NCBI GenBank assembly: GCA_024628785.1
Contig: CP102404.1
Coordinates: 744,001-808,000, forward strand
Origin: Fusobacteria bacterium ZRK30
GTDB taxonomy: Bacteria; Fusobacteriota; Fusobacteriia; Fusobacteriales; Fusobacteriaceae
Direction: 5' to 3'
Length of the DNA stretch: 64,000 nt
Positions 1 to 64,000 of the stretch are shown here, in pieces. Every line of letters starts with the position of its first letter. The first letter of the stretch is position 1. The notes beneath the pieces were generated by a model. The model worked only from the letters and a program-made list of their open reading frames with translations, searched no databases and had not been told where the DNA came from. The translations under genes and the position numbers were made by a program.

Positions 1-71
1 GAGACAAAAAGAATGGAAAAGAACTGGCTGTAAAATTAGCTGAGATGATTAGGGGGCAGATAGATGGGTAA
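1..71 (+). CDS. hemC: Hydroxymethylbilane synthase, C-terminal end (partial)
   Basis: An open frame enters from the left edge and stops with TAA at 69-71. The last residues read GKELAVKLAEMIRG, which fits the C-terminal helix of porphobilinogen deaminase. The stop overlaps the next start (ATG at 64) by 8 bases, so the two genes are translationally coupled. HemC supplies the hydroxymethylbilane that the HemD half of the next protein cyclises. Only about 22 residues are visible, so the identification leans on the neighbours as much as on the sequence. Confidence 0.6.
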   Translation, partial: DKKNGKELAVKLAEMIRGQIDG

Positions 72-1521
72 GGTTTATATAGTGGGAGCAGGCCCTGGAG
101 ATTTAGAATTATTGACATTAAAGGGTAAAAGATGTGTAGAAGAAGCTGATTGCATTGTCTATGACAGACTGGTAAATCCTCAAATACTATCTTTAGCTCA
201 AACAGGATGTGAATTGATATATTTAGGGAAAGGTAATACTGAAGGCGGCGTTATCCAGGATGAGATAAACAGAACTATAGTAGAAAAAGCTATAGAGGGT
301 AAAACAGTTACAAGATTAAAGGGAGGAGATCCTTTTGTATTTGGTCGTGGAGGAGAAGAGATCTTAGCTCTAAATGAAGCTGAAATAGAATTTGAAGTGG
401 TTCCTGGGATCACATCTTCTATATCTGTACCATCTTACTCTGGAATACCTGTTACTCACAGAAATATAGCTCGTTCATTTCATGTGTTTACAGGACATAC
501 CTCTAAAGAGGGAACTTGGCATAACTTTGAAGCTATTGCTAAGTTAGAAGGAACTTTAGTATTTTTAATGGGAATTAAAAATTTAGACCTGATAGCCGGT
601 GATCTGATTAAATATGGAAAGTCTCCTACAACTCCTGTGGCTATAATAGAAAAAGGTAGTACAAGTAAACAGAGGGTAGTAGAGGGGACATTAAAAACTA
701 TTGTTGAGATAGCCAGGGAAGAAAAGGTTGTACCACCTGCAATTATAATTATTGGAGAGGTAGTAAACTTAAGGTCTGAATTCAATTGGTTTGAAAAATT
801 ACCGTTATTTGGTAAAAATATACTAACTACAAGAGATTATAAAAAATCTGTAGAGTTTGCCTACGAAATAGAAAAATTAGGGGGGAAAGCTACAGTATTG
901 CCTCTTATAAATATAGAGCCTTTAGATATTGAATTGGATATAAAAGATGCTAAAGCAATATTATTTAACAGCCAGAACGGGGTAAAAACTTTCTTTGAAA
1001 AATTAGAGGATGTCCGTGTCCTGGGAGATAAAAAAATAGGTGTAGTAGGGATCAAAACCTATGAGGAGTTATTAAAACATAGGATTAAACCTGATTTTAT
1101 GCCTGAAAAGTATCTGGGAGAAAGGTTAGCAGAAGAGAGTGTTAACTTTACAAAAGAAGGGGATAAAATCCTATTTATAACATCGGACATTTCACCTGTT
1201 AAGACAGAGGAATGGTCTGAAAAGATGGGTAGAAGATTTGTAGCTACCAGGATATTTAAAACAGAAAAGGTAATAACGACTGATATAGATGATAAAATAA
1301 AAGAAGTAGATATGATTACTTTTTTAAGTTCATCAGCAGTAGATGCATATATAGAGAGTTTAGGAGATAAGAAACATAACCCTGATATAAAGATAGCATC
1401 TATAGGTAAGATGACAACAAAAAGTATCGAAAGTTATGGTTTGGAAGTAGAGATTGAGGCTAAGACTTCTACAGCACAAGGTTTATTAACAGAGGTTAAA
1501 AATTATTATACTAACTTATAA
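64..1521 (+). CDS. cobA-hemD: Uroporphyrinogen-III C-methyltransferase / uroporphyrinogen-III synthase fusion (CobA-HemD)
   Basis: This bifunctional cytoplasmic enzyme has 485 residues. Residues 1-245 are an SAM-dependent uroporphyrinogen-III methyltransferase: the start VYIVGAGPGDLELLTLKG and the segment TRLKGGDPFVFGRGGEE are diagnostic. It makes precorrin-2. Residues ~252-485 are a HemD domain that cyclises hydroxymethylbilane to uroporphyrinogen III; this domain is always poorly conserved and is recognised by position and by the SSSAVDAY segment. The fusion is common in Firmicutes and Fusobacteria. AGGGGG at 50-55 precedes ATG 64. It lies between hemC and hemB in a tetrapyrrole operon and feeds both heme and siroheme. 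Confidence 0.95.
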   Translation: MGKVYIVGAGPGDLELLTLKGKRCVEEADCIVYDRLVNPQILSLAQTGCELIYLGKGNTEGGVIQDEINRTIVEKAIEGKTVTRLKGGDPFVFGRGGEEILALNEAEIEFEVVPGITSSISVPSYSGIPVTHRNIARSFHVFTGHTSKEGTWHNFEAIAKLEGTLVFLMGIKNLDLIAGDLIKYGKSPTTPVAIIEKGSTSKQRVVEGTLKTIVEIAREEKVVPPAIIIIGEVVNLRSEFNWFEKLPLFGKNILTTRDYKKSVEFAYEIEKLGGKATVLPLINIEPLDIELDIKDAKAILFNSQNGVKTFFEKLEDVRVLGDKKIGVVGIKTYEELLKHRIKPDFMPEKYLGERLAEESVNFTKEGDKILFITSDISPVKTEEWSEKMGRRFVATRIFKTEKVITTDIDDKIKEVDMITFLSSSAVDAYIESLGDKKHNPDIKIASIGKMTTKSIESYGLEVEIEAKTSTAQGLLTEVKNYYTNL

Positions 1522-1537
1522 CAAAGGAGAAGAGTAA

Positions 1538-2509
1538 ATGTTTAAAAGACACAGAAATTTAAGAAAAACAGCTGGAATTAGAAAATTAGTGAGAGATGTA
1601 TATATAAGTGTTGATGATTTGGTATATCCAATATTTTTAGAGGAAGGAACAGGGATAAGAACTGAGATATCTTCTATGCCGGGGCAGTACAGAATGTCAC
1701 TGGATATGTTAGATGCAGAGTTAGATACATTGAATGAATTAGGAGTTAATTCGGTATTATTGTTTGGAATCCCTTTGGAAAAAGACTGTGTTGGAAAAGA
1801 AGCATATAATGATACTGGTATTGTGCAAGAGGGAGTTAGACAGATCAAGAGACATTCACCTGATATGGTAGTTATAACTGACGTTTGTATGTGTGAGTAT
1901 ACTTCTCATGGTCACTGTGGTATCATAGATGAATCTGGGGTTATAAACGATACTACTATTGAATATATGGCAAAGATTGCTTTATCCCATGCAAAAGCTG
2001 GTGCAGATATAGTAGCTCCTTCAGATATGATGGATGGTAGAATAAAAGCAATAAGAGATATCTTAGATGAAAATGGATTTAAAGAACTAGCTATTATGAG
2101 TTATAGTGTAAAATATGCATCATCATTTTACGGACCATTCAGAGAAGCTGCTGATTCAGCTCCTACACATGGAGACAGAAAGCAATATCAAATGGACTAT
2201 AGATTTAGTATAGATGCAGTATCTGAAGCCAGAGCAGACCTGGAAGAGGGAGCAGATATGGTAATAGTGAAACCGGCTCTATCATACCTAGATGTAATTA
2301 GAAAAATAAGAGATACATTTGAAGTTCCAGTAGTTGCATACAGTGTTAGTGGAGAATATGCAATGATAAAAGCAGGAGCATTAAATGGATGGATAGATGA
2401 AAAAAATATAGTTATGGAAAAAACATATGCTATGAAAAGAGCAGGAGCGAATATAATCATTACGTATTTTGCAAAAGATATAGCTAGATGGTTGAAAGAA
2501 GAGAACTAA
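1538..2509 (+). CDS. hemB: Porphobilinogen synthase (delta-aminolevulinate dehydratase)
   Basis: A 323-residue cytoplasmic enzyme that condenses two 5-aminolevulinate molecules to porphobilinogen. The zinc-type cysteine triad is present (C117, C119, C127 in DVCMCEYTSHGHCG), as are the two active-site lysines K192 (YSVKYASSFYGPF) and K245 (VIVKPALSYLD). Length is normal for the family. AAAGGAG at 1522-1528 serves the ATG. It follows cobA-hemD by 16 bases in the same operon. Confidence 0.97.
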   Translation: MFKRHRNLRKTAGIRKLVRDVYISVDDLVYPIFLEEGTGIRTEISSMPGQYRMSLDMLDAELDTLNELGVNSVLLFGIPLEKDCVGKEAYNDTGIVQEGVRQIKRHSPDMVVITDVCMCEYTSHGHCGIIDESGVINDTTIEYMAKIALSHAKAGADIVAPSDMMDGRIKAIRDILDENGFKELAIMSYSVKYASSFYGPFREAADSAPTHGDRKQYQMDYRFSIDAVSEARADLEEGADMVIVKPALSYLDVIRKIRDTFEVPVVAYSVSGEYAMIKAGALNGWIDEKNIVMEKTYAMKRAGANIIITYFAKDIARWLKEEN

Positions 2510-2531
2510 AAATTAAGATTAAAATAAAATA

Positions 2532-2565
2532 TTTAGCCGCCAAGTACAAAAATTTGGTGGCTAAA
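2532..2565 (+). promoter_or_regulatory. Intercistronic hairpin between hemB and hemL
   Basis: TTTAGCCGCCA and TGGTGGCTAAA form an 11-bp stem with one G-U pair and a ~12-base loop. It is followed by A-rich sequence rather than a T-run, so it is not a standard plus-strand terminator. An mRNA processing or stability element, or partial attenuation of hemL, are the simplest readings. Confidence 0.5.
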
Positions 2566-2585
2566 AAAATAAAAGGGGAGAAATT

Positions 2586-3884
2586 ATGAATTACAAAAAT
2601 TCTAAAGATATATTCGAAAAAGCGGTAAATATAATTCCAGGAGGAGTAAACAGTCCGGTTAGAGCATTTAAATCGGTGGAAAAAGAATTTCCTATCTTTG
2701 TAAAATCAGCAAATAAAGCTCATGTTATAGATGAAGACGGGAATAAATATATAGATTTTATCCAGTCGTGGGGGCCTATGATCTTAGGACACAATGATGA
2801 AAGGGTAATAAAAGCAGTTCAAGCTGCTGTCTTAGATGGTTGTTCATTTGGATTACCTACTAAAAAAGAAGTTGAACTGGCTGAACTAATCATATCTATG
2901 GTTCCTTCTATTGAAAAAGTAAGATTAACTACATCAGGTACAGAGGCTACAATGGCAGCAGTAAGAGTAGCTCGTGCATATACAAAGAAAAATAAAATCT
3001 TAAAATTTGAAGGATGTTATCATGGTCATTCAGATTCATTGTTAGTAGCAGCCGGGTCCGGTTTATTAACTGAAGGTTATCAGGATAGTAATGGTCTTAC
3101 AGAGGGTGTATTAAAAGATACATTAACTCTGCCATTTGGAAACTTAGAAAAAGTGGAAAATTTAATGAAAAAAGAAGAGATAGCTTGTATCATAGTAGAG
3201 CCTATTCCTGCTAATATGGGTCTTATCGAAACTAAAAAGGAATATTTAGAAGGATTAAGAAAGTTATGTACTGAGCATAATACTGTATTGATCTTTGATG
3301 AAGTTATCAGTGGGTTTAGAATCGCAGCCGGTGGAGCACAGCAGCACTATGGGATTACTCCTGACCTGACTACATTAGGAAAGATAATTGGCGGGGGATA
3401 CCCTGTAGGAGCATTTGGCGGGAAGAGAGAGATAATGGATATGATTGCACCTGTAGGAGATGTATATCATGCAGGAACACTATCAGGAAATCCTATATCA
3501 GTAACTGCCGGGTTTGAAACTTTGAGTATATTAAAAAATACTCCATCTCTATATACAGACTTAGAAAATAAAGTAGATTACATTGTAGAGGGGATATATA
3601 AGTTATCTGAAAAATATAATGTGCCGGTATGTGTTAATAAGGCAGGATCACTATTTACTATATTCTTTACAGATAAGAAAAAAGTCGAATCATTAGAAGA
3701 TGTAATGGCCAGTGATACGACTAAATACTCTAAATATTTTAATACTATGTTAGAGAGTGGAGTAGTAGTACCACCTTCTAAATTTGAAGCACACTTTATG
3801 GGAGCAACTCATAGTGAAGAGATCTTAAATGAAACTTTATCTGCAATGGAAAAAGCATTTATAGAAATTTCAAAAGCTCTTTAG
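2586..3884 (+). CDS. hemL: Glutamate-1-semialdehyde 2,1-aminomutase
   Basis: A PLP enzyme of 432 residues that turns glutamate-1-semialdehyde into 5-aminolevulinate in the C5 heme pathway. The N-terminal PGGVNSPVRAF motif is diagnostic. The PLP lysine is K266 in LTTLGKIIGGGYPVGAF, and the aspartate that binds the PLP pyridine nitrogen is in LIFDEVISGFR. AAAAGGGGAG precedes ATG 2586. It is separated from hemB by a hairpin and from sirC by only 9 bases, so all belong to one operon. Confidence 0.97.
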   Translation: MNYKNSKDIFEKAVNIIPGGVNSPVRAFKSVEKEFPIFVKSANKAHVIDEDGNKYIDFIQSWGPMILGHNDERVIKAVQAAVLDGCSFGLPTKKEVELAELIISMVPSIEKVRLTTSGTEATMAAVRVARAYTKKNKILKFEGCYHGHSDSLLVAAGSGLLTEGYQDSNGLTEGVLKDTLTLPFGNLEKVENLMKKEEIACIIVEPIPANMGLIETKKEYLEGLRKLCTEHNTVLIFDEVISGFRIAAGGAQQHYGITPDLTTLGKIIGGGYPVGAFGGKREIMDMIAPVGDVYHAGTLSGNPISVTAGFETLSILKNTPSLYTDLENKVDYIVEGIYKLSEKYNVPVCVNKAGSLFTIFFTDKKKVESLEDVMASDTTKYSKYFNTMLESGVVVPPSKFEAHFMGATHSEEILNETLSAMEKAFIEISKAL

Positions 3885-3893
3885 GGAGGTTTT

Positions 3894-4355
3894 ATGGGAA
3901 TAAAAAAATATTTCCCCATCTTACTGGATCTGGAAAAAAAAGATATCCTTGTGGTTGGAGGGGGAAAGATAGCCTATCGTAAGATAAAAACACTTTTAAA
4001 TTACGGGGCTGAAATAGAGGTAATAACCCCTCAAATTGTAGAGGATAAGATCCGGCTTTTGTTTGAGGAAAAAAAGATCAATCTCACATTGAGAAAATTT
4101 GAAGATAGTGATATTGAAAATAGGTTTTTAGTTGTAGGAGCTACCAATGATAAGGAGTTAAATAGAAAGATATATGAGTTAGGAGACTCTAAAAATATTT
4201 TGGTTAACAATATAACAACTAAGGAAGACCTAAATGCAAGATTTTGTGCTGTTCACAGGGGAGAAGATTTCCAGGTAGCTGTCTCAACAGATGAAGGTGA
4301 TCCTAAAAGAGCGCTGGAATTAAAAAAGCAGATTGAAAAAAGTTTAGAAAAGTAA
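3894..4355 (+). CDS. sirC: Precorrin-2 dehydrogenase (SirC / CysG N-domain type)
   Basis: A 153-residue protein with the CysG_N Rossmann fold: FPILLDLEKKDILVVGGG at residues 7-24 is the NAD-binding turn, and FCAVHRGEDFQVAVST near residue 117 is the second conserved block. It oxidises precorrin-2 to sirohydrochlorin with NAD+. It is a short form close in length to Bacillus YlnF, so iron insertion is probably left to the separate chelatase at 8893. AGGGAGG immediately after hemL serves ATG 3894. Together with CobA and the chelatase it completes siroheme synthesis for AsrC. Confidence 0.9.
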   Translation: MGIKKYFPILLDLEKKDILVVGGGKIAYRKIKTLLNYGAEIEVITPQIVEDKIRLLFEEKKINLTLRKFEDSDIENRFLVVGATNDKELNRKIYELGDSKNILVNNITTKEDLNARFCAVHRGEDFQVAVSTDEGDPKRALELKKQIEKSLEK

Positions 4356-4384
4356 AATACAGAGTATCATATGGGGGGGAGATC

Positions 4385-5089
4385 ATGAAAATAGATCAAT
4401 TATCAATATTTAAAGGTCTAAATCCAGAAACTATAGATCAACTAGAGAAAAAATTAAAAGTTAAGGAATATAAAAAAGGTGAGTTTGTTTTTTTTGAAAA
4501 GGATCAGGTTGAAAAAATATATGTAATAGTCTCTGGGAAAGTCACCCTCCATAGATATACTCAAAAAGCACAGAAAAAAATAATATATATACTGGGGAGC
4601 GGAGAAGTTATAAATGAAGTAATTTTTGATAAACTCCCTGCAAGTATAAATGCTGAAGTTTTTGAAAATGCTATGATATTAGAATATTCAGCTGCTGAAT
4701 TAAAACAAATAATGTCTCAAGATTTTGAACTTGCATATAGAATAATACAATCTACAGGGCGAAAGGTCAGGAGACTCTACAGGCAGTTAAAGAACACCGT
4801 CCCCATAAGTCTAGATAAGAAAGTGGCCTCTAAGTTATGGAAACTGTCAAAGGATCATGGGATGATTTGTGAGATCGAAGATAGTCATTGTCGGTCTTGT
4901 AAAAAAAATGATTGCTGGATAGGGTTAGAATTTAAAATAAGTATAACATACCTGGCTGATATGTTGGGGAGCACCAGGGAAACCATATCCAGAGAGTTAA
5001 AAAAATTAGAGGGACAGGGTTATATAAAATGGGTAGATAAAAGAATTTTTGTAAAAAGAGAGGAACTCAGACAATTTTATAGAAGATAA
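4385..5089 (+). CDS. Crp/Fnr-family regulator with an internal four-cysteine cluster
   Basis: A 234-residue regulator. Residues 5-115 form a cyclic-nucleotide-type beta roll, ~117-150 the dimer helix, and 183-225 a winged helix-turn-helix (ADMLGSTRETISRELKKLEG). Between the helix and the HTH sit C162, C169, C172 and C177 (spacing C-x6-C-x2-C-x4-C). Classical FNR carries its cluster cysteines near the N-terminus and Bacillus Fnr at the C-terminus, so this position is unusual and could hold an Fe-S or zinc site. The gene lies 29 bases behind sirC and just upstream of the FNT-asrABC genes, which makes these its likely targets. Ligand and targets are inferred, not shown. Confidence 0.9.
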   Translation: MKIDQLSIFKGLNPETIDQLEKKLKVKEYKKGEFVFFEKDQVEKIYVIVSGKVTLHRYTQKAQKKIIYILGSGEVINEVIFDKLPASINAEVFENAMILEYSAAELKQIMSQDFELAYRIIQSTGRKVRRLYRQLKNTVPISLDKKVASKLWKLSKDHGMICEIEDSHCRSCKKNDCWIGLEFKISITYLADMLGSTRETISRELKKLEGQGYIKWVDKRIFVKREELRQFYRR

Positions 5090-5090
5090 G

Positions 5091-5121
5091 AATAACGTGA
5101 TGAGTATCACGTTATTTTTTT
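5091..5121 (+). terminator. Rho-independent terminator after the hem/sirC/crp operon
   Basis: AATAACGTGAT and ATCACGTTATT form a perfect 11-bp stem with a GAGT loop followed by a T-run. It separates the tetrapyrrole operon from the FNT-asr operon. Confidence 0.9.
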
Positions 5122-5194
5122 ATATATTTTGTTAGAATACAGTTAGAGTTTATAGTGAAAAAAATATTTTGATCTTATTTGGAAGTCAAGAGTC

Positions 5195-5211
5195 ATATTT
5201 TGCACAAATAT
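5195..5211. promoter_or_regulatory. Palindrome upstream of the FNT-asr operon, possible Crp/Fnr operator
   Basis: ATATTT-TGCAC-AAATAT is a perfect 6-base inverted repeat about 70 bases before the FNT start codon, in the leader next to the Crp/Fnr gene. Spacing and position suit a Crp-family half-site pair, but AT-rich palindromes are frequent by chance. Function is inferred. Confidence 0.3.
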
Positions 5212-5279
5212 ATTTGATCTGACATGATATTTTTTTAATATTTGCTATGGTAAAAATATTATATTTAGGAGGGAAAAAT

Positions 5280-6044
5280 ATGTATGCAGAAACACTGGAA
5301 AAATTATCTAATGCGGCATTTGGAAAAAAGAAACTGATAGAAGAGAGTAAGGGTAAATATTTTTTAGCATCTGTTATGGCAGGACTTTATGTAGGATTGG
5401 GGATATTTCTTATAATGACTATTGGTGGGTTAACCAAGGGGATGGGTCCACATTTTAAAATATTTATAGGTTTAGGTTTTGGAATTGCACTGAGTCTTGT
5501 TTTAGTTATTGGATCTGAGCTTTTTACAGGAAATAATATGATCATGAGTGCAGGACTTGCAAATAAAAAAGTATCTTTAAAGGATACATTGAAAGTATGG
5601 GGAACAAGTTATATAGGAAACTTAGTGGGATCTACTATCATAGGAATGTTATATGTATTCAGTGGTGCTCCTAAAGGTAAGGTAGGAGAATTTATTGTAG
5701 CTCTTTCAAAGGCTAAGATGTCTGGAGATCCTACATCTTTATTTTTTAAAGGTGTTTTATGTAATATCTTAGTTTGTTTAGCGGTATTAGCTTATATCAA
5801 GATGAAGAGTGAATCAGGAAAATTAATTATGATATTTTGGTGTCTATTTGCATTTATTACATCTGGATATGAGCATAGTATAGCTAATATGTCTATATTT
5901 ACTGCTGGTCTGTTACTTAACCATGGTCCTGAAGTATCTTTAGCTGGGTATGGACATAATATGCTTTGGGTAACTTTAGGTAATGTTGTAGGTGGAGGAG
6001 CTATAGGATTGGTATATTGGTATATGGGCAGAAAGTCTAAATAG
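5280..6044 (+). CDS. Formate/nitrite transporter (FNT) family channel, probable hydrosulfide channel
   Basis: An inner-membrane channel of 254 residues with about six helices. Typical FNT features are present: KGVLCNILVCLAVL, the NMSIFTAG segment, and FITSGYEHSIANM with the conserved pore histidine. An in-frame ATG exists at 5247, but AGGAGGG at 5267-5273 points to ATG 5280. It is directly followed by asrABC. In Clostridioides difficile an FNT protein encoded with asrABC is a hydrosulfide channel that exports the product of sulfite reduction, so HS- is the best guess here; nitrite or formate remain possible. Confidence 0.9.
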   Translation: MYAETLEKLSNAAFGKKKLIEESKGKYFLASVMAGLYVGLGIFLIMTIGGLTKGMGPHFKIFIGLGFGIALSLVLVIGSELFTGNNMIMSAGLANKKVSLKDTLKVWGTSYIGNLVGSTIIGMLYVFSGAPKGKVGEFIVALSKAKMSGDPTSLFFKGVLCNILVCLAVLAYIKMKSESGKLIMIFWCLFAFITSGYEHSIANMSIFTAGLLLNHGPEVSLAGYGHNMLWVTLGNVVGGGAIGLVYWYMGRKSK

Positions 6045-6082
6045 TTCTTAAAAAATAAAAAAAATAAACTGGAGGGATGAAT

Positions 6083-7087
6083 TTGAAAATTTCAATGAAT
6101 AAGATAAATTTTAATGAAAGTTTGAAAAAATTGGAAAAGAAGTACAAGATATATGCACCTAAACTTTTCCCATTTGCTGGGAGATGTTCTGATACAGATT
6201 TAGTAAGATATGCGGAAGTATCAACTATAGAAGAGATGGTGTTTGATAAAAAATCTAATTTTTCACCTAAAGAAATATTACTGCCGCAGACGGAAACGAT
6301 GTTTTATTTTACAGAGAAGGAATACAAGGAACCAGATGTAGAGGAAAAAGGTACTTTAGTCTTTTTAAAATCTTGTGATCTTCACAGTGTTAAAAGATTT
6401 GATGAAATTTATTTAAAAAATAAATTTTCTGATATCTACTACAGCCAAAGAAGAGATAAGATAAAATTTGTTGTTGTGGGCTGTAAAACGGGTTTTGATA
6501 GTTGTTTCTGTGTAAGCATGGGGACTAACATTCCTGAAGACTATCATATGGGAATAAACATAAGAGAAGATGAAGTGGAGTTAGAGATCTTAGATGAAGG
6601 GTTAAAGGCTAATTTCCAGGGACAAGATAAAGAATTTGAAATAGATAAAGTTGTTATAAATAAGATTGAATTAAAAGTTCCAGATGAGATAAATTTAGAA
6701 GATGTAATCAATCTGGATCTATGGAGAGAATATGATAAAAGATGTGTAGCCTGTGGTAAATGTAACTTTGTCTGTCCAACTTGTACATGTACAACTACTC
6801 AGGACATCTTCTACAGTGAAAATGAAAATACAGGTGAGAGAAGAAGAGTCTGGGCATCATGTCATGTAGATGGATTTACAGATATGGCAGGAGGTCATGA
6901 GTTTAGAAAAAAACATGGTGACAGGATGAGATTTAAAACTATGCATAAAATTGGAGATTTTAAAAAGAGGTTTGGATATCACATGTGTACAGGTTGCGGG
7001 AGATGTGACGATGCCTGTCCTGAATATATTTCTTTTTCAAATTGTATAAAAAAATTAACAGCAGCATTAGGAGGAGAAGATGAATAA
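6083..7087 (+). CDS. asrA: Anaerobic sulfite reductase subunit A
   Basis: An iron-sulfur subunit of about 334 residues that passes electrons within the dissimilatory-type AsrABC complex. Two [4Fe-4S] ferredoxin motifs are visible near the C-terminus: CVACGKCNFVCPTC and CTGCGRCDDACPEY. An ATG at 6077 touches the ribosome site GGAGGG (6071-6076) with no spacer, while TTG at 6083 sits 6 bases after it, so TTG is the more likely start. The stop overlaps asrB by 8 bases, indicating coupled translation. Confidence 0.95.
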   Translation: MKISMNKINFNESLKKLEKKYKIYAPKLFPFAGRCSDTDLVRYAEVSTIEEMVFDKKSNFSPKEILLPQTETMFYFTEKEYKEPDVEEKGTLVFLKSCDLHSVKRFDEIYLKNKFSDIYYSQRRDKIKFVVVGCKTGFDSCFCVSMGTNIPEDYHMGINIREDEVELEILDEGLKANFQGQDKEFEIDKVVINKIELKVPDEINLEDVINLDLWREYDKRCVACGKCNFVCPTCTCTTTQDIFYSENENTGERRRVWASCHVDGFTDMAGGHEFRKKHGDRMRFKTMHKIGDFKKRFGYHMCTGCGRCDDACPEYISFSNCIKKLTAALGGEDE

Positions 7088-7898
7088 TATTTATATGCCC
7101 AGTCCTTATAAAATTTTGGATATTCAACAGGTAACAAATATAGAATGGCTTTTTAAGGTTGAGTTTGATAGAGCTGATGAGATCAACTACGGTCAGTTTA
7201 TTCAAATATCAATTCCTAAAGTTGGAGAAGCTCCTATTTCGGTGACAGAATTCAATGTAGAAGAGGGATGGATAGAATTTTTAATCAGAAAAGTTGGGAA
7301 AGTTACAGATGTTTTATTTGATCTAAAGGCGGGAGATACACTATTCTTGAGAGGACCTTATGGAAATGGATTCCCATTTGATGAAAAATATAAGGATAAA
7401 CATCTGGTAATCGTAGCAGGAGGATCTGGATGCGGTCCGGTAAGATCTATGATTAATGCAGTTCACAAAAAGTTTAAATCTGTTAAAAAGATGGAACTTA
7501 TCCTGGGATTTAAAGATACTAATTGTATAATCTTTAAGGATGAGATTACAAGCTGGCAGGAAGAAAATAACTTGGTACTTACTGTAGATAAGATGTGTGA
7601 AGGAGACACCTGTGATCTAGGAATCAATGAGGGCCTTGTAACACAGCATGTAGATAAGCTAGACCTGTCAAATATAGATGATTTAGAAGTAGTAATTGTG
7701 GGACCACCTATGATGATGAAGTTCGCAGCTATTGAATTTGAAAAACATGGAGTACCTGAAGATAAGATATGGTTATCCTTTGAAAGAAAGATGTCATGTG
7801 CTGTAGGGAAATGCGGTCATTGTAAGATAGATGAAACATATGTATGTTTAGAAGGGCCTGTGTTTAACTATACAAAGGGTAAAAAACTTTTAGATTAA
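7080..7898 (+). CDS. asrB: Anaerobic sulfite reductase subunit B (flavin/NAD(P)H subunit)
   Basis: A 272-residue protein of the ferredoxin-reductase / dihydroorotate-dehydrogenase electron-transfer family. An FAD-binding barrel (residues ~5-100) is followed by a nucleotide-binding domain that starts at VIVAGGSGCGPVRSM. A C-terminal cysteine cluster (SCAVGKCGHCKIDETYVCLEG) binds a [2Fe-2S] centre. It takes electrons from NADH for AsrA and AsrC. AGGAGG at 7068-7073 lies inside asrA, and the ATG overlaps the asrA stop. Confidence 0.95.
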   Translation: MNNIYMPSPYKILDIQQVTNIEWLFKVEFDRADEINYGQFIQISIPKVGEAPISVTEFNVEEGWIEFLIRKVGKVTDVLFDLKAGDTLFLRGPYGNGFPFDEKYKDKHLVIVAGGSGCGPVRSMINAVHKKFKSVKKMELILGFKDTNCIIFKDEITSWQEENNLVLTVDKMCEGDTCDLGINEGLVTQHVDKLDLSNIDDLEVVIVGPPMMMKFAAIEFEKHGVPEDKIWLSFERKMSCAVGKCGHCKIDETYVCLEGPVFNYTKGKKLLD

Positions 7899-7908
7899 GG
7901 GGGATAAG

Positions 7909-8883
7909 ATGACTTTGGATATAAATATAAAAAAAATAAAGAAAAATGCCTATAGAGTGAGTAAAGATAGAGACGTAACTGCTTTAAGAGTGAGAGTTCC
8001 TGGAGGAGAGATTACAGGGGATCTAATAGAGATAGTATCTAAAATAGCAAATACTTATGGGGATGGAAGAATCCACCTGACCACCAGACAAGGATTTGAA
8101 ATTTTAGGGATAAAGTGGGAAGATATAGATAAAGTAAACCTTATGGTAGCTCCTTTAATGGATAAATTAGAAATAAATCATGTTGATGCTAATGCAGGAT
8201 ATCCAGCAGCAGGAACAAGAAATATAGCTGCCTGTATCGGTAACAAAGTATGTTTAAAAGCTCAATATAACACTACTGAATTTGCAAAAAAAATTGAAAA
8301 ATCAATATTCCCTCATGATTTTCATTTTAAAGTTGCACTTACGGGCTGTCCAAATGACTGCCAGAAAGTAAGAAGTAATGATTTTGGAATAATTGGGATG
8401 ACACTGCCTAAGCTGGATGCATCCAAATGTGTATCTTGTGGAAGATGTGTAAAAAAATGTAAAGGTCTGTCTACAGGGGCGTTAACATCTGTTAACTATA
8501 AACCTCAAAGAGATCATGAGAGATGTATAGGGTGTGGAGAGTGTGTTTTAAACTGTCCTACATCTGCCTGGACTAGAGATCCTAAAAAATATTATAGATT
8601 AGCTATTATGGGAAGAACTGGAAAAAGAAACCCTCGTTTAGCCGAAGACTGGATTATCTGGGCTGATGAAGCTAGTATCATAAAGATTATTAAAAATACT
8701 TATGATTATGTAGATAAATATATCGATAGAAGCTTGCCAAAAGAGCATATAGGGTATATAGTAGATAGGACAGGATTTATGGAGTTTAAAAAGTGGGCTC
8801 TAAAAGGTGTGGACCTGCCTGAATATTCTGTTATGAAAAATAATGTATATTGGTCTGGTATGAAATATCCTGGAATAAAGTAG
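7909..8883 (+). CDS. asrC: Anaerobic sulfite reductase subunit C (siroheme subunit)
   Basis: The 324-residue catalytic subunit that reduces sulfite to sulfide with six electrons. The siroheme/[4Fe-4S] ligands are visible as CIGNKVC (C-x5-C, near residue 108) and TGCPNDC (C-x3-C, near 147). Two further [4Fe-4S] motifs follow: CVSCGRCVKKC and CIGCGECVLNCP. AGGGGGA precedes ATG 7909, 10 bases behind asrB. The gene for the chelatase needed for its siroheme follows directly. Confidence 0.96.
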   Translation: MTLDINIKKIKKNAYRVSKDRDVTALRVRVPGGEITGDLIEIVSKIANTYGDGRIHLTTRQGFEILGIKWEDIDKVNLMVAPLMDKLEINHVDANAGYPAAGTRNIAACIGNKVCLKAQYNTTEFAKKIEKSIFPHDFHFKVALTGCPNDCQKVRSNDFGIIGMTLPKLDASKCVSCGRCVKKCKGLSTGALTSVNYKPQRDHERCIGCGECVLNCPTSAWTRDPKKYYRLAIMGRTGKRNPRLAEDWIIWADEASIIKIIKNTYDYVDKYIDRSLPKEHIGYIVDRTGFMEFKKWALKGVDLPEYSVMKNNVYWSGMKYPGIK

Positions 8884-8892
8884 GTGATTTGC

Positions 8893-9249
8893 ATGAGAGG
8901 AATCTTAGTAGTAGGACATGGAAGTAGAGTTTTAGAAGTAAATGAAAAATTTAAAGAATTGATTAAAATTTTAAGGGAAAGTACAGGAAAAGATGTCAGG
9001 GGAGCAAATTTAACTCTGGCTGACCCAAAACTAGAGGAAGTTATACGGTCTATGTACGCTGAGGGATTTAGAGAAATTACAGTAATTCCCTATTTCTTAT
9101 CTGATGGATCCCATGTTACAGAACATATTCCCAGAATTTTAAAAGAGATGGAATCAAGTTTGGAAAATTTAAGTTTTTTATTGGAGAGTTCATTATTACT
9201 TAATTCACTTGTAATAAAAGCTGTAGAGGAAAAGATTAATAATAATTAA
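8893..9249 (+). CDS. sirB: Short sirohydrochlorin ferrochelatase (CbiX/SirB type)
   Basis: A small chelatase of 118 residues. GILVVGHGSR near the N-terminus holds the first metal-binding histidine and SDGSHVTEHIP near residue 75 supplies the second histidine pair. It is the one-domain (CbiX-short) form, half the length of Bacillus SirB, and probably acts as a homodimer. GTG at 8884 directly follows the asrC stop, but AGGTG at 8882-8886 is correctly spaced for ATG 8893, which is preferred. Context next to asrC favours iron insertion (siroheme); cobalt cannot be excluded because a cobB gene lies at 21.8 kb. Confidence 0.88.
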   Translation: MRGILVVGHGSRVLEVNEKFKELIKILRESTGKDVRGANLTLADPKLEEVIRSMYAEGFREITVIPYFLSDGSHVTEHIPRILKEMESSLENLSFLLESSLLLNSLVIKAVEEKINNN

Positions 9250-9251
9250 GT

Positions 9252-9286
9252 AAAAAGCTCTAGTTTAAATACTGGAGCTTTTTTAT
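9252..9286 (+). terminator. Terminator of the FNT-asrABC-sirB operon
   Basis: AAAGCTCTAGT and ACTGGAGCTTT pair (one G-U) around a TTAAAT loop and are followed by a T-run. The 150 bases from here to the pepA promoter show no gene. Confidence 0.88.
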
Positions 9287-9443
9287 TATCTGGGAAATCA
9301 CATAAGTAAGCGGCGTCATTAAAATAGTAGTAAAATATAGAATTTTGAAATCAAATTTATAAATAAACGAATGGTTATAAACCCCCAAATTAGATCTATT
9401 AGATGCAACTTTACTTTTATTTTTATAATCATTACAATTTTAC

Positions 9444-9472
9444 TTGATTATACAGTTTAGATATACTATACT
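9444..9472 (+). promoter_or_regulatory. Sigma-70 promoter of pepA
   Basis: TTGATT (-35) and TATACT (-10) are separated by exactly 17 bases and stand 32 bases before the ATG of pepA. Confidence 0.7.
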
Positions 9473-9504
9473 AGGGATAGAGAAAATCAAAACTGGAGGG
9501 GATT

Positions 9505-10929
9505 ATGAATATTAACTTAGTAAAGGACTTTAACAAGATCTACGATGCATATGTAATGCCAAAATTCGAAGGAGAGGTACATATCTACGACGGATTAACC
9601 GATGAGGAAAAGATAGTTTTAGAAAGATTGATTGAAAAAAAAGAATTTACAGGTAAAAAGAAAACATCTATCAGCTGTGAATTGATGCATAAGGGAAAAT
9701 TAGTTAACATAACTTATATTGGTCTTGGGAAAAGAGATAAATTAAAGACCTATGATGTAATAGAAGCTTTCTACAAGGAACTTAAAGGTTTAGAGGGAGA
9801 TATCTTAATAGGAACTCATGGTGTAGAAGTTACCCAGGTAGTAGAAGCTGTACACTATGCTAAATATGATTTCAACAAATATAAAACAGATAAAAAAGAA
9901 AAGAAGGAATCTAGCTTTGATATCTTTGTAGAGGAAGATACAGATGCTATCTGTGAAGGGGTAGCTTTAGCAGAAGCAGTAATGTTAACCAGGGATCTGG
10001 TAAATGAACCTGCAAATGTTATTTTCCCTGAGAGCTTAGCCCATGAAGTTAAGGTATTAGGAGAAAAATATGAGTTTGAAGTAGAAATATTTGATGAAGA
10101 AAAAATTACAGAATTAAAGATGGAAGCATTTTTATCAGTAGCCAGAGCTGCTGAAAAAAGACCTAAGTTTATCGTTATGAGACACCTGGGAGACCCTTCA
10201 AACCCTACAGAGATCCATGGATTAGTAGGAAAGGGGTTAACATATGATACAGGTGGGTTATCATTAAAACCTAGTGCAGGAATGGCTAATATGAAAACAG
10301 ATATGGGAGGAGCTGCTACTGTTATAGGAGCTATGTGTGCTCTTTCTAGAATGAAAGTAAAGAAAAACATAGTAACTGTAGTCGCTGCGTGTGAAAACTC
10401 AATTGGAGGGAATGCTTATAGACCGGGAGATATCATTGGATCTATGGGAGGAAAAACTATAGAGGTAGATAATACAGATGCTGAAGGAAGATTAACTCTT
10501 ATTGATGCAGTACACTATATCATCAACCATGAGAATGTAAAGGAAGTAATAGATGTAGCTACACTTACAGGAGCAGTATTAGTGGCCCTGGGGATGTCTA
10601 CAACAGGTGTATTAGCAAATAATGACGAGATGTATAAAGACTTAGAGAGAGCTTCTGAGACAGCAGGTGAAAGAGTATGGAGATTACCTAACTTCCCTGA
10701 GTATAAGGAACTTTATAAATCTAAGATAGCTGACCTTAAAAATACAGGTGGAAGATTTGCCGGAAGTATCACAGCAGGAATGTTTATAGAGGAATTTGTA
10801 GGAGATACTCCTTGGATGCATCTTGATATTGCAGGAACATCATCTACAGATGCACCATATGGTTATTATGCTAATGGTGGTACCGGTCAAATAGTAAGAA
10901 CTCTTTATAATTATTATTTAAAGAAGTAG
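9505..10929 (+). CDS. pepA: M17-family leucyl aminopeptidase
   Basis: A cytoplasmic dizinc (or dimanganese) aminopeptidase of 474 residues that removes N-terminal residues from peptides. The M17 signature NTDAEGRLTL is intact, as are the metal and active-site blocks GLTYDTGGLSLKP and MKTDMGGAATV. CTGGAGGGG precedes ATG 9505. It forms its own transcription unit, with a promoter at 9444 and a terminator at 10961. The last 40 bases of the gene recur at 21.5 kb (see the repeat entries), which makes its 3' end a likely insertion point. Confidence 0.96.
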   Translation: MNINLVKDFNKIYDAYVMPKFEGEVHIYDGLTDEEKIVLERLIEKKEFTGKKKTSISCELMHKGKLVNITYIGLGKRDKLKTYDVIEAFYKELKGLEGDILIGTHGVEVTQVVEAVHYAKYDFNKYKTDKKEKKESSFDIFVEEDTDAICEGVALAEAVMLTRDLVNEPANVIFPESLAHEVKVLGEKYEFEVEIFDEEKITELKMEAFLSVARAAEKRPKFIVMRHLGDPSNPTEIHGLVGKGLTYDTGGLSLKPSAGMANMKTDMGGAATVIGAMCALSRMKVKKNIVTVVAACENSIGGNAYRPGDIIGSMGGKTIEVDNTDAEGRLTLIDAVHYIINHENVKEVIDVATLTGAVLVALGMSTTGVLANNDEMYKDLERASETAGERVWRLPNFPEYKELYKSKIADLKNTGGRFAGSITAGMFIEEFVGDTPWMHLDIAGTSSTDAPYGYYANGGTGQIVRTLYNYYLKK

Positions 10930-10940
10930 ATCAATAAGTT
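10889..10940 (+). repeat. Left direct repeat: 3' end of pepA
   Basis: These 52 bases cover the last 13 codons of pepA including the stop, plus 11 bases. They match 21519-21570 at about 46-47 of 52 positions (offset 10,630). The right copy still encodes IVKTLYNYYLKK and a stop, like the IVRTLYNYYLKK of pepA. The pattern suits an attachment-site or duplication scar bordering the 10.6-kb insert between the copies. Confidence 0.8.
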
Positions 10941-10960
10941 ATAAAAAATAAAAAAAAACG

Positions 10961-10998
10961 GCTTCCTATTTCATGATTTCATGATAGGAAGTTTTTTT
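10961..10998 (+). terminator. Terminator of pepA
   Basis: CTTCCTAT and ATAGGAAG close a long hairpin, with an inner CATGA/TCATG stem, followed by seven T. Confidence 0.85.
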
Positions 10999-11076
10999 GT
11001 TTTTAGGTATCTCATTATTTTAAAAGTTTTTACAATATTATCGTGATAATCAATCACTAAATTTATTTCAATTTTT

Positions 11077-11389
11077 TTATTTGGAATATAATCGTTCACT
11101 TATAATTTCATCTGCTTCTTTTTAACATATATTACTTTGGTCAAAATCAATTTCATGTTTTACTGTTGTACCATAAGTTTTTGTCCTAATATTTGCTGAT
11201 TTATTAAGTACAAGCAATTGTAGAATATTATTATTAATTCTATTTATATTAACTCCAATTCTTCTCGTCACTGTCTTCCCAAACATTTATGTATATCTCA
11301 TTTATTATAAAAAATATTTTGATTAAACGTTTCTTTTAAGTTGTTAAAATCTCGTTCTCTGTACTAATAGATACTGCTATTATTTTCAT
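11077..11389 (-). pseudogene. Decayed minus-strand gene of unknown function
   Basis: On the minus strand a reading frame starts at ATG 11389 (MKIIAVSISTENEIL), jumps frame at least once, and reads on through NEIYINVWEDSDEKNWS and NINRINNNILQLLVLNKSAN to EADEIISERLYSK and a stop at 11077. At least one in-frame stop and two frameshifts break it. I do not recognise the family. A good minus-strand promoter lies upstream at 11555-11583. The remaining bases between pepA and the autotransporter (11000-11076, 11390-11554) show nothing else. Confidence 0.45.
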
Positions 11390-11554
11390 TTTATTGACAT
11401 CCTAATATTTGTAATAGAGATGTTAATATTAAATGATTTCTAGAAGATTTTAATAGTTTTTATTTTGCATAGGCAACGTGCTTTATTTATTTCACACATA
11501 GGAAAAATACAGAACTCTTCCCTCTTTCTTTTATTATTTATAGTAAAAACCTCT

Positions 11555-11583
11555 ATTATACCAAAAATAAATAAAAAAAACAA
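11555..11583 (-). promoter_or_regulatory. Minus-strand promoter, repeat copy C
   Basis: Read on the minus strand: TTGTTT, 17 bases, TATAAT. The same arrangement with closely similar spacer sequence occurs at 25906-25934 and 62737-62765. Here it faces away from the autotransporter and towards the decayed gene at 11077-11389. Confidence 0.65.
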
Positions 11584-11670
11584 TTAAAGCTGGTAGAACT
11601 ATTGAGCACATTTATAGTTTACAATCAAGAGTACAAGTTTTATACAAAAAAATTTGGGAGAGTGAGGAAC

Positions 11671-14600
11671 ATGAAAAGGAATAACGAAAATGCACTAAAA
11701 CGTTTTTTAAAGAGAAAAATACGAATAACAGAAGCAATAGTAGTTACCTTCTTAATAGCAGGGACTACAACCTATAGTGAAAGATTTGTAATCGATGAAA
11801 GTAACAGCCCAGAAGATGGAATATTTACTGTTACATCTGAGGAGATCTATAATGGTGGGATAGACATAAAGGTTCCCAATATAACATTAAATAATAATGG
11901 AAATATTATTACTACATTAGGTTTTGACGCTACATATATCAGTACTGGTTTTAGAGCAGAAAATCAAAGAAATGGAGTATATACAACAGCAGAAAATGTT
12001 GAAATAAATAATAATGGAATAATAAAAGGGAATACTGATATCACTATTTCTTTACCTGAATCAGGAAGGGGTCAAACAAGTCTTGAAATTAAATCTTCTT
12101 CTAATGGAGTATACGGGAATGTAGGAGAAAACAGAGGTCTTATAATGGGAAGGTTAAATGTAAAAACAAGTGGATCACCCTATTGTTCGCATGCATATTT
12201 AGACTCAAACTTATCTGGAAATGGAGTCTATGGAAACGTAGGAAAAAATAGAGGTACAATAATTGGAGAGCTTAATGTTGTTACTGGAGTTTCGACTACA
12301 TCATCAATCTCAAATTTAGATTACTCTGGAAATGGAATTTATGGAAATGTAGAAGAAAATACTGGACTTATAAGAGGTTTAGTAAATATTAACACTGGTG
12401 ATTCAAAAGGTAGTGCAAGGAGCTCTGGAGAGAGTAGTACTAATGGAGTTTTTGGAGATATTAATAATAATAGTGGAGTTATAATTGGAGAGCTCAATGA
12501 AACCACTGGTAATTCAACATCAAATACATATTTAACTGCGGATTCAAGTGCAAATTTAAGATACTCTGTAAATGGAGTTTATGGAAATGTAGGAGAAAAC
12601 ACTGGACTTATAAAAAGTTTAATAAATACTACTACTGGTAATTCTTTATCATCGTCATCGTCATCGTCAGTGTCCTCAAAGGCAGCTAATGTAAACAGTG
12701 GAAATGGGATCCTTGGAGACGTAGGAGAAAATAGTGGAGTTATAATAAATAAGATGTACCTTAGTAGTGGTAACTCAAATAAGAATAACATTTCTATAAA
12801 TTATTCAGGTAATGGTGTATATGGAAATCTTCAAAAAAATAGTGGGGTTATAGAAAGTAAACTTCATTTAGTTAGTGGATTATCATCAAGTAATTCTTCA
12901 GCTAGTTCTTCTGTATTTGCTCGTTTTTCAGGGAATAGTGTATATAAAAAAGTTGAAGAAAACAATGGAGTTTTAGATAATATGCAAGAACATATTTCTT
13001 CCTCATACTCAACAATCCAATATTCAAATAATGGTGTGTATGAAGGAATAAATAATAATAGTGGTCTTATCAAAAGTATGTTTAAAGCAACTACCAGTGA
13101 TTCTCCTCTAGGAGACGAGTCATATTCAAGTTTATATTTAACTAGCAATGGTGTACGTAAAGAGATAGGAACTAACAATGGACTTATAAGTGGTATATCC
13201 CACGCTAGTATCGGTGATTCATCAAATTCATACTCATCAGTAATGTTATCTAGTAATGGAGTCTATGGCGAGGTAGAAACTAATAATGGAAGTATAACAG
13301 GGATAAACATAGCAGATACAGGAAATTACTCTAAAGATGGTGATGTTACTCTTTTAAAAGACTATAAAAAAATCAACTTTTCAGGTAATGGTATCGCTTT
13401 TAGTAAATATACTAAAAATATGAAGAATACTGGATTAGTTGCAGGAAGCGAAAGTGCTATAGCTATAAAAAATAGTGATTCTCTTACTGGAAGTATCACT
13501 AACTATGGTATCTTAGCAGGACGGGAGATTATAGGAGATGGTACAGAGATTATCGCCTATGATAGACCTACAGATGAGATAAGGGATTATGGTAATTATC
13601 AAGGATTATCTAAAGTTGAACTTAGTGAAAATCAATATAAAAATTATGGAATAGAGATTCAGTTTGAAGATGTTTTTAGTGATGAAGACAGAACCAACGA
13701 TAATGAGAGAACTATCGGTGAAATAACTAATGGTTCTGGAGGGACATTTGATATTGATGGAACTAGTTATACTGTTTTAAATACAGAGATCGATACTAGC
13801 GGTACTGATAGTTACAAAGTAGTAGATGTTGATACAGCATATGATAATCATATAATAAATGGTGCAGGAGTTGGTACTGGAGTTATTACACTGGAAGATA
13901 CTAATGTTACACTAAATAACTCTATAGTTAATGGATATGAAAAAGCAGTTACACTAAGTGAAGGTTCTAAATTAGTAGCTAGAGACACTATCTTTAATGG
14001 AGGAGGAATAGGGACTCCTGATGACAGAAGTGATGATATCTTCACCTACAGGAATATTATAGAGGGAGATAATACAAGTAACACTATTGAACTTTCAGGT
14101 AATTCAATAATAAATGGAATAATTGATCTTAAAGAAGGAGATGATATAGTTACTATAAAAGACAACACTATATTAAATGGAAATGTAATTTTAGGTGCAG
14201 GAAAGGACACAATGGTAGTTTCTACTGATTCACAAATAAATAATGATGTCTATGGTGGTCAAGGAGATGATATCCTCAAATTAGGAGACCTTCCTATAAG
14301 CCAAAATCCGTTATTAAAAACAACAGTAAATGAAAGATCACTAAATATCTATCATACTATTAGTGATTTTGAAAACCTAAATATAGAAGGATCAGTAACT
14401 TTATATGAGACAGCTAAGGTAGAAGGGGGAGAAAGTATCCATATAGAGAAAAACAGCAGTCTTAATCTAAGGGTAGACCCTACAAAAACAGATGACGATG
14501 ACAAAGTCATAGGGCATGCATTATATGATAGTGGAGCGACAATCACTGGAGAATCAGCAGCAGGGTTGTCTATTGAGGATGATACAAATAAAGGTGTTCT

Positions 14601-16059
14601 AAATCTAGTTACCAATGGATTGGGAGGTGGAGCTATTATCTCTATGGGCAATACCACTTTAGATAATAAATTATATGTGAGAACAGATTCAATTCTATGT
14701 AGAGCTCAGGTAGATGGTAGTGATGTAACAGTAGTAGTAGGAGATGGATTAGACTGGGTATTTGGTGAACCAGAATTTGTAAGACCGGGAGTAGACCCAA
14801 TAGATCCCACTGATCCAGTAGACCCAACTGATCCTATTGACCCTCCTACTGATCCTATTGATCCAGATAAACCAACAGTTCCAGAATGGGCAATAGGTAG
14901 TCACTATGAGAAGATAGATTTAATATATAAAAGTGCATTTTCTAGTGATGATTCAGGTCTTATTATAGACGCTCTTTATCCTACAGTTAATATAAATGAT
15001 AAATCTCAAGATGAAGCAGGGGAAAATTTATTAGTGCTCCTAAACGATATCTTTATGGCAAATCCATATGGTTATGCAGCGAGAACTTCTAAAGACAGTA
15101 TGGGTCTTTTTAACGAGATGGTCCTTAACAACCCATTCAGAGCCAATGAAGGAAACTGGATGATCTACGGCGGGCTGACATTTGGAGGAGACGATTATGA
15201 TTCAGGGTACAAAAACCATATAAAGGGCAGTTATTATGGATTTGATGATTATGGTATAGATATTAATACAGATAGTGATATATACGGAGGATATGCTCTT
15301 GCAGAATACGGACTAAGTAAGGATACATCTATTGGGTTCATTGCAGGAGGAGCAAATAGTAATACAAGTATATCTAATGGGTCAAAGATAGATGGAGATA
15401 GTATCTATGTAGGAGGGTATACAAAAACAGAGAAAAACAACTTTAGATTAATAGCGGGATTAGGATATCAATATGGAGATTACGATACAATCAGGGTAGC
15501 AGGAAACAGCTATCAAAGTAACAAATATGAAGAGGAGATATCAACAAATGGATTTACAGCATATGCAGGATTGACTTATGACTATGCAATAAATGATAAA
15601 TGGTCGTTAGAACCAAAAGTTAATTTGTCTTATGCCAGAATAAGTCAAGAATCAGTAGAAGAAGAGGGCGCTCTGAGTATAGAAACAGATAAAGAGTCAT
15701 TTAATTATGTAGATACAGAGTTAGGAATGGATTTAGTAAGAAACATTCCATTTGAAGATGGAGAGGGAAAAGTTAAATTAGGAGTATCTTACGTTTATGC
15801 TTTAGATGGCAGTGATAATGATTATGTAACCGGAAGATTTCAGGGAGGATCGGATTTTGATATCTTAGTACCAGAAAGGGAAAAGGGAACAATAAAGATA
15901 AAGGGATCTTTTGATGTAGAGCATAATAATGGAGTAATCTATAGTGTAGGAGGAGGATATCTTCCTAGTGAAAATAGAGATGAATATTATATGAGTCTGG
16001 GAATGGGATTTAAGTTTAATGATATAGGAGATTTTATCCCAACCGGGGTTAATAACTAG
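11671..16059 (+). CDS. Large autotransporter (type Va) with NGVYGNV repeats
   Basis: An open frame begins at TTG 11602, but ATG 11671 (after GGGAGAG) gives the typical fusobacterial extended signal peptide KRFLKRKIRITEAIVVTFLIAG; about 1462 residues. The passenger carries about eleven ~40-residue repeats of the form NGVYGNVGENxGLIxGxxNxxTG (12100-13330), then a beta-helix-like section. A Pro-Asp-rich linker of DPIDPTDP type (14790-14875) leads to a ~270-residue barrel ending GMGFKF. The chain then runs 14 residues further to a TAG that cuts off an OmpA-like tail. It is probably surface-exposed and adhesive. The cargo function is unknown. Confidence 0.9.
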   Translation: MKRNNENALKRFLKRKIRITEAIVVTFLIAGTTTYSERFVIDESNSPEDGIFTVTSEEIYNGGIDIKVPNITLNNNGNIITTLGFDATYISTGFRAENQRNGVYTTAENVEINNNGIIKGNTDITISLPESGRGQTSLEIKSSSNGVYGNVGENRGLIMGRLNVKTSGSPYCSHAYLDSNLSGNGVYGNVGKNRGTIIGELNVVTGVSTTSSISNLDYSGNGIYGNVEENTGLIRGLVNINTGDSKGSARSSGESSTNGVFGDINNNSGVIIGELNETTGNSTSNTYLTADSSANLRYSVNGVYGNVGENTGLIKSLINTTTGNSLSSSSSSSVSSKAANVNSGNGILGDVGENSGVIINKMYLSSGNSNKNNISINYSGNGVYGNLQKNSGVIESKLHLVSGLSSSNSSASSSVFARFSGNSVYKKVEENNGVLDNMQEHISSSYSTIQYSNNGVYEGINNNSGLIKSMFKATTSDSPLGDESYSSLYLTSNGVRKEIGTNNGLISGISHASIGDSSNSYSSVMLSSNGVYGEVETNNGSITGINIADTGNYSKDGDVTLLKDYKKINFSGNGIAFSKYTKNMKNTGLVAGSESAIAIKNSDSLTGSITNYGILAGREIIGDGTEIIAYDRPTDEIRDYGNYQGLSKVELSENQYKNYGIEIQFEDVFSDEDRTNDNERTIGEITNGSGGTFDIDGTSYTVLNTEIDTSGTDSYKVVDVDTAYDNHIINGAGVGTGVITLEDTNVTLNNSIVNGYEKAVTLSEGSKLVARDTIFNGGGIGTPDDRSDDIFTYRNIIEGDNTSNTIELSGNSIINGIIDLKEGDDIVTIKDNTILNGNVILGAGKDTMVVSTDSQINNDVYGGQGDDILKLGDLPISQNPLLKTTVNERSLNIYHTISDFENLNIEGSVTLYETAKVEGGESIHIEKNSSLNLRVDPTKTDDDDKVIGHALYDSGATITGESAAGLSIEDDTNKGVLNLVTNGLGGGAIISMGNTTLDNKLYVRTDSILCRAQVDGSDVTVVVGDGLDWVFGEPEFVRPGVDPIDPTDPVDPTDPIDPPTDPIDPDKPTVPEWAIGSHYEKIDLIYKSAFSSDDSGLIIDALYPTVNINDKSQDEAGENLLVLLNDIFMANPYGYAARTSKDSMGLFNEMVLNNPFRANEGNWMIYGGLTFGGDDYDSGYKNHIKGSYYGFDDYGIDINTDSDIYGGYALAEYGLSKDTSIGFIAGGANSNTSISNGSKIDGDSIYVGGYTKTEKNNFRLIAGLGYQYGDYDTIRVAGNSYQSNKYEEEISTNGFTAYAGLTYDYAINDKWSLEPKVNLSYARISQESVEEEGALSIETDKESFNYVDTELGMDLVRNIPFEDGEGKVKLGVSYVYALDGSDNDYVTGRFQGGSDFDILVPEREKGTIKIKGSFDVEHNNGVIYSVGGGYLPSENRDEYYMSLGMGFKFNDIGDFIPTGVNN
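12640..12680 (+). repeat. Short tandem repeat (ATCGTC) in the autotransporter passenger
   Basis: Three to four near-perfect copies of the hexamer ATCGTC encode a serine run in the spacer between two NGVYGNV repeats. Gain or loss of units keeps the frame, so slippage would change passenger length and not switch the gene off. Confidence 0.6.
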
Positions 16060-16299
16060 CTAAATGTAAAACAAGGGGTGGATAAAAGAGCTTTGGAGAT
16101 ACAAAAGAAGGCATTAATGGAAGTAAAGGTAACAGGCCATACAGATAGTACAGGATCGGATGCTTTTAATAAAAAATTATCCTTAAAAAGAGCAGAACCA
16201 GCTAAATCAAGGTTATCAAAAATCCTGCCGGAAGTAGAAATTATAACAAAGGGAGAAGGAGCTGACTAGCCTCTAGAGCAACAACACTTATTATATTAA
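16060..16299 (+). pseudogene. OmpA-like peptidoglycan-binding domain, severed from the autotransporter
   Basis: In the same frame as the autotransporter and directly after its TAG stop, the sequence reads VKVTGHTDSTGSDAFNKKLS and LKRAEPAKSRLSKILPEV, the core of an OmpA C-terminal domain. It ends GEGAD followed by a second TAG, then PLEQQ. At 61606 a related relic has CAG (Gln) in place of that TAG, which shows that both stops probably arose from Gln codons. GTG 16078 could only start a truncated 63-residue product. The parent was therefore probably a barrel-OmpA fusion. Confidence 0.75.
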
Positions 16300-16323
16300 T
16301 TTTTAGTGATATGGTTATTAAAT

Positions 16324-16345
16324 ATATTGATATTATGATCAATAT
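16324..16345. promoter_or_regulatory. Palindrome before the zinc-ribbon gene
   Basis: ATATTGAT and ATCAATAT are perfect 8-base arms around ATTATG, ending 4 bases before the GGGGGG ribosome site of the gene at 16361. It could be an operator or a small translational hairpin. Confidence 0.35.
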
Positions 16346-16360
16346 AAAGGGGGGATTCAC

Positions 16361-16711
16361 ATGGGGCGAGAGTTAGATTTGATTCTGAGTTTAAGACATG
16401 AATTTACAAAAAATCAAGAAGAGTTTAGAGGGAATAAAAAGGAAAAAATAAATAACTTTTATAATCTATTGGATGAGTTAGAGAAAACTATAAAAATTTT
16501 ATTAAAAAATAATTTTATAGGGGAACACAAAAAACGAGACGTATTAAAGAAGGAGGGTTCGATGAAAAAAGAAAAAGAAATTAAGTGTTTAAAATGTAAA
16601 AAAATATTTAAAACAGAAGTTGATTCTCTAGGAGTACCGTATAAAAAAATATGTCCAAATTGTAAAAAAAGTAAAATTGATTATGAGAGAGGAATTTTAT
16701 CCAAAGTTTAA
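16361..16711 (+). CDS. Small two-part protein with C-terminal zinc ribbon
   Basis: The frame encodes 116 residues. Residues 1-66 are charged and helical with no recognised domain. Residues 68-116 form a zinc ribbon with two CxxC knuckles: CLKCKKIFKTEVDSLGVPYK and ICPNCKK. A second strong ribosome site (AAGGAGGG, 16549-16557) stands before an in-frame ATG at 16562, so the 49-residue ribbon may also be made alone. A minus-strand microprotein at 40623-40793 matches only that part, which supports the internal start. It is probably nucleic-acid- or protein-binding; the function is unknown. Confidence 0.65.
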   Translation: MGRELDLILSLRHEFTKNQEEFRGNKKEKINNFYNLLDELEKTIKILLKNNFIGEHKKRDVLKKEGSMKKEKEIKCLKCKKIFKTEVDSLGVPYKKICPNCKKSKIDYERGILSKV

Positions 16712-16789
16712 CTTGAATTTTGTTCAAAATTGACTTGGGCGTGCATTTTATTGTATGTAATATGCATCCTAAACATAGGAGGGTTAAAT

Positions 16790-17311
16790 TTGAAAGAAGA
16801 GAAAGAAGAGTTAATTAAAAGTATTTTTAATTTAATGACAGATAGAGAAAAGGATATTTTCTATCAATTAGATAGTGATAATATTCATTTTCTTAAAGAA
16901 ATAGGGAAATTTCACGATAATATAGACTTAGTTGTAAAAGCTAAAGGAGTTTTAAAGAAAGAAAGATTTAAAAAAAAAGCTTTGAAAAAATTGAAAGAAT
17001 CATCGAAAGAAATTTATATGACAGTTAAACCTTCGGTAGAAACCTATGTTTTCCACCTTTTACTTGATTGTATAATCAGAATTGGTTATTTGCTAGAATA
17101 CAAAAGTAAAATTTCAGAAGGAGGAGAAAACAAAAATATAAAACTATGGAGTTTCAAAGTTAAAAAAAGTATCTTAAAAAAATCAAAATCTATTGACACT
17201 AGATGTTCAAATTTTTTAAGTTCAATAATTAAATATAATGATATGGTTATTAACAATGATATTTTAGAAAAACAAATCAGTGATTCTAAGAATACAGGAA
17301 CTTCAAACTGA
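16790..17311 (+). CDS. Hypothetical charged helical protein (first part of a frameshifted pair)
   Basis: TTG 16790 follows AGGAGGG (16777-16783) with 6-base spacing, giving 173 residues; the open frame begins earlier at 16730 without a ribosome site. The product is rich in Lys, Glu and Ile, has no signal peptide, and matches nothing I recognise. The C-terminal 12 residues (SDSKNTGTSN) look out of frame. The next frame over continues a plausible helix (LRIQELQTDIEIKYL) without a start codon, so this and 17280-17663 were probably one gene of about 290 residues. Confidence 0.55.
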   Translation: MKEEKEELIKSIFNLMTDREKDIFYQLDSDNIHFLKEIGKFHDNIDLVVKAKGVLKKERFKKKALKKLKESSKEIYMTVKPSVETYVFHLLLDCIIRIGYLLEYKSKISEGGENKNIKLWSFKVKKSILKKSKSIDTRCSNFLSSIIKYNDMVINNDILEKQISDSKNTGTSN

Positions 17312-17663
17312 TATAGAAATAAAATACCTACATAAAGAATATGATTCTTTAAGAGAAATAATGAAACTAGCTATTTTAGGTTCTATTTGTATGGATAAAT
17401 TAGAATTCAAATATAATAAAAAGGAACTCAAAGAATTCAAATATAATTTTTCTAGAATCAAAACTTTTGTACAAGAACTAAAAGAAGAATTAAAGGTTTT
17501 TGATCTTTTGTTTAATTGTGGGAAATACAAGGCGTTAGTCTTAACATCATTTTTAAAAGGAAATGAAAAAATGACTCATGAAAGTATTGAAAGTTATTTA
17601 GAATATTTAATTTGGATAGATAAAAAAGGCAAATTAGATGAAGAATATAAACTTATTTCATAA
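17280..17663 (+). pseudogene. Continuation of the preceding hypothetical protein in another frame
   Basis: The open frame of 127 residues overlaps the end of 16790-17311 and begins with ATT, with no ribosome site. Composition and helix content match the upstream part. The first ATG is about 80 bases in and is unsupported by a Shine-Dalgarno sequence. A single-base indel near 17270-17285 would join the two. The 180 bases that follow, up to 17844, show no gene. Confidence 0.5.
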
Positions 17664-17844
17664 CATAAGATTCGTAATGGAATTTTTTATCGTATTAAGA
17701 AAAACAATGGATTATTGTTTAGTTTCAAGAATGATGACTCTCTAAAATTTTATTTTTTGTAATACTTATAGATGAGATAATCTATTTTGGGGAATTAGCA
17801 GTAGAATAAAAATTATTTAAATTATATTTTATCAGGAGGAAACA

Positions 17845-18183
17845 ATGTTGAAAAAAAGAAGTATTGGAATGTGTATAGTTTTAAGTATTATTACTTTAGG
17901 AATTTATTCTCTATTTTGGATGGTAGGGCTAGCTAATGATTTTGCCAGCAAAAATAATGAACCTGCTCAAGGGGGGAAATTGATTTTATTGACAATAATA
18001 ACTTTAGGAATTTATTTTTTGATTTGGAATTATAAAATGGGAACTTCTATTGAAAAATCAGGAGGAAAGAATGAAGGGACAACCTATTTAGTCTTATCTA
18101 TTGTTGGTTTAAGTATTGTATCTTTAGCATTAATGCAAATACAAGAAAATGAATTATGTGAATTAAAAAGTCTTGAAAATTAA
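17845..18183 (+). CDS. DUF4234-like small membrane protein
   Basis: A 112-residue protein with three predicted membrane helices: residues ~6-28 (GMCIVLSIITLGIYSLFWMV), 44-66 (LILLTIITLGIYFLIW) and 82-100. The repeated S/TIITLGIYxLxW motif is typical of the DUF4234 family, whose function is not established. AGGAGG precedes ATG 17845 at normal spacing. Confidence 0.75.
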   Translation: MLKKRSIGMCIVLSIITLGIYSLFWMVGLANDFASKNNEPAQGGKLILLTIITLGIYFLIWNYKMGTSIEKSGGKNEGTTYLVLSIVGLSIVSLALMQIQENELCELKSLEN

Positions 18184-18287
18184 TAAAATATCAAAGGTAT
18201 ATTGTAGATCAAGTTAGAAATTGGGGAAAAATATAGGGGAAATTATTAACAATGTATGCTGATAGAACACTAGAATAAAGTAAAAAA

Positions 18288-18327
18288 ATATGGCAAGAAG
18301 CCTCAAAAATAAGGTTTCTTGCCATAT
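18288..18327 (+). terminator. Strong hairpin terminator downstream of the DUF4234 gene
   Basis: ATATGGCAAGAAGCCT and AGGTTTCTTGCCATAT pair almost perfectly around a CAAAAATA loop. The stem is long, and the flanks are A/T-rich on both sides, so it could serve both strands. Confidence 0.75.
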
Positions 18328-18436
18328 TAAAATTTTAAGCCTACACTTGAATTAATGAAAAATAACACGGTGATAACACTTTACTGTCATGAAGTTAGCA
18401 GGATCATGAAATGCAAAGTACAAGGAGATTAATGAT

Positions 18437-18673
18437 ATGAAAACACTTGCTGAACAATTTCAAGAGTTAATTATGGGATATTACAAAACTGAAAAAAGTC
18501 CATATGTATATGAGATTAAAGATGACTATTCAACGGGCTTTGCTGACATCAAAGTTAATAAAGCATATTTTTTCCCAAAAGCGATTGCTATTTACTTTAT
18601 GATAAAAATTAAAGAGGAGGTTAAAGGTGACAAAAAAAGAAGCGAAAAAGCAGTATCAATTAAGTTTGCTTGA
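18437..18673 (+). CDS. Hypothetical 78-residue protein
   Basis: CAAGGAG precedes ATG 18437. The protein begins MKTLAEQFQELIMGYYKTEK and contains a mixed aromatic core (YVYEIKDDYSTGFADIKV, YFFPKAIAIYFMIKI). No signal peptide or known domain is visible. It overlaps the next gene by 47 bases, so the two are co-translated and probably act together. Its size and place among immunity-type genes suggest a small immunity protein, but that is inference only. Confidence 0.6.
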   Translation: MKTLAEQFQELIMGYYKTEKSPYVYEIKDDYSTGFADIKVNKAYFFPKAIAIYFMIKIKEEVKGDKKRSEKAVSIKFA

Positions 18674-19205
18674 TGCCCCAAATACAAGAGAGTGGGAGAA
18701 GCAGAAAATAAGAGATCGTTATGGGATTATACTTTCCCTACCGGATGATTTTTTTGAAAAACTTAATCCGGCTAATAATTTTGATAAGGATCTCTGCTTA
18801 TTGGTTAAATATATAGAATCGTATATAAACAAGGCAAAGCAAAATAGACAAGAACTGAATATTGATCCTTGCCTTTGGGCTATTTATGACCTATGGGGCT
18901 TTTTCTCTTATTTTGAAGATGATGGGTTTTGGGATTTATCAGATAAACATTTGAATGAAGAAAAAGATGAAGGGCTTATTGAGATGCGAAAAAATTTATT
19001 GAATGCTCTTAATTTAGTGGGATTTATTAGTGTTGGAAAAGAGCTTGTAAATATGTGGAAAAATTATCATGATGACTATGAACAACTATTATTTCTTCAA
19101 AAAAAATATTGGGACGATGAATTTCGAACCCAGTTTGCCATTCAATTATATCAATATATAATCGAAAATAAAGAAGAGATATTCCAATTAAAAGGAGTCA
19201 AGTAA
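18627..19205 (+). CDS. Hypothetical 192-residue protein of the immunity-type region
   Basis: GTG 18627 follows GAGGAGG (18614-18620). The protein is acidic and aromatic-rich (DPCLWAIYDLWGFFSYFEDD, FWDLSDKHLNEEKDEG), which recalls helical DMP19/DUF4375-like immunity folds; I cannot confirm that family. It shares an operon with the overlapping gene at 18437. No signal peptide, so it is cytoplasmic. The 157 bases downstream hold no gene. Confidence 0.6.
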   Translation: MTKKEAKKQYQLSLLDAPNTREWEKQKIRDRYGIILSLPDDFFEKLNPANNFDKDLCLLVKYIESYINKAKQNRQELNIDPCLWAIYDLWGFFSYFEDDGFWDLSDKHLNEEKDEGLIEMRKNLLNALNLVGFISVGKELVNMWKNYHDDYEQLLFLQKKYWDDEFRTQFAIQLYQYIIENKEEIFQLKGVK

Positions 19206-19362
19206 ACTTGAAGTTATTAAGGAGAAGAAGATATTTAAGTTGTATTTAGCATTAGAAGATGGTTTGAATTACTAAGGTTGAAGAGGTAAATATCAAAATG
19301 AATATAAGATATAAAGTGTTTTTAGGCTATTTTATTTAATGTTTTTATTTTAGGAGGTTATA

Positions 19363-19566
19363 ATGGGTAGATATATAACTATAATTATTATGTTTGTAGT
19401 AGGGTGTTATTTGTTTTTACAAACATATAAAGACGTAGATGGATTTTATGAATACAGAAAAACAAGACAGGCAGTTGCAATGATCGGAAGAAAAGGGACA
19501 CGTATAATGTATATGCTCATAGGGATTTGTCTTGTAGTGTTTTCAATTTTATTATTATTTATTTAA
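19363..19566 (+). CDS. Two-helix small membrane protein (Imm17-like)
   Basis: A 67-residue protein with helices at residues ~3-21 and 46-66 and the loop RQAVAMIGRKGTRIMYMLIG between them. A basic GRKGxR turn before the second helix is, as I remember it, typical of immunity protein 17 family members; this is a tentative match. AGGAGG precedes ATG 19363. The neighbouring MORN lipoprotein begins 34 bases later, so they may form one operon. Confidence 0.65.
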   Translation: MGRYITIIIMFVVGCYLFLQTYKDVDGFYEYRKTRQAVAMIGRKGTRIMYMLIGICLVVFSILLLFI

Positions 19567-19600
19567 GGTGAATTAAAAAGGTAAATTCTTAGGAGGAGTT

Positions 19601-21478
19601 ATGAATTTAAAATCAAAAATATTTTTAATATTTGGCCTGTTATTTTTTATAGGCTGCACATCTGTAGAAAATAAAATTCTGGATATACCGACTTATAGCA
19701 AGGAGAAAAAAGTTTATAGTGTTTTGGACAATAAACCTATAAATGGAGTGATGGAAAATAAGGGATTCTACAGTGAGAAAGAATATTCAACCTATAAAAA
19801 AGGAGTGCTTTCCAACTTAAAAAAAGTAAATAAGACCGGTGAACTTACCTTTGATCAGTCTTTTGATGAGATGGGGCTTCGTCATGGGGTATCATTTGAT
19901 AAAAAAGGAAAAACCAGCGAATATTCCCATGGTGTTTTAAATGGAGAAATTAGCTCTGAAGATTATAGAGGAAATAAGATAGTAGAGAGATACAGTGACG
20001 GTGTTTTAAACGGGGTACAGGAAAAATCATATGATAAAAAATTATTCTTCAGCCAGGGTCTGAGGATAGCAGAAGATACCCAGCCGGCAGTAAAAAAACA
20101 ATCAAGGGTAGTTATATGGGGAGAAATCCCTAGAGAAAACTTTACTGGAGAACTATATGGAGAAGCTAAAAAAGATATTATAAACAACTATTCTGCAGTT
20201 ATGCAAGTAGAAAATTATAAAAATGGGGTTTTATTATCTAGGAAGTATTATGATAAAGAAGGAAAGAAGTTATATGAATTTCATTTTATGGATGGGAACG
20301 TAAAAAAAATAGTAAAAAAAGTAATGTATAGTTATGGAATTTTAAAGGAATTAAAAAATTATGACTCAGATGGGAATTTAAATGGCAAATGTATTTTAAG
20401 AAGTTATTATTCTAACCACATTGAAATTAAAAATTATAGAAATGGAATCCCACATGGAGAAGTAGAAATATTAATCAAAAATGATGATAAATTGGATAAA
20501 AAAATAGGATTTTATGATAAAGGGATCTATAGCGGATATAGAAATGGACGATATTATAAAGAAGGCATTGAAGTAGATAAAGAATTAACTAAGACACTTT
20601 CTTCTAACTTTACAATAACTAATATAAAAGATATCAAGAATAAAGAAAGTTTTAGTGGTTATACAAAACAAGTAATTAATAATAACAATATAGAAGATGT
20701 GAATGTTTATTACTATGAAAATGGATTTCTTAAAGAAGAATATCAATATAGAAATAATGTTTTAATTCAATCAAAATATTACTTAAAAAGTAAAAAATAT
20801 ATTCAGACAACCTATCAAGATGGAATTATTCAAAGAATTTCAAATTATAATGCTGATGGAGTTCCTGAAGGACAATTTTTAGCCTATGAACATGAAAATA
20901 GTAAAACTATTGGTTATATAGTAAATGGTGTGATAGAAGGCAAAAGCATTCACTATCATGGAGACAAAGTTTATTATGTAGATAGCTATAATAAAGGGAA
21001 AGAATATAAAAGAACTATCTATTACGATTATGAGAAGAAACATATTAAACAAACGCATAAAGGTGCTCATACAAATACGAGTTGGATTAAGGTAGGTTTA
21101 GATAAAACTTATTATGAAAATGGAAAATTAAAAAAGGATATTAATTATGGGGATGGATTGTCTTTTGAGAAAAAAGTAGAAGTTACTGAATATTATTCTA
21201 ATGGAAAGATAAAATCTAAAGGTATAATGAATTATTATTTAAATATAAATATTGGGAAAAAGATTGAGTTTTATGAGGATGGAAAGAAAAAAGCAGAACA
21301 GAACTACGGAGACCAGGGGTATAGTGTCGGGCCGCAAAAATATTATTATTCCAATGGAAAGTTGAAAAAGATAGAAAATTATAATGAGAGAGGTTATCGG
21401 CACGGGACACTTAAAATTTATAACGAGGATGGAAAACTAATAGAGGAAGCAGAATATAAAAATGGATATAAGAAGTAA
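19601..21478 (+). CDS. MORN/YwqK-type repeat lipoprotein
   Basis: A lipoprotein of 625 residues. The signal peptide ends in a lipobox (LLFFIGCTS, Cys near residue 19). The rest consists of about 20 MORN-like units of the form YYxNGKLKxxxNYxxGxxHG, as found in proteins annotated as YwqK-family antitoxins or immunity proteins. Repeats in the last third are the most regular. Its predicted envelope location, next to a small membrane protein, suits protection against a toxin acting in the envelope. That role is inferred; no partner toxin is present. AGGAGG precedes ATG 19601. Confidence 0.8.
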   Translation: MNLKSKIFLIFGLLFFIGCTSVENKILDIPTYSKEKKVYSVLDNKPINGVMENKGFYSEKEYSTYKKGVLSNLKKVNKTGELTFDQSFDEMGLRHGVSFDKKGKTSEYSHGVLNGEISSEDYRGNKIVERYSDGVLNGVQEKSYDKKLFFSQGLRIAEDTQPAVKKQSRVVIWGEIPRENFTGELYGEAKKDIINNYSAVMQVENYKNGVLLSRKYYDKEGKKLYEFHFMDGNVKKIVKKVMYSYGILKELKNYDSDGNLNGKCILRSYYSNHIEIKNYRNGIPHGEVEILIKNDDKLDKKIGFYDKGIYSGYRNGRYYKEGIEVDKELTKTLSSNFTITNIKDIKNKESFSGYTKQVINNNNIEDVNVYYYENGFLKEEYQYRNNVLIQSKYYLKSKKYIQTTYQDGIIQRISNYNADGVPEGQFLAYEHENSKTIGYIVNGVIEGKSIHYHGDKVYYVDSYNKGKEYKRTIYYDYEKKHIKQTHKGAHTNTSWIKVGLDKTYYENGKLKKDINYGDGLSFEKKVEVTEYYSNGKIKSKGIMNYYLNINIGKKIEFYEDGKKKAEQNYGDQGYSVGPQKYYYSNGKLKKIENYNERGYRHGTLKIYNEDGKLIEEAEYKNGYKK

Positions 21479-21518
21479 AAGATAAAATATTTCCAAATGA
21501 AGTATTTAAAAAATCTAT

Positions 21519-21570
21519 AAATAGTAAAAACTCTTTATAATTATTATTTAAAAAAGTAGGTTAATAAGTA
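21519..21570 (+). repeat. Right direct repeat: copy of the pepA 3' end
   Basis: This copy matches 10889-10940 at about nine positions in ten. It still reads IVKTLYNYYLKK and a TAG stop but is preceded by unrelated sequence, so only the gene end was copied. With the left repeat it brackets the insert from the autotransporter to the MORN lipoprotein. Confidence 0.8.
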
Positions 21571-21590
21571 CAGTTGAAATAAAAAATTGA

Positions 21591-21618
21591 AATGAAGGGC
21601 TGATTTGCCCTTCATTTT
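21591..21618 (+). terminator. Terminator beyond the right repeat
   Basis: AATGAAGGGC and GCCCTTCATT form a perfect 10-bp stem with a TGATTT loop and a T-rich tail. It lies where the pepA terminator would stand relative to the right repeat, so it may be the original pepA terminator. Confidence 0.85.
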
Positions 21619-21665
21619 CTATTGTATAGGAATTTATATCTACAAGGGTGTCACCGCAATCCAAA

Positions 21666-21705
21666 TTGTGCTTATCTGGATATAGCGTTACCTTGCTTTT
21701 TATTA
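21666..21705 (+). repeat. Diverged ~40-base repeat, copy 1
   Basis: The segment TGTG-TT-TCTGGAT...TTGCTTTTT-ATTA here matches 24202-24244 at roughly three positions in four. Here the hairpin is weak; in the second copy it forms a clean terminator. Confidence 0.5.
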
Positions 21706-21711
21706 TAATCT

Positions 21712-21740
21712 TTGCAAAAATTTCCAATGGATTGTATAAT
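21712..21740 (+). promoter_or_regulatory. Sigma-70 promoter of cobB
   Basis: TTGCAA and TATAAT stand exactly 17 bases apart, 52 bases before the cobB start. Confidence 0.7.
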
Positions 21741-21753
21741 TTTAGTATTAAAA

Positions 21754-21779
21754 TTTAGAAGGAGATATATCCTTCTAAA
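21754..21779 (+). promoter_or_regulatory. Leader hairpin of cobB
   Basis: TTTAGAAGGA and TCCTTCTAAA form a perfect 10-bp stem with a GATATA loop just ahead of the ribosome site (AGGGGGA). The left arm carries an AAGGAG sequence. There is no T-run, so translation control or mRNA 5'-end protection is more likely than termination. No cobalamin riboswitch is visible. Confidence 0.5.
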
Positions 21780-21791
21780 ATAGGGGGAAAA

Positions 21792-23108
21792 ATGAAAAAA
21801 ATACTTATAGCAGGAACATCTAGTGGAGCCGGGAAAACAACAATCAGTACAGCTATAATGGGTGCTTTAGAAGGGGTATCGCCATTTAAGGCAGGGCCTG
21901 ATTATATCGATCCAAAATTTCATGAATTTATAACTAAAAATCCATCCAATAACTTAGACCTTTTTATGATGGGTGAAGATGCAGTAAAATATATTTTTTC
22001 TAAAAATACTAAAAATATCAGTGTGGTAGAGGGGGTTATGGGCCTTTATGATGGTTTGAACCATGAGCTGGATAACTACAGTAGTGCCCATCTGTCTCGT
22101 GTCTTGGACATCCCTGTAATATTAGTGGTAAGCGGAAAGGGAACTTCTACAAGTATTGCAGCTACAGTACTAGGATTTAAAAATCTCGATCCCAGAGTAA
22201 AGATAAGGGGAGTTATATTAAATAATGTTGGCAGCGAAGGACTGTATAATCTATTGAAAGAAGGGATAGAGAGATACACCGAAATACCATGTGTAGGATA
22301 TTTCCCAAAGGATGACAGAGTCTCTATAGGTGAACGTCATCTTGGTTTACAGCAGGCCAGCGAGATAGAGGACTTAAATGAAAAGATAGAGATATTAAAG
22401 GATATGGCAAGAAAATATATAGATCTAGATAAGATATTAGAGATTGCAGAAGATAGAAATAATGCCCAAGAACTTAAAAATCCGGCAGAATATCTAAAAG
22501 ACAGGTTTAAGGGAAAGAGGGTAGGAGTCGCAAAAGACAGAGCATTTTCATTTTATTATTCTGAAAACTTAAAACTTATGGAATATACAGGAATGGAGAT
22601 AGTAGAATTTTCTCCTACAAATGACCCTCATCTGCCTCCTAATCTGGATTATATATATTTAGGTGGAGGATACCCAGAGATATTTGCAAAAAAATTATAT
22701 GAAAATATCTCTATGATGGAGGATATAAGGAAGGCTTCTAAGAAGATACCTATCTATGCTGAGTGTGGAGGCTTCATGTATCTTACAAAGGGAATAAAGC
22801 AGTTAGATGGCGACTTAGACCCTATGTGCGGATTGCTGGATATAAAGGTAGAGATGAAATCCAGACTGAATATTAGGCGGTTTGGATATGTGGATTATGA
22901 GAGTAAAGATGGAATAACCGGAAGATGCCATGAATTCCACTATTCAGACCTATATGATATATGTGAAAAAGATCTATATTTTGAATTGAAGAAAAAGAAT
23001 GGGAGGATGTGGTCGTGCGGCTATGAGAAAGATAAGATCATTGCAGGATACCCGCATATCCATTTCTATGGAAATTTAGAAATATTTGTAAAATTATTTG
23101 ATAGATAA
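21792..23108 (+). CDS. cobB: Cobyrinate a,c-diamide synthase
   Basis: A 438-residue ATP- and glutamine-dependent amidase. Residues 1-190 form a P-loop ligase domain (AGTSSGAGKTTIS). Residues ~245-438 form a class-I-type glutaminase domain with the nucleophile Cys in YAECGGFMYL and a terminal histidine in YPHIHFYGN. It amidates side chains a and c of cobyrinate. It stands alone here, without other cobalamin genes; a salvage role or a distant cobalamin cluster is likely. The related Ni-sirohydrochlorin amidase CfbB is a less likely alternative. Confidence 0.9.
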   Translation: MKKILIAGTSSGAGKTTISTAIMGALEGVSPFKAGPDYIDPKFHEFITKNPSNNLDLFMMGEDAVKYIFSKNTKNISVVEGVMGLYDGLNHELDNYSSAHLSRVLDIPVILVVSGKGTSTSIAATVLGFKNLDPRVKIRGVILNNVGSEGLYNLLKEGIERYTEIPCVGYFPKDDRVSIGERHLGLQQASEIEDLNEKIEILKDMARKYIDLDKILEIAEDRNNAQELKNPAEYLKDRFKGKRVGVAKDRAFSFYYSENLKLMEYTGMEIVEFSPTNDPHLPPNLDYIYLGGGYPEIFAKKLYENISMMEDIRKASKKIPIYAECGGFMYLTKGIKQLDGDLDPMCGLLDIKVEMKSRLNIRRFGYVDYESKDGITGRCHEFHYSDLYDICEKDLYFELKKKNGRMWSCGYEKDKIIAGYPHIHFYGNLEIFVKLFDR

Positions 23109-23144
23109 TCGAAAAAAAGTAAAAGATAACTATGGAGGGAAAAA

Positions 23145-23930
23145 ATGAAAAAATTAATGTTATTATTTAGTTTAATATTTATAATATCATGCAGTAATGT
23201 TCCTGTTACAGAGAGAAATCAATTGATGCTGGTAGATGAAAGTGATATCATTGTATCTAGCGAAAAACAGTATCAGGACTTTCTAAATGAAAACAAGCCT
23301 TTAAATAATAAAAACTCTGAATTAGTAAAAAAAGTTGGAGGAAATATCTCGGCAGCTGTAGAGTTATACTTTAAAGAGAAAGGACAGGAAGATCTCCTTC
23401 ATGGATATAACTGGAAATTTAACCTGGTTGAGGGGAAAGAGGTAAATGCCTGGTGTATGCCTGGAGGAAAAGTTGCTTTTTATACTGGAATTTTACCTAT
23501 AACAGAAGATGAACTTGGTGTAGCAGTGGTTATGGGTCATGAAGTAGCCCATGCAGTGGCCAGACATGGTTCTGAAAGGCTGAGTCATCAAATGGCTGTA
23601 CAAACAGGTGCCAACCTTTTAAATTTAGGGCTGTCCAATGTAGAAATACCAATTCCAAGTGATTTGGCACTTCAGGCATATGGAGTAGGAACTAACCTGG
23701 GTATCTTGAGTTACTCTAGAAAACATGAATTAGAAGCAGACAGGCTGGGGCTGATCTTTATGGCTATGGCAGGGTATGATCCTAAGGAAGCTATAGAATT
23801 TTGGAAAAGAATGTCAAAACTCAGTAAGAATGAAGGGAATGAATTCTTGAGTACTCACCCATCCCATGAGCACAGGATAGCAGATATTGAGAGATATCTC
23901 CCGGAAGCTATGACTTATTATAAGAAATAA
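23145..23930 (+). CDS. M48-family metallopeptidase, lipoprotein (LoiP/YcaL type)
   Basis: A 261-residue zinc peptidase with a lipoprotein signal peptide (LIFIISCSNVP, Cys near residue 16). The HExxH motif lies in MGHEVAHAVARHGSE and the third zinc ligand in SRKHELEADRLGL. The C-terminal STHPSHEHRIADIERYLP is standard for periplasmic M48 quality-control proteases. ATGGAGGG precedes ATG 23145. It follows cobB by 36 bases and may be cotranscribed. Confidence 0.93.
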   Translation: MKKLMLLFSLIFIISCSNVPVTERNQLMLVDESDIIVSSEKQYQDFLNENKPLNNKNSELVKKVGGNISAAVELYFKEKGQEDLLHGYNWKFNLVEGKEVNAWCMPGGKVAFYTGILPITEDELGVAVVMGHEVAHAVARHGSERLSHQMAVQTGANLLNLGLSNVEIPIPSDLALQAYGVGTNLGILSYSRKHELEADRLGLIFMAMAGYDPKEAIEFWKRMSKLSKNEGNEFLSTHPSHEHRIADIERYLPEAMTYYKK

Positions 23931-23932
23931 TG

Positions 23933-23962
23933 TTGACAGAGTAAATTGTTATAGTTTATAAT
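23933..23962 (+). promoter_or_regulatory. Sigma-70 promoter of the FMN riboswitch unit
   Basis: TTGACA and TATAAT are both perfect consensus with an 18-base spacer, about 20 bases before the riboswitch. Confidence 0.85.
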
Positions 23963-23980
23963 CAATTATAAATTGTATAA

Positions 23981-24085
23981 AACTTCGGGGCAGGGTTTGA
24001 TTCCCTACCGGCGGTGATAGTCCGCGAGCTTAGGCTGAATCAGTGAAATTCTGATACCGACAGTAAAGTCTGGATGATAGAAGTT
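23981..24085 (+). ncRNA. FMN riboswitch (RFN element)
   Basis: All conserved RFN blocks are present: GGGGCAGGGT, CCCTACCGGCGGTGATAG, CCGCGAGC, GCTGAATC-GTGAAATTC and CCGACAGTAAAGTCTGGATG. The closing helix is AACTTC/GAAGTT. A terminator follows, so FMN should switch off the downstream transporter. Confidence 0.97.
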
Positions 24086-24120
24086 ATTTAAAAAATCGGA
24101 ATAAATATCCTAAATTTTAA

Positions 24121-24149
24121 TGCCCTAAGTTTACTTGGGGTATTTTTTA
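24121..24149 (+). terminator. Riboswitch-controlled terminator
   Basis: TGCCCTAAGT and ACTTGGGGTA form a 10-bp stem with a tiny loop and six T. It is the expression platform of the FMN riboswitch. Confidence 0.85.
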
Positions 24150-24201
24150 TTGTTTAGGAAATTATAAAATTTATTGAATAAATAAAAAATTATAAAATCT
24201 G

Positions 24202-24244
24202 AACTGTGTTTGTCTGGATGCAACGTCACGTTGCTTTTTTATTA
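24202..24244 (+). terminator. Second terminator and repeat copy 2 before the transporter
   Basis: GCAACG-TCA-CGTTGC followed by six T (24220-24240) forms a second terminator directly before the AGGAGG of the transporter. The surrounding 40 bases match 21666-21705. Confidence 0.65.
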
Positions 24245-24258
24245 GGAGGAAGAACGAA

Positions 24259-25167
24259 ATGGAAGAAAGAAAGAGCAAGATAGGTGGGTTGGCAATAGTT
24301 TTAGCTGCGAGTTTATGGGGGTTAGACGGGATAGTTCTGACACCTCGTCTATATAATCTAGATACAAAATTTGTGGTATTTATGCTTCACCTGCTGCCGT
24401 TTATAGGGATGAACTTTATATTTTATAAGGAATACAGAGCTTTAAAAAAGTTTACTAAATATGACTATATATTTATGACATTAGTTGCACTCTTTGGAGG
24501 AGTCATTGGGACACTATCCATTGTAAAAGCACTATTTTTATTAAATTTTCAGCATCTGACAATAGTAACACTTCTACAAAAATTACAACCGGTATTTGCC
24601 ATTGTTTTAGCTAGATTTATCCTCAAAGAAAAGATTGCCAGAAAATTTGTGGTATGGGCAATGCTAGCTTTAACAGCCGGATATTTTTTAACTTTTGAAT
24701 TTAATAATCCGTTTTCTATTGAGCACCAAAATATGCTGGAAGCATCTATGTATGCCATAGTTGCAGCTTTTGCCTTTGGTAGTTCTACAGTCTTTGGAAA
24801 GAGAATGGTTTCTACAATTACACATAAACAGACATTGTTCTTCAGGTACGGGCTTACAACACTAATTCTTGCAGTTGTAAATGTTTTAAGTAACAATCTG
24901 GGTCAGTTTTCGAAAATAACTACCCTTAACTGGCAGATATTTATAATTATTGGATTGACCAGCGGAAGTGGAGCAGCATTTATATACTATTATGGATTGA
25001 GACATGTAAAGGCGAATGTAGCTACAATTTGTGAACTTTCATTTCCAATTTCAAGTATCTTATTTGACTATCTTTTCAATGGAAGTATCCTATCTCCGTT
25101 TCAATGGGTAAGTATGAGTATTATGGTTTTTTCTATAATTAAAATAACAAAGTTAAAAACAAATTAA
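24259..25167 (+). CDS. impX: EamA/DMT-superfamily transporter, predicted riboflavin importer (ImpX-like)
   Basis: A 302-residue inner-membrane protein with about ten helices in two EamA halves. The FMN riboswitch directly upstream is the main evidence for the substrate: in Fusobacterium nucleatum an RFN-controlled transporter was named ImpX and predicted to import riboflavin. AGGAGG precedes ATG 24259. No riboflavin synthesis genes lie in this window, which fits import. The substrate is inferred from regulation, not shown. Confidence 0.85.
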   Translation: MEERKSKIGGLAIVLAASLWGLDGIVLTPRLYNLDTKFVVFMLHLLPFIGMNFIFYKEYRALKKFTKYDYIFMTLVALFGGVIGTLSIVKALFLLNFQHLTIVTLLQKLQPVFAIVLARFILKEKIARKFVVWAMLALTAGYFLTFEFNNPFSIEHQNMLEASMYAIVAAFAFGSSTVFGKRMVSTITHKQTLFFRYGLTTLILAVVNVLSNNLGQFSKITTLNWQIFIIIGLTSGSGAAFIYYYGLRHVKANVATICELSFPISSILFDYLFNGSILSPFQWVSMSIMVFSIIKITKLKTN

Positions 25168-25284
25168 TATTACTTTATTTTTTTCACCTCATCATGTGCT
25201 GAGATCTACTTATTTAATTAGAAGGATAAGAAAGCTGTTTAAATAGGAATATACGTCATTGACACTGTCTTGAAAAGTAATTAA

Positions 25285-25313
25285 AAAAGATCCTAATTTT
25301 TTTAGGATCTTTT
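25285..25313. terminator. Bidirectional hairpin terminator
   Basis: AAAAGATCCTAA and TTAGGATCTTTT form a perfect 12-bp stem flanked by A and T runs. It ends the impX unit. From 25314 to about 25660 I see no gene. Confidence 0.85.
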
Positions 25314-25667
25314 ATTTATGAAATTGTGCTGCATTAGTAGATGTAGTATGGCTAAGGGCTGTTAAATGACTATAATAGGAATATTTACATATAACTTTAA
25401 AATACTTTCAATAATCTGTCAGAACCAATTCATTTGTAAATAATCTATAAAAAATTTATTATAGAGTTTGAGCAAAGGTAAAAAAGTATTAATTATTAAT
25501 TTTAATCTTTTAAGAGACTGTCCATAAAAATTATAAATTTTTATTATTTCAAGTATAGTTTTAAAATTTTAAGCATGTCAAGCAAGCCTTTTAGAGGCAA
25601 CTTGGCATTTTTTTTTGCTGTATTTTAGGACTCTATCAACAAATCTACCGTATACCTCACCTGCAAT

Positions 25668-25830
25668 TTCTAGATGATAAATCTATTTTTAATAGTTGTT
25701 TGAATTGACAGATATATTAAAATAGTGCAATTTTTAAAAGAGAATACATCTTTAATTTTTATACGTTTGTTATATCTGTTTAAATATTTCATCGTAATAA
25801 GTAATTATAGATTAATTTTTTTCCTAATAG
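25668..25830 (-). pseudogene. Decayed minus-strand gene, copy A
   Basis: The minus strand retains a readable stretch KRIKIKDVFSFKNC...LSIQTTIKN, broken by stops on both sides. It aligns with KHAKFKDIS...DYNSAMSLAIQIAAKKW at 62554-62690 in DNA and protein. The family is not recognised. A conserved minus-strand promoter lies just upstream (25906-25934). Confidence 0.45.
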
Positions 25831-25905
25831 ACTAAAGTGAGTAACACTTTGCTATTAATTTGGATATCTGCGCTTTATTCCTTTTATGCAGTATACAAAC
25901 TTATT

Positions 25906-25934
25906 ATTATATCAAAAAGAAATAAAAAATACAA
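25906..25934 (-). promoter_or_regulatory. Minus-strand promoter, repeat copy A
   Basis: Read on the minus strand: TTGTAT, 17 bases, TATAAT. Similarity to copy B (62737-62765) continues well beyond it, to about 25978, including a shared GTGATTATTAGTTATTATA. Confidence 0.65.
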
Positions 25935-26009
25935 TTAGTGCTAGTAGGAATATTAAAGTGATTATTAGTTATTATAAAATAAGCAACCTTTTAGCCTTTA
26001 TTAAAAAAA

Positions 26010-26223
26010 TTTATACGAATTATAAAACTAGATGCTGATTATCCTATGAGAGATAAATTTATTAAAAAGCATCAAAATTTAAAGATAAGTAAAAAATATG
26101 GAAATTTTTTTGGTACTTATGGTGAATTACCAGATGATAAAATGGCTGTTATTACTAATATTTTTCTAATAATTTATAGATGTTTTTATTTAATTGAAAA
26201 TTATAAAAAAGATCTCATTTGAG
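26010..26223 (+). pseudogene. Open fragment of an unidentified protein
   Basis: A frame without a start codon reads FIRIIKLDADYPMRDKFIKK, then HQNLKISKKYGNFFGTYGEL and PDDKMAVITNIFLIIYRC to a TGA at 26218-26220. Composition looks coding. It may be the remains of a gene displaced when this locus rearranged. A 16-base palindrome (GATCTCA-TT-TGAGATC, 26211-26226) covers its end. Confidence 0.35.
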
Positions 26224-26247
26224 ATCTACAAAAAAGGAGAGATGATT

Positions 26248-26724
26248 ATGAAAGAATTCTTATTATTCTTATTGTTATTAACTTTAGGAGGGACGATTAT
26301 GTCAGCAGAAAATCACCAGAAAACAGGGAACAAAAAAACAGGATATATCTATTTACCAAAAAAATTTATGACTTTCACTAGTATGAACTCAAATTCGCTA
26401 AGGTTACAAGATATTCAAAAGTCAGATGGAAAGACAATATTTACACTTAATGTTATGGAAGATAAAAATCATACCGTTGAAACTGCAGCAAGTGCTATTG
26501 CCCATCAGTTTGAGAGTTTGGGAGTGCAAAACATCCAAGGTACACCAATAACCCTTGATGGACTTCAAGGGTTATATATTTACGGAGACTATAATGAGAA
26601 TAGAAACAAGATTGTTAGTTATATTTTACCCAATGGAGAAAATCTTAGTTTAATAACTTTTGAAGGACCTATAGAAGACCTCAACGCAAATTTAGGCTAC
26701 ATTGAAACATTTTCAAAAGAATAA
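26248..26724 (+). CDS. Hypothetical exported protein (158 residues)
   Basis: The frame opens at TTG 26194, but AAGGAGA (26234-26240) supports ATG 26248, which gives a clean signal peptide (EFLLFLLLLTLGGTIMSAEN). The mature part is a small alpha/beta protein (FTLNVMEDKNHTVETAASAI, GVQNIQGTPITLDGLQGLYI). This pattern recalls DUF1795/PsbP-like or Imm-type folds, without certainty. It probably acts in the periplasm. It stands at the left edge of the ankyrin/SUKH array. Confidence 0.7.
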   Translation: MKEFLLFLLLLTLGGTIMSAENHQKTGNKKTGYIYLPKKFMTFTSMNSNSLRLQDIQKSDGKTIFTLNVMEDKNHTVETAASAIAHQFESLGVQNIQGTPITLDGLQGLYIYGDYNENRNKIVSYILPNGENLSLITFEGPIEDLNANLGYIETFSKE

Positions 26725-26864
26725 GGAAATAATGATGACAGGATTCTCCGAATAGATTAATTGATTTTAATTTTATTATACAATTCAAATCAATTTTCAT
26801 ATTGTATTTGAGAAGACCTACACCTTGTTGTACAAAGTAATACCTATATATGGAGGAAGAAATT

Positions 26865-29800
26865 ATGAATTTTTTTAAAGACTTTATAAAAACAGAGAAA
26901 GAAGAAAGAAAGAACTATCCAATTGAAAAAATTATTTTGACAACAAACATTGGAAATTTAAAAGACCTTAAGGAAAGAATAAATGCAAAAAATATAATTG
27001 GGAAAATTTTAGAAGTTGTAGGAGATTGCTATACTCCTTTAGGATATGCAATTAAAGTGGAAAACCTTACAAGTGTCGAATATTTTTTAGAAATTGACCC
27101 ACTTTTTTATCATCGAGGAAACTTTAATCTAGAAAAAGAATGTAAAAATCTAAAAAATATCAATATTATAAAATTGTTAGTGGAAAAAGGAGTAGATTTC
27201 AATGTGTTTCACTATCCTATAAAAAAGCATGAATTACCTGGATATCTTAACCTTAAATATTCAAATGATGACATGAGGGATGCTACAATAGGATTTTATT
27301 CACAAATCCTATTAAATAATGAAATGAATTATAAATTTGAATTCTTACAAGAACTAGATGCAGTGGGGATTAGAAGTAGTCATAAGGATTTCTTTACTCC
27401 AGCAGAGGCTTGCATGATTGGTAATAATTACATAAGCGTAATAAAAAAAATATTAGAAAATTCCTCAGAACCTCCAGAAGAACTTTTTCATTTGTTTTTA
27501 GATACAGACAATTCTGATCAATCTAAAGTGATCAACCTAATTAAATATTTTGTAGATGAAAGGGGTGTCGTCCTTGAAGAATCTAACCCTATGAGTGAAC
27601 GTCTATCTTTGATTTTAAGAATTTTTAACTCTTACAGTAAAAATTCTGAAATAATGTTTGAAGCAATTCAAAGGATGAAATCTTTTGATGGCTTTGAAAA
27701 ACAAATATGTTCTGTTTTAAACGAAAAACAAATTGCTGCCCTTAAAGGATTTAATGTTCCTAATGAGATAAGATTTTTTACATTAAAAAATTACAATGAT
27801 ATTTTAAATTGTTTAAAAAATTTAAAAAAATTAGATAGAACAGTTCTAGACCATTTAGTTTTTAATGACTTTAGGCTCAAAGAAAAAATAACTTTGATTG
27901 ATACGTTCATTCAAATGGGTGGTGACATAAATGTTATGTATGAGCCTGCTCCTTCTGACTCATCTAATGTCAACCTTTTATATGCGTTAGCATATGGGGA
28001 AATAGAAAAAAGAGAGAAACTTATCCAGCACCTTTTAGAGAAAGGGGCAAAGGTCCAATGTAATGGTTATAGTGCTTTATTACCAGCAATCCATAATTAC
28101 AATTTATTTTTAATAAAACTATTATTAGATGCAGGAGCAGATCCAAATTACCAAGATCCAACTGGAAACCTTATTATTGAAGGGTTATTTTCATGGAATA
28201 CCCATGTATTCACACCTCATGAACGACAAGAAGTAATAAATTTACTTTTAACTGCAGGTTTAGAAATAGATAAAATTTATTCTTTTAAAAACGGAGAATA
28301 CAGCGTACTAGAAAGACTTTTTCTAATAAAGAACACTGAAGAATCATTAACATACCTTCTCAATAATAATATTGGTGATTTTTCAAAAGGAGGAATCCCT
28401 CTCCTTAGTCTTTTAAGCAAGACCTTTACTCTGGAAAATAAAATAAAAATCATAGATCTTAACCCAAATTACAGATTTTATGATCAGGAACACGACACGA
28501 ATCTGTCATTACTAGATATAAACATGGTCTACAACGTGCCAGAGGGTGAATCTCTTATTAATTATATATTAGAAAAGTATCCCAAAGTAAAGTTGAGTTA
28601 CATAGAAAAAAAATGTTATCTACCTACAAAAAGCCTCAATTTTTCAACTTATGAAAAATTAATGACTGATAATTCACATTTAATAAAGAAAAGGTACCAA
28701 TTTAATAACCCAGACGATATTAGACGCTTTAATATGAGCACTATGTTTGTTAAATCTATGAACTATATAGATATGTATAAAAAAGGTGGAAAGAAAATTG
28801 ATGAGATTGTATCTATTTTAGACCTATACGTAAGTCTTGGTGATGATATTAATATTCGTTCGGTTGGGGATAATAGTAGTTCAATATTACAACCAATATC
28901 ATTTATAATGACTGAGACTAATCAGATTGAGTTAAAGATCTTCGACTGCCTCTATCGAAATGGTTTTGATGTAGAGCGATTGGAAGGACGTCACAATGAA
29001 ACGCCCCTACTAGAACTTCACAGGTGGAATATTATAGATTATAACCCCATAGCTGAAGATGTCTATGTTAGTATCTTAGATTTTTTTTGGGAGAAGGCTC
29101 CTTTTGATCTTAGTATCAGAAGTGGGGTTGAGGACAACTTATTACTTGCTTACTCAAAAGCATGTTCAGCAAAAGTCGTCGAGTGGATATTACAAAAAGG
29201 CGATAATATTAATGCAATAGGTGGTTTTGATAATTCCCCAGCGCTTCATAAAGCAATTTCTAATCACGATATAATCTCCCCAATGGTAAGAGCTCAAACT
29301 GTGGAAGTACTAATTAAATATGGAGCTGATATAGAACAATTTTGTAATGCAGATCACTTCACACCATTGATGTCAGCAGTATACTACGGTGCTAAGGAGT
29401 GTGTAAAAGTTTTATTAAAGGCAGGTGCTAATATTAATGCTCTCTGTGGTCAGGGGTTAACAATCCCTCAATTAGCAGTTGTAAGCAATAAATCTTATGA
29501 TGCTCCTACCCCTGCTAATTTTCAAAGTATTCAATCTAATATCCTAAAAATATTAGTAGAACATGGGGCTGAACTAAATTATCCAAGCCTAAAAAATAGC
29601 TCTTTAACTACAAAGGAAAGCCCACCTCTTCACTGGGCTGTCTTAAAAAATAAAAAAGAAATTTTTGAAACATTAATTCAATTAGGGGCAGACATTAACC
29701 TTCAAAATATTCATGGGAACACCCCTTTAAAAATGGCAGTTTCTTATGGGGAGACTTATTTTATAGAAAGACTCCTAAAGCTCAATTCTGATATAGAAGT

Positions 29801-30326
29801 GGTAAATAAAAGAGGTCAAAATGTTTTAGATTCTTGTATCTTCAGAGCTAATGAAGATGAAGGAATCCTCCTTTACAAACACTTTAGGGGTCTCGGACTT
29901 CAGGTCGTAAATCAGAAAGATGGTTTTAATCTACTTCAGGATGCTTCTTCTCGTATGAGGACTTCTTTCTTAGATATATTGAGTAAAGATATGGATATAA
30001 ACAGCTCTGATGATTATGGTTATACTCCACTATTATGGGCTCTGTCATCAGATATAGAGTGTACCATCCATGAGAGATTAGTTTGTGTAAATAAGATAAT
30101 TTCTCTAGGTGGAAATGTTGAATCCACAGATAATCAGGGGAAAACTCCTTTAATCTGGGCAGCTTATCTTAAGTCTACTGAGATAGTTGACAGCTTAATT
30201 AGGTCAGGAGCATCTATTGAATTGTCTATCTCAGCAGCATTAGAATTTAATATGGATGAAGACGTTTTAGAAGTTTTGACTGAGTTAAAAAAATATACAA
30301 ATTCAAATAATAAGTTATTTTCTTAA
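26865..30326 (+). CDS. Giant ankyrin-repeat protein
   Basis: An in-frame ATG at 26850 overlaps the ribosome site itself (GGAGG 26852-26856), so ATG 26865 is the start; 1153 residues. Ankyrin units are clearest at residues ~370-450 (LLLDAGADPNYQDPTGN) and ~800-1130 (TPLMSAVYYGAKECVKVLLK, GNTPLKMAVSYG, KTPLIWAAYLKS). The N-terminal 350 residues and the centre are degenerate solenoid. No signal peptide or membrane segment, so it is a cytoplasmic binding scaffold. Ankyrin proteins often serve as immunity proteins beside SUKH genes; this role is inferred from the neighbours. Confidence 0.85.
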   Translation: MNFFKDFIKTEKEERKNYPIEKIILTTNIGNLKDLKERINAKNIIGKILEVVGDCYTPLGYAIKVENLTSVEYFLEIDPLFYHRGNFNLEKECKNLKNINIIKLLVEKGVDFNVFHYPIKKHELPGYLNLKYSNDDMRDATIGFYSQILLNNEMNYKFEFLQELDAVGIRSSHKDFFTPAEACMIGNNYISVIKKILENSSEPPEELFHLFLDTDNSDQSKVINLIKYFVDERGVVLEESNPMSERLSLILRIFNSYSKNSEIMFEAIQRMKSFDGFEKQICSVLNEKQIAALKGFNVPNEIRFFTLKNYNDILNCLKNLKKLDRTVLDHLVFNDFRLKEKITLIDTFIQMGGDINVMYEPAPSDSSNVNLLYALAYGEIEKREKLIQHLLEKGAKVQCNGYSALLPAIHNYNLFLIKLLLDAGADPNYQDPTGNLIIEGLFSWNTHVFTPHERQEVINLLLTAGLEIDKIYSFKNGEYSVLERLFLIKNTEESLTYLLNNNIGDFSKGGIPLLSLLSKTFTLENKIKIIDLNPNYRFYDQEHDTNLSLLDINMVYNVPEGESLINYILEKYPKVKLSYIEKKCYLPTKSLNFSTYEKLMTDNSHLIKKRYQFNNPDDIRRFNMSTMFVKSMNYIDMYKKGGKKIDEIVSILDLYVSLGDDINIRSVGDNSSSILQPISFIMTETNQIELKIFDCLYRNGFDVERLEGRHNETPLLELHRWNIIDYNPIAEDVYVSILDFFWEKAPFDLSIRSGVEDNLLLAYSKACSAKVVEWILQKGDNINAIGGFDNSPALHKAISNHDIISPMVRAQTVEVLIKYGADIEQFCNADHFTPLMSAVYYGAKECVKVLLKAGANINALCGQGLTIPQLAVVSNKSYDAPTPANFQSIQSNILKILVEHGAELNYPSLKNSSLTTKESPPLHWAVLKNKKEIFETLIQLGADINLQNIHGNTPLKMAVSYGETYFIERLLKLNSDIEVVNKRGQNVLDSCIFRANEDEGILLYKHFRGLGLQVVNQKDGFNLLQDASSRMRTSFLDILSKDMDINSSDDYGYTPLLWALSSDIECTIHERLVCVNKIISLGGNVESTDNQGKTPLIWAAYLKSTEIVDSLIRSGASIELSISAALEFNMDEDVLEVLTELKKYTNSNNKLFS

Positions 30327-30543
30327 TCTTGTAATCTTTATATTCTTAAGTTTTTTACTCAAATTGTATAATTAATTGCAACCAAAAAGGCTCATAGATA
30401 TTTCCTTGGTGAGACTTAAGTATAACTACACATTTTTCCATTGAGAAAAGAAAAAGGAATTGTGAAGCTAAGTGAAAACTTGAATATTCCTCTAAAATTG
30501 TAAAAACATTTACATCAGAAATGGTAAAAAACTTCTTAAATTT

Positions 30544-30578
30544 AAAGAGCCCCTGGAAATATTAAGGGGTTCTTTAAA
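30544..30578 (+). terminator. Terminator downstream of the giant ankyrin gene
   Basis: AAAGAGCCCCT and AGGGGTTCTTT pair with two central mismatches or G-U pairs, followed by a short T-rich tract. The 200 bases before it hold no gene. Confidence 0.6.
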
Positions 30579-31049
30579 TTTGACAGTGTAGGAAGTAAAA
30601 AGTGCTACCTAAAGCTTAGTTATAAAAATCATAGAAACTTTAGTCAACATAATCTTAAACTTCCACAATCATATATAAAACTAATGAAAAAACAAAATGG
30701 AGGAATTCCTTTTAATTGTATCTTCCCAACAAGCAAACCTACTTCATGGGCAGACGATCATATAGAAATTACTTCTATTTTTGGAATAGGAAGGGATAAA
30801 AGATATTCAATTTTAGGTGGTAAATTGATGAGTGATGAGTGGGGATATCCTAATATAGGCGTAGCAATTTGTGATTGTCCATCTGGTGGACATGATCTGG
30901 TCTTTTTAGATTATAGAGAATGCGGGAAGTATGGAGAACCCAAAGTTGTACATGTAGATCAAGAAAATGACTATAAAATTACTGTTCTTTCAAATACTTT
31001 TGAAGAATTTATTTGTGGACTGATAAATGAAAGAGAGAGAATAGACTAG
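30546..31049 (+). pseudogene. SMI1/KNR4 (SUKH) protein lacking a proper start
   Basis: The frame is open from 30546, but the first standard start codon is ATG 30684 (121 residues). The family motif LKLPQSYIKLMKKQNGGIPF straddles that ATG, so homology extends upstream of any usable start and the 5' end seems to be lost. The SUKH core IEITSIFGIGRDKRY and DCPSGGHDLVFLDYRECG is intact. SUKH proteins are cytoplasmic immunity proteins against nuclease and other toxins. A shortened product from ATG 30684 is possible. Confidence 0.7.
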
Positions 31050-31053
31050 GGGT

Positions 31054-31147
31054 CAAGGGGGAAAATCCCCCTTGCACGAGCATCTATTTTTACTTGTAAA
31101 AAAGTGGATGAGTAATCGTACTTTACACTTTTTTGACTGAAGCTCGT
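31054..31147 (+). other. Structured intergenic RNA candidate
   Basis: Two arrangements nest here. CAAGGGGG-AAAAT-CCCCCTTG forms an 8-bp G/C hairpin at 31054-31074. ACGAGC (31076-31081) pairs with GCTCGT (31142-31147) and encloses a further stem AAAAAAGTG/CACTTTTTT (31098-31134). The run of C/G pairs is rare in this AT-rich DNA. It matches no riboswitch I know. It ends ~20 bases before the next ribosome site. Confidence 0.45.
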
Positions 31148-31176
31148 ATTATCACATTAAAAAATGGGAGATTATT

Positions 31177-31737
31177 TTGGAAAAATTGAAGATATTTAAG
31201 CTAATATTTTTATTGATTATTGGAACTACGACTATCTTTGGAGGAAGTATGGAATTTAAAGATACAAATAAAATTGAGTTAACAGCCGAAGACTGGAAAA
31301 TATTGGAAGAAGATATGAAAAGAGAACCAACGTTCATAGAAATAAAATATGACAATTTTATTGTGAAAAAAGAGTATATCCAATTTTATGATGAAATAAT
31401 TGTAGAAGATGAAATGTATAAAAATCAATATAAAAAAGTTATTAATGGAGAAAAAATCTTAATCCCAACAAAAGTACAAAAGAATGGGATTGTATGGCGT
31501 CATGACTATGGACATAATTTTTATACATATGAATTTGCTGTAAGAGAAGACGAAATATATTTAAATGGATTTATATATATAAATGGGAAATGGAAAGAAA
31601 AAAAAGTTTCTAGGAGTGGAGGGACAGGAATGGATGGACTTGCAACTGTTAGTGCACTTTTAGCAGGAGTCATAATTGCACCAGTATCCTTGATTATTGA
31701 TCTATTAAAAAGCCCTTTTAAATCTGAAAAAAAATGA
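31177..31737 (+). CDS. Hypothetical exported or membrane-anchored protein (186 residues)
   Basis: TTG 31177 follows GGGAG with suitable spacing. Residues 1-22 form a signal peptide or anchor (KIFKLIFLLIIGTTTIFGG). The body has beta-rich YDNFIVKKEYIQFYDEII segments. A Gly-rich stretch and a hydrophobic segment (TVSALLAGVIIAPVSLIIDL) lie near the C-terminus. No family recognised. It overlaps the open frame of the next gene and probably shares its transcript. Confidence 0.6.
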   Translation: MEKLKIFKLIFLLIIGTTTIFGGSMEFKDTNKIELTAEDWKILEEDMKREPTFIEIKYDNFIVKKEYIQFYDEIIVEDEMYKNQYKKVINGEKILIPTKVQKNGIVWRHDYGHNFYTYEFAVREDEIYLNGFIYINGKWKEKKVSRSGGTGMDGLATVSALLAGVIIAPVSLIIDLLKSPFKSEKK

Positions 31738-31769
31738 AATCTATATTTGACGAAAGGAGGTTAAAAAAA

Positions 31770-32363
31770 ATGAATATAGCTAAAAAGTATATTAATGGTC
31801 TGCTAGAGGCATACAGTACTAACGGGCAAGAAGAGGAAAGGAAGAGTTTTTCTAATTTAATAAATGGTGCTTGTCAATCAGATTTAGACAACCTGAAAAT
31901 ACTATATCCAAGTGTTCCAAATTCACTTATTGAACTTCTTAAGTTTGTAGATGGAACGTACCATAAAAAATATAAAGGTGAAATAGTGTTGTTTTATTTT
32001 TTAGGTTCAGATCTTTACGAATATCCATACTATTTACTATCCACGAAAGAAATAATTGAAAACAAACATAAAGCCTTTAAATATTATGCTGATTATATTG
32101 ATCGTCTGTATGATGAGGATGATGTCATAGTAGACAATAAAATTACAAAAAATTCCAAAGAAATGAATTGGCTGCACTTCTCAGATTGTATGAATAATGG
32201 TGGAACTTCACAACTTTTTATAGACTTTTCACCCTCGGCAAGTGGTATTAATGGGCAAATCGTAAGATTTTTACACGACCCAGACGAAATTGAAGTAATA
32301 GCAAATAGTTTTGACGAATACCTTCAAAAACTAATGGATTGTGGTTATAACTTTATACACTAG
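31770..32363 (+). CDS. SMI1/KNR4 (SUKH) family immunity-type protein
   Basis: AAAGGAGG (31753-31760) supports ATG 31770 rather than the upstream in-frame ATG 31734; 197 residues. Family traits are the LKILYPSVPNSLIELLKFVDG N-terminal motif, the LFYFLGSDLYEYPYY strand and the closing ANSFDEYLQKLMDCG helix. It is a cytoplasmic protein expected to bind and neutralise a toxin. It is a second SUKH member within 1 kb, with no toxin gene next to it. Confidence 0.8.
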   Translation: MNIAKKYINGLLEAYSTNGQEEERKSFSNLINGACQSDLDNLKILYPSVPNSLIELLKFVDGTYHKKYKGEIVLFYFLGSDLYEYPYYLLSTKEIIENKHKAFKYYADYIDRLYDEDDVIVDNKITKNSKEMNWLHFSDCMNNGGTSQLFIDFSPSASGINGQIVRFLHDPDEIEVIANSFDEYLQKLMDCGYNFIH

Positions 32364-32514
32364 ATTATGAGTATAAGTAATTTGGGTCCTTTTAAATCGA
32401 AAAAGAATAATATAGAATAAAAGACGTGTTGTTATTCTTTTATAAAACTAAATAAACGATAATATCATAATAAATATAAAAGTTTAAGTGATTATTTAAG
32501 ATAGGGGTGGGTTT

Positions 32515-34389
32515 ATGAAAGAAGAACAATGTTTAATAGCACAAAATATAGCTTACGACTTACTAGAAGAAAAGAAATATCATTCTGCAATAGATGTATT
32601 ATTACTAATATTAAAAGAATTTCCTCAAAAAGAAATCCAAGTTTTATATGAAGGTCAGCTTGTTTTTAATTACTTAGGTTTTTCATTTATGGAGATAGGG
32701 GATTTTGAAAATGCTGAAAAAGCATTTGAACTTTCATTAAAAAACGAAGAATTTGTGGGAGACATTTATGTTTATTTAACAAGAATTAATATGTTTTTAA
32801 GACCTGTATCCTCATTTGGAGGTAGAGACTATAAAAAAGCCTTAGCTTATATAAGAAAAGCATTAGCCCTTTTCGGGAATCAGAAGTATAGAAATATCAA
32901 TTTATTTTCAGCCTATAACGAAAATAAGGTGTTAGGAATTTATTTTGAAACACTTTATTTTGGATTCAAAGCAAAAGAATTAAAAGATATAGATGTTGAA
33001 ATAATGAGCTTATTAAGAGATATGATGCTATTAAATTTTAATGAATTTAACATATTTACTCATATGAGCTATTTTCTACGTTATGGATTTGGAGAAAATG
33101 ATTTTTCAGAAGAAGTTAATAAAATAAATTTTGAAAGTATTGAACCTCGAGTATATCATGATTTGGTACATAAAATTGTAGATATTACTTACTATAAGGA
33201 GGAGATTAAATTCTACTATAACTTCTCTGAGTATAGGGGGACTGCGTTTAAGGAATTAAAATGTAATTTTGTAACAATTAAAGAAAAACTAGATTCTTTA
33301 AAAGAAATGGAAGGCTTTACCTATATATATAAACTTGTAAGTAAATATATGGTTAAAAATTCAATAGAATTCTATAAAGAAAGATGTCCTATTTCTAAGC
33401 AAATTTATTATATTGCTGTTTTCTCAAATAATCGAGAAAATATTGGGGATAAAGAACTCATCTATAAAACTATACACTTCTATAAGTTAGAAAAAATTAT
33501 TGAACATTTTTTTAAATATAATGAAATATATGAGATTGATAATTGGATCACTTTAGAAGAAAATCAATTTAAGGTATTTAAAATGGTAAAAGAATTTATT
33601 CTCGATGAAATAATGGAAGGAACTAAGAAAAAATATAATAAAATCATACTAAATAGTGAAAATTGTGATATTTACACATCAAAAGTAGGTGGGGAACCAT
33701 ATATGCCATTGGGAGTTACATATCCATTGAATACAATAGATGGAAAGCCTCTAGCTTTACTTGCACAAATTAATTTTGAAGAGATGCCATCTTTAGAAGG
33801 ATTTCCAACAAAAGGTATTTTGCAATTTTTTATACCTTCCAATCCTGATTTATATGAAATAGATTGTGGAGAATTAAAAATTATATTTCATGAAAATATA
33901 AAATATAATTGTGAACAACAGATTTTAGTGAAGACTGAAAAAAAAGATCGTTGTATTTTCCGCCCACTACCTTGCAGACCAGAATATAAAATATATTTTG
34001 AAGAAAAAACGAGAGGGCTCTTACCATATGATTGTAGATTTAATCAACTCTTAAAGGAAAACTGTAAAAGAAATTTTGGAATACAAATTGAAGATATCTA
34101 CGATTTAAGAGATATATTAGGTCTTGATCCTGATGAGATCTATGATTGGTTTCCAAGAGAACATTGTATAGAAGGAATTCCTATATTTTATGAATTTGAT
34201 CCAAGAGAATATGATATACAAGATAAAGATAAGGAAATATTATTACTACAATTAGATAGTGATTGCAGTAAATCTTTAGAGAATTATTTGTGGGAAGATG
34301 GAGGCTGTATTAACTTTTTTATATCACCTAATGATTTATTAAATAAAAATTTTGATGATGTTCTTTGTGAATGGAATCCTGGAATGTAG
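32515..34389 (+). CDS. TPR plus YwqG/DUF1963 protein
   Basis: A 624-residue cytoplasmic protein. Residues ~1-120 hold TPR-like helices (NYLGFSFMEIGDFENAEKAF), followed by a helical middle. The DUF1963 domain (YwqG type) starts near residue 375 with SKVGGEPYMPLGVTYPLN and LALLAQINFEEMPSLEGFP and ends with the acidic LLLQLDSDCSKSLENYLWED block. YwqG-like domains occur as immunity modules in polymorphic toxin loci. GGGGTGGG precedes ATG 32515. The 180 bases after it hold no gene. Confidence 0.8.
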   Translation: MKEEQCLIAQNIAYDLLEEKKYHSAIDVLLLILKEFPQKEIQVLYEGQLVFNYLGFSFMEIGDFENAEKAFELSLKNEEFVGDIYVYLTRINMFLRPVSSFGGRDYKKALAYIRKALALFGNQKYRNINLFSAYNENKVLGIYFETLYFGFKAKELKDIDVEIMSLLRDMMLLNFNEFNIFTHMSYFLRYGFGENDFSEEVNKINFESIEPRVYHDLVHKIVDITYYKEEIKFYYNFSEYRGTAFKELKCNFVTIKEKLDSLKEMEGFTYIYKLVSKYMVKNSIEFYKERCPISKQIYYIAVFSNNRENIGDKELIYKTIHFYKLEKIIEHFFKYNEIYEIDNWITLEENQFKVFKMVKEFILDEIMEGTKKKYNKIILNSENCDIYTSKVGGEPYMPLGVTYPLNTIDGKPLALLAQINFEEMPSLEGFPTKGILQFFIPSNPDLYEIDCGELKIIFHENIKYNCEQQILVKTEKKDRCIFRPLPCRPEYKIYFEEKTRGLLPYDCRFNQLLKENCKRNFGIQIEDIYDLRDILGLDPDEIYDWFPREHCIEGIPIFYEFDPREYDIQDKDKEILLLQLDSDCSKSLENYLWEDGGCINFFISPNDLLNKNFDDVLCEWNPGM

Positions 34390-34571
34390 TTTCCAATTTT
34401 TTATTTTAAAATGAAAGAACTTAAAGAAATGCACCTTTAAGAAGGTCAATTTAAATTAGCTCTTTATAGGGTGTAATAATATATTATCTAAAGGTTCAGA
34501 AAATTAATATAAATAAGCTTTTGTCAAAACTACATGAAAGTTAAATTCTAAATTTACATAAGGAGGTTATT

Positions 34572-35654
34572 ATGTATAAAATAGGTCATCTTGGCAATTA
34601 TGAAAACGTTCCTCAAATAGTAGAATATATTTTTAATAAAGATATTGAAAAATTAGAAGAAGAGTATAGAAAAGAATGGAATATAAATAAAGAAATAACA
34701 TTATGTAAATATATAACAACAACACCTTTAGAGATAGCAATTCAAACTAATAATGAAAAAGTAACATTATGGCTTGTAGAAAAAGGCGTAAATGTAAAAA
34801 CTAAAGAAGGTGATTGGGGAACGGTAATTTCAAATGTTGCTCGTTACTCTTCTTCAAAAATTTGTGAGTTATTTATAAAAAATGGAGCATTGGAAAATTT
34901 AACAAAAAGACAATGCGTGAGAATTTATGCGGATATCTTTTATGGGGAAAAGTTCAAGAATATAGATGTTTTTGAGAAATATGGAATAACAGTTAAAAAA
35001 TATGGGAATGATTGTTTAAGAAATGCTATTTCCGACAGAAATAAAAAAATAGCTCAAATGTTTTTAGATTACGGAGCAGACATAAATTTTAATGAGCCTG
35101 AAATGGTATATACAAATGGAGAAACACCAGTTATGATAGCAACAAGAAAGAATTATATTGAATTAGTAAAGTGGCTTGTAGAAAATGGAGCTGATATAAC
35201 TATTAAAGATAAATATGGACAAAGACCTTATACACTAGCAGTATTAAATAAATATCAAGAATTAACAACCTATATTAAAAGTTTAGAACCAAAAGAATTT
35301 CACAATGAAGAAGCGAGAAAAAATAAGATAAAGAAATTCAAACTTTCTAAAGATATAGTGGAATTTTTTAACAAGGAAAATCTTAAAATAGAGTTTTCAA
35401 AAGAGAGTGAAAGTAAGTATATAGAGTTTTACAAACTGGAAGATACTTTTGAGATGATATGGAAAAGAAAAAAATATTTGTCTTTGGTTATGGAACTAGA
35501 AAACTATGAGCTAGACTTTTTATGGGAGTCAAAAAATAAAAATATTTATATATTAGATGCAGAGTATGAAGAAATAACTAAGATTGGAGATTGGAATTAT
35601 TTTATAAAAAATTGTGAGGAGATAATAAGTAAATTTATAAATGGAGATATTTAG
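34572..35654 (+). CDS. Ankyrin-repeat protein with SUKH-like tail
   Basis: A 360-residue protein. Ankyrin units occupy residues ~45-235, clearest at NGETPVMIATRKNYIELVKW and LVENGADITIKDKYGQRPYT. The last 120 residues (KLSKDIVEFFNKENLKIEF ... EITKIGDWNYFIKNCEEII) form a separate alpha/beta domain that resembles a small immunity fold; not firmly assigned. AAGGAGG precedes ATG 34572. Probably cytoplasmic. Confidence 0.75.
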   Translation: MYKIGHLGNYENVPQIVEYIFNKDIEKLEEEYRKEWNINKEITLCKYITTTPLEIAIQTNNEKVTLWLVEKGVNVKTKEGDWGTVISNVARYSSSKICELFIKNGALENLTKRQCVRIYADIFYGEKFKNIDVFEKYGITVKKYGNDCLRNAISDRNKKIAQMFLDYGADINFNEPEMVYTNGETPVMIATRKNYIELVKWLVENGADITIKDKYGQRPYTLAVLNKYQELTTYIKSLEPKEFHNEEARKNKIKKFKLSKDIVEFFNKENLKIEFSKESESKYIEFYKLEDTFEMIWKRKKYLSLVMELENYELDFLWESKNKNIYILDAEYEEITKIGDWNYFIKNCEEIISKFINGDI

Positions 35655-35892
35655 ATAAAAAATGAAATAAGGAAGGGAGTGTTGTAAATTTTGTGTAAAC
35701 TCTAAAAATCAATGTAAAATTTCTATAAAATGGAGAGGTGTAGTTGCCTGATTGATGCGTTGAAGGATCTAATCCCGCGAAAGCTAGTAATTTTCCAGAG
35801 TTTGAAAAGTTTTTAACATTTCCAATTTCAGATAGAATAATGCTAGCTAGAACATAGGATATCCCTGGAATTGTTAATAAGGGACTATCCAA
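35655..35892 (-). pseudogene. IS110-family transposase fragment
   Basis: The minus strand from ATG 35892 reads LLTIPGISYVLASIILSEIG, then NFSNSGKLLAFAGLDPSTHQSG, which is the C-terminal transposase_20 motif of IS110/IS116/IS902 elements. It decays after about residue 58, and nothing of the N-terminal catalytic half is present. No terminal repeats are visible. It marks past transposition inside the immunity array. Confidence 0.85.
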
Positions 35893-35949
35893 AAAAGTCT
35901 GTAAATAAAATATGAGGAAACTGGATAGACTACATGGAGGTAGATTTTT

Positions 35950-38430
35950 ATGATGAGATTAGAAGTAGCTACAACAAAATATACTTTAAAATACATGTTT
36001 GGTGATATTAAAAGTATGAAACAGGCGTTAAAAGATTATGTAGAGCTTATAAGAAATGGAAAGGCATTTGAAGACTCCTACTGTGTAGCTCACTTTGAAC
36101 TTCAGGGAGAGCCTATTTCAATAGATTATTTTAAGGAGCATAAGGATCTAATTGAATACCTTGAGGAGAGTTCTCCTTTTTTCTTTATGAACTCCGATAG
36201 GGAAAATATTCAGGCATCAACTACAGGAGAAGCACTATTTTTCCTCTGTGCAGCAATGTATCCTGAGTTGGAAAATGATATGAAGGAAGCTTGTGAAGCC
36301 ATGGTTACTTTTTCAAGGAGACTCAATGACTCATCGTATATGTGGCTTACCTATGAGAGTCCCTTTGGTGTAGAACCTCTTCAGATTACAGCTACAAAAT
36401 ATCCGAGATATGGATACCTTCTAGCAAGTTTTTTGATTCCCTACTGGGATGATGAACATATGCCAGATGCTCTTTTTTCTTTAGGAAACTGGGCTCATAA
36501 ATTGGGAATTACAGAGGATACTCTCAAGGCATACTGCTACTGTGATAATTTAAGAGCAAGGCAAAATATGCTTGGGTATGATACCTGGGAAGGTGGGGTT
36601 GACCAGGCTATCGAAGGAAGTAAATTTGATCTTTTGACTCACTTTAGGGAGAAGCCTGAGGAGTATGAAAAATTTAAAAACATACTGGTGAAGAGGTATA
36701 GAGAGATGCCTCACATCCACTACAGTAATGACGAGTATGACATGAATCCTACAAGAAACCTTGTTATCGAAATCCTCTACCTTGAACATCCTTACAACAC
36801 TTGGAAGGATGACCATGATATGGATCATTGGCTTACCAATAGATTTATAGATAATCAAGCTAGTGAGGCCATTATTGAACTGGAGGAATATATAGAAAAA
36901 AAATTAGAAAGACCTATCACTTCCCTTGAAGAAGTACACTCTCAATTTGCTGAGCAGGAAACTTTCAAAGCTATATTAGCTCAAGCTTATAAAAATCAAA
37001 TTAAAAATAAAAAAATAATGTATTGTGGTATAAATATTACCTCTAAAACTGAGGAACTACTCTTATTAAACCTTCATAACAATGGATTATCTTCTGAAAT
37101 AACAAAAGAATCCTTAAGCCATATAAAGAAATTTAAAAATCATAATAGTTGTACCAATTTTGACAGTTCAATATTGAAATATTGTAAAAATATAAAAGAG
37201 CTTGATTTGACAGGGGCTTATTTCTTGGAAAATTTTAGTTTTTTAAAAAAACTAAAAAAATTAGAAATATTGAACCTTACTCGGTGTAATATCTCTAGTG
37301 TACGACTATTATTCAAGCTTAAAAGATTAAAAATTGTGTGTATTTCTGAAAATAATAAAATTTCAAATAAATGGATTCAAATATTAAAAGAAAATATTCC
37401 AGAGGTTTTTTATCTCCCTCCTAAAACAAAAATTTTAAGTGGGGGCTCTCTATTACAAATTCAGAATGATACTTTTGATAAAACAAATAGTAAACTTTAT
37501 GACGCAAATGGTTATTTAATTACTGAAAGTGTTAGTTATTATGGAAGTAATAGTGAAAACAAAATAATACATAAAAGAGTTAATCTAGACGACGATTTAG
37601 TTAAACAGTTAAATATAAAGGAAAGCGGATACTATTCAAATGGAAAAATTAAATATAGAGGAAATTTTATAAATTCTGAACCTGAAGGTGTTTGGAAGTG
37701 GTACTATGAAAACGGTGTAATTAATCAAAAGTCTAGATATGAAAATGGTGTGACAAGAGGAACGATTAAAAAATTTGATGAAACTGGGAGGATGCTAGCT
37801 TTAGATTTGCTTAACCCGTACAAAAATTTGGGTGATATGGATGGACTAATTGAGATTAGTAGTATTTCATTTTCATCCCCTGAACTGATAGCATTAGACC
37901 CCTTAATACACCTTGCAGGAGAAGACGAAGATGTTTTGTTTGGTTCTCGTTTTGAAGATTCTATTGATGAGAAATTGTTTTATAAAGTTTTTGTAAAAAA
38001 AGAAGGAAGAAATATTGAAAGGATAAAGATAATCTCTGAAAAAGAACTATCACCTCAATCTTTAATCTATCAGTTAGCTTGTAGAGAAAGTGATGAAATC
38101 TCTAGTTTAGATAGAGATTTAGGGGAATATCTAGGTATTCCTATTGATACAGGAACATTTTGCATAGGAGATCAAGAGTCGATGGAAAGAGCTCAGACAT
38201 TTTTTGAAGCGAGATCGAATGAAGATCTGGAATTCGAAATTTACGATGACTATTTTTATTCAATATTAGAAAAAGAAGAGATAATAATTTGGAATATTCC
38301 AGATACAAAAAACAAAATACTTATTTGCAATACTGGATGTGGAGACGGGAATTTCCCTGTTTATTTTGGGTATAATACAAAAGGAAACATCAAGAGTATT
38401 GATATTTTATTTATGAATATTTATCAATAG
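35950..38430 (+). CDS. Chimeric immunity-type protein: helical domain, LRR, MORN, DUF4241-like
   Basis: One 826-residue frame joins four parts. Residues 1-335 are an aromatic helical domain of unknown family (SPFFFMNSDRENIQASTTGE). Residues ~380-485 are leucine-rich repeats (NIKELDLTGAYFLENFSFLK). Residues ~560-615 are YwqK/MORN units (GYYSNGKIKYRGNF, GVWKWYYENGV). Residues ~635-826 resemble DUF4241, ending GDGNFPVYFGYNTKGNIKSI. The last three occur separately in immunity or antitoxin proteins. GGAGG precedes ATG 35950. The frame is intact throughout, so the fusion seems genuine. Confidence 0.8.
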   Translation: MMRLEVATTKYTLKYMFGDIKSMKQALKDYVELIRNGKAFEDSYCVAHFELQGEPISIDYFKEHKDLIEYLEESSPFFFMNSDRENIQASTTGEALFFLCAAMYPELENDMKEACEAMVTFSRRLNDSSYMWLTYESPFGVEPLQITATKYPRYGYLLASFLIPYWDDEHMPDALFSLGNWAHKLGITEDTLKAYCYCDNLRARQNMLGYDTWEGGVDQAIEGSKFDLLTHFREKPEEYEKFKNILVKRYREMPHIHYSNDEYDMNPTRNLVIEILYLEHPYNTWKDDHDMDHWLTNRFIDNQASEAIIELEEYIEKKLERPITSLEEVHSQFAEQETFKAILAQAYKNQIKNKKIMYCGINITSKTEELLLLNLHNNGLSSEITKESLSHIKKFKNHNSCTNFDSSILKYCKNIKELDLTGAYFLENFSFLKKLKKLEILNLTRCNISSVRLLFKLKRLKIVCISENNKISNKWIQILKENIPEVFYLPPKTKILSGGSLLQIQNDTFDKTNSKLYDANGYLITESVSYYGSNSENKIIHKRVNLDDDLVKQLNIKESGYYSNGKIKYRGNFINSEPEGVWKWYYENGVINQKSRYENGVTRGTIKKFDETGRMLALDLLNPYKNLGDMDGLIEISSISFSSPELIALDPLIHLAGEDEDVLFGSRFEDSIDEKLFYKVFVKKEGRNIERIKIISEKELSPQSLIYQLACRESDEISSLDRDLGEYLGIPIDTGTFCIGDQESMERAQTFFEARSNEDLEFEIYDDYFYSILEKEEIIIWNIPDTKNKILICNTGCGDGNFPVYFGYNTKGNIKSIDILFMNIYQ

Positions 38431-38431
38431 G

Positions 38432-38587
38432 AGCTTTCGAAAAGATACAGATGTTTTCGTGGAAATAATTGAGTATGCTGATTCATCGATAAATATTGTA
38501 TATCGTGTTTGGTGTAACACCTCTGATTACTGGGATGTTTATTTCCAATCTATGAAAATGGCAAAAGTTGAATTTGATAAAGAGTGA
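38432..38587 (+). pseudogene. MscS mechanosensitive channel, C-terminal relic 1
   Basis: An open fragment without a start reads EIIEYADSSINIVYRVWCNT, then SDYWDVYFQSMKMAKVEFDK and a stop. The NTSDYW block is typical of the cytoplasmic C-terminus of small MscS channels. A related relic lies at 39502-39745. Confidence 0.7.
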
Positions 38588-38710
38588 CTATAACTTTTAT
38601 GACTACATATCCTAATTTTTAATAAAATATCAAAAGAATTCTTAAAAAATATTAATTTTTTACCATTAATATGTTATTATAAATGAAAAATTAATTTAAA
38701 GGAGCTAAGT

Positions 38711-39355
38711 ATGGACGATAAAAAGAAGTTTTTATTTTATAATTTATTAACAAATAAAGAAAAAGAAAGTTTGAAAATAAAAAACTATAAAAAAGGCGAG
38801 GTTTTAACTTATTTTGAAAAAATACATAAATTTTACTTCATTCTAGATGGTGAAGTTAGAATTTTTAAAAATCTCGATAAGATGTTACTAGCATCTGTTT
38901 CAAGATTAACAAGGGGATACTTGGTTGGGTTATTAAGATTTCTAACAGGAAAAGGAATAAATGATGAAGCAGTAGTCTTAAGTGAGACTTTAAAAGTGAT
39001 TGAAATAGAATATGATATAGTTAAAAGATTAAAAGATGAGAGTATTGAATTCAATAGTTATTTAATCAATTTAGTTGTAAAACGTAGTATGGAAACTATA
39101 GATGTTTTAACAATAAAAAATTTTTCTGGGATTAAAGGTATAATTGCTTATAATCTAATAAAATATTCAATAGATGGCTACTTATATATTGAAAACTATG
39201 ATGAGATTATTAAATATTTAAATATTAGTCATAATGGGTTTTATAGTACGTTGAATAAGCTTGTCAAAGATAAATTAATAGAAAAATCAAAGAATAGTAT
39301 AAAAATTTTGGATTTCCAAGGTCTTAAAGATATTTACAAAGATTTCTTATATTAA
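38711..39355 (+). CDS. Crp-like regulator, paralogue 1
   Basis: A 214-residue protein with a cNMP-binding-type beta roll (residues ~10-115), a connecting helix and a short C-terminal HTH (IIKYLNISHNGFYSTLNKLV). The canonical cyclic-nucleotide phosphate pocket is not evident, so the ligand may differ. AAAGGAG precedes ATG 38711. Two close paralogues follow at 39831 and 43334. MscS relics precede this gene and the second copy, so a crp-mscS unit was duplicated. Confidence 0.85.
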   Translation: MDDKKKFLFYNLLTNKEKESLKIKNYKKGEVLTYFEKIHKFYFILDGEVRIFKNLDKMLLASVSRLTRGYLVGLLRFLTGKGINDEAVVLSETLKVIEIEYDIVKRLKDESIEFNSYLINLVVKRSMETIDVLTIKNFSGIKGIIAYNLIKYSIDGYLYIENYDEIIKYLNISHNGFYSTLNKLVKDKLIEKSKNSIKILDFQGLKDIYKDFLY

Positions 39356-39501
39356 TGACTATTCTATTTTCGATATTCTAAATAATTTTATATTTTCTAG
39401 GCTCTCTTACATTAATAACTGAGATTGTTGTATGAAAGTAATTAAGAGAGGGATTTTATGTCTAAAAAAAGAGTATTAATTATCCCTTTTAAACTTTTAT
39501 G

Positions 39502-39745
39502 AACTATTCTAAAATTCCAATAAGAAGGATAAGTATCGCCTTGATTGTATTATTTATAGTAAAGGCAGTATTGGTTGGGACAGCCAGAGCACAAGAAAAT
39601 TTTTTTAGAAGGTTGAGATATTTTATGGAAATAATTGAGTACGCGGATTCAACGGTAAACACTGTATACAGTGTTTAGTACAATATTTTTTTATTATTGG
39701 GATGTATATTTTCAATCTATGAAAACGGCAAAAGTTGAAATTTAG
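39502..39745 (+). pseudogene. MscS relic 2
   Basis: NYSKIPIRRISIALIV, FMEIIEYADSTVNTVYSV and, after a stop and frameshift, YYWDVYFQSMKTAKVEI repeat parts of relic 1 and a more upstream MscS segment (NYSKxPxRR). The bases from 39356 to here hold only a possible 14-codon frame (39460) and nothing else I can support. Confidence 0.65.
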
Positions 39746-39830
39746 AAACTAGAAGTTTCTAAATTAAACCTAATAAATGGATATTCATATAAATAATAAT
39801 AAAAAATTATTAAAATTAAAGGAGCAAACT

Positions 39831-40475
39831 ATGGACGAAAGAGAAAAATTTTTATTTTACAATTTATTAACAGACAAAGAAAAAGAAAGTTTAAAATTAA
39901 AAGTTTATGAAAAAGGAGAGATTTTAGTTTCTTTTGAAAATATACAAAAGTATTATTTCATCCTAGATGGTAAGATCAAACTTTTTAAAAATTTAGATAG
40001 ATTAAAATTAATGGGAGTTTCAATATTATCTAAGGGATATATAGTGGGAATATTGGAGATTTTAACAGAAAAAAAATGGACTGGCGACGCTATAGTTACA
40101 ACAGATATTCTAAAAGTGATTGAAATTGATCCTAATATAATTAAAAGGTTAAAAGAAGAAAGTATTGAATTTAATAGCTATGTACTAGATTTAGCTGTGA
40201 AACGTGGGATGGAGACTGTAGAGGCTTTAACAGTAAAAAATTTTTCTGGAATTAAAGGAATAATTGCTTACTATTTAATTAGATGCTCTGAAAATGGATA
40301 TTTATACATAGAAAGTTATGATGAAGTTATTGATTATTTAAATATTAGTCATAATGGTTTTTATAGTACGCTAAATAAGCTTGTTAAAGATAAATTAATA
40401 GAAAAATCAAAAAATAGTATAAAAATTTTAGATGCTCAAAAGCTTAAAGAACTTTATATGGGATTTTTAAATTAA
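39831..40475 (+). CDS. Crp-like regulator, paralogue 2
   Basis: AAAGGAGC before ATG 39831 fixes the start; an in-frame ATG at 39777 adds 18 unlikely residues. The 214-residue product aligns end to end with paralogue 1 (shared FLFYNLLT-KEKESLK, VKNFSGIKGIIAY and SHNGFYSTLNKLVKDKLIEK). The HTH region is almost identical between the two, so they should read the same operator, while the sensor halves have diverged. Confidence 0.85.
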   Translation: MDEREKFLFYNLLTDKEKESLKLKVYEKGEILVSFENIQKYYFILDGKIKLFKNLDRLKLMGVSILSKGYIVGILEILTEKKWTGDAIVTTDILKVIEIDPNIIKRLKEESIEFNSYVLDLAVKRGMETVEALTVKNFSGIKGIIAYYLIRCSENGYLYIESYDEVIDYLNISHNGFYSTLNKLVKDKLIEKSKNSIKILDAQKLKELYMGFLN

Positions 40476-40560
40476 AAAATATTTAAATAGACTACAGTGA
40501 TATTATTATAAATTTTTTTGGCAACTTATATATATCTATTTTAAATTTTAATTATAAATA

Positions 40561-40599
40561 AAAAAAGCTTTCAGGAAATTATATTCTGAAGGCTTTTTT
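40561..40599. terminator. Terminator between crp paralogue 2 and the minus-strand zinc ribbon
   Basis: AAAAAAGCTTTCAG and CTGAAGGCTTTTTT form a stem with A and T flanks that suits convergent genes on both strands. Confidence 0.8.
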
Positions 40600-40622
40600 G
40601 TTTAGTTGGTCAATTATTCCTC

Positions 40623-40793
40623 TTAATTATAAGATTTTTGGAAACTGAGAAGAATTCCTCTATTCTGTGATGTCCTGTTTTTTTTACATCTTCTGCAAAT
40701 CTTATTATAAGGGACTCCGCAAGAGTCTACCTCTGTTTCGAATTCTCTTTTACATTTTAAACATTTTGTTTTTTTCTTTACTTTATTTCCCAT
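40623..40793 (-). CDS. Zinc-ribbon microprotein (56 residues)
   Basis: Minus-strand ATG 40791-40793 follows AAGGGAGA. The product has two CxxC knuckles (CLKCKREFETEVDSCGVPYN and ICRRCKK) and ends GILLSFQKSYN. It aligns with residues 68-116 of the protein at 16361, including FxTEVDSxGVPYxKIC and RGIL. All zinc ligands are kept, so it is probably functional. It is too short for default ORF cut-offs. Role unknown. A minus-strand TATAAT at 40973-40978 is a possible -10 element. Confidence 0.75.
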   Translation of the reverse strand: MGNKVKKKTKCLKCKREFETEVDSCGVPYNKICRRCKKNRTSQNRGILLSFQKSYN

Positions 40794-41030
40794 AAATATC
40801 TCCCTTCATAAATTACCAAAATATATATTTAAATAATCTTTATTTTCATATTTATAGATTATAATAAAATTTATTTTAAATATAACGACCGATAGTGATT
40901 GATTTTTTTCTTAAAATATGTAAGGCAATTAGATTTGTTAAAAATAAATGTAAAAACATAAAAACTTTAATTATATCATAAAATTAAAAATAAATAAATT
41001 CCAATGGTGAGTTTTAATTTTTTTTTGATT

Positions 41031-41039
41031 TGTTATAAT
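41031..41039 (+). promoter_or_regulatory. Extended -10 promoter of the OmpA-family gene
   Basis: TGTTATAAT gives an extended -10 (TG-N-TATAAT) about 84 bases before the start codon; no good -35 is present. The stretch 40800-41030 is otherwise empty AT-rich sequence. Confidence 0.45.
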
Positions 41040-41122
41040 TATTTCCTAATAGAATATTAATTTATTTTAATTTTTCTAATAGATATAACTTTAACATTAA
41101 AACAACTATGAGGAGGAAAAAA

Positions 41123-42169
41123 ATGAAAAAAATATCAATCTTATTAGCAGCTTTAGTTATTACTGGAGTTTCTTATGGAGCACAACTAGAATTAAAAGGT
41201 GGATTTGAGCCTTGGAGAGAAGGAAATAACTCATCTTCAAGTTTTGATCAAGGCGGGAGTTTAGGAGCAGAGCTATTATTTAATGCAGAAAATAGTCCAT
41301 TTGATTATGGTATAGGAATGGAGTGGAAATCTGAATTTTCTGGAGGAGAAAATAATGTGTTAGGTGAAACAAAAAGTAATGCATTTCCTGTATATTTAAC
41401 TGGTAAATATGGAATAGGAGAAGATTTATTTTATTTAGTAGGTAGAGCTGGATGGGCTATGTATGATACTTCTGAATCTATTGATGGGTTTTATGGAGCT
41501 GTAGGAGTTGGAAAACAATTCGGTCACTTTACTGTTGAAGCACTTTATGAATCTATGGATTTAAGCGGAAGTTCTCATATGTATTCAGGTGATAGAGTTA
41601 ACTTGGCATCAATCAAATTCGGTTATAAATTTGGTGAAAATAAGAGAGATGTAATCTCAAGAGAAAAAGAAGAAGCGCTAAAAGCAGAGTATGAAAAACA
41701 ACAAGCTGAAGAAGCTGCTAAAATAGCTGAAGAAAATAAAGCAAAGGAAGAAGCTGCTGCTTTGGAGAATGAAAAGGCTTTAGAAAATATTGCTAATGAA
41801 AATGAAAGAGCAGAAATCTTAAAAAAATATAATAACGTGATTGTTGCTGATGGTTATTCTATAAATAAAAATGTACCTATGAATGTTAATCAGGAATTTT
41901 TAGAAAATATTGCTAATGATTTATCAAATGAATCTGGGACTCTTACGGTTAGTGCTTATACAGATAATACAGGGTCAGAAGCAGCTAATTTAAGAATTTC
42001 TAAAAAAAGAGCTGATAAAGCTGCCGAAGCAATAAGAGAAGGAATCAATAATGAAAATATTGAAGTTATATCAGAAGGATTAGGAGAAACTAACTTTTTA
42101 AATGATAACTCTACTCTTGATAAAAGAAAAACTAATAGAAGAATAGAAGTTAATTTTATAGCTAAATAA
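41123..42169 (+). CDS. OmpA-family outer-membrane protein
   Basis: The in-frame ATG at 41108 overlaps the ribosome site AGGAGG, so ATG 41123 is used; 348 residues. A signal peptide (ISILLAALVITGVSYGAQ) is followed by an eight-strand barrel (residues ~20-180), an Ala/Glu-rich coiled segment (~190-240) and an OmpA peptidoglycan-binding domain (LTVSAYTDNTGSEAANLRIS, RRIEVNF). It links the outer membrane to the wall. The same barrel-OmpA arrangement explains the severed tail at 16060. Confidence 0.92.
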   Translation: MKKISILLAALVITGVSYGAQLELKGGFEPWREGNNSSSSFDQGGSLGAELLFNAENSPFDYGIGMEWKSEFSGGENNVLGETKSNAFPVYLTGKYGIGEDLFYLVGRAGWAMYDTSESIDGFYGAVGVGKQFGHFTVEALYESMDLSGSSHMYSGDRVNLASIKFGYKFGENKRDVISREKEEALKAEYEKQQAEEAAKIAEENKAKEEAAALENEKALENIANENERAEILKKYNNVIVADGYSINKNVPMNVNQEFLENIANDLSNESGTLTVSAYTDNTGSEAANLRISKKRADKAAEAIREGINNENIEVISEGLGETNFLNDNSTLDKRKTNRRIEVNFIAK

Positions 42170-42182
42170 TACAGGAGGAATA

Positions 42183-42572
42183 ATGAAAAAATTAATATTG
42201 ATTGCTTTATCTATTTTAACATTAGTAAGTTGCAATTCTAATCTAGATAAAGAAAAAAAATCAAGTATAAATGTAACTGCAACTTACCGTGAAAGGATAG
42301 CATTATTACCTGGAGCTAAAGTTATAGCGACACTAGAGGATGTTTCTAAAGCCGATGCTCCTAGTGTTGAAATAGCAAAACAAGAGTTACCGGCGGGGAA
42401 TCTTCCTTATAAATTAACGTTAGATTTTTCTGAAAAAGATATTATTGAAAACCATAGATACAACGTAAGAGTTAAGGTTATGAAAGATGAAAAATTAATT
42501 TTTACATCAACAGATTCATACGATCCATTTAAAGAAGATGAAAAGGTAATTATATTGAAAAAAACAAAATAA
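42183..42572 (+). CDS. YbaY-family lipoprotein
   Basis: A 129-residue lipoprotein with lipobox LTLVSCNS (Cys near 18). The mature part carries the YbaY pattern: YRERIALLPGAKVIATLEDV, SKADAP and a C-terminal YNVRVKVMKDEKLIF strand. YbaY-type domains resemble pilotin/YscW folds that assist outer-membrane assembly. AGGAGG precedes ATG 42183, 13 bases after the OmpA gene, so the two form an operon. Confidence 0.85.
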   Translation: MKKLILIALSILTLVSCNSNLDKEKKSSINVTATYRERIALLPGAKVIATLEDVSKADAPSVEIAKQELPAGNLPYKLTLDFSEKDIIENHRYNVRVKVMKDEKLIFTSTDSYDPFKEDEKVIILKKTK

Positions 42573-42606
42573 TGTAAAAGATAAGATGGATAATTAATTT
42601 AAATTG

Positions 42607-42656
42607 AAACCCATGGAGTAGGATACTAAATGAAAGTACCTGTCCCATGGGTTTTT
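42607..42656 (+). terminator. Terminator of the OmpA-YbaY operon
   Basis: AAACCCATGG and CCATGGGTTT close a hairpin with a ~28-base loop and are followed by T's. Confidence 0.75.
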
Positions 42657-42683
42657 GATAAAGAAATCAAATAAATTAATAGG

Positions 42684-42914
42684 AGAATTTGTATTTATGC
42701 AAAATATAAAAATTTAGATTCAACATTTAATACTTTAAGTCCAGGTAAAGTTAAAATAGACAGATATGATAATGACGACTTCTATGGAGATATCATGATT
42801 GGTGGAAGTTATGAGACCTAAGATTCATTAAAATTATATACAAAAGTAGGATATAGAATAGGTAATGATTCAGATGGTCCTATAGGGAACATTGGATTTA
42901 ATTATTTATTTTAA
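42684..42914 (+). pseudogene. Outer-membrane barrel C-terminus, relic
   Basis: A frame reads IYAKYKNLDSTFNTLSPG, DDFYGDIMIGGSYET, a TAA stop, then LKLYTKVGYRIGNDSDGPIG and NIGFNYLF. Alternating strands and a terminal Phe are typical of an autotransporter barrel end. The start is missing and one internal stop is present, so it is not functional. Confidence 0.7.
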
Positions 42915-42993
42915 AAATTATTGAGAAGGAAATTATTATAATTTCCTTCTAATTTTCTATTTTAGGAGATTAATATGAGAAAAGAAAAAACTT

Positions 42994-43098
42994 ATGGGAA
43001 AATACATTCTAAAAAATATAAAAAAAATTTTATTATTAGGAATATGGGATCTTTTAAAGGCTGTTATTATTAGTTTTGCTTTAATAATTATTTTGTGA
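42994..43098 (+). CDS. Possible 34-residue single-helix membrane peptide
   Basis: ATG 42994 opens a small frame (MGKYILKNIKKILLLGIW ... VIISFALIIIL) with a basic start and one hydrophobic helix. The ribosome site AGGAGA (42964-42969) is too far; it serves another short frame beginning at 42975. Either may be a relic. The rest of 42915-43333 shows no further gene. Confidence 0.25.
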   Translation: MGKYILKNIKKILLLGIWDLLKAVIISFALIIIL

Positions 43099-43333
43099 CT
43101 AATAACAGATTAGATAGAGAATTAAAAGTAAATAAAATAGTAATATTATAACATAATACGCATCAAAAAACAATCTCTATAGGTAGGGATGAAAAAAAAT
43201 AAAATTGTTACTATAAATAAGATTAAATTACAAAATAAGGAGAGGGTTTTTATTTATTTAAAAAATTATAACGCGTTGAAGGAAAAAAGGATAACAAAAA
43301 ACTATAAACGAATAAATATTAAAAGTTGAAATT

Positions 43334-43975
43334 ATGAAAGAAAAAGAAAAATTTCCATTTTATAACTTATTAACCCTTGAAGAAAAGAAAAGTTTAAAAA
43401 TAAAAACTTATGAAAAAAATGAAATTATAACTTTAATTGAAGAAGTAGATAAATTTTATTTTATATTAGAAGGAGAAGCTAGATTTTTTAAAAATTTAGA
43501 AAAAATTAGACTAGCTTCAGTTTCTATTCTTTCAGAAGGTTATATTATAGGGATAATGAAGTTTTTGAATGGAAAAGGGGCGGGAGATGTAGTAGTTACA
43601 ACAGATACTTTAAAAGCAATAAAATTAGATATTAGTATAGTTAAAAGGTTGCTAGAGGAAAGTGTAAGGTTTAGTAATTATGTTCTAAATATAGCTGCTA
43701 AACGGTGGATAGAAACTGTAGATGTAATGACTATAAGGAATTTTTCAGGAAACAAAGGAATTATAGCTTATTATTTAATAAAAAAGTCGAAAGAGGGATA
43801 TATATATATTGAAAATTATAATGAAGTAATAAATGGCTTAAACATCAGTGGGAATGGATTTTATTCTACTATAAATAAATTTATAAAGGATGGAATAATT
43901 GAAAAATCTGAAAATAGTATAAAAATATTAAATTATGAAAAGTTAAAGGGGTTTTATATAGATTACTTACATTGA
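43334..43975 (+). CDS. Crp-like regulator, paralogue 3
   Basis: A 213-residue protein aligned with the regulators at 38711 and 39831 (PFYNLLTLEEKKSLKIKTYE, NFSGNKGIIAYYLI). Its recognition helix differs: LNISGNGFYSTINKFI. The start ATG 43334 lacks a strong ribosome site, so its expression may be weak. It lies directly upstream of the c-di-GMP riboswitch and giant surface operon and is a candidate regulator of it. Confidence 0.83.
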   Translation: MKEKEKFPFYNLLTLEEKKSLKIKTYEKNEIITLIEEVDKFYFILEGEARFFKNLEKIRLASVSILSEGYIIGIMKFLNGKGAGDVVVTTDTLKAIKLDISIVKRLLEESVRFSNYVLNIAAKRWIETVDVMTIRNFSGNKGIIAYYLIKKSKEGYIYIENYNEVINGLNISGNGFYSTINKFIKDGIIEKSENSIKILNYEKLKGFYIDYLH

Positions 43976-44031
43976 TAGGTTTTTTATAAAAAATTAAATG
44001 GATCTCTTAATTAAGTAAATTTTAAAATATT

Positions 44032-44094
44032 AGCAAAGCAGGAGAAATCTTGTGGCGCAAAACTATAGGGCATTTAAAATGATAGTCAGTTGCA
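44032..44094 (+). ncRNA. Cyclic-di-GMP-I riboswitch (GEMM-I)
   Basis: The core follows the GEMM-I plan. GCAA (44033-44036) pairs with TTGC (44090-44093) as P1. GCAGGA-GAAA-TCTTGT is the P2 stem with the conserved GNRA tetraloop. GGCGCAAA is the linker, canonical GGACGCAAA. ACTAT/ATAGT is the perfect 5-bp P3 base, followed by the characteristic AGGG. ATAGTCAGTTGC corresponds to the receptor ATAGCCAGGTTGCC. A terminator overlaps its 3' end and the giant DUF11 gene follows. Based on motif reading; a covariance-model scan was not run. Confidence 0.85.
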
Positions 44095-44121
44095 GATCTT
44101 TTTTTAGATCTGTATTTTTTT
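44091..44121 (+). terminator. Terminator platform of the c-di-GMP riboswitch
   Basis: CAGATCT and AGATCTG form a 7-bp stem (9 with flanking TG/TA) followed by a T-run. Its 5' arm begins inside the P1 strand TTGC of the aptamer, so folding of one can affect the other. Ligand binding would then favour read-through, but the overlap is short and the direction is uncertain. Confidence 0.75.
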
Positions 44122-44187
44122 GAGATTTTAAATTGAATAAAGTTAGAAGAAGTATATTTTTTTAATTTATTTAGGAGGAAAATAGAA

Positions 44188-47100
44188 ATGAAAAGAAAGT
44201 TGCTTAAAATTATGTTGTTTTTAATAACAACGGTGTATGCTTTAGGGGCAATAACTATAAACAAAGAAGCAAGTATATCAGAATATATACCTGGAGAAGT
44301 TTTTACCTATACTATAAGGATAGAAAATAATGATTCTGTAGAAGTAAGAAATTTAACAGTAAATGATGATATGAGTAGTTTACCTCTTATAGAAAAATCT
44401 GCGTCTGTAGATGAAGGAATAAATAGTAGTGGAGGAGTCTACAGCTTTAATAGTAAAAAGTTTAAGGCATCAAATGTTAGTGTTGGACCAAATAGTTATG
44501 TAGAATATAGTTTGGAGGTTGAATTAGACATTGACGCTAATGGAGATATTACTAACATCTCTAAAGTCATAGGTACAGGGATTTCTGAAAGTTCTAATGT
44601 AGTTGTAAAAGAATTGGATCAAGGTACTGCCATTGGTTTAACTAAAACTTCTCCAACAACTGAATATGACAATGGGGAGAAAATAGAATATGAAGTTAAG
44701 GTAAGTAATAATAGCGAGAAAATTATTGAAAATATTCAAATCTTTGATGATCTATCTACTTTAGGATTTAGTAATGTTGATGTCACTGTATCTACTACAG
44801 GAGTAGGAACAGATCCTAAGCTTTTAGATGGAAATTTATCAAGTATGAAATTAGATATTCCAGATGCAGTAATAGGACCAAATGGGACTATAAGTTACAT
44901 TATTAGTGGAAGAGTTGATGATACTCAATCTTCTGATATTATAAATGAGGCTAGAATAACAATAGATGGAACTGATAAAACAGCATCAGTATCTCATACA
45001 AGGGTTATTTATAACTATAATCTTATAAAAAGTGTTGATAAAACAAAGTATAGCCCAAGGGAGCCTTTAGAATATACTTTAAGGCTGGAAAATAATGAAG
45101 CAAATAGAGTAAGGGGTTTAGACATATCTGACCTTTTATCAACTATTGCAGCTTCTAGTACAACAGGTAGCAATGAATTGGCTTTTAATATGCCTAACAC
45201 TATAGTTCGTGCAAATGTAAGTTCAGGATCTAATTCTGGATTATCTAGCAATCCACTTACTGGAGATCTAGTAGCTACTGCTGCTGAGCTAGCTCCTAAT
45301 GGATGGATAGAATACACTATTTCAACTAAAGTTAATGATAATATTTTAGGAGAGATAAAAAATACAGCTACCATTATTGAAACTACTAGAGATGACAATG
45401 TTAAAATCAGTAATGAAGTTATTGTTGAATCTGAAGATGCAAATATATCAGTGAGTAAAGTTGTAGACAAAAGTGAAGATTATCTTCCAGAAGATATTTT
45501 GACTTACACTATAAAGGTAGAAAATAATGGTAATGGATATGGAGAAGAATTTGAAGTTAGAGACCTTATAAGTGATATTGAAAGTTTGCTAGCTAATGAA
45601 AATACAAATTATTTTAATTCTACTGATATATCTGATGGAAACCCATTTGAAGTAGGATCTATAGAGCTTACACATCTTGGGGCTAATAGTGTTTCTAAAA
45701 ACTATGTTCTTGGAAGTGAGCAAATAATTAAGGACCTAGTTGATAGTGTCTATATTGGACCTGGTGAATACTTAGAATATGAAATAAGGGTTCCTACTAA
45801 TCCTAGTGCTATAGGAGAGATTGTTAATGAAGTAGAGATAAGTTCACCTGACGGAGACGGTAATTTCCCGAAAACTGCGGCTGCTAGTACTACTCCTATG
45901 GAGTTAGGAGGAGAAAGTGATGTAGAGATTATAAAACAAATAGTCCCTGCTACTCAAAAAGAGTATAGCCCTGGTGATGAACTAACTTATGATATCCTTG
46001 TAACTAATAAGAATACAGATCATTTTATCAATGATTTCAATTTAAAAGAGATTATAAGTAATATAGAAACGGACCTTTTGGATATTGATATAAATAGTCC
46101 AACTTATGGCCAAAATATTAAAGGGGCGGCTTTTGAGTCTTGGACTTTTACCACTATTGATCCTACTAACTCAGTCAATGGAACTAAGCCAGGAGTAGAT
46201 GTAATAACTAACAGAGATGTTGATATTAATTTAGATATAGCACCTGGTGAATCGATAAAATATCGATTAAAGGCTAAGGTAAAGAAGAATGCTGTTGGAA
46301 AAATAATTGATAAAGGTTCTAATGGTGACAATGTCATAGAAGTAGGTGAAGGTGTGGTAATATCTTCTATTAAATTAGGAATTGTAAAAACTGTAAATAA
46401 GACTAATTATGCTCCTAATGAAGAGATGACATATGATATTATTATAAAAAATACAGGAAAAGGGTATGCTCAAAATATAGAAGTTTTAGATTTGTTATCA
46501 GAAATTGTTTCTGATACAGGGGTAAAAGCTTATACTAGTTGGGAAGTAACTTCAAAGTTAGAAAAAGTTGGTCCTGGAGCAGTAGCTAGTGGACATTCGG
46601 GAATTATAAGTGAGCCATTGCTGTCTCCTGATAATATAGACCCAAATGGACCTAACATGAAAGTAGCTCAAATAGGCCCGAACACAATGATAACATACAC
46701 TATTAAAGCTGTTATAAATTGTGAAGCTACTGGAAAGATAAAAAATAGGGCAACAGTAGGTGGATTATTAGTAGCTGATAAAGGGATTGTGCCTAACCCA
46801 CCGAACTTAAAAGCAACGAAAACAGTAGATATTGGTAGTTATGCTTCTACTGATGGATCTGATGTCTTAAAATATACAATTATATTAAATAATATAGATG
46901 GTGGATATATAGATGAGATAAATATAGAAGATGATCTAACTAATATGGAAGTTCAGTTATTAAATGGTAGTAAGGTTAGAGGTATTTTTTCATCATATAC
47001 TTTGGAAACTGTAAATGTTGGAGGTTGTGAAAGTACAGGAACCTCAACTCGAGGACCGATATCATTTGATGGTGTATTAAATGAAACAACTACTTTAAGT

Positions 47101-50100
47101 GGAAACCAAGCACTTAAGTATATTATTAGGGCTACCTTGAAAAAAGATTATCCAATAGATCTTATACCCTATGGGTCAATAAAAAACACAGGAACTGTAG
47201 CTCCTAAAAATGGTTCAACTATAAATATTGATGCTATAACTGCACCTAAGCAACCTAATTTAGCCATAGTAAAATCCACAACAAATCTTAATTTTGTACC
47301 TGGTCAAATAGTTAATTATGATATTCGTGTAGATAATAATGGGAATGGATATGCTAATGACGCTCGTGTTACTGATGTTTTTAATAATACCCAATTTGAA
47401 TATTGGACTATAACAACTAAAACAGATGGAGATAAAGGAACAAGTGGATATAGAGGTAGTAATGCTGATGTTAATAATCGTATTCCAAGTGGTCAAAACA
47501 TCCAAAATATGGATGTATTAGCAGATATAAAACCTGGTGGATTTGTAGAATATCATATTGAAGCATTAGTGAAATCGACGGTTTTACCTAGCGAAATGAT
47601 CTCAAATCTTGCTAATGTACACGACACTCAAAGTGGGAACGACTATTCTTCTTCTGTTGAGTTAGATGGTACAAACGATGGTCTATATATTACTAAAGTT
47701 GCTGATAAATTTAATTATATCCCAGGAGAACCTCTTGGTTATACTATAACAATTTTTAATACTACAAATGATCCAATAGATTTTAAAGCTTCAGGTTATA
47801 CAGTTAGCGATAAATTTAGTGGTATTAAAATAAATTTAGCTAATGATGGGAGAAATCCCTATGTAGATATTTCTGCTGGAGATCCTTTTGACGAGATTAA
47901 TTGGATAGGAGAAGATGGGAGAACAGGTAGTGGAGATATCGACGATCAACCAACGATTCCTGCAAATGGGAGCTATCAATACAATATTGCAACTGAAGTT
48001 AGCAATCGTGTTTTACATGGAAAAATAGAAAATGAAGTTTTTTTAATCAATAGCAATAACAATAAATTTGCAAGAGCTTCTGTAGAACTTAATGGAGGCG
48101 GAAATTATGGGGGATTGACTAGAACAGTTGATAAACAAGAATATATTCCTGGTCAGAACTTAACTTATACGATAGTAGTTAGAGGCGGCGAAAACGGATA
48201 TGCAAATAATATAAATCTCTTAGAAGAAATCAGTAAAATTCAAGTTAAACTAATGGATGGAACTAGTGGACCTGTATTTGGAGATATAAATGGAGCAACC
48301 TCTGAATATACTTGGACATTAGATGTTGATGCTAAAAATTCAGGAACAAGTAATCCTTCTAAACCTGCTGATAATACAGATATAATTAATGAGATTCTAG
48401 ATGTAGCTCCAGAAGATACGATTACCTATACTGTTACAGGGAGAATAAGACCTGATGCAAATGGAGACATAAGCTATAAAGGTCTTGTAACCAAGCAACA
48501 CAGATATAATTTAGATATAAAAAAAACAACTGATAAATCAGTATATATACCTGGTGAAAATATGACATTTATAATTGATATAAAAAATAATAGTAATGGA
48601 AATGCAGGTCAGATACCTATAAGAGATATTATCTCTGATATTAAAGTTCCCCTTTCTGATGGAACTACTGGAGATGCTTTTGACCCAATGGCTTGGACAA
48701 TTACAACAGAAAAATCAGGGGAATTTATTGATTATGTAGATTTTGGTACTGTTCAGGATAATACAGATATCATAACTAAATTCAATCTACCTGTAAATAC
48801 CGAAATAAAATATAAGATTACAGCTAGAGTTAACCCAAAAGCTATTGGGGGCATTCTTAATACAGCATTTATTGATGGAGATCAAGTAGGAATTGGAGTA
48901 GGAACTGCCAGACCAGGATTGGAGATGAGTAAAGAAGTTAGCAAGTATTACGATAGAAATGGAGAGACTGAAATAACAGGAGGTTATAAACCTGGAGGAT
49001 ACATTGAGTATTTATTAACTCTAAAAAATCAAGGAGATGGGGTTATAAATGATATTCCTTTAGGTGACCTTATAAGTCAAATTAAAACTAATAGGATAGA
49101 TGGGGCTAACCTTCAAGCTTTTTCTAGTTGGGATATTACAGAGACTCATACTGGAGGAGATGTTACTGTTCCGGGTCAAGGGTTTAATTATCCTATAGAA
49201 GATAAAGACATACTTGAAACACCTGGAGATGGAGTTCATATGATAATAGACATAGCTTCTAAAAGTGAAATAATCTTTAAGATAAAAGCCAAGGTAGATG
49301 AAAGAGCAATTGGGGATATAGAAAATATTGCAACAAGTGAAACTTTATTAGAAAAAAGTGGTGTATCTGAGATGAAGGAAGAAGATATAACTATTATTAA
49401 GGAAGCAGTTGAAATAGATGGAACAACTCCTAAGATAACTTATAAACCTGGAGATGAATTTAAATATATTATAAGAGTAGAAAATAATGGAAGTGGAACC
49501 TCTGTTGGTGCAACTCCAAGTTTTAAAGATCTATTAGGAGATGTAGTAGTGGAAACACCTGGGAAACCACATCTAAGGGAAGAAGCATTTGTTAGTTGGG
49601 ATGTTACTGCTACAAAGGGAAATAATCAGAGTATTAGCATAGGAAATGGTAGCAGCTATAATGATAATGTTACATCTTTAGGGGATTTTGTACCTATAAG
49701 TAATCTAGATATTGAAAATAATAATATCTTTTTAGCCTCTGGAGGTTGGATTGAATATGTAGTTACTGCAATAATTAGAGATGATGCGATGACGTCTATT
49801 ACTAACATAGGGACTTATCTCTCAAAAGAAAAAACTATTAGTGATACTGCTGTATTAAGCCCCTTAGCTCCTAAAATGGAAGTAGAGAAAAAAATTGTTT
49901 CTGTAGATGGAATACCTTGGAGAGTTGACCTGCCTTATAAACCAGGAGGAGAAATTATCTACGAAATCAAAGTTACTAATATAGGGGAATCTTTTGGAAA
50001 TGACATTTTACTAGAAGATAACTTAAGTTCTATAAGGACTAATATAACAGGGAATAGTACAGATACAGCATTTGAATCTTGGGAAATAACAGATGATGGT

Positions 50101-53100
50101 GGAACTAATGCACTTACATTTATTCACCCTTATAATAATGCAACTGATCTTAATGCTAAAATAGATATAGCACCTAGTGATACTATAAAATTTTATATTA
50201 AAGCTCAAATAAGAGAAAAGTTGATTGGGGCTATACCAGAGAATATTGCTACTGTTAAAGATGGAAATATTGCTTTAGATGAAGATGTAACAGAGGTAAT
50301 CTATCCTAATGATCCTAATCTTATTTTTCATAAGGAGATAAGTAGCGATGGAATTAGTTATGGGACAGGAGATGTAGATTATATCCCTTCTAATAATCTT
50401 TATTATAAGATTATATTAGAAAATACTGGTCTAGGATATGGTGTAAAAATAGGTGTGGAAGATATATTAAAAAATGTTCTAGATAGTAAGGGAAATTCTG
50501 CTTTTAATAGTGCATATACAAAAGTTGTAATCACTGATAAAGATGGAAATATAACTCCAGGCTCTACAGATGGGAAAACTTATGTTTCTAATTTTGGAAA
50601 TAATATTAATGGATTTAATGCAGAGGTAGATATAGAACCTGGAGCAAAGGTAGAATTTATTGTAGATGCAAAGGTTAAAAATACGGCTTTAGGAAATATA
50701 AAAAATAAAGCTACTATAGATGGTATAAAAACAAATGAAGTAATAGCACATTTAGCTAAATCTACTATTGAATCAACTAAAATAGGAAGTAATTATTATG
50801 GACCAGGAAATCCAATATCATATACTTTAACAGTTGAAAATAGTGGTTCTTCTACAGCTCAAGATATTATTTTAAATGAGATTATAAGTGGGATAAAAGT
50901 TAAGACTGTAGGAGGGGAAGAAAAACCAGCATTTAAATCTGGATGGAGTATCACAACTTTTTTATCTGATAGTGATAGTAACAGTGATATATCATTAATA
51001 CCGTCAACTGGAGATATAAAGGATATACCAATTACTTTAGGAACAGGAGATAGAGTAACTATTACTATAGATGCAATTGTTATAGATGATGCTGTAGGTG
51101 ATATAAATAATGAATTTCTAACTAATTATGATGGAACTGAGATCTCTAAAGAATGGGATATATTACATTCAAATGGTGATGTTCTTATAGTTAAAACACC
51201 AGTTGTAGATAGAAATAGTGTAACAAGGGATAGTAATTATACACCTGGAATGGAAAAAACTTTCTTAATAGAAGTAAAAAATATTGGGGATGGATATGCT
51301 TTAGGAGTAGATATTTCAGATAAACTTATGGAAATAAAGACTTTAGGAGGAGGTAATTTTATTGGGGCCTCAGTTCATGAGGTAGATGCTTTTAGAGAAA
51401 CTAGCACTGATATTCCTATAGAAGTAAGATACAACTCTAAAAATAATTCTTTAGAAACAAAACCTGTTGGAATTCCAAATGAAATACTTGGATTTGAAGG
51501 AATAGTAAATATTGCACCTAAGGATACTTTTCAAATATGGATTACTGTTAAACTAAATGAAGAAGCTATGAAAGAAATAGATACAGATGTAGTTGTTAAA
51601 TTTGATCCTAGTATTAATAGGGGGACAAAGGCTGCTACAGAATTAGTTGCATCAACTAAAATTTATTCTGTAAAAGATAATATAAAGATGAGAAAAGAGA
51701 TAAGTATTGATGGAAATAGTTATGGAACTAATAATGTTGTTTATTATCCAGAAGAAACTATATACTATCGAATTATTGCTGATAACACTACAGGATTAGG
51801 ATGGGCTGATGATATACAGATATTAGATAAGATAAGGGAAATTGAAACGGATATTTCAGGTGGAGGAAGAGGTCCTGCATTTGACCTTTCTAGTATTAAA
51901 ATAACTGAACTAAATACAGGAACATCAAGTTATAGTCAAATAGATGTTTCAGATAAAAATTTAAACGGAATTTTTGATTTAAGGCCTGGAGAAAGCATAA
52001 TATTTGAAGTAGAAGCTACCATTAGTGATAATGCTATAGGAAGAATAGACAATATAGCAAAGTTTAAAAATCAAAATACAGGATATGATACTAATGTGGT
52101 AACTGCAATTCCTAAAGGTGTTAATTTAAAAAATATATTTATAACAAAAGAAGAAAGTACAGATGGTAGTACTTATAGTAACACTAAGATGGAGTATCTA
52201 CCTGGAGGGGAAAGTTATTACAAAATAACCGTAGAGAATAAAAATCCCTCCTTTGTTCATGAGTTAGAAATTAAGGATATTATAGGGGATATTATGGTAG
52301 ATAGTTCAGATATAAGTGGGACTGTTAAAGCATTTAACTCTATTTCAGTAGTACCTATAATAAATGCTCCAAGTAAAGTAGTAGGAACGCCTGATTATTC
52401 AAAAGGAATAGATCTAACTTTAGATTTAGCTCCTAATGACAAAGTTGAATTTATTATTAGTTCTACTATTGCTGACACTGCTATAGGAGAGATTAAGAAT
52501 ATTGCAGTTATTGATTATAGTACTGGTACTCAAATAAAAAACTCTAATGAAGTAATTTTTGAGCCGACACCTGCTGAGATCACTATAGAAAAGACTACAA
52601 CTACACCTTTAGCTATACCTGGAAAAAATATAGAATATGAAGTCCTTATAAAAAATAAAGGTGGTTTAGCTAATGACCTTAAGTTTATAGATGATCTTTC
52701 ATCTATTGAAGGATTATTATCAGATACTAACCTTAGAGGACATGTATTTGAGAGTATTAGTGCTAGTGTAATTAGTGCAACAGGTGCTACACCTAGGATA
52801 CCAGCATTGGATATAACTAGAAATAGAGTTACAAGTACATTTGATTTAAAGTCAAATGGAGAAGTAAAAATTAAGATTATAGGTAAATTAAAAGATACGG
52901 TAGTTCATGGAATAAATGTAGATCCTAGTGATAGAAGTATTATTAATACTGCAACTTTTGAATTTACTAAATATAATGAACTAACTCCTACAATAGGAGA
53001 ATCTACTATATCAGTACCTGTAGCTACCGCAGATATGAAGATAGATAAAATTGCTATAGTTGATCCTAATTTAGGTGGATATACCCCAGGGGAAGATGTT

Positions 53101-53262
53101 GAGTTCAGGATTAAAATATTTAATAATGGTGATGGAATAGGGGATAAATTTCATATCTTAGATGAATTAAATAAGATCACAGTAGATGCTGTAGATGGAA
53201 ATAAAGAGTTAGCATTTAACAAGTGGACTATTAGTGTGGTAAATGGGGGAGCTCCCCAATAA
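44188..53262 (+). CDS. Giant DUF11-repeat surface protein, main part
   Basis: AGGAGG precedes ATG 44188. The 3024-residue product begins with a signal peptide (LLKIMLFLITTVYALGA) and consists of about 21 consecutive ~135-residue DUF11-like beta-sandwich repeats. Each starts with a (Y)xPGExLxYxIxVxNxGxGxAxxxxxxDxL pattern and ends IGxIxNxAxI. The repeats form a long extracellular or periplasmic stalk. The frame stops at TAA 53260-53262 just after GGGGAGCTCCCC, and the same repeat continues in the next frame, so the intact gene would span 44188-55544, about 3780 residues. It is probably an adhesin or envelope filament; the function has not been shown. Confidence 0.88.
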   Translation: MKRKLLKIMLFLITTVYALGAITINKEASISEYIPGEVFTYTIRIENNDSVEVRNLTVNDDMSSLPLIEKSASVDEGINSSGGVYSFNSKKFKASNVSVGPNSYVEYSLEVELDIDANGDITNISKVIGTGISESSNVVVKELDQGTAIGLTKTSPTTEYDNGEKIEYEVKVSNNSEKIIENIQIFDDLSTLGFSNVDVTVSTTGVGTDPKLLDGNLSSMKLDIPDAVIGPNGTISYIISGRVDDTQSSDIINEARITIDGTDKTASVSHTRVIYNYNLIKSVDKTKYSPREPLEYTLRLENNEANRVRGLDISDLLSTIAASSTTGSNELAFNMPNTIVRANVSSGSNSGLSSNPLTGDLVATAAELAPNGWIEYTISTKVNDNILGEIKNTATIIETTRDDNVKISNEVIVESEDANISVSKVVDKSEDYLPEDILTYTIKVENNGNGYGEEFEVRDLISDIESLLANENTNYFNSTDISDGNPFEVGSIELTHLGANSVSKNYVLGSEQIIKDLVDSVYIGPGEYLEYEIRVPTNPSAIGEIVNEVEISSPDGDGNFPKTAAASTTPMELGGESDVEIIKQIVPATQKEYSPGDELTYDILVTNKNTDHFINDFNLKEIISNIETDLLDIDINSPTYGQNIKGAAFESWTFTTIDPTNSVNGTKPGVDVITNRDVDINLDIAPGESIKYRLKAKVKKNAVGKIIDKGSNGDNVIEVGEGVVISSIKLGIVKTVNKTNYAPNEEMTYDIIIKNTGKGYAQNIEVLDLLSEIVSDTGVKAYTSWEVTSKLEKVGPGAVASGHSGIISEPLLSPDNIDPNGPNMKVAQIGPNTMITYTIKAVINCEATGKIKNRATVGGLLVADKGIVPNPPNLKATKTVDIGSYASTDGSDVLKYTIILNNIDGGYIDEINIEDDLTNMEVQLLNGSKVRGIFSSYTLETVNVGGCESTGTSTRGPISFDGVLNETTTLSGNQALKYIIRATLKKDYPIDLIPYGSIKNTGTVAPKNGSTINIDAITAPKQPNLAIVKSTTNLNFVPGQIVNYDIRVDNNGNGYANDARVTDVFNNTQFEYWTITTKTDGDKGTSGYRGSNADVNNRIPSGQNIQNMDVLADIKPGGFVEYHIEALVKSTVLPSEMISNLANVHDTQSGNDYSSSVELDGTNDGLYITKVADKFNYIPGEPLGYTITIFNTTNDPIDFKASGYTVSDKFSGIKINLANDGRNPYVDISAGDPFDEINWIGEDGRTGSGDIDDQPTIPANGSYQYNIATEVSNRVLHGKIENEVFLINSNNNKFARASVELNGGGNYGGLTRTVDKQEYIPGQNLTYTIVVRGGENGYANNINLLEEISKIQVKLMDGTSGPVFGDINGATSEYTWTLDVDAKNSGTSNPSKPADNTDIINEILDVAPEDTITYTVTGRIRPDANGDISYKGLVTKQHRYNLDIKKTTDKSVYIPGENMTFIIDIKNNSNGNAGQIPIRDIISDIKVPLSDGTTGDAFDPMAWTITTEKSGEFIDYVDFGTVQDNTDIITKFNLPVNTEIKYKITARVNPKAIGGILNTAFIDGDQVGIGVGTARPGLEMSKEVSKYYDRNGETEITGGYKPGGYIEYLLTLKNQGDGVINDIPLGDLISQIKTNRIDGANLQAFSSWDITETHTGGDVTVPGQGFNYPIEDKDILETPGDGVHMIIDIASKSEIIFKIKAKVDERAIGDIENIATSETLLEKSGVSEMKEEDITIIKEAVEIDGTTPKITYKPGDEFKYIIRVENNGSGTSVGATPSFKDLLGDVVVETPGKPHLREEAFVSWDVTATKGNNQSISIGNGSSYNDNVTSLGDFVPISNLDIENNNIFLASGGWIEYVVTAIIRDDAMTSITNIGTYLSKEKTISDTAVLSPLAPKMEVEKKIVSVDGIPWRVDLPYKPGGEIIYEIKVTNIGESFGNDILLEDNLSSIRTNITGNSTDTAFESWEITDDGGTNALTFIHPYNNATDLNAKIDIAPSDTIKFYIKAQIREKLIGAIPENIATVKDGNIALDEDVTEVIYPNDPNLIFHKEISSDGISYGTGDVDYIPSNNLYYKIILENTGLGYGVKIGVEDILKNVLDSKGNSAFNSAYTKVVITDKDGNITPGSTDGKTYVSNFGNNINGFNAEVDIEPGAKVEFIVDAKVKNTALGNIKNKATIDGIKTNEVIAHLAKSTIESTKIGSNYYGPGNPISYTLTVENSGSSTAQDIILNEIISGIKVKTVGGEEKPAFKSGWSITTFLSDSDSNSDISLIPSTGDIKDIPITLGTGDRVTITIDAIVIDDAVGDINNEFLTNYDGTEISKEWDILHSNGDVLIVKTPVVDRNSVTRDSNYTPGMEKTFLIEVKNIGDGYALGVDISDKLMEIKTLGGGNFIGASVHEVDAFRETSTDIPIEVRYNSKNNSLETKPVGIPNEILGFEGIVNIAPKDTFQIWITVKLNEEAMKEIDTDVVVKFDPSINRGTKAATELVASTKIYSVKDNIKMRKEISIDGNSYGTNNVVYYPEETIYYRIIADNTTGLGWADDIQILDKIREIETDISGGGRGPAFDLSSIKITELNTGTSSYSQIDVSDKNLNGIFDLRPGESIIFEVEATISDNAIGRIDNIAKFKNQNTGYDTNVVTAIPKGVNLKNIFITKEESTDGSTYSNTKMEYLPGGESYYKITVENKNPSFVHELEIKDIIGDIMVDSSDISGTVKAFNSISVVPIINAPSKVVGTPDYSKGIDLTLDLAPNDKVEFIISSTIADTAIGEIKNIAVIDYSTGTQIKNSNEVIFEPTPAEITIEKTTTTPLAIPGKNIEYEVLIKNKGGLANDLKFIDDLSSIEGLLSDTNLRGHVFESISASVISATGATPRIPALDITRNRVTSTFDLKSNGEVKIKIIGKLKDTVVHGINVDPSDRSIINTATFEFTKYNELTPTIGESTISVPVATADMKIDKIAIVDPNLGGYTPGEDVEFRIKIFNNGDGIGDKFHILDELNKITVDAVDGNKELAFNKWTISVVNGGAPQ
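53246..53257. other. Frameshift point in the giant DUF11 gene
   Basis: GGGGAGCTCCCC is a perfect palindrome with G5 and C4 runs. The upstream frame reads GGA GCT CCC CAA TAA; a shift of one base makes it read CCA ATA ACT TAT and continue the repeat (PITYIPSFDPTQNL). A sequencing indel, a real mutation, or slippage-based switching are all possible. Confidence 0.75.
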
Positions 53263-55544
53263 CTTATATTCCAAGCTTTGATCCAACTCAAAATTTGGAT
53301 ATAGATATTGATCTTGCACCGAAAGATGAAGTGGAATTTAAGATTATTGCAACTGTTATCCCTGAAGCTTATGGAGAATTAAAAAACACTGTGACAGGAA
53401 CCTATGATCAAAGTAAACATAATGATGGCACTGATGCTTTAGAAATTACTGATACTGATAGTTTTCAACCATCTAGATCAGAAGTACATATTGAAAAAAC
53501 AGTAGATAAAGTTACTTTCGCACCTGGGGAAGAGATTACATACACTATTAAAGTATGGAATGTTGGACCAGGGCCAGCTCATAAAGTTAAGTTTGAGGAT
53601 ATACTTCCTCAGGCACTTACAACTAATGGAAATGGTGATGCATTTGATCCTGCTACAAGTAAGGTTATCAAAGTAGAATTATTTAATAATGCCAGCGAAA
53701 ACAAACCACTTAGTAATATTGGAAATGCTTTTACTTCGGAACTAGAGTTACCTAGAGATGGATATGCAATCTATACTATTGCAAGTAATGTTTCTTTAGA
53801 CGTAGTTGGTAAGATAGATAACATTGCGGAATTTAGTTATACCGATAATGATGGAACTGATAAAGAGGGGACGGCTAATGCTGAATCTAACCCAGCTAAT
53901 GCAAAACTTAATATCATTAAGACTGTTGATACAAGTGAATTTGTTGCAGGGAAAGATCTAACTTATGTAGTAACAATATCAAACACAGGTTTGGGAATTG
54001 CAAATGATGTTAAAGTTACAGATTTAATTTTGGATATTGAAAATGAATCTATAAGTGGAGACTCTATTAAAGCTTTTGACAGTGTAGTTATTACAGACAA
54101 TAGTAGTTCTTTAAACCCTATAAGTAATATAGAATCATATGACCCCAATAAAAATTTAGATACTCTAGTTGATATTGCTCCTAATGATAGCATTATATTT
54201 ACTTTAGTAGGTACTACTAATAAAATTATAGGGGCAGATATAACAAATAGAGCTGATTATATCTTTACTAACAATGATGGAAATAAAAATACTGGATTTG
54301 CAGAAGTAAGCTCCAAAATAAAACTTAATGAAGGTATGTTACAACTGAGTAAACGTGCGTTAAAAAAGGATGTTGAGAAAGGTCAAGTAGTAGAATATGA
54401 GATTATAGTTAATAACCCTACAGACGTTTATTTTACTAATGTAGCTGTAGAAGATAAAACACCTGCGGGATTTACTTATGTGGAGAATACAACTGAAATT
54501 ACTTTAAGTACAGATGGAAAATTTGGTAATAATGATGATCGAGATGTTTCAGATGAACCAATTATAGGAAATACATTAGGCTTTACAGCTGTAAATATAG
54601 CTCCTAAAGAAAATCTTCGTATAAGGTATCTACTGCGTGCTAGTATTGGAACTACTTTTGGTAAATATGTAAATACTGCACATGCTGTATCTGGTGGGAA
54701 GGTTGTATCAAACTATGATTCAGCAGATGTAGAAGTTATTCCAGATGCATTGTTTGATACGGCAACTATTATAGGAAAAGTATTTGAAGATATAAATGGA
54801 GATGGATATCAAGCAGATGCAACTGCTAAAAGGATTAAATTAATAAGTTCAATAGATCCTACAAACTATATTCTAAATAGTACAACTTTAACTATTGGCG
54901 ATAAAACAACAAAAATTAAAGATAAAAGTTCACCTTTAGTTAGAGGTATTACTATAGGAAAACTTCGTGGTGTTTCTAGGAATAGAAAAATAAAAGAGCC
55001 TAATAAAGCTATTATAAGATATGAAACAATAACTTCTACCTGGGAACCTCTAAAGGTTACCAGTAAAGATGGAACAACTATTCTTATAGATAGTAATGGG
55101 AAGGCAAAAGCTTCTCATAAAGGCGATTTAAAAGAAGGACTGGCTAGAGAAAACCTAAAAATCACAAGAAATATATATGCACAAAAAGGATCTCCAAATT
55201 ATCTCCAAGAAATTGTGGTGGAAAACTTTGGTATTTATGAGGATGGGATCCCTGGGATAAGGTTAATTACTTTAGGAGGAGTAGTTATAACTACTGATGA
55301 ATTTGGTCGTTACCATGTGCCGGATGAGTGGGTTACTAAAAAAACAGGTTCAAATTTTCTAGTAAAAGTTGATAGAGATAGTCTGCCTCAAGGGATGAGA
55401 GTTATTAGTGAAAATCCTAGAGTAAAGAGAATAACTCCTAATGGACTTAATAAATTTAATTTTAGTATCCAAAGGGAATTGGATGATTTTAATATCAAAG
55501 ATACAAATAAAATCAGAAAGGTAAGGAGTAAAGAAAATGGCTAA
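53263..55544 (+). CDS. Giant DUF11-repeat surface protein, C-terminal part (out of frame)
   Basis: The frame continues the interrupted repeat without its own ribosome site (the only early start is TTG 53295, 749 residues). It holds three more DUF11 repeats and then a carboxypeptidase-regulatory/SdrD-like domain: GKVFEDINGDGYQ and TTDEFGRYHVPDEW. It closes with VKVDRDSLPQGMRVISENPR and TPNGLNKFNFSIQ. That GRYHVP/ENPR/KFNF block is one I associate with large DUF11 proteins joined to OM barrels in other Gram-negatives. Its stop overlaps the barrel gene by 8 bases. Confidence 0.85.
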
Positions 55545-58500
55545 TACAAAAAAAATAATAATACTAATAGCTTCATTACTTTCTGTAGCAGCTTTAGGTG
55601 TAGAAACTCCTACGAACGAAGTAGAAAATTTAGAGTTAATAAGAAGTGAAGAGATGGAAATAGATAATAAAATGGGGATGCAAACAGATAACACTAGAGT
55701 TTATCTAAATGAAGGGGCTATATGGGCAACTAGAGATATAAATACAATTGAACCTGATATGAAAATAACAGTAAACAATGAAGCAGTAGTAGAAAGTGGA
55801 AATCTTAAACAAGAAATGAATTTTAGTGTGAAAACTAACTATGGATACTATGTAAAAAAGTGGGAATTAGCTATCTATCGTGGTGATGATATTAATCTTA
55901 TGGCACCAATAAAAACAATTACAGGTGATGAACTACATAATAATATGGATATAAAGTGGGATGGAATAGCTGAAGACTATGAGCTAAAGGGAGGGAGACA
56001 ACTCCTCTTTAGGTTAGTATCATGGGATGCAGAAGGAAATATGGATATTACCACTACAGGAGTAGTAGATCTAGTAAAAAAAGAAACAGATTTTACTATG
56101 GAAAATTTTGGAGAATTAGAAGATGACAAAAGAACATTTGGACAAGCAAAACTAATGCGTCATAATATTCCCGTGAATTCGGGAATGGTTAGATTTCATG
56201 GAACTAACCTAGTAGGAGTTGATAAAGTTATTATTGGACAAGAAGAATATACTATCGAAAAAGAAACACTTTTTGCGGAAGAATATCTTCCTACCGATAG
56301 ATACTTTATTCCTGTAGAAGTAGTCTATGATAATGAAGAAACTCAAGAGTATGAAATTTATGTTGAAATTCCGGAAAAATATTTTGTTCAGACTGGATTA
56401 GTAGATATGTATGTAGGTAAAAATTATGTCACTTCAAATAAAGAAGTTCTTAGTGTAGATTCTGAATATGATGGAGATATTTATAACCGTGGAAGGTTAG
56501 CATATTTTGGAATGGGAAAATTTAGTGATAAATTAAGAGTAACTGCACAGATGGATACCCGGGAAAATAATATAAAAGACTTGTTTAAAGATATATACAA
56601 AAGTGATAGCTATAATATTTTTGAAAGGGTAGATGATGACGATAGATATTACCCTACTTATGGTGATGAATCGACTATTCGTCGTGAAGTAAATACTCAA
56701 GGAAAACTATATCTTAGTGTAGATTATGATAAATCAAGATATTTATGGGGGAACTATAATACTGGTTTAACTGCTACAGAATTTAGTCAATATAACAGGA
56801 GTTTATATGGTGCTAAGGCTGACTATAGAACACGTAAGACTACTAGCTATGGAGAAGATAAATTAAATTTAGTTGGATTTGTCTCTGAACCAAATTTACT
56901 TTCTTCCCATGATGAATTTTTAGGAACAGGTGGAAGTCTATATTTTCTAAAACATGGAGATATAGCTGCTGGTAGTGACAAAGTAGCAATAAAATTAGTT
57001 AATAAAACTACTAAAGTCACTGAGGATATAATCTATATCCAAGAGGGTAAAGACTATGAAATAGATAATTATCAAGGACGTATTATCTTAACTAGACCAT
57101 TATCTGATATTTCTTCTGATTCTTTTGGATCTATCATACAAAACAATCCTAGAGATGGCTATGAAAATTATTTAGTTGTGGATTATGAATATATTCCAGA
57201 TGACTCTGATTCTATGGACAATTTAACGTTTGGAGGACGTGGAAAAGGATGGGTCAATGATTATATTGGAATAGGTGGGACCTATGTCAATGAAGAAAAA
57301 GATGCTCAAGATTACCAAATGATGGGAACTGATCTTACTTTAAGAGCCACTGAAGGGACATATTTAACAGCTGAATACAGTAAGTCAGAGGGAACTCAAG
57401 TTGATAGTAATTTTGTATCTTTTGATGGAGGACTAAATTTCAAAGAGATATCAAATTCTAATGTTAAAGATAAAGATGGAGAAGCATTTAGAGTAGCAGG
57501 AGTATTTAGTTTTTATGATCTAAGCCCAGAACTATTTAGTCCATATGGAAATGATATTAAAGTTTGGTATCAAAACAAAGATGCAGAGTATTCATATGCT
57601 TCTAAAGATGATAATCTTTCTTGGGAGAGCTATGGGACAGAAATTAGGTATCGTCCTAATAATAGCTTGCAATTTAAGTCGCGTTATCTTTCTACAATAG
57701 AAAGAGATATAAATGAAAAAAAAGTTACAGATACTGAAGAAGTTCAAGTTCAAGGAGAGTATGCTATTACCGATAAATTAAAAGTAGGAGCAGAGGCCAA
57801 ACATATTCAAGAATTGGAAAATGATAAATTGGGTAAAGGTAATCTTGTAGGTGGAATGGTTGAGTATGAATTTACAGAGGATACGAAGCTATATGTAAAA
57901 GCTCAAACAACTGTAAGCTCTAATGATGATTATAGTGATAATGATCTATATACTATTGGAGGAGAAACAGAGATCAACGATAAATTAAAGTTAACTGGAG
58001 AATATAGCACTGGTGATCGTGGGTATTCAGCAGATGCTACAGCTGATTATAGTTTATATGACGACTACGATATTTATTTAGGATATGTATTGGAAGAGAT
58101 GGAAGATTCTGATAAAAATAATGTGACCTTTGGGCAAAGAGCTAGCCTTACTAAGAAAGTGGATATTTATCAAGAAAATCAATTTGTGGATGAAAATAAC
58201 GGTAAGGGAAGAACAGATTCCTATGGAATAGATTATGAATATATTGAAGATTATAAAATAGGAGCAGCTTTGCAAACAGGGGAGTTAAAAAAAGATAATG
58301 AAGAAGATGTTCGTAGAAGAGCTATTAGCTTATATCAAAGTGCTGAAATCTCAAAATTAACTCTAAAGAATAAGATTGAATTTAGACAAGATAAGGGAGA
58401 TGAAAAGGTAAACCAATGGGTAACTACCAATAGCTTTAAATATAAGTGGACCAATGAATATACAATTGTAGGAAAATTAAATTATTCTAGGACAGATAAT

Positions 58501-59040
58501 AAAACTACGTCTAAAAAGGAAGCTGAATTTACAGAAGGCAATTTGGGACTAGCTTATAGGCCTATATACAACGATAAATTGAATTTTCTTACTAGATATA
58601 CCTATTTACAAGATCAAGAAAAGGAAAGTGACCGTGATATAGATTATTCCGATGAAAAGAGTCATATTTTTGAATTTGAAACAATTTATTCATATAATGC
58701 TAGATGGGATTTAGGATTGAAATTAGCAGGAAAGGATAAAAGTGAAATAATTGAGAGGGCCTCTGGAAATAATATTAAGATGAGGACGCAGATCTACCTG
58801 GTAGGGATGAAATCAACTTATCATATTATTAAAAATTGGGATATATTTTCTGAATATCATTGGAAATTTGATCAATATGAAAATGCTTTAGAGCAAGGTG
58901 CACTTATAAGCGTCAATAGACATTTGGGAAACAACCTTAAAGTTGGATTAGGTTATAATTTTTCTAGTTTTGAAGATGATCTTCGTTATGATGACTATGA
59001 TGCAAACGGTTGGTTTATTAATATTGTGGGTAAATTTTAA
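55537..59040 (+). CDS. Outer-membrane beta-barrel partner of the DUF11 giant
   Basis: The protein has 1167 residues, with a signal peptide (KIIILIASLLSVAALGVE). Residues ~60-290 are periplasmic beta domains, followed by GRLAYFGMGKFSDKLRVTAQ, DRYYPTYGDEST, YLWGNYNTG and FLGTGGSLYFLKHGDI blocks (~320-480). From ~540 it has dense alternating strands and a terminal Phe (WFINIVGKF), as for a large barrel. The middle motifs match those I know from the C-terminal half of giant proteobacterial DUF11 proteins. AAGGAG lies inside the giant gene and the ATG overlaps its stop, so the two are coupled. It probably exports or anchors the stalk. Confidence 0.88.
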   Translation: MANTKKIIILIASLLSVAALGVETPTNEVENLELIRSEEMEIDNKMGMQTDNTRVYLNEGAIWATRDINTIEPDMKITVNNEAVVESGNLKQEMNFSVKTNYGYYVKKWELAIYRGDDINLMAPIKTITGDELHNNMDIKWDGIAEDYELKGGRQLLFRLVSWDAEGNMDITTTGVVDLVKKETDFTMENFGELEDDKRTFGQAKLMRHNIPVNSGMVRFHGTNLVGVDKVIIGQEEYTIEKETLFAEEYLPTDRYFIPVEVVYDNEETQEYEIYVEIPEKYFVQTGLVDMYVGKNYVTSNKEVLSVDSEYDGDIYNRGRLAYFGMGKFSDKLRVTAQMDTRENNIKDLFKDIYKSDSYNIFERVDDDDRYYPTYGDESTIRREVNTQGKLYLSVDYDKSRYLWGNYNTGLTATEFSQYNRSLYGAKADYRTRKTTSYGEDKLNLVGFVSEPNLLSSHDEFLGTGGSLYFLKHGDIAAGSDKVAIKLVNKTTKVTEDIIYIQEGKDYEIDNYQGRIILTRPLSDISSDSFGSIIQNNPRDGYENYLVVDYEYIPDDSDSMDNLTFGGRGKGWVNDYIGIGGTYVNEEKDAQDYQMMGTDLTLRATEGTYLTAEYSKSEGTQVDSNFVSFDGGLNFKEISNSNVKDKDGEAFRVAGVFSFYDLSPELFSPYGNDIKVWYQNKDAEYSYASKDDNLSWESYGTEIRYRPNNSLQFKSRYLSTIERDINEKKVTDTEEVQVQGEYAITDKLKVGAEAKHIQELENDKLGKGNLVGGMVEYEFTEDTKLYVKAQTTVSSNDDYSDNDLYTIGGETEINDKLKLTGEYSTGDRGYSADATADYSLYDDYDIYLGYVLEEMEDSDKNNVTFGQRASLTKKVDIYQENQFVDENNGKGRTDSYGIDYEYIEDYKIGAALQTGELKKDNEEDVRRRAISLYQSAEISKLTLKNKIEFRQDKGDEKVNQWVTTNSFKYKWTNEYTIVGKLNYSRTDNKTTSKKEAEFTEGNLGLAYRPIYNDKLNFLTRYTYLQDQEKESDRDIDYSDEKSHIFEFETIYSYNARWDLGLKLAGKDKSEIIERASGNNIKMRTQIYLVGMKSTYHIIKNWDIFSEYHWKFDQYENALEQGALISVNRHLGNNLKVGLGYNFSSFEDDLRYDDYDANGWFINIVGKF

Positions 59041-59055
59041 AAAGGTGGTTAATAC

Positions 59056-59517
59056 ATGAAAAAACTTTTTTTATTAGTTATGGTTCTTACACTTATTTCT
59101 TGTGCTGAACCAAACTATAGAGAAGATAAAAAAATTGTAATCAGAAAAATTCCAAGGGTAATCTTAAAACTTACTCTTAATGCAGGGGCTAATTTTGATT
59201 TTGATAAGTCAGTCCTTCTAAATAAAGATATTCCTAAATTAAATGAATTTATAGACAAAATTAAAGAATTAGAAGGAACTTTAATTATAATTGGGCATAC
59301 TGATACAAATGGTAGTTATGAATATAATAATAAACTTTCTATGAGAAGAGCTAAGGCTGTAGAGAACTATATGGAGGAAAGGTTAGACTTTGATAAATAT
59401 CAATTAGAAGTCCGTGGAAAAGGGGAACAAGAGCCTATTTATAAACCTGAAAAATCAATTCCTGAAATGGCAGCTAATCGACGTGTAGAAATTACATTTA
59501 TAGAAACGAATAAATAA
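59056..59517 (+). CDS. OmpA-type peptidoglycan-binding lipoprotein
   Basis: A 153-residue lipoprotein with lipobox LTLISCAEP (Cys near 16) and an OmpA domain: FDFDKSVLLNKDIPKLNEFI, LIIIGHTDTNGSYEYNNKLS, MRRAKAVENYM and NRRVEITF, with the Asp and Arg that bind diaminopimelate. AAAGGTGG precedes ATG 59056, 15 bases after the barrel gene. It is the third member of the operon and probably ties the barrel to the wall. The 160 bases that follow hold no gene. Confidence 0.92.
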   Translation: MKKLFLLVMVLTLISCAEPNYREDKKIVIRKIPRVILKLTLNAGANFDFDKSVLLNKDIPKLNEFIDKIKELEGTLIIIGHTDTNGSYEYNNKLSMRRAKAVENYMEERLDFDKYQLEVRGKGEQEPIYKPEKSIPEMAANRRVEITFIETNK

Positions 59518-59676
59518 TTCACTTATCCTAAAATGTCTATAGAAAGGTAAGAATATTAAAGAGTTGTCTATTATGAAAACAGATATAAAAAAATAGATAT
59601 ATGAAGTTATTTTAAAATTTACTTTTAAAGTAACTTTTTATTATTCTAAATAATGTAATTAAAATTAGGAGGCATT

Positions 59677-61362
59677 ATGTCGATAGAAGATTTTAAAAAA
59701 ATGAGAACTCTATATGAAAAAGGAAAGTATACAGTGGTGCTATTAAATATAGATCATGTCATAAATAGAATGGGAAAAGACTTAACGGAAGAAGAAGTTA
59801 CAGAATTATCTAAATTGTATTTTTTAAAAAGTGAGGTATTAAATGCTATGGGAAATCCAAATGAAGCCTTAGAGATGGTTAAAGTTTCTTACCATTACAA
59901 AAAAGGTATAGAGAATACATCTTTTTTAGCATATTTAAATAATAGTTTAGGCAATTATGAAGAATCCATTAAATATTTAGAGGAAGTTTCAAAAAAAGGA
60001 AGAGATGATGAGTGGATACACAGTGAAAAAGGGTCTACATTAAATGCGCTGGGAAGATCAAAAGAGGCTTTAGAAAATTTATTGAGAGCCAAAGAACTTG
60101 GGCGAAAGGATCCCTGGATCTTTAATGAATTGGGAACAACCTATCGAATACTTCAAAGAAAAAAAGATTCGCTAGATATCTTGTATAAGGGGTTGGAAAT
60201 TTCAGGTGGTTGGAATAAAGAGATAATACAAAATATAGGAATAATACTATACGAATTAAAAGATTATAAACAATCTTTAAGGTGGCTGTCTAAAATCGAA
60301 ATATTAAATGAGAATGAAAGTTCTATAATAATAGAATATTTAATAAAAAATAATATTGAATTAGAAAAGTTTCAACAAGTAGAAGACCTTATATCAGATC
60401 TAAAAAATATTGATTTTATTATTTATCTTGGGGATTATCTTCTCCATAAAAATTTGCAGCAGGTTTATTTTAATTGTCTAGAATCAATTAAAGAAAAAAA
60501 ATCATTATTTTTAGCTAAAATAAAAATAGAACAATGTAGAGCATTAGAAATATTAGAATCTGATAATATAGACAATGAAACCATATTAGCAAAAGCTAAG
60601 GAAGCTTTACTCTGTTGTGAACAATATGTTGGTAATAATCCAGGAGCAGAAAATGAGCTGTGTTATGAGATAGGGTTTTGTTTGACACGGTTAAAAAGGT
60701 ATTGTGAAGGTTGGAATTATCTTGTGAATGCTAAAATAATCTCTACAAATGAAAAAGAGGTTCAAAAGATAGATGAAGAACTTATAAAAAATCTAAATAA
60801 TCACGTAAAAGATTCAAAAGAGAGGATAAAAAAAAATCAATTAACACCAACACTACTATATGAACTTGGTTTTGCCCTGATAAGATTAGGAAGACAAGAG
60901 GAAGGTTTAGAATATCTATTGAAGGCAGAAAAACAAGGTAATGATAGTTATGATAATTATAGTGAAATAATTTGTACTTTTTATAATTTAGAAAAATATA
61001 CTGAAACACTTGAGTATATAAAAAAAGTAGATTTAAAGGATATGAGTGAAAACAATTTTAATTTACATATATTTTTTATGGATATAATTGGACAGTCATT
61101 TTTTGAGCTAAAACTCTATCAAGAAGCTATAGTGGTATTTGAGACGTTAATCTCTTTAAGCTCCCAAAATAACCCTAAACTCTTGATGAATTTAGGAGAC
61201 TGCTACAGAGAAGTCGAGAGATACCAAGATTCTATGAAATGTTTTCTAAAAGCTAAAAAATTAGCAAAAACGGATTTAGAATTGGAATTAATAACAGAGT
61301 CTATTGTGTGGAATATAAGAGAAAAAGAAAAAGCTAGGAAACCTAATTTAAAAAAAATATAA
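59677..61362 (+). CDS. TPR-repeat protein
   Basis: A 561-residue cytoplasmic protein made almost wholly of tetratricopeptide repeats, e.g. NEALEMVKVSYHYKKG, SLGNYEESIKYLEEVSKKGR, ALGRSKEALENLLRAKELGR and LGDCYREVERYQDSMKCFLK. No signal peptide. TPR proteins of this type (NMD/YwqK-neighbour type) occur with immunity clusters and surface loci; the role here is unknown. AGGAGG precedes ATG 59677. Confidence 0.85.
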   Translation: MSIEDFKKMRTLYEKGKYTVVLLNIDHVINRMGKDLTEEEVTELSKLYFLKSEVLNAMGNPNEALEMVKVSYHYKKGIENTSFLAYLNNSLGNYEESIKYLEEVSKKGRDDEWIHSEKGSTLNALGRSKEALENLLRAKELGRKDPWIFNELGTTYRILQRKKDSLDILYKGLEISGGWNKEIIQNIGIILYELKDYKQSLRWLSKIEILNENESSIIIEYLIKNNIELEKFQQVEDLISDLKNIDFIIYLGDYLLHKNLQQVYFNCLESIKEKKSLFLAKIKIEQCRALEILESDNIDNETILAKAKEALLCCEQYVGNNPGAENELCYEIGFCLTRLKRYCEGWNYLVNAKIISTNEKEVQKIDEELIKNLNNHVKDSKERIKKNQLTPTLLYELGFALIRLGRQEEGLEYLLKAEKQGNDSYDNYSEIICTFYNLEKYTETLEYIKKVDLKDMSENNFNLHIFFMDIIGQSFFELKLYQEAIVVFETLISLSSQNNPKLLMNLGDCYREVERYQDSMKCFLKAKKLAKTDLELELITESIVWNIREKEKARKPNLKKI

Positions 61363-61428
61363 TAATAGAAGAACTTAAAATAAAAAAATTGAATATTCGG
61401 GTAAAATTCAAAAATTAGAGAATGAAAT

Positions 61429-61459
61429 AAAAAAAGGAGACTAAATATCTCCTTTTTTT
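61429..61459 (+). terminator. Terminator of the TPR gene
   Basis: AAAAAAAGGAGA and TCTCCTTTTTTT form a perfect 12-bp stem around CTAAATA. Confidence 0.9.
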
Positions 61460-61605
61460 ATTTTAAAACCTACTAAAGCAAAGGAATATAAATAGTTTTT
61501 TCAAATTTTATATTTTAACATAAACACAAAAAAAAAACAATTCATATGAGTGATGTTCTAAAATAGAAAATTCATTATAATATAAATTATTTAACTTACA
61601 TTACA

Positions 61606-61653
61606 ACAAAGGGGGAAGGGCCTGACCAGCCTCTGGAGAGGAATAGTACTTAG
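61606..61653 (+). pseudogene. OmpA-domain relic 2
   Basis: Sixteen codons read TKGEGPDQPLERNST and a stop. They correspond to the C-terminal G(E)G-DxPL-xN-T motif of OmpA domains and align with the damaged end at 16251-16280. The rest of the domain is gone. Confidence 0.55.
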
Positions 61654-61763
61654 AAAAAACAGGAGGATAGAGATAAAATATTAACTTACCTAAACAAGTA
61701 AGGATAAACTAGTCAAGAGGTATCATTATTATGTGGCTAGTAAATTAAATGGAGGTGTATATC

Positions 61764-62060
61764 ATGGCCATTGAAGAAATTTATAATGAAATTTATATAA
61801 GTATGCAAATCTCAAAAAATAAGGGGATCAAAATGGTTCTAAATAATAGCCTTGAGAGTGTTTTATTTGTTGTTGTTGGTGAAGATGAAGTAGCTTTAAA
61901 TTCTGATGATAAAGGTTGCTATATCTATAGAACAGGGGTCCACATAGATGAGTTAATAAAAAAGATTATATTGGAAAAGGGAAATAGAGAGAAAATTAAA
62001 TTACGAAATTTTTTTTTGATTAGCCATATTAAAATATGGGGGGAATGTCCAATACTTTAA
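61764..62060 (+). CDS. Hypothetical 98-residue protein
   Basis: The in-frame ATG at 61749 overlaps the ribosome site GGAGGTG, so ATG 61764 is used. The protein is small, soluble and alpha/beta (MVLNNSLESVLFVVVGEDEV, YIYRTGVHIDELIKKIIL). No family recognised. It sits between relics of an autotransporter locus. From 62061 to 62233 nothing else is visible. Confidence 0.6.
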   Translation: MAIEEIYNEIYISMQISKNKGIKMVLNNSLESVLFVVVGEDEVALNSDDKGCYIYRTGVHIDELIKKIILEKGNREKIKLRNFFLISHIKIWGECPIL

Positions 62061-62233
62061 TATAGCTGAAAATTAAAAAGAATTAAAAGCTCTTTTCAAT
62101 TGAAGAATGGTTTTTAAGGTATGTATAACAGTAAATTCAAAATTATAACTTTTTGAGAGCTAATAAAATTTTATTTTTTCAATTTTAGTGGAATCAGGAC
62201 AACACTTTAAAAAAGACTACAAAGGGGGGAGAG

Positions 62234-62284
62234 ATGACAGGTAAATTAGAGAAAGAGCTGAAAAGATTTTTAAAAAGAAGATAA
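62234..62284 (+). pseudogene. Autotransporter N-terminal stub
   Basis: After AGGGGGGAGAG, ATG 62234 opens only 16 codons (MTGKLEKELKRFLKRR) and stops. LKRFLKR matches the extended signal-peptide start of the autotransporter at 11671, so this is the beginning of a deleted autotransporter gene with its translation signals still in place. Confidence 0.6.
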
Positions 62285-62292
62285 TAGGTAGT

Positions 62293-62342
62293 AAAAAAGG
62301 TTTCTGCATTAGCAGAGACCTTTTTTTGAAGGCTGAGCCTTC
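62293..62342 (+). terminator. Terminator followed by a second hairpin
   Basis: AAAAAAGGTTTCTGC and GCAGAGACCTTTTTT form a terminator (62293-62327). It is followed directly by GAAGGCT-G-AGCCTTC (62328-62342). From 62343 to 62553 no gene is visible. Confidence 0.8.
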
Positions 62343-62553
62343 ACCCAGAAAGGATGTATATGGCTATAAAATTATGATTATATTTTAGCGTGATAAATTT
62401 TATAAAATAGAAATAAGAGAGATAAACAAATTCTTGCCTCAAAAAAGTCCTCAAAGAGTGAGGATTAGGAGTTGAAATCTTTTGACCTTAAGGTTTTGAA
62501 TTTTATCAACAGATATTATTGACAGTTCATCAAAGGGTTTCATTTGATATAAG

Positions 62554-62727
62554 TCCATTTTTTAGCAGCTATTTGAATTGCTAGAGACATTGCACTGTTG
62601 TAATCTTCAAAAGAGATATATCTTTAAATTTTGCGTGTTTCTTATATTTTGTTTAAATAATTTGTTATAAATAGTAATTTCATAGACTATTTTCCTTAAT
62701 TTTAACATCTTTGTTTTGTTCGCGCAT
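62554..62727 (-). pseudogene. Decayed minus-strand gene, copy B
   Basis: Minus-strand pieces MREQNKDVKIKENSL, EITIYNKLFKQNIRNTQNLK and FEDYNSAMSLAIQIAAKKWT lie in successive frames, separated by stops. DNA similarity to copy A (25668-25830) runs over the whole stretch, so both derive from one ancestral gene. I cannot name the family. Confidence 0.5.
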
Positions 62728-62736
62728 AAACTTACA

Positions 62737-62765
62737 ATTATATCAGAAATAAATAAAAAATACAA
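62737..62765 (-). promoter_or_regulatory. Minus-strand promoter, repeat copy B
   Basis: Read on the minus strand: TTGTAT, 17 bases, TATAAT; nearly identical to copy A. It points away from the surface-protein gene at 63009, as copy C does from the autotransporter. From 62816 to 63008 only the ribosome site of that gene is visible. Confidence 0.65.
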
Positions 62766-63008
62766 TTAGCAGTAGCAGAAAAAATAAAGTGATTATTAGT
62801 TATTATACAGAGAATAACCATTTTGTTAATTTAAATATATCTAAGTTGAAAAAATGGTAGAGAAATAGAATACTAAGGGGGTTTTTAACAATTTCTAGAA
62901 TTCCTAGTCATAAATTAGTTAAATATAAATCATAAAAATAGAGGAATTTATGATATGACTATCTCAGTTTAAGTCTATTTAGTATTACTAGTTTAAGGAG
63001 GAAAAGTT

Positions 63009-64000
63009 ATGAAATTAAATGTTTATGAAAGATACGAAAAGAGAAGGCTGAAGAAAAAGATTAAAATAACTATTGCAACTTTAGTTGCTTTACTTATTTC
63101 AGGAAATTTTAGCTACGCTTTTAATCTAATTAATTATAATGGAGTTGAAAATTTAAATTCGGAGTTAAAAAAAAGGATGGTTCCTTTAAATTTAGATAAA
63201 AAAATTAATGAACCATTAGATGAAGAGGAAATAGATGCTAATGAAGCATTGATATTTTTTGATTATAATAAAACTCAAAGGAAAAGAGATAAAGACGGAA
63301 CGCCAGATGAAGATGATGCCTTTCCACTAGATCCAGATGAAGACACAGATGATGACGGCGATGGAATCCCAGATAATGAAGAGATAGAAGGGGACGACGA
63401 CGGAGATGGAGTTCCGGATGAAGATGATGCCTTCCCAGAAGATCCAAATGAGGATACAGACACAGATGGAGATGGAACAGGAGATAACGAAGACACAGAT
63501 GATGATGGCGATGGAATCCTAGATAATGAAGAGATAGAAGGGGATGACGATGGAGACGGAACGCCGGATGAAGATGATGCCTTCCCAGAAGATCCAAATG
63601 AGGATACAGACACAGATGGAGATGGAACAGGAGATAATGAAGACACAGATGATGATGGCGATGGAATCCTAGATGAAGATGATGCGTTCCCAGAAGATCC
63701 AAATGAGGATACCGACACAGATGGAGATGGGACAGGAGATAATGAGGATACGGATGATGATGGAGATGGAATCCTAGATAATGAAGAGATAGAAGGGGAT
63801 GACGATGGAGACGGAACGCCGGATGAAGATGATGCCTTCCCAGAAGATCCAAATGAGGATACAGACACAGATGGAGATGGAACAGGAGACAATGAAGATC
63901 TAGATGATGATAATGATGGAACTCTAGATGAAGATGACGCGTTTCCAGAAGACCCAGATGAAGACACAGATACAGATGGAGATGGGACAGGAGATAATGA
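63009..64000 (+). CDS. Thrombospondin type 3-repeat surface protein, N-terminal part
   Basis: AAGGAGG precedes ATG 63009 and the frame stays open to the right edge (330 codons seen). The start RRLKKKIKITIATLVALLIS is an extended signal peptide like that of the autotransporter. From residue ~97 the chain is pure TSP3-type calcium-binding repeat (DxDxDGxxDxxE): DDAFPEDPNEDTDTDGDGTG and DNEEIEGDDDGDGTPDEDD alternate, with near-identical DNA units of about 150 bases. Such acidic stalks stiffen on calcium binding. The C-terminal anchor lies outside the window; an autotransporter barrel or OmpA domain would be expected. Confidence 0.88.
   Translation, partial: MKLNVYERYEKRRLKKKIKITIATLVALLISGNFSYAFNLINYNGVENLNSELKKRMVPLNLDKKINEPLDEEEIDANEALIFFDYNKTQRKRDKDGTPDEDDAFPLDPDEDTDDDGDGIPDNEEIEGDDDGDGVPDEDDAFPEDPNEDTDTDGDGTGDNEDTDDDGDGILDNEEIEGDDDGDGTPDEDDAFPEDPNEDTDTDGDGTGDNEDTDDDGDGILDEDDAFPEDPNEDTDTDGDGTGDNEDTDDDGDGILDNEEIEGDDDGDGTPDEDDAFPEDPNEDTDTDGDGTGDNEDLDDDNDGTLDEDDAFPEDPDEDTDTDGDGTGDN
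63345..64000 (+). repeat. Long tandem DNA repeats in the TSP3 region
   Basis: Units such as 63489-63640 and 63746-63893 are almost identical at DNA level, with shorter units inside (GATGAAGATGATGCCTTCCC occurs repeatedly). The near identity implies recent expansion or recombination and makes assembly collapse likely. Confidence 0.85.

Follow-up and report, generated by a model that had tools for sequence, protein, structure and literature searches.

The 64,000-nucleotide stretch of DNA analysed here (the window; Fusobacteria bacterium ZRK30, contig CP102404.1, positions 744,001 to 808,000) contains an operon encoding a giant secreted DUF11-repeat protein, a large predicted outer-membrane barrel and an OmpA-domain lipoprotein, which probably make up a three-part display machine: a c-di-GMP-controlled giant fibrillar adhesin with a giant barrel of its own, whose stalk end and wall anchor would lie in the periplasm. 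Few isopeptide-type surface domains are as widespread as DUF11 stalks and, to our knowledge, the route by which Gram-negative bacteria export and hold such giant stalks is largely open. The gene set points to an undescribed way of pushing out and holding giant adhesive fibres. The operon and its leader comprise the following features:

44022..44097, + strand: c-di-GMP-I riboswitch aptamer (Rfam RF01051, 42.9 bits; gathering cut-off 35)
44091..44114, + strand: intrinsic terminator, its 5' arm overlapping the 3' end of the aptamer (terminator scan: 1 found against 0.0 expected)
44188..55544, + strand: giant stalk gene as a whole, from its ORFs; broken into two frames in this assembly
44188..53262, + strand: first part of the stalk, an ORF of 3,024 aa with a signal peptide and about 21 DUF11/CLIPPER domains (PF01345, 2.7e-49)
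53243..53262, + strand: frame-break site of the stalk, with a base missing in or beside a G5 run and then a premature stop
53256..55544, + strand: second part of the stalk, frame -1, about 760 aa, with the last three DUF11 domains and then the CnaB-like end domain (PF01345, 1.9e-26, 3 stretches)
55537..59040, + strand: large barrel protein, 1,167 aa, with a signal peptide, N-terminal beta domains, a plug-like insert and a predicted barrel ending in a C-terminal Phe
59056..59517, + strand: OmpA-domain lipoprotein (peptidoglycan anchor), 153 aa, with the lipobox LISC (PF00691, 1.2e-18)

The ORF coordinates agreed with what an earlier note on this DNA had described, that is, three genes in this order, an 8-base overlap between the stalk and barrel genes, 15 bases between the barrel and lipoprotein genes, and a 1,167-residue partner ending in Phe; the riboswitch that it had placed ahead of them proved to be of the c-di-GMP-I class. 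Its stalk of about 3,780 residues was right in length for the unbroken gene only, and the single open frame did not hold in this assembly, where the stalk is split into 3,024 aa and about 760 aa. The intact orthologue in a close relative (G007) is 3,791 aa long in a single frame, and its alignment with the window stalk revealed one base absent in ATGGGGGAGCTCCCC near 53,246. A programmed -1 frameshift was considered, but the intact G007 orthologue does without one, and for this reason we prefer to attribute the break either to an error in the assembly or to a lesion of recent date. That the interrupted frame near 53,246 marks a true pseudogene, with the system dead in this strain, deserves serious consideration but seems unlikely, given that the change affects a single base at a homopolymer where the G007 relative is intact, and that the downstream frame, the barrel gene and the OmpA gene are all intact and conserved, the barrel being 98% identical to that of G007.

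The stalk qualifies as a long secreted tandem-DUF11 protein, with a signal peptide and Pfam PF01345 matches on both of its parts, in keeping with the DUF11 repeats proposed earlier. The repeats begin directly after the signal peptide, and Pfam named no adhesive head domain in the window stalk. Repeat anchors found by regular expression gave about 25 DUF11 domains for the whole stalk, spaced by some 127-168 residues. In most of these domains K, D and N are placed as in isopeptide-forming CLIPPER domains, the Lys-Asp-Asn isopeptide-like pattern being complete in 17 of 22 anchors as judged by regular expression only. DUF11/CLIPPER repeats are described as established stalk domains of fibrillar adhesins in the available text of PMC12617251. 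The C-terminus of the stalk is a CnaB-like domain bearing the GRYHVP...ENPR...KFNF motifs already pointed out in the earlier note, which are kept in relatives. A fused relative was modelled with a pLDDT of 89; there, the terminal DUF11 domain together with the end domain matched CnaA+CnaB pairs found in SdrD and in the pilins of Gram-positive bacteria, and comparison of this model with the solved CLIPPER domain 9IFR gave a Z of 12.3 and an rmsd of 2.9 over 119 aligned positions. At two other loci, L122 (G030:C15) and L124 (G083:C6), the barrel gene is followed by single DUF11-repeat frames of 10,057 and 7,675 aa, respectively, which are among the largest bacterial proteins.

The barrel nature proposed for the second gene product was supported by an AlphaFold2 model (pLDDT 78.4, pTM 0.73) and by Foldseek. 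The model comprises N-terminal beta domains (residues ~54-280), an inserted plug-like segment (~455-518) and a long run of antiparallel strands, ~36-42 strands in all according to DSSP. The top solved structures retrieved by Foldseek were outer-membrane barrels, SprA and LptD included, with SprA entries at ranks 1, 2 and 6 (E 2.3e-8). Global superposition on SprA gave a TM-score of 0.14 and an rmsd of 38 Å, and the VIA comparison a Z of ~12 with an rmsd of 16-23 Å. Strand number and closure are uncertain because of the pTM of 0.73 and the low global TM-scores to solved structures, and since superposition on solved barrels was poor, the predicted fold is safely assigned only at the level of class, as a large outer-membrane barrel. 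The protein belongs to no family in Pfam, NCBIfam or PHROGs; DUF2490 was rejected as its family (E 0.0033, under the family cut-off), and Pfam at E 0.1 gave no PF03797, POTRA or ShlB match. Searching the sequences of solved structures with a barrel profile returned only a weak match to OmpT, a V. cholerae porin (E 5.8e-4, 62 positions). A SprA_N search of the window's genome gave no match, a result that carries no weight, as its controls gave none either.

Relatives of the barrel numbered at least 545 in a two-pattern scan over 84,980 prokaryote species, and the best 80 of these came from Fusobacteriota, Pseudomonadota, Campylobacterota, Thermodesulfobacteriota, Myxococcota, Nitrospirae and Krumholzibacteriota; weak relatives were found on cyanobacterial plasmids. 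Public records name the barrel 'hypothetical' or 'TonB-dependent receptor'. Among the matches listed, the closest barrels beyond the window's genus were those of Vibrionaceae (50-53% identity), encoded in the identical three-gene order, and in a quick maximum-likelihood tree Vibrionaceae were sister to the window's clade (99% SH-aLRT), the paralogue from the window's own genome sitting far from that clade. The simplest reading would be a transfer of the system between marine Fusobacteriota and Vibrionaceae. We also noticed a second family, only remotely related, whose single-chain members combine DUF11-like, SdrD-B-like and barrel parts (L037:3922-8895, 1,657 aa; L038:9409-13572, 1,387 aa); a plasmid of Acinetobacter haemolyticus carries a further match.

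The barrel is almost obligately paired with DUF11 stalks. Among 98 Fusobacteriota genomes, 26 encoded the barrel, 26 encoded DUF11 and 25 encoded both, a near-obligate pairing in either direction (25/26) with a hypergeometric probability of 5e-21, a figure that ignores shared ancestry. The 12 DUF11 matches in the window's genome are confined to its two barrel-encoding operons. In an evenly drawn sample of 299 Pseudomonadota genomes, all 19 full-length barrel loci examined had a DUF11 stalk, directly upstream in 17 cases, fused in 1 and downstream in 1. Over 128 barrel loci, the stalk end domain was detected by HMM beside or fused to the barrel in 116, the automatic count placing the stalk upstream at 101 loci, fused at 13 and downstream at 2, with 4 loci at a contig edge and 8 unassigned. 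The 12 loci left by this count included 9 with an adjacent stalk or DUF11 giant, recognized by inspection or orthology (the downstream frames of 10,057 and 7,675 aa among them), and 2 at contig edges; L127, with a short barrel frame, was the sole locus of the 128 with no stalk in sight. Barrels regularly devoid of a DUF11 partner were thus not encountered, and the partnership suggested by the earlier note stood. The commonest junction of upstream stalk and barrel genes was a 4-base overlap (44 of 101 pairs); at some loci the barrel gene precedes the stalk gene, or the parts are on separate polypeptides.

Fused stalk-barrel forms, which the earlier note had mentioned for some proteobacteria, do exist in Pseudomonadota and also in members of Thermodesulfobacteriota and Krumholzibacteriota, as well as in Fusobacteriota, where the single chains measure 5,295, 5,264, 1,893 and 1,891 aa. 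The order on the chain is stalk N-terminal and barrel C-terminal, and in several lineages the barrel protein's mature N-terminus follows directly on the stalk end domain. Adjacent or fused, the parts of the system occur in at least 6 bacterial phyla besides Fusobacteriota. At one locus (L025:13770-13790) a -1 shift at a seven-A run splits the stalk from the barrel, the orthologue L129 being a single frame of 5,264 aa; this run may be either an assembly slip or a slippage site able to switch between fused and free stalk.

The wall-binding lipoprotein described earlier was recognizable by its lipobox and its Pfam match, and its sequence contains HTD..NxxLSxxRA..NRRVE, with the conserved D and R of the peptidoglycan-binding positions. 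Across the 128 loci, an OmpA module was found at or inside the stalk end domain in 52, on the N-terminal side of the barrel, within the barrel ORF or the fused ORF, in 10 and as a separate downstream gene in 29, and nowhere else within stalk or barrel; Pfam confirmed these module assignments. The separate downstream gene is characteristic of the window's clade and Vibrionaceae, and a module inside the stalk end of Lysobacteraceae, Campylobacterota and the paralogue in the window's genome; in other groups it is N-terminal to the barrel. A module fused to stalk or barrel always has the DUF11 array on one side and the barrel on the other. Our own OmpA model detected no such domain at 36 of the 128 loci, so that the anchor may be absent or distant there. 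Taken together, the pairing, the fusions and the module order are strong evidence, at the level of gene and domain arrangement, that stalk, barrel and wall anchor would operate as one functional unit.

Peptidoglycan is periplasmic. With the OmpA module placed between array and barrel, the stalk-barrel junction should then also lie in the periplasm, and an exposed DUF11 array would have to cross the outer membrane either beside or through the barrel. A stalk of 3,000-10,000 residues hardly fits in the periplasm, and we infer from the module order that the array most likely exits through the barrel. On this basis, high c-di-GMP would lead to expression of the three-gene operon; the stalk and the barrel protein would both cross the inner membrane by Sec; the barrel protein would enter the outer membrane and there form a very large barrel, on whose N-terminal beta domains the CnaB-like end domain of the stalk may dock from the periplasmic side; the DUF11 array would thread out via the barrel, giving a fibre of an estimated ~100 nm; and the OmpA lipoprotein would link the base of the fibre to peptidoglycan, making it load bearing. 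A broader proposal, which we put forward tentatively but consider credible, is that the unannotated barrel, possibly of ~40 strands and so larger than SprA, is a dedicated conduit exporting folded or partly folded DUF11 fibres, whose base is held in the periplasm by the CnaB-like stopper and the OmpA anchor, and that its one-, two- and three-protein versions represent a widespread undescribed secretion route. If true, a conserved barrel partner would supply the export route in Fusobacteriota, Vibrionaceae, Lysobacteraceae, Campylobacterota and others, and would be an object of study in its own right, as a single-chain barrel of very large size.

The earlier note had left export and anchoring side by side as roles of a modular machine; the pairing and the fusions support such a machine, and the choice of export over mere anchoring is one that we infer. 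Were the stalk exported by some other pathway and fastened only afterwards to OmpA and the barrel protein, as to a base plate, the barrel gene could just as well precede the stalk gene or the parts be on separate polypeptides, as found at some loci, and the N-terminal beta domains predicted for the barrel protein would suit binding. We consider this quite unlikely, since the fused chains carry the stalk N-terminal to the barrel, in an autotransporter layout with the OmpA module between, and no other dedicated exporter adjoins the loci examined.

A barrel acting as a receptor or porin, for which the stalk would capture polymers or particles, would account for the plug-like insert of the model and for the annotation of several plasmid copies as TonB-dependent receptors, as well as for a Roseovarius operon annotated DUF11 - TonB-dependent receptor - hypothetical. 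However, Pfam gave no TonB_dep_Rec or Plug match at E 0.1, NCBIfam was likewise empty for three relatives, and a near-obligate pairing with DUF11 that extends to fusion would be unusual for a nutrient receptor, which makes this explanation improbable. Still harder to accept is an array that stays in the periplasm or bridges both membranes without forming a surface fibre: with ~25 to over 60 Ig-like domains (3,000-10,000 aa), it would far exceed the width of the periplasm, and DUF11/CLIPPER domains are known from fibrillar-adhesin stalks, among them that of an Acinetobacter protein whose C-terminus is an OmpA-like anchor (PMC12617251).

In a literature search, most subscription journals and preprints being outside its scope, we found no description of the DUF11, barrel and OmpA set, only isolated DUF11-OmpA adhesins, and no named secretion system with such a set, as the earlier note had also stated. 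The nearest of these is the CLIPPER (DUF11) fibrillar adhesin B9T28_05395 of Acinetobacter silvestris (PMC12617251, PDB 9IFR), which shares with the present stalks the DUF11 repeats, apparently with isopeptide-type residues in both, and, with most of them, the C-terminal OmpA-like anchor. The available text of that paper names no barrel partner or export route and does not contain the word 'barrel', whereas a barrel is present here; one part of the system is thus known already, without its barrel partner. Type V secretion resembles the one-chain form in its N-terminal passenger and C-terminal barrel, and the two-gene form in the dedicated substrate-barrel pair of two-partner secretion. However, Pfam detected no autotransporter, POTRA, ShlB/TpsB or TPS domains here, the barrel is ~3x larger and of another family, and an OmpA wall anchor is frequent; lacking any defining type V domain, the system would at most work like an autotransporter or two-partner secretion.

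SprA/Sov of type IX secretion likewise forms a very large outer-membrane barrel, of 36 strands in SprA (PMC10994853), but its overall superposition on the barrel model is poor, no sequence match to the present barrel was found, and it exceeds 2,000 aa compared with 1,167 aa here. Moreover, the present family extends far outside Bacteroidota, and we found no sign of the motor or of the C-terminal T9SS signals. Chaperone-usher systems (FimD/PapC) also combine a large barrel and a plug-like insert with the handling of Ig-like domains, whereas here a single chain of tandem repeats is the putative substrate, usher families gave no match and no chaperone gene adjoins. As to sortase pilins and MSCRAMMs (SdrD, BcpA, PilA/PilB), their CnaA+CnaB pairs match the last two domains of the stalk, but instead of LPXTG and sortase the present system has an outer-membrane barrel and OmpA.

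Regarding its control, the aptamer found in the window also precedes the G007 orthologue and the stalk gene of a Propionigenium relative (L026), and the paralogous stalk-barrel operon of the window's genome is preceded by two tandem c-di-GMP-I riboswitches, each with its own terminator (L022:11406-11647). All five aptamers that precede stalk genes (window, G007, the L022 pair and Propionigenium) share this overlap of their 3' end with the 5' arm of a terminator, so that binding of the ligand should preclude termination and vice versa, and c-di-GMP should turn the genes on. Such an ON-type switch, deduced from the overlapping helices only, would suit an adhesin used in sessile life. Scans of Vibrio loci and of other loci from Fusobacteriaceae revealed no c-di-GMP riboswitch, and we therefore regard it as a local regulatory layer rather than a general part of the system. 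Just upstream of the riboswitch ends a Crp-type regulator gene (43334-43975) that is conserved in G007, and farther upstream an OmpA-family protein gene is followed by a YscW-type lipoprotein gene (41108-42572). Elsewhere in the window, 26850-30326 encodes a protein of 1,158 aa whose C-terminal half contains many ankyrin repeats.
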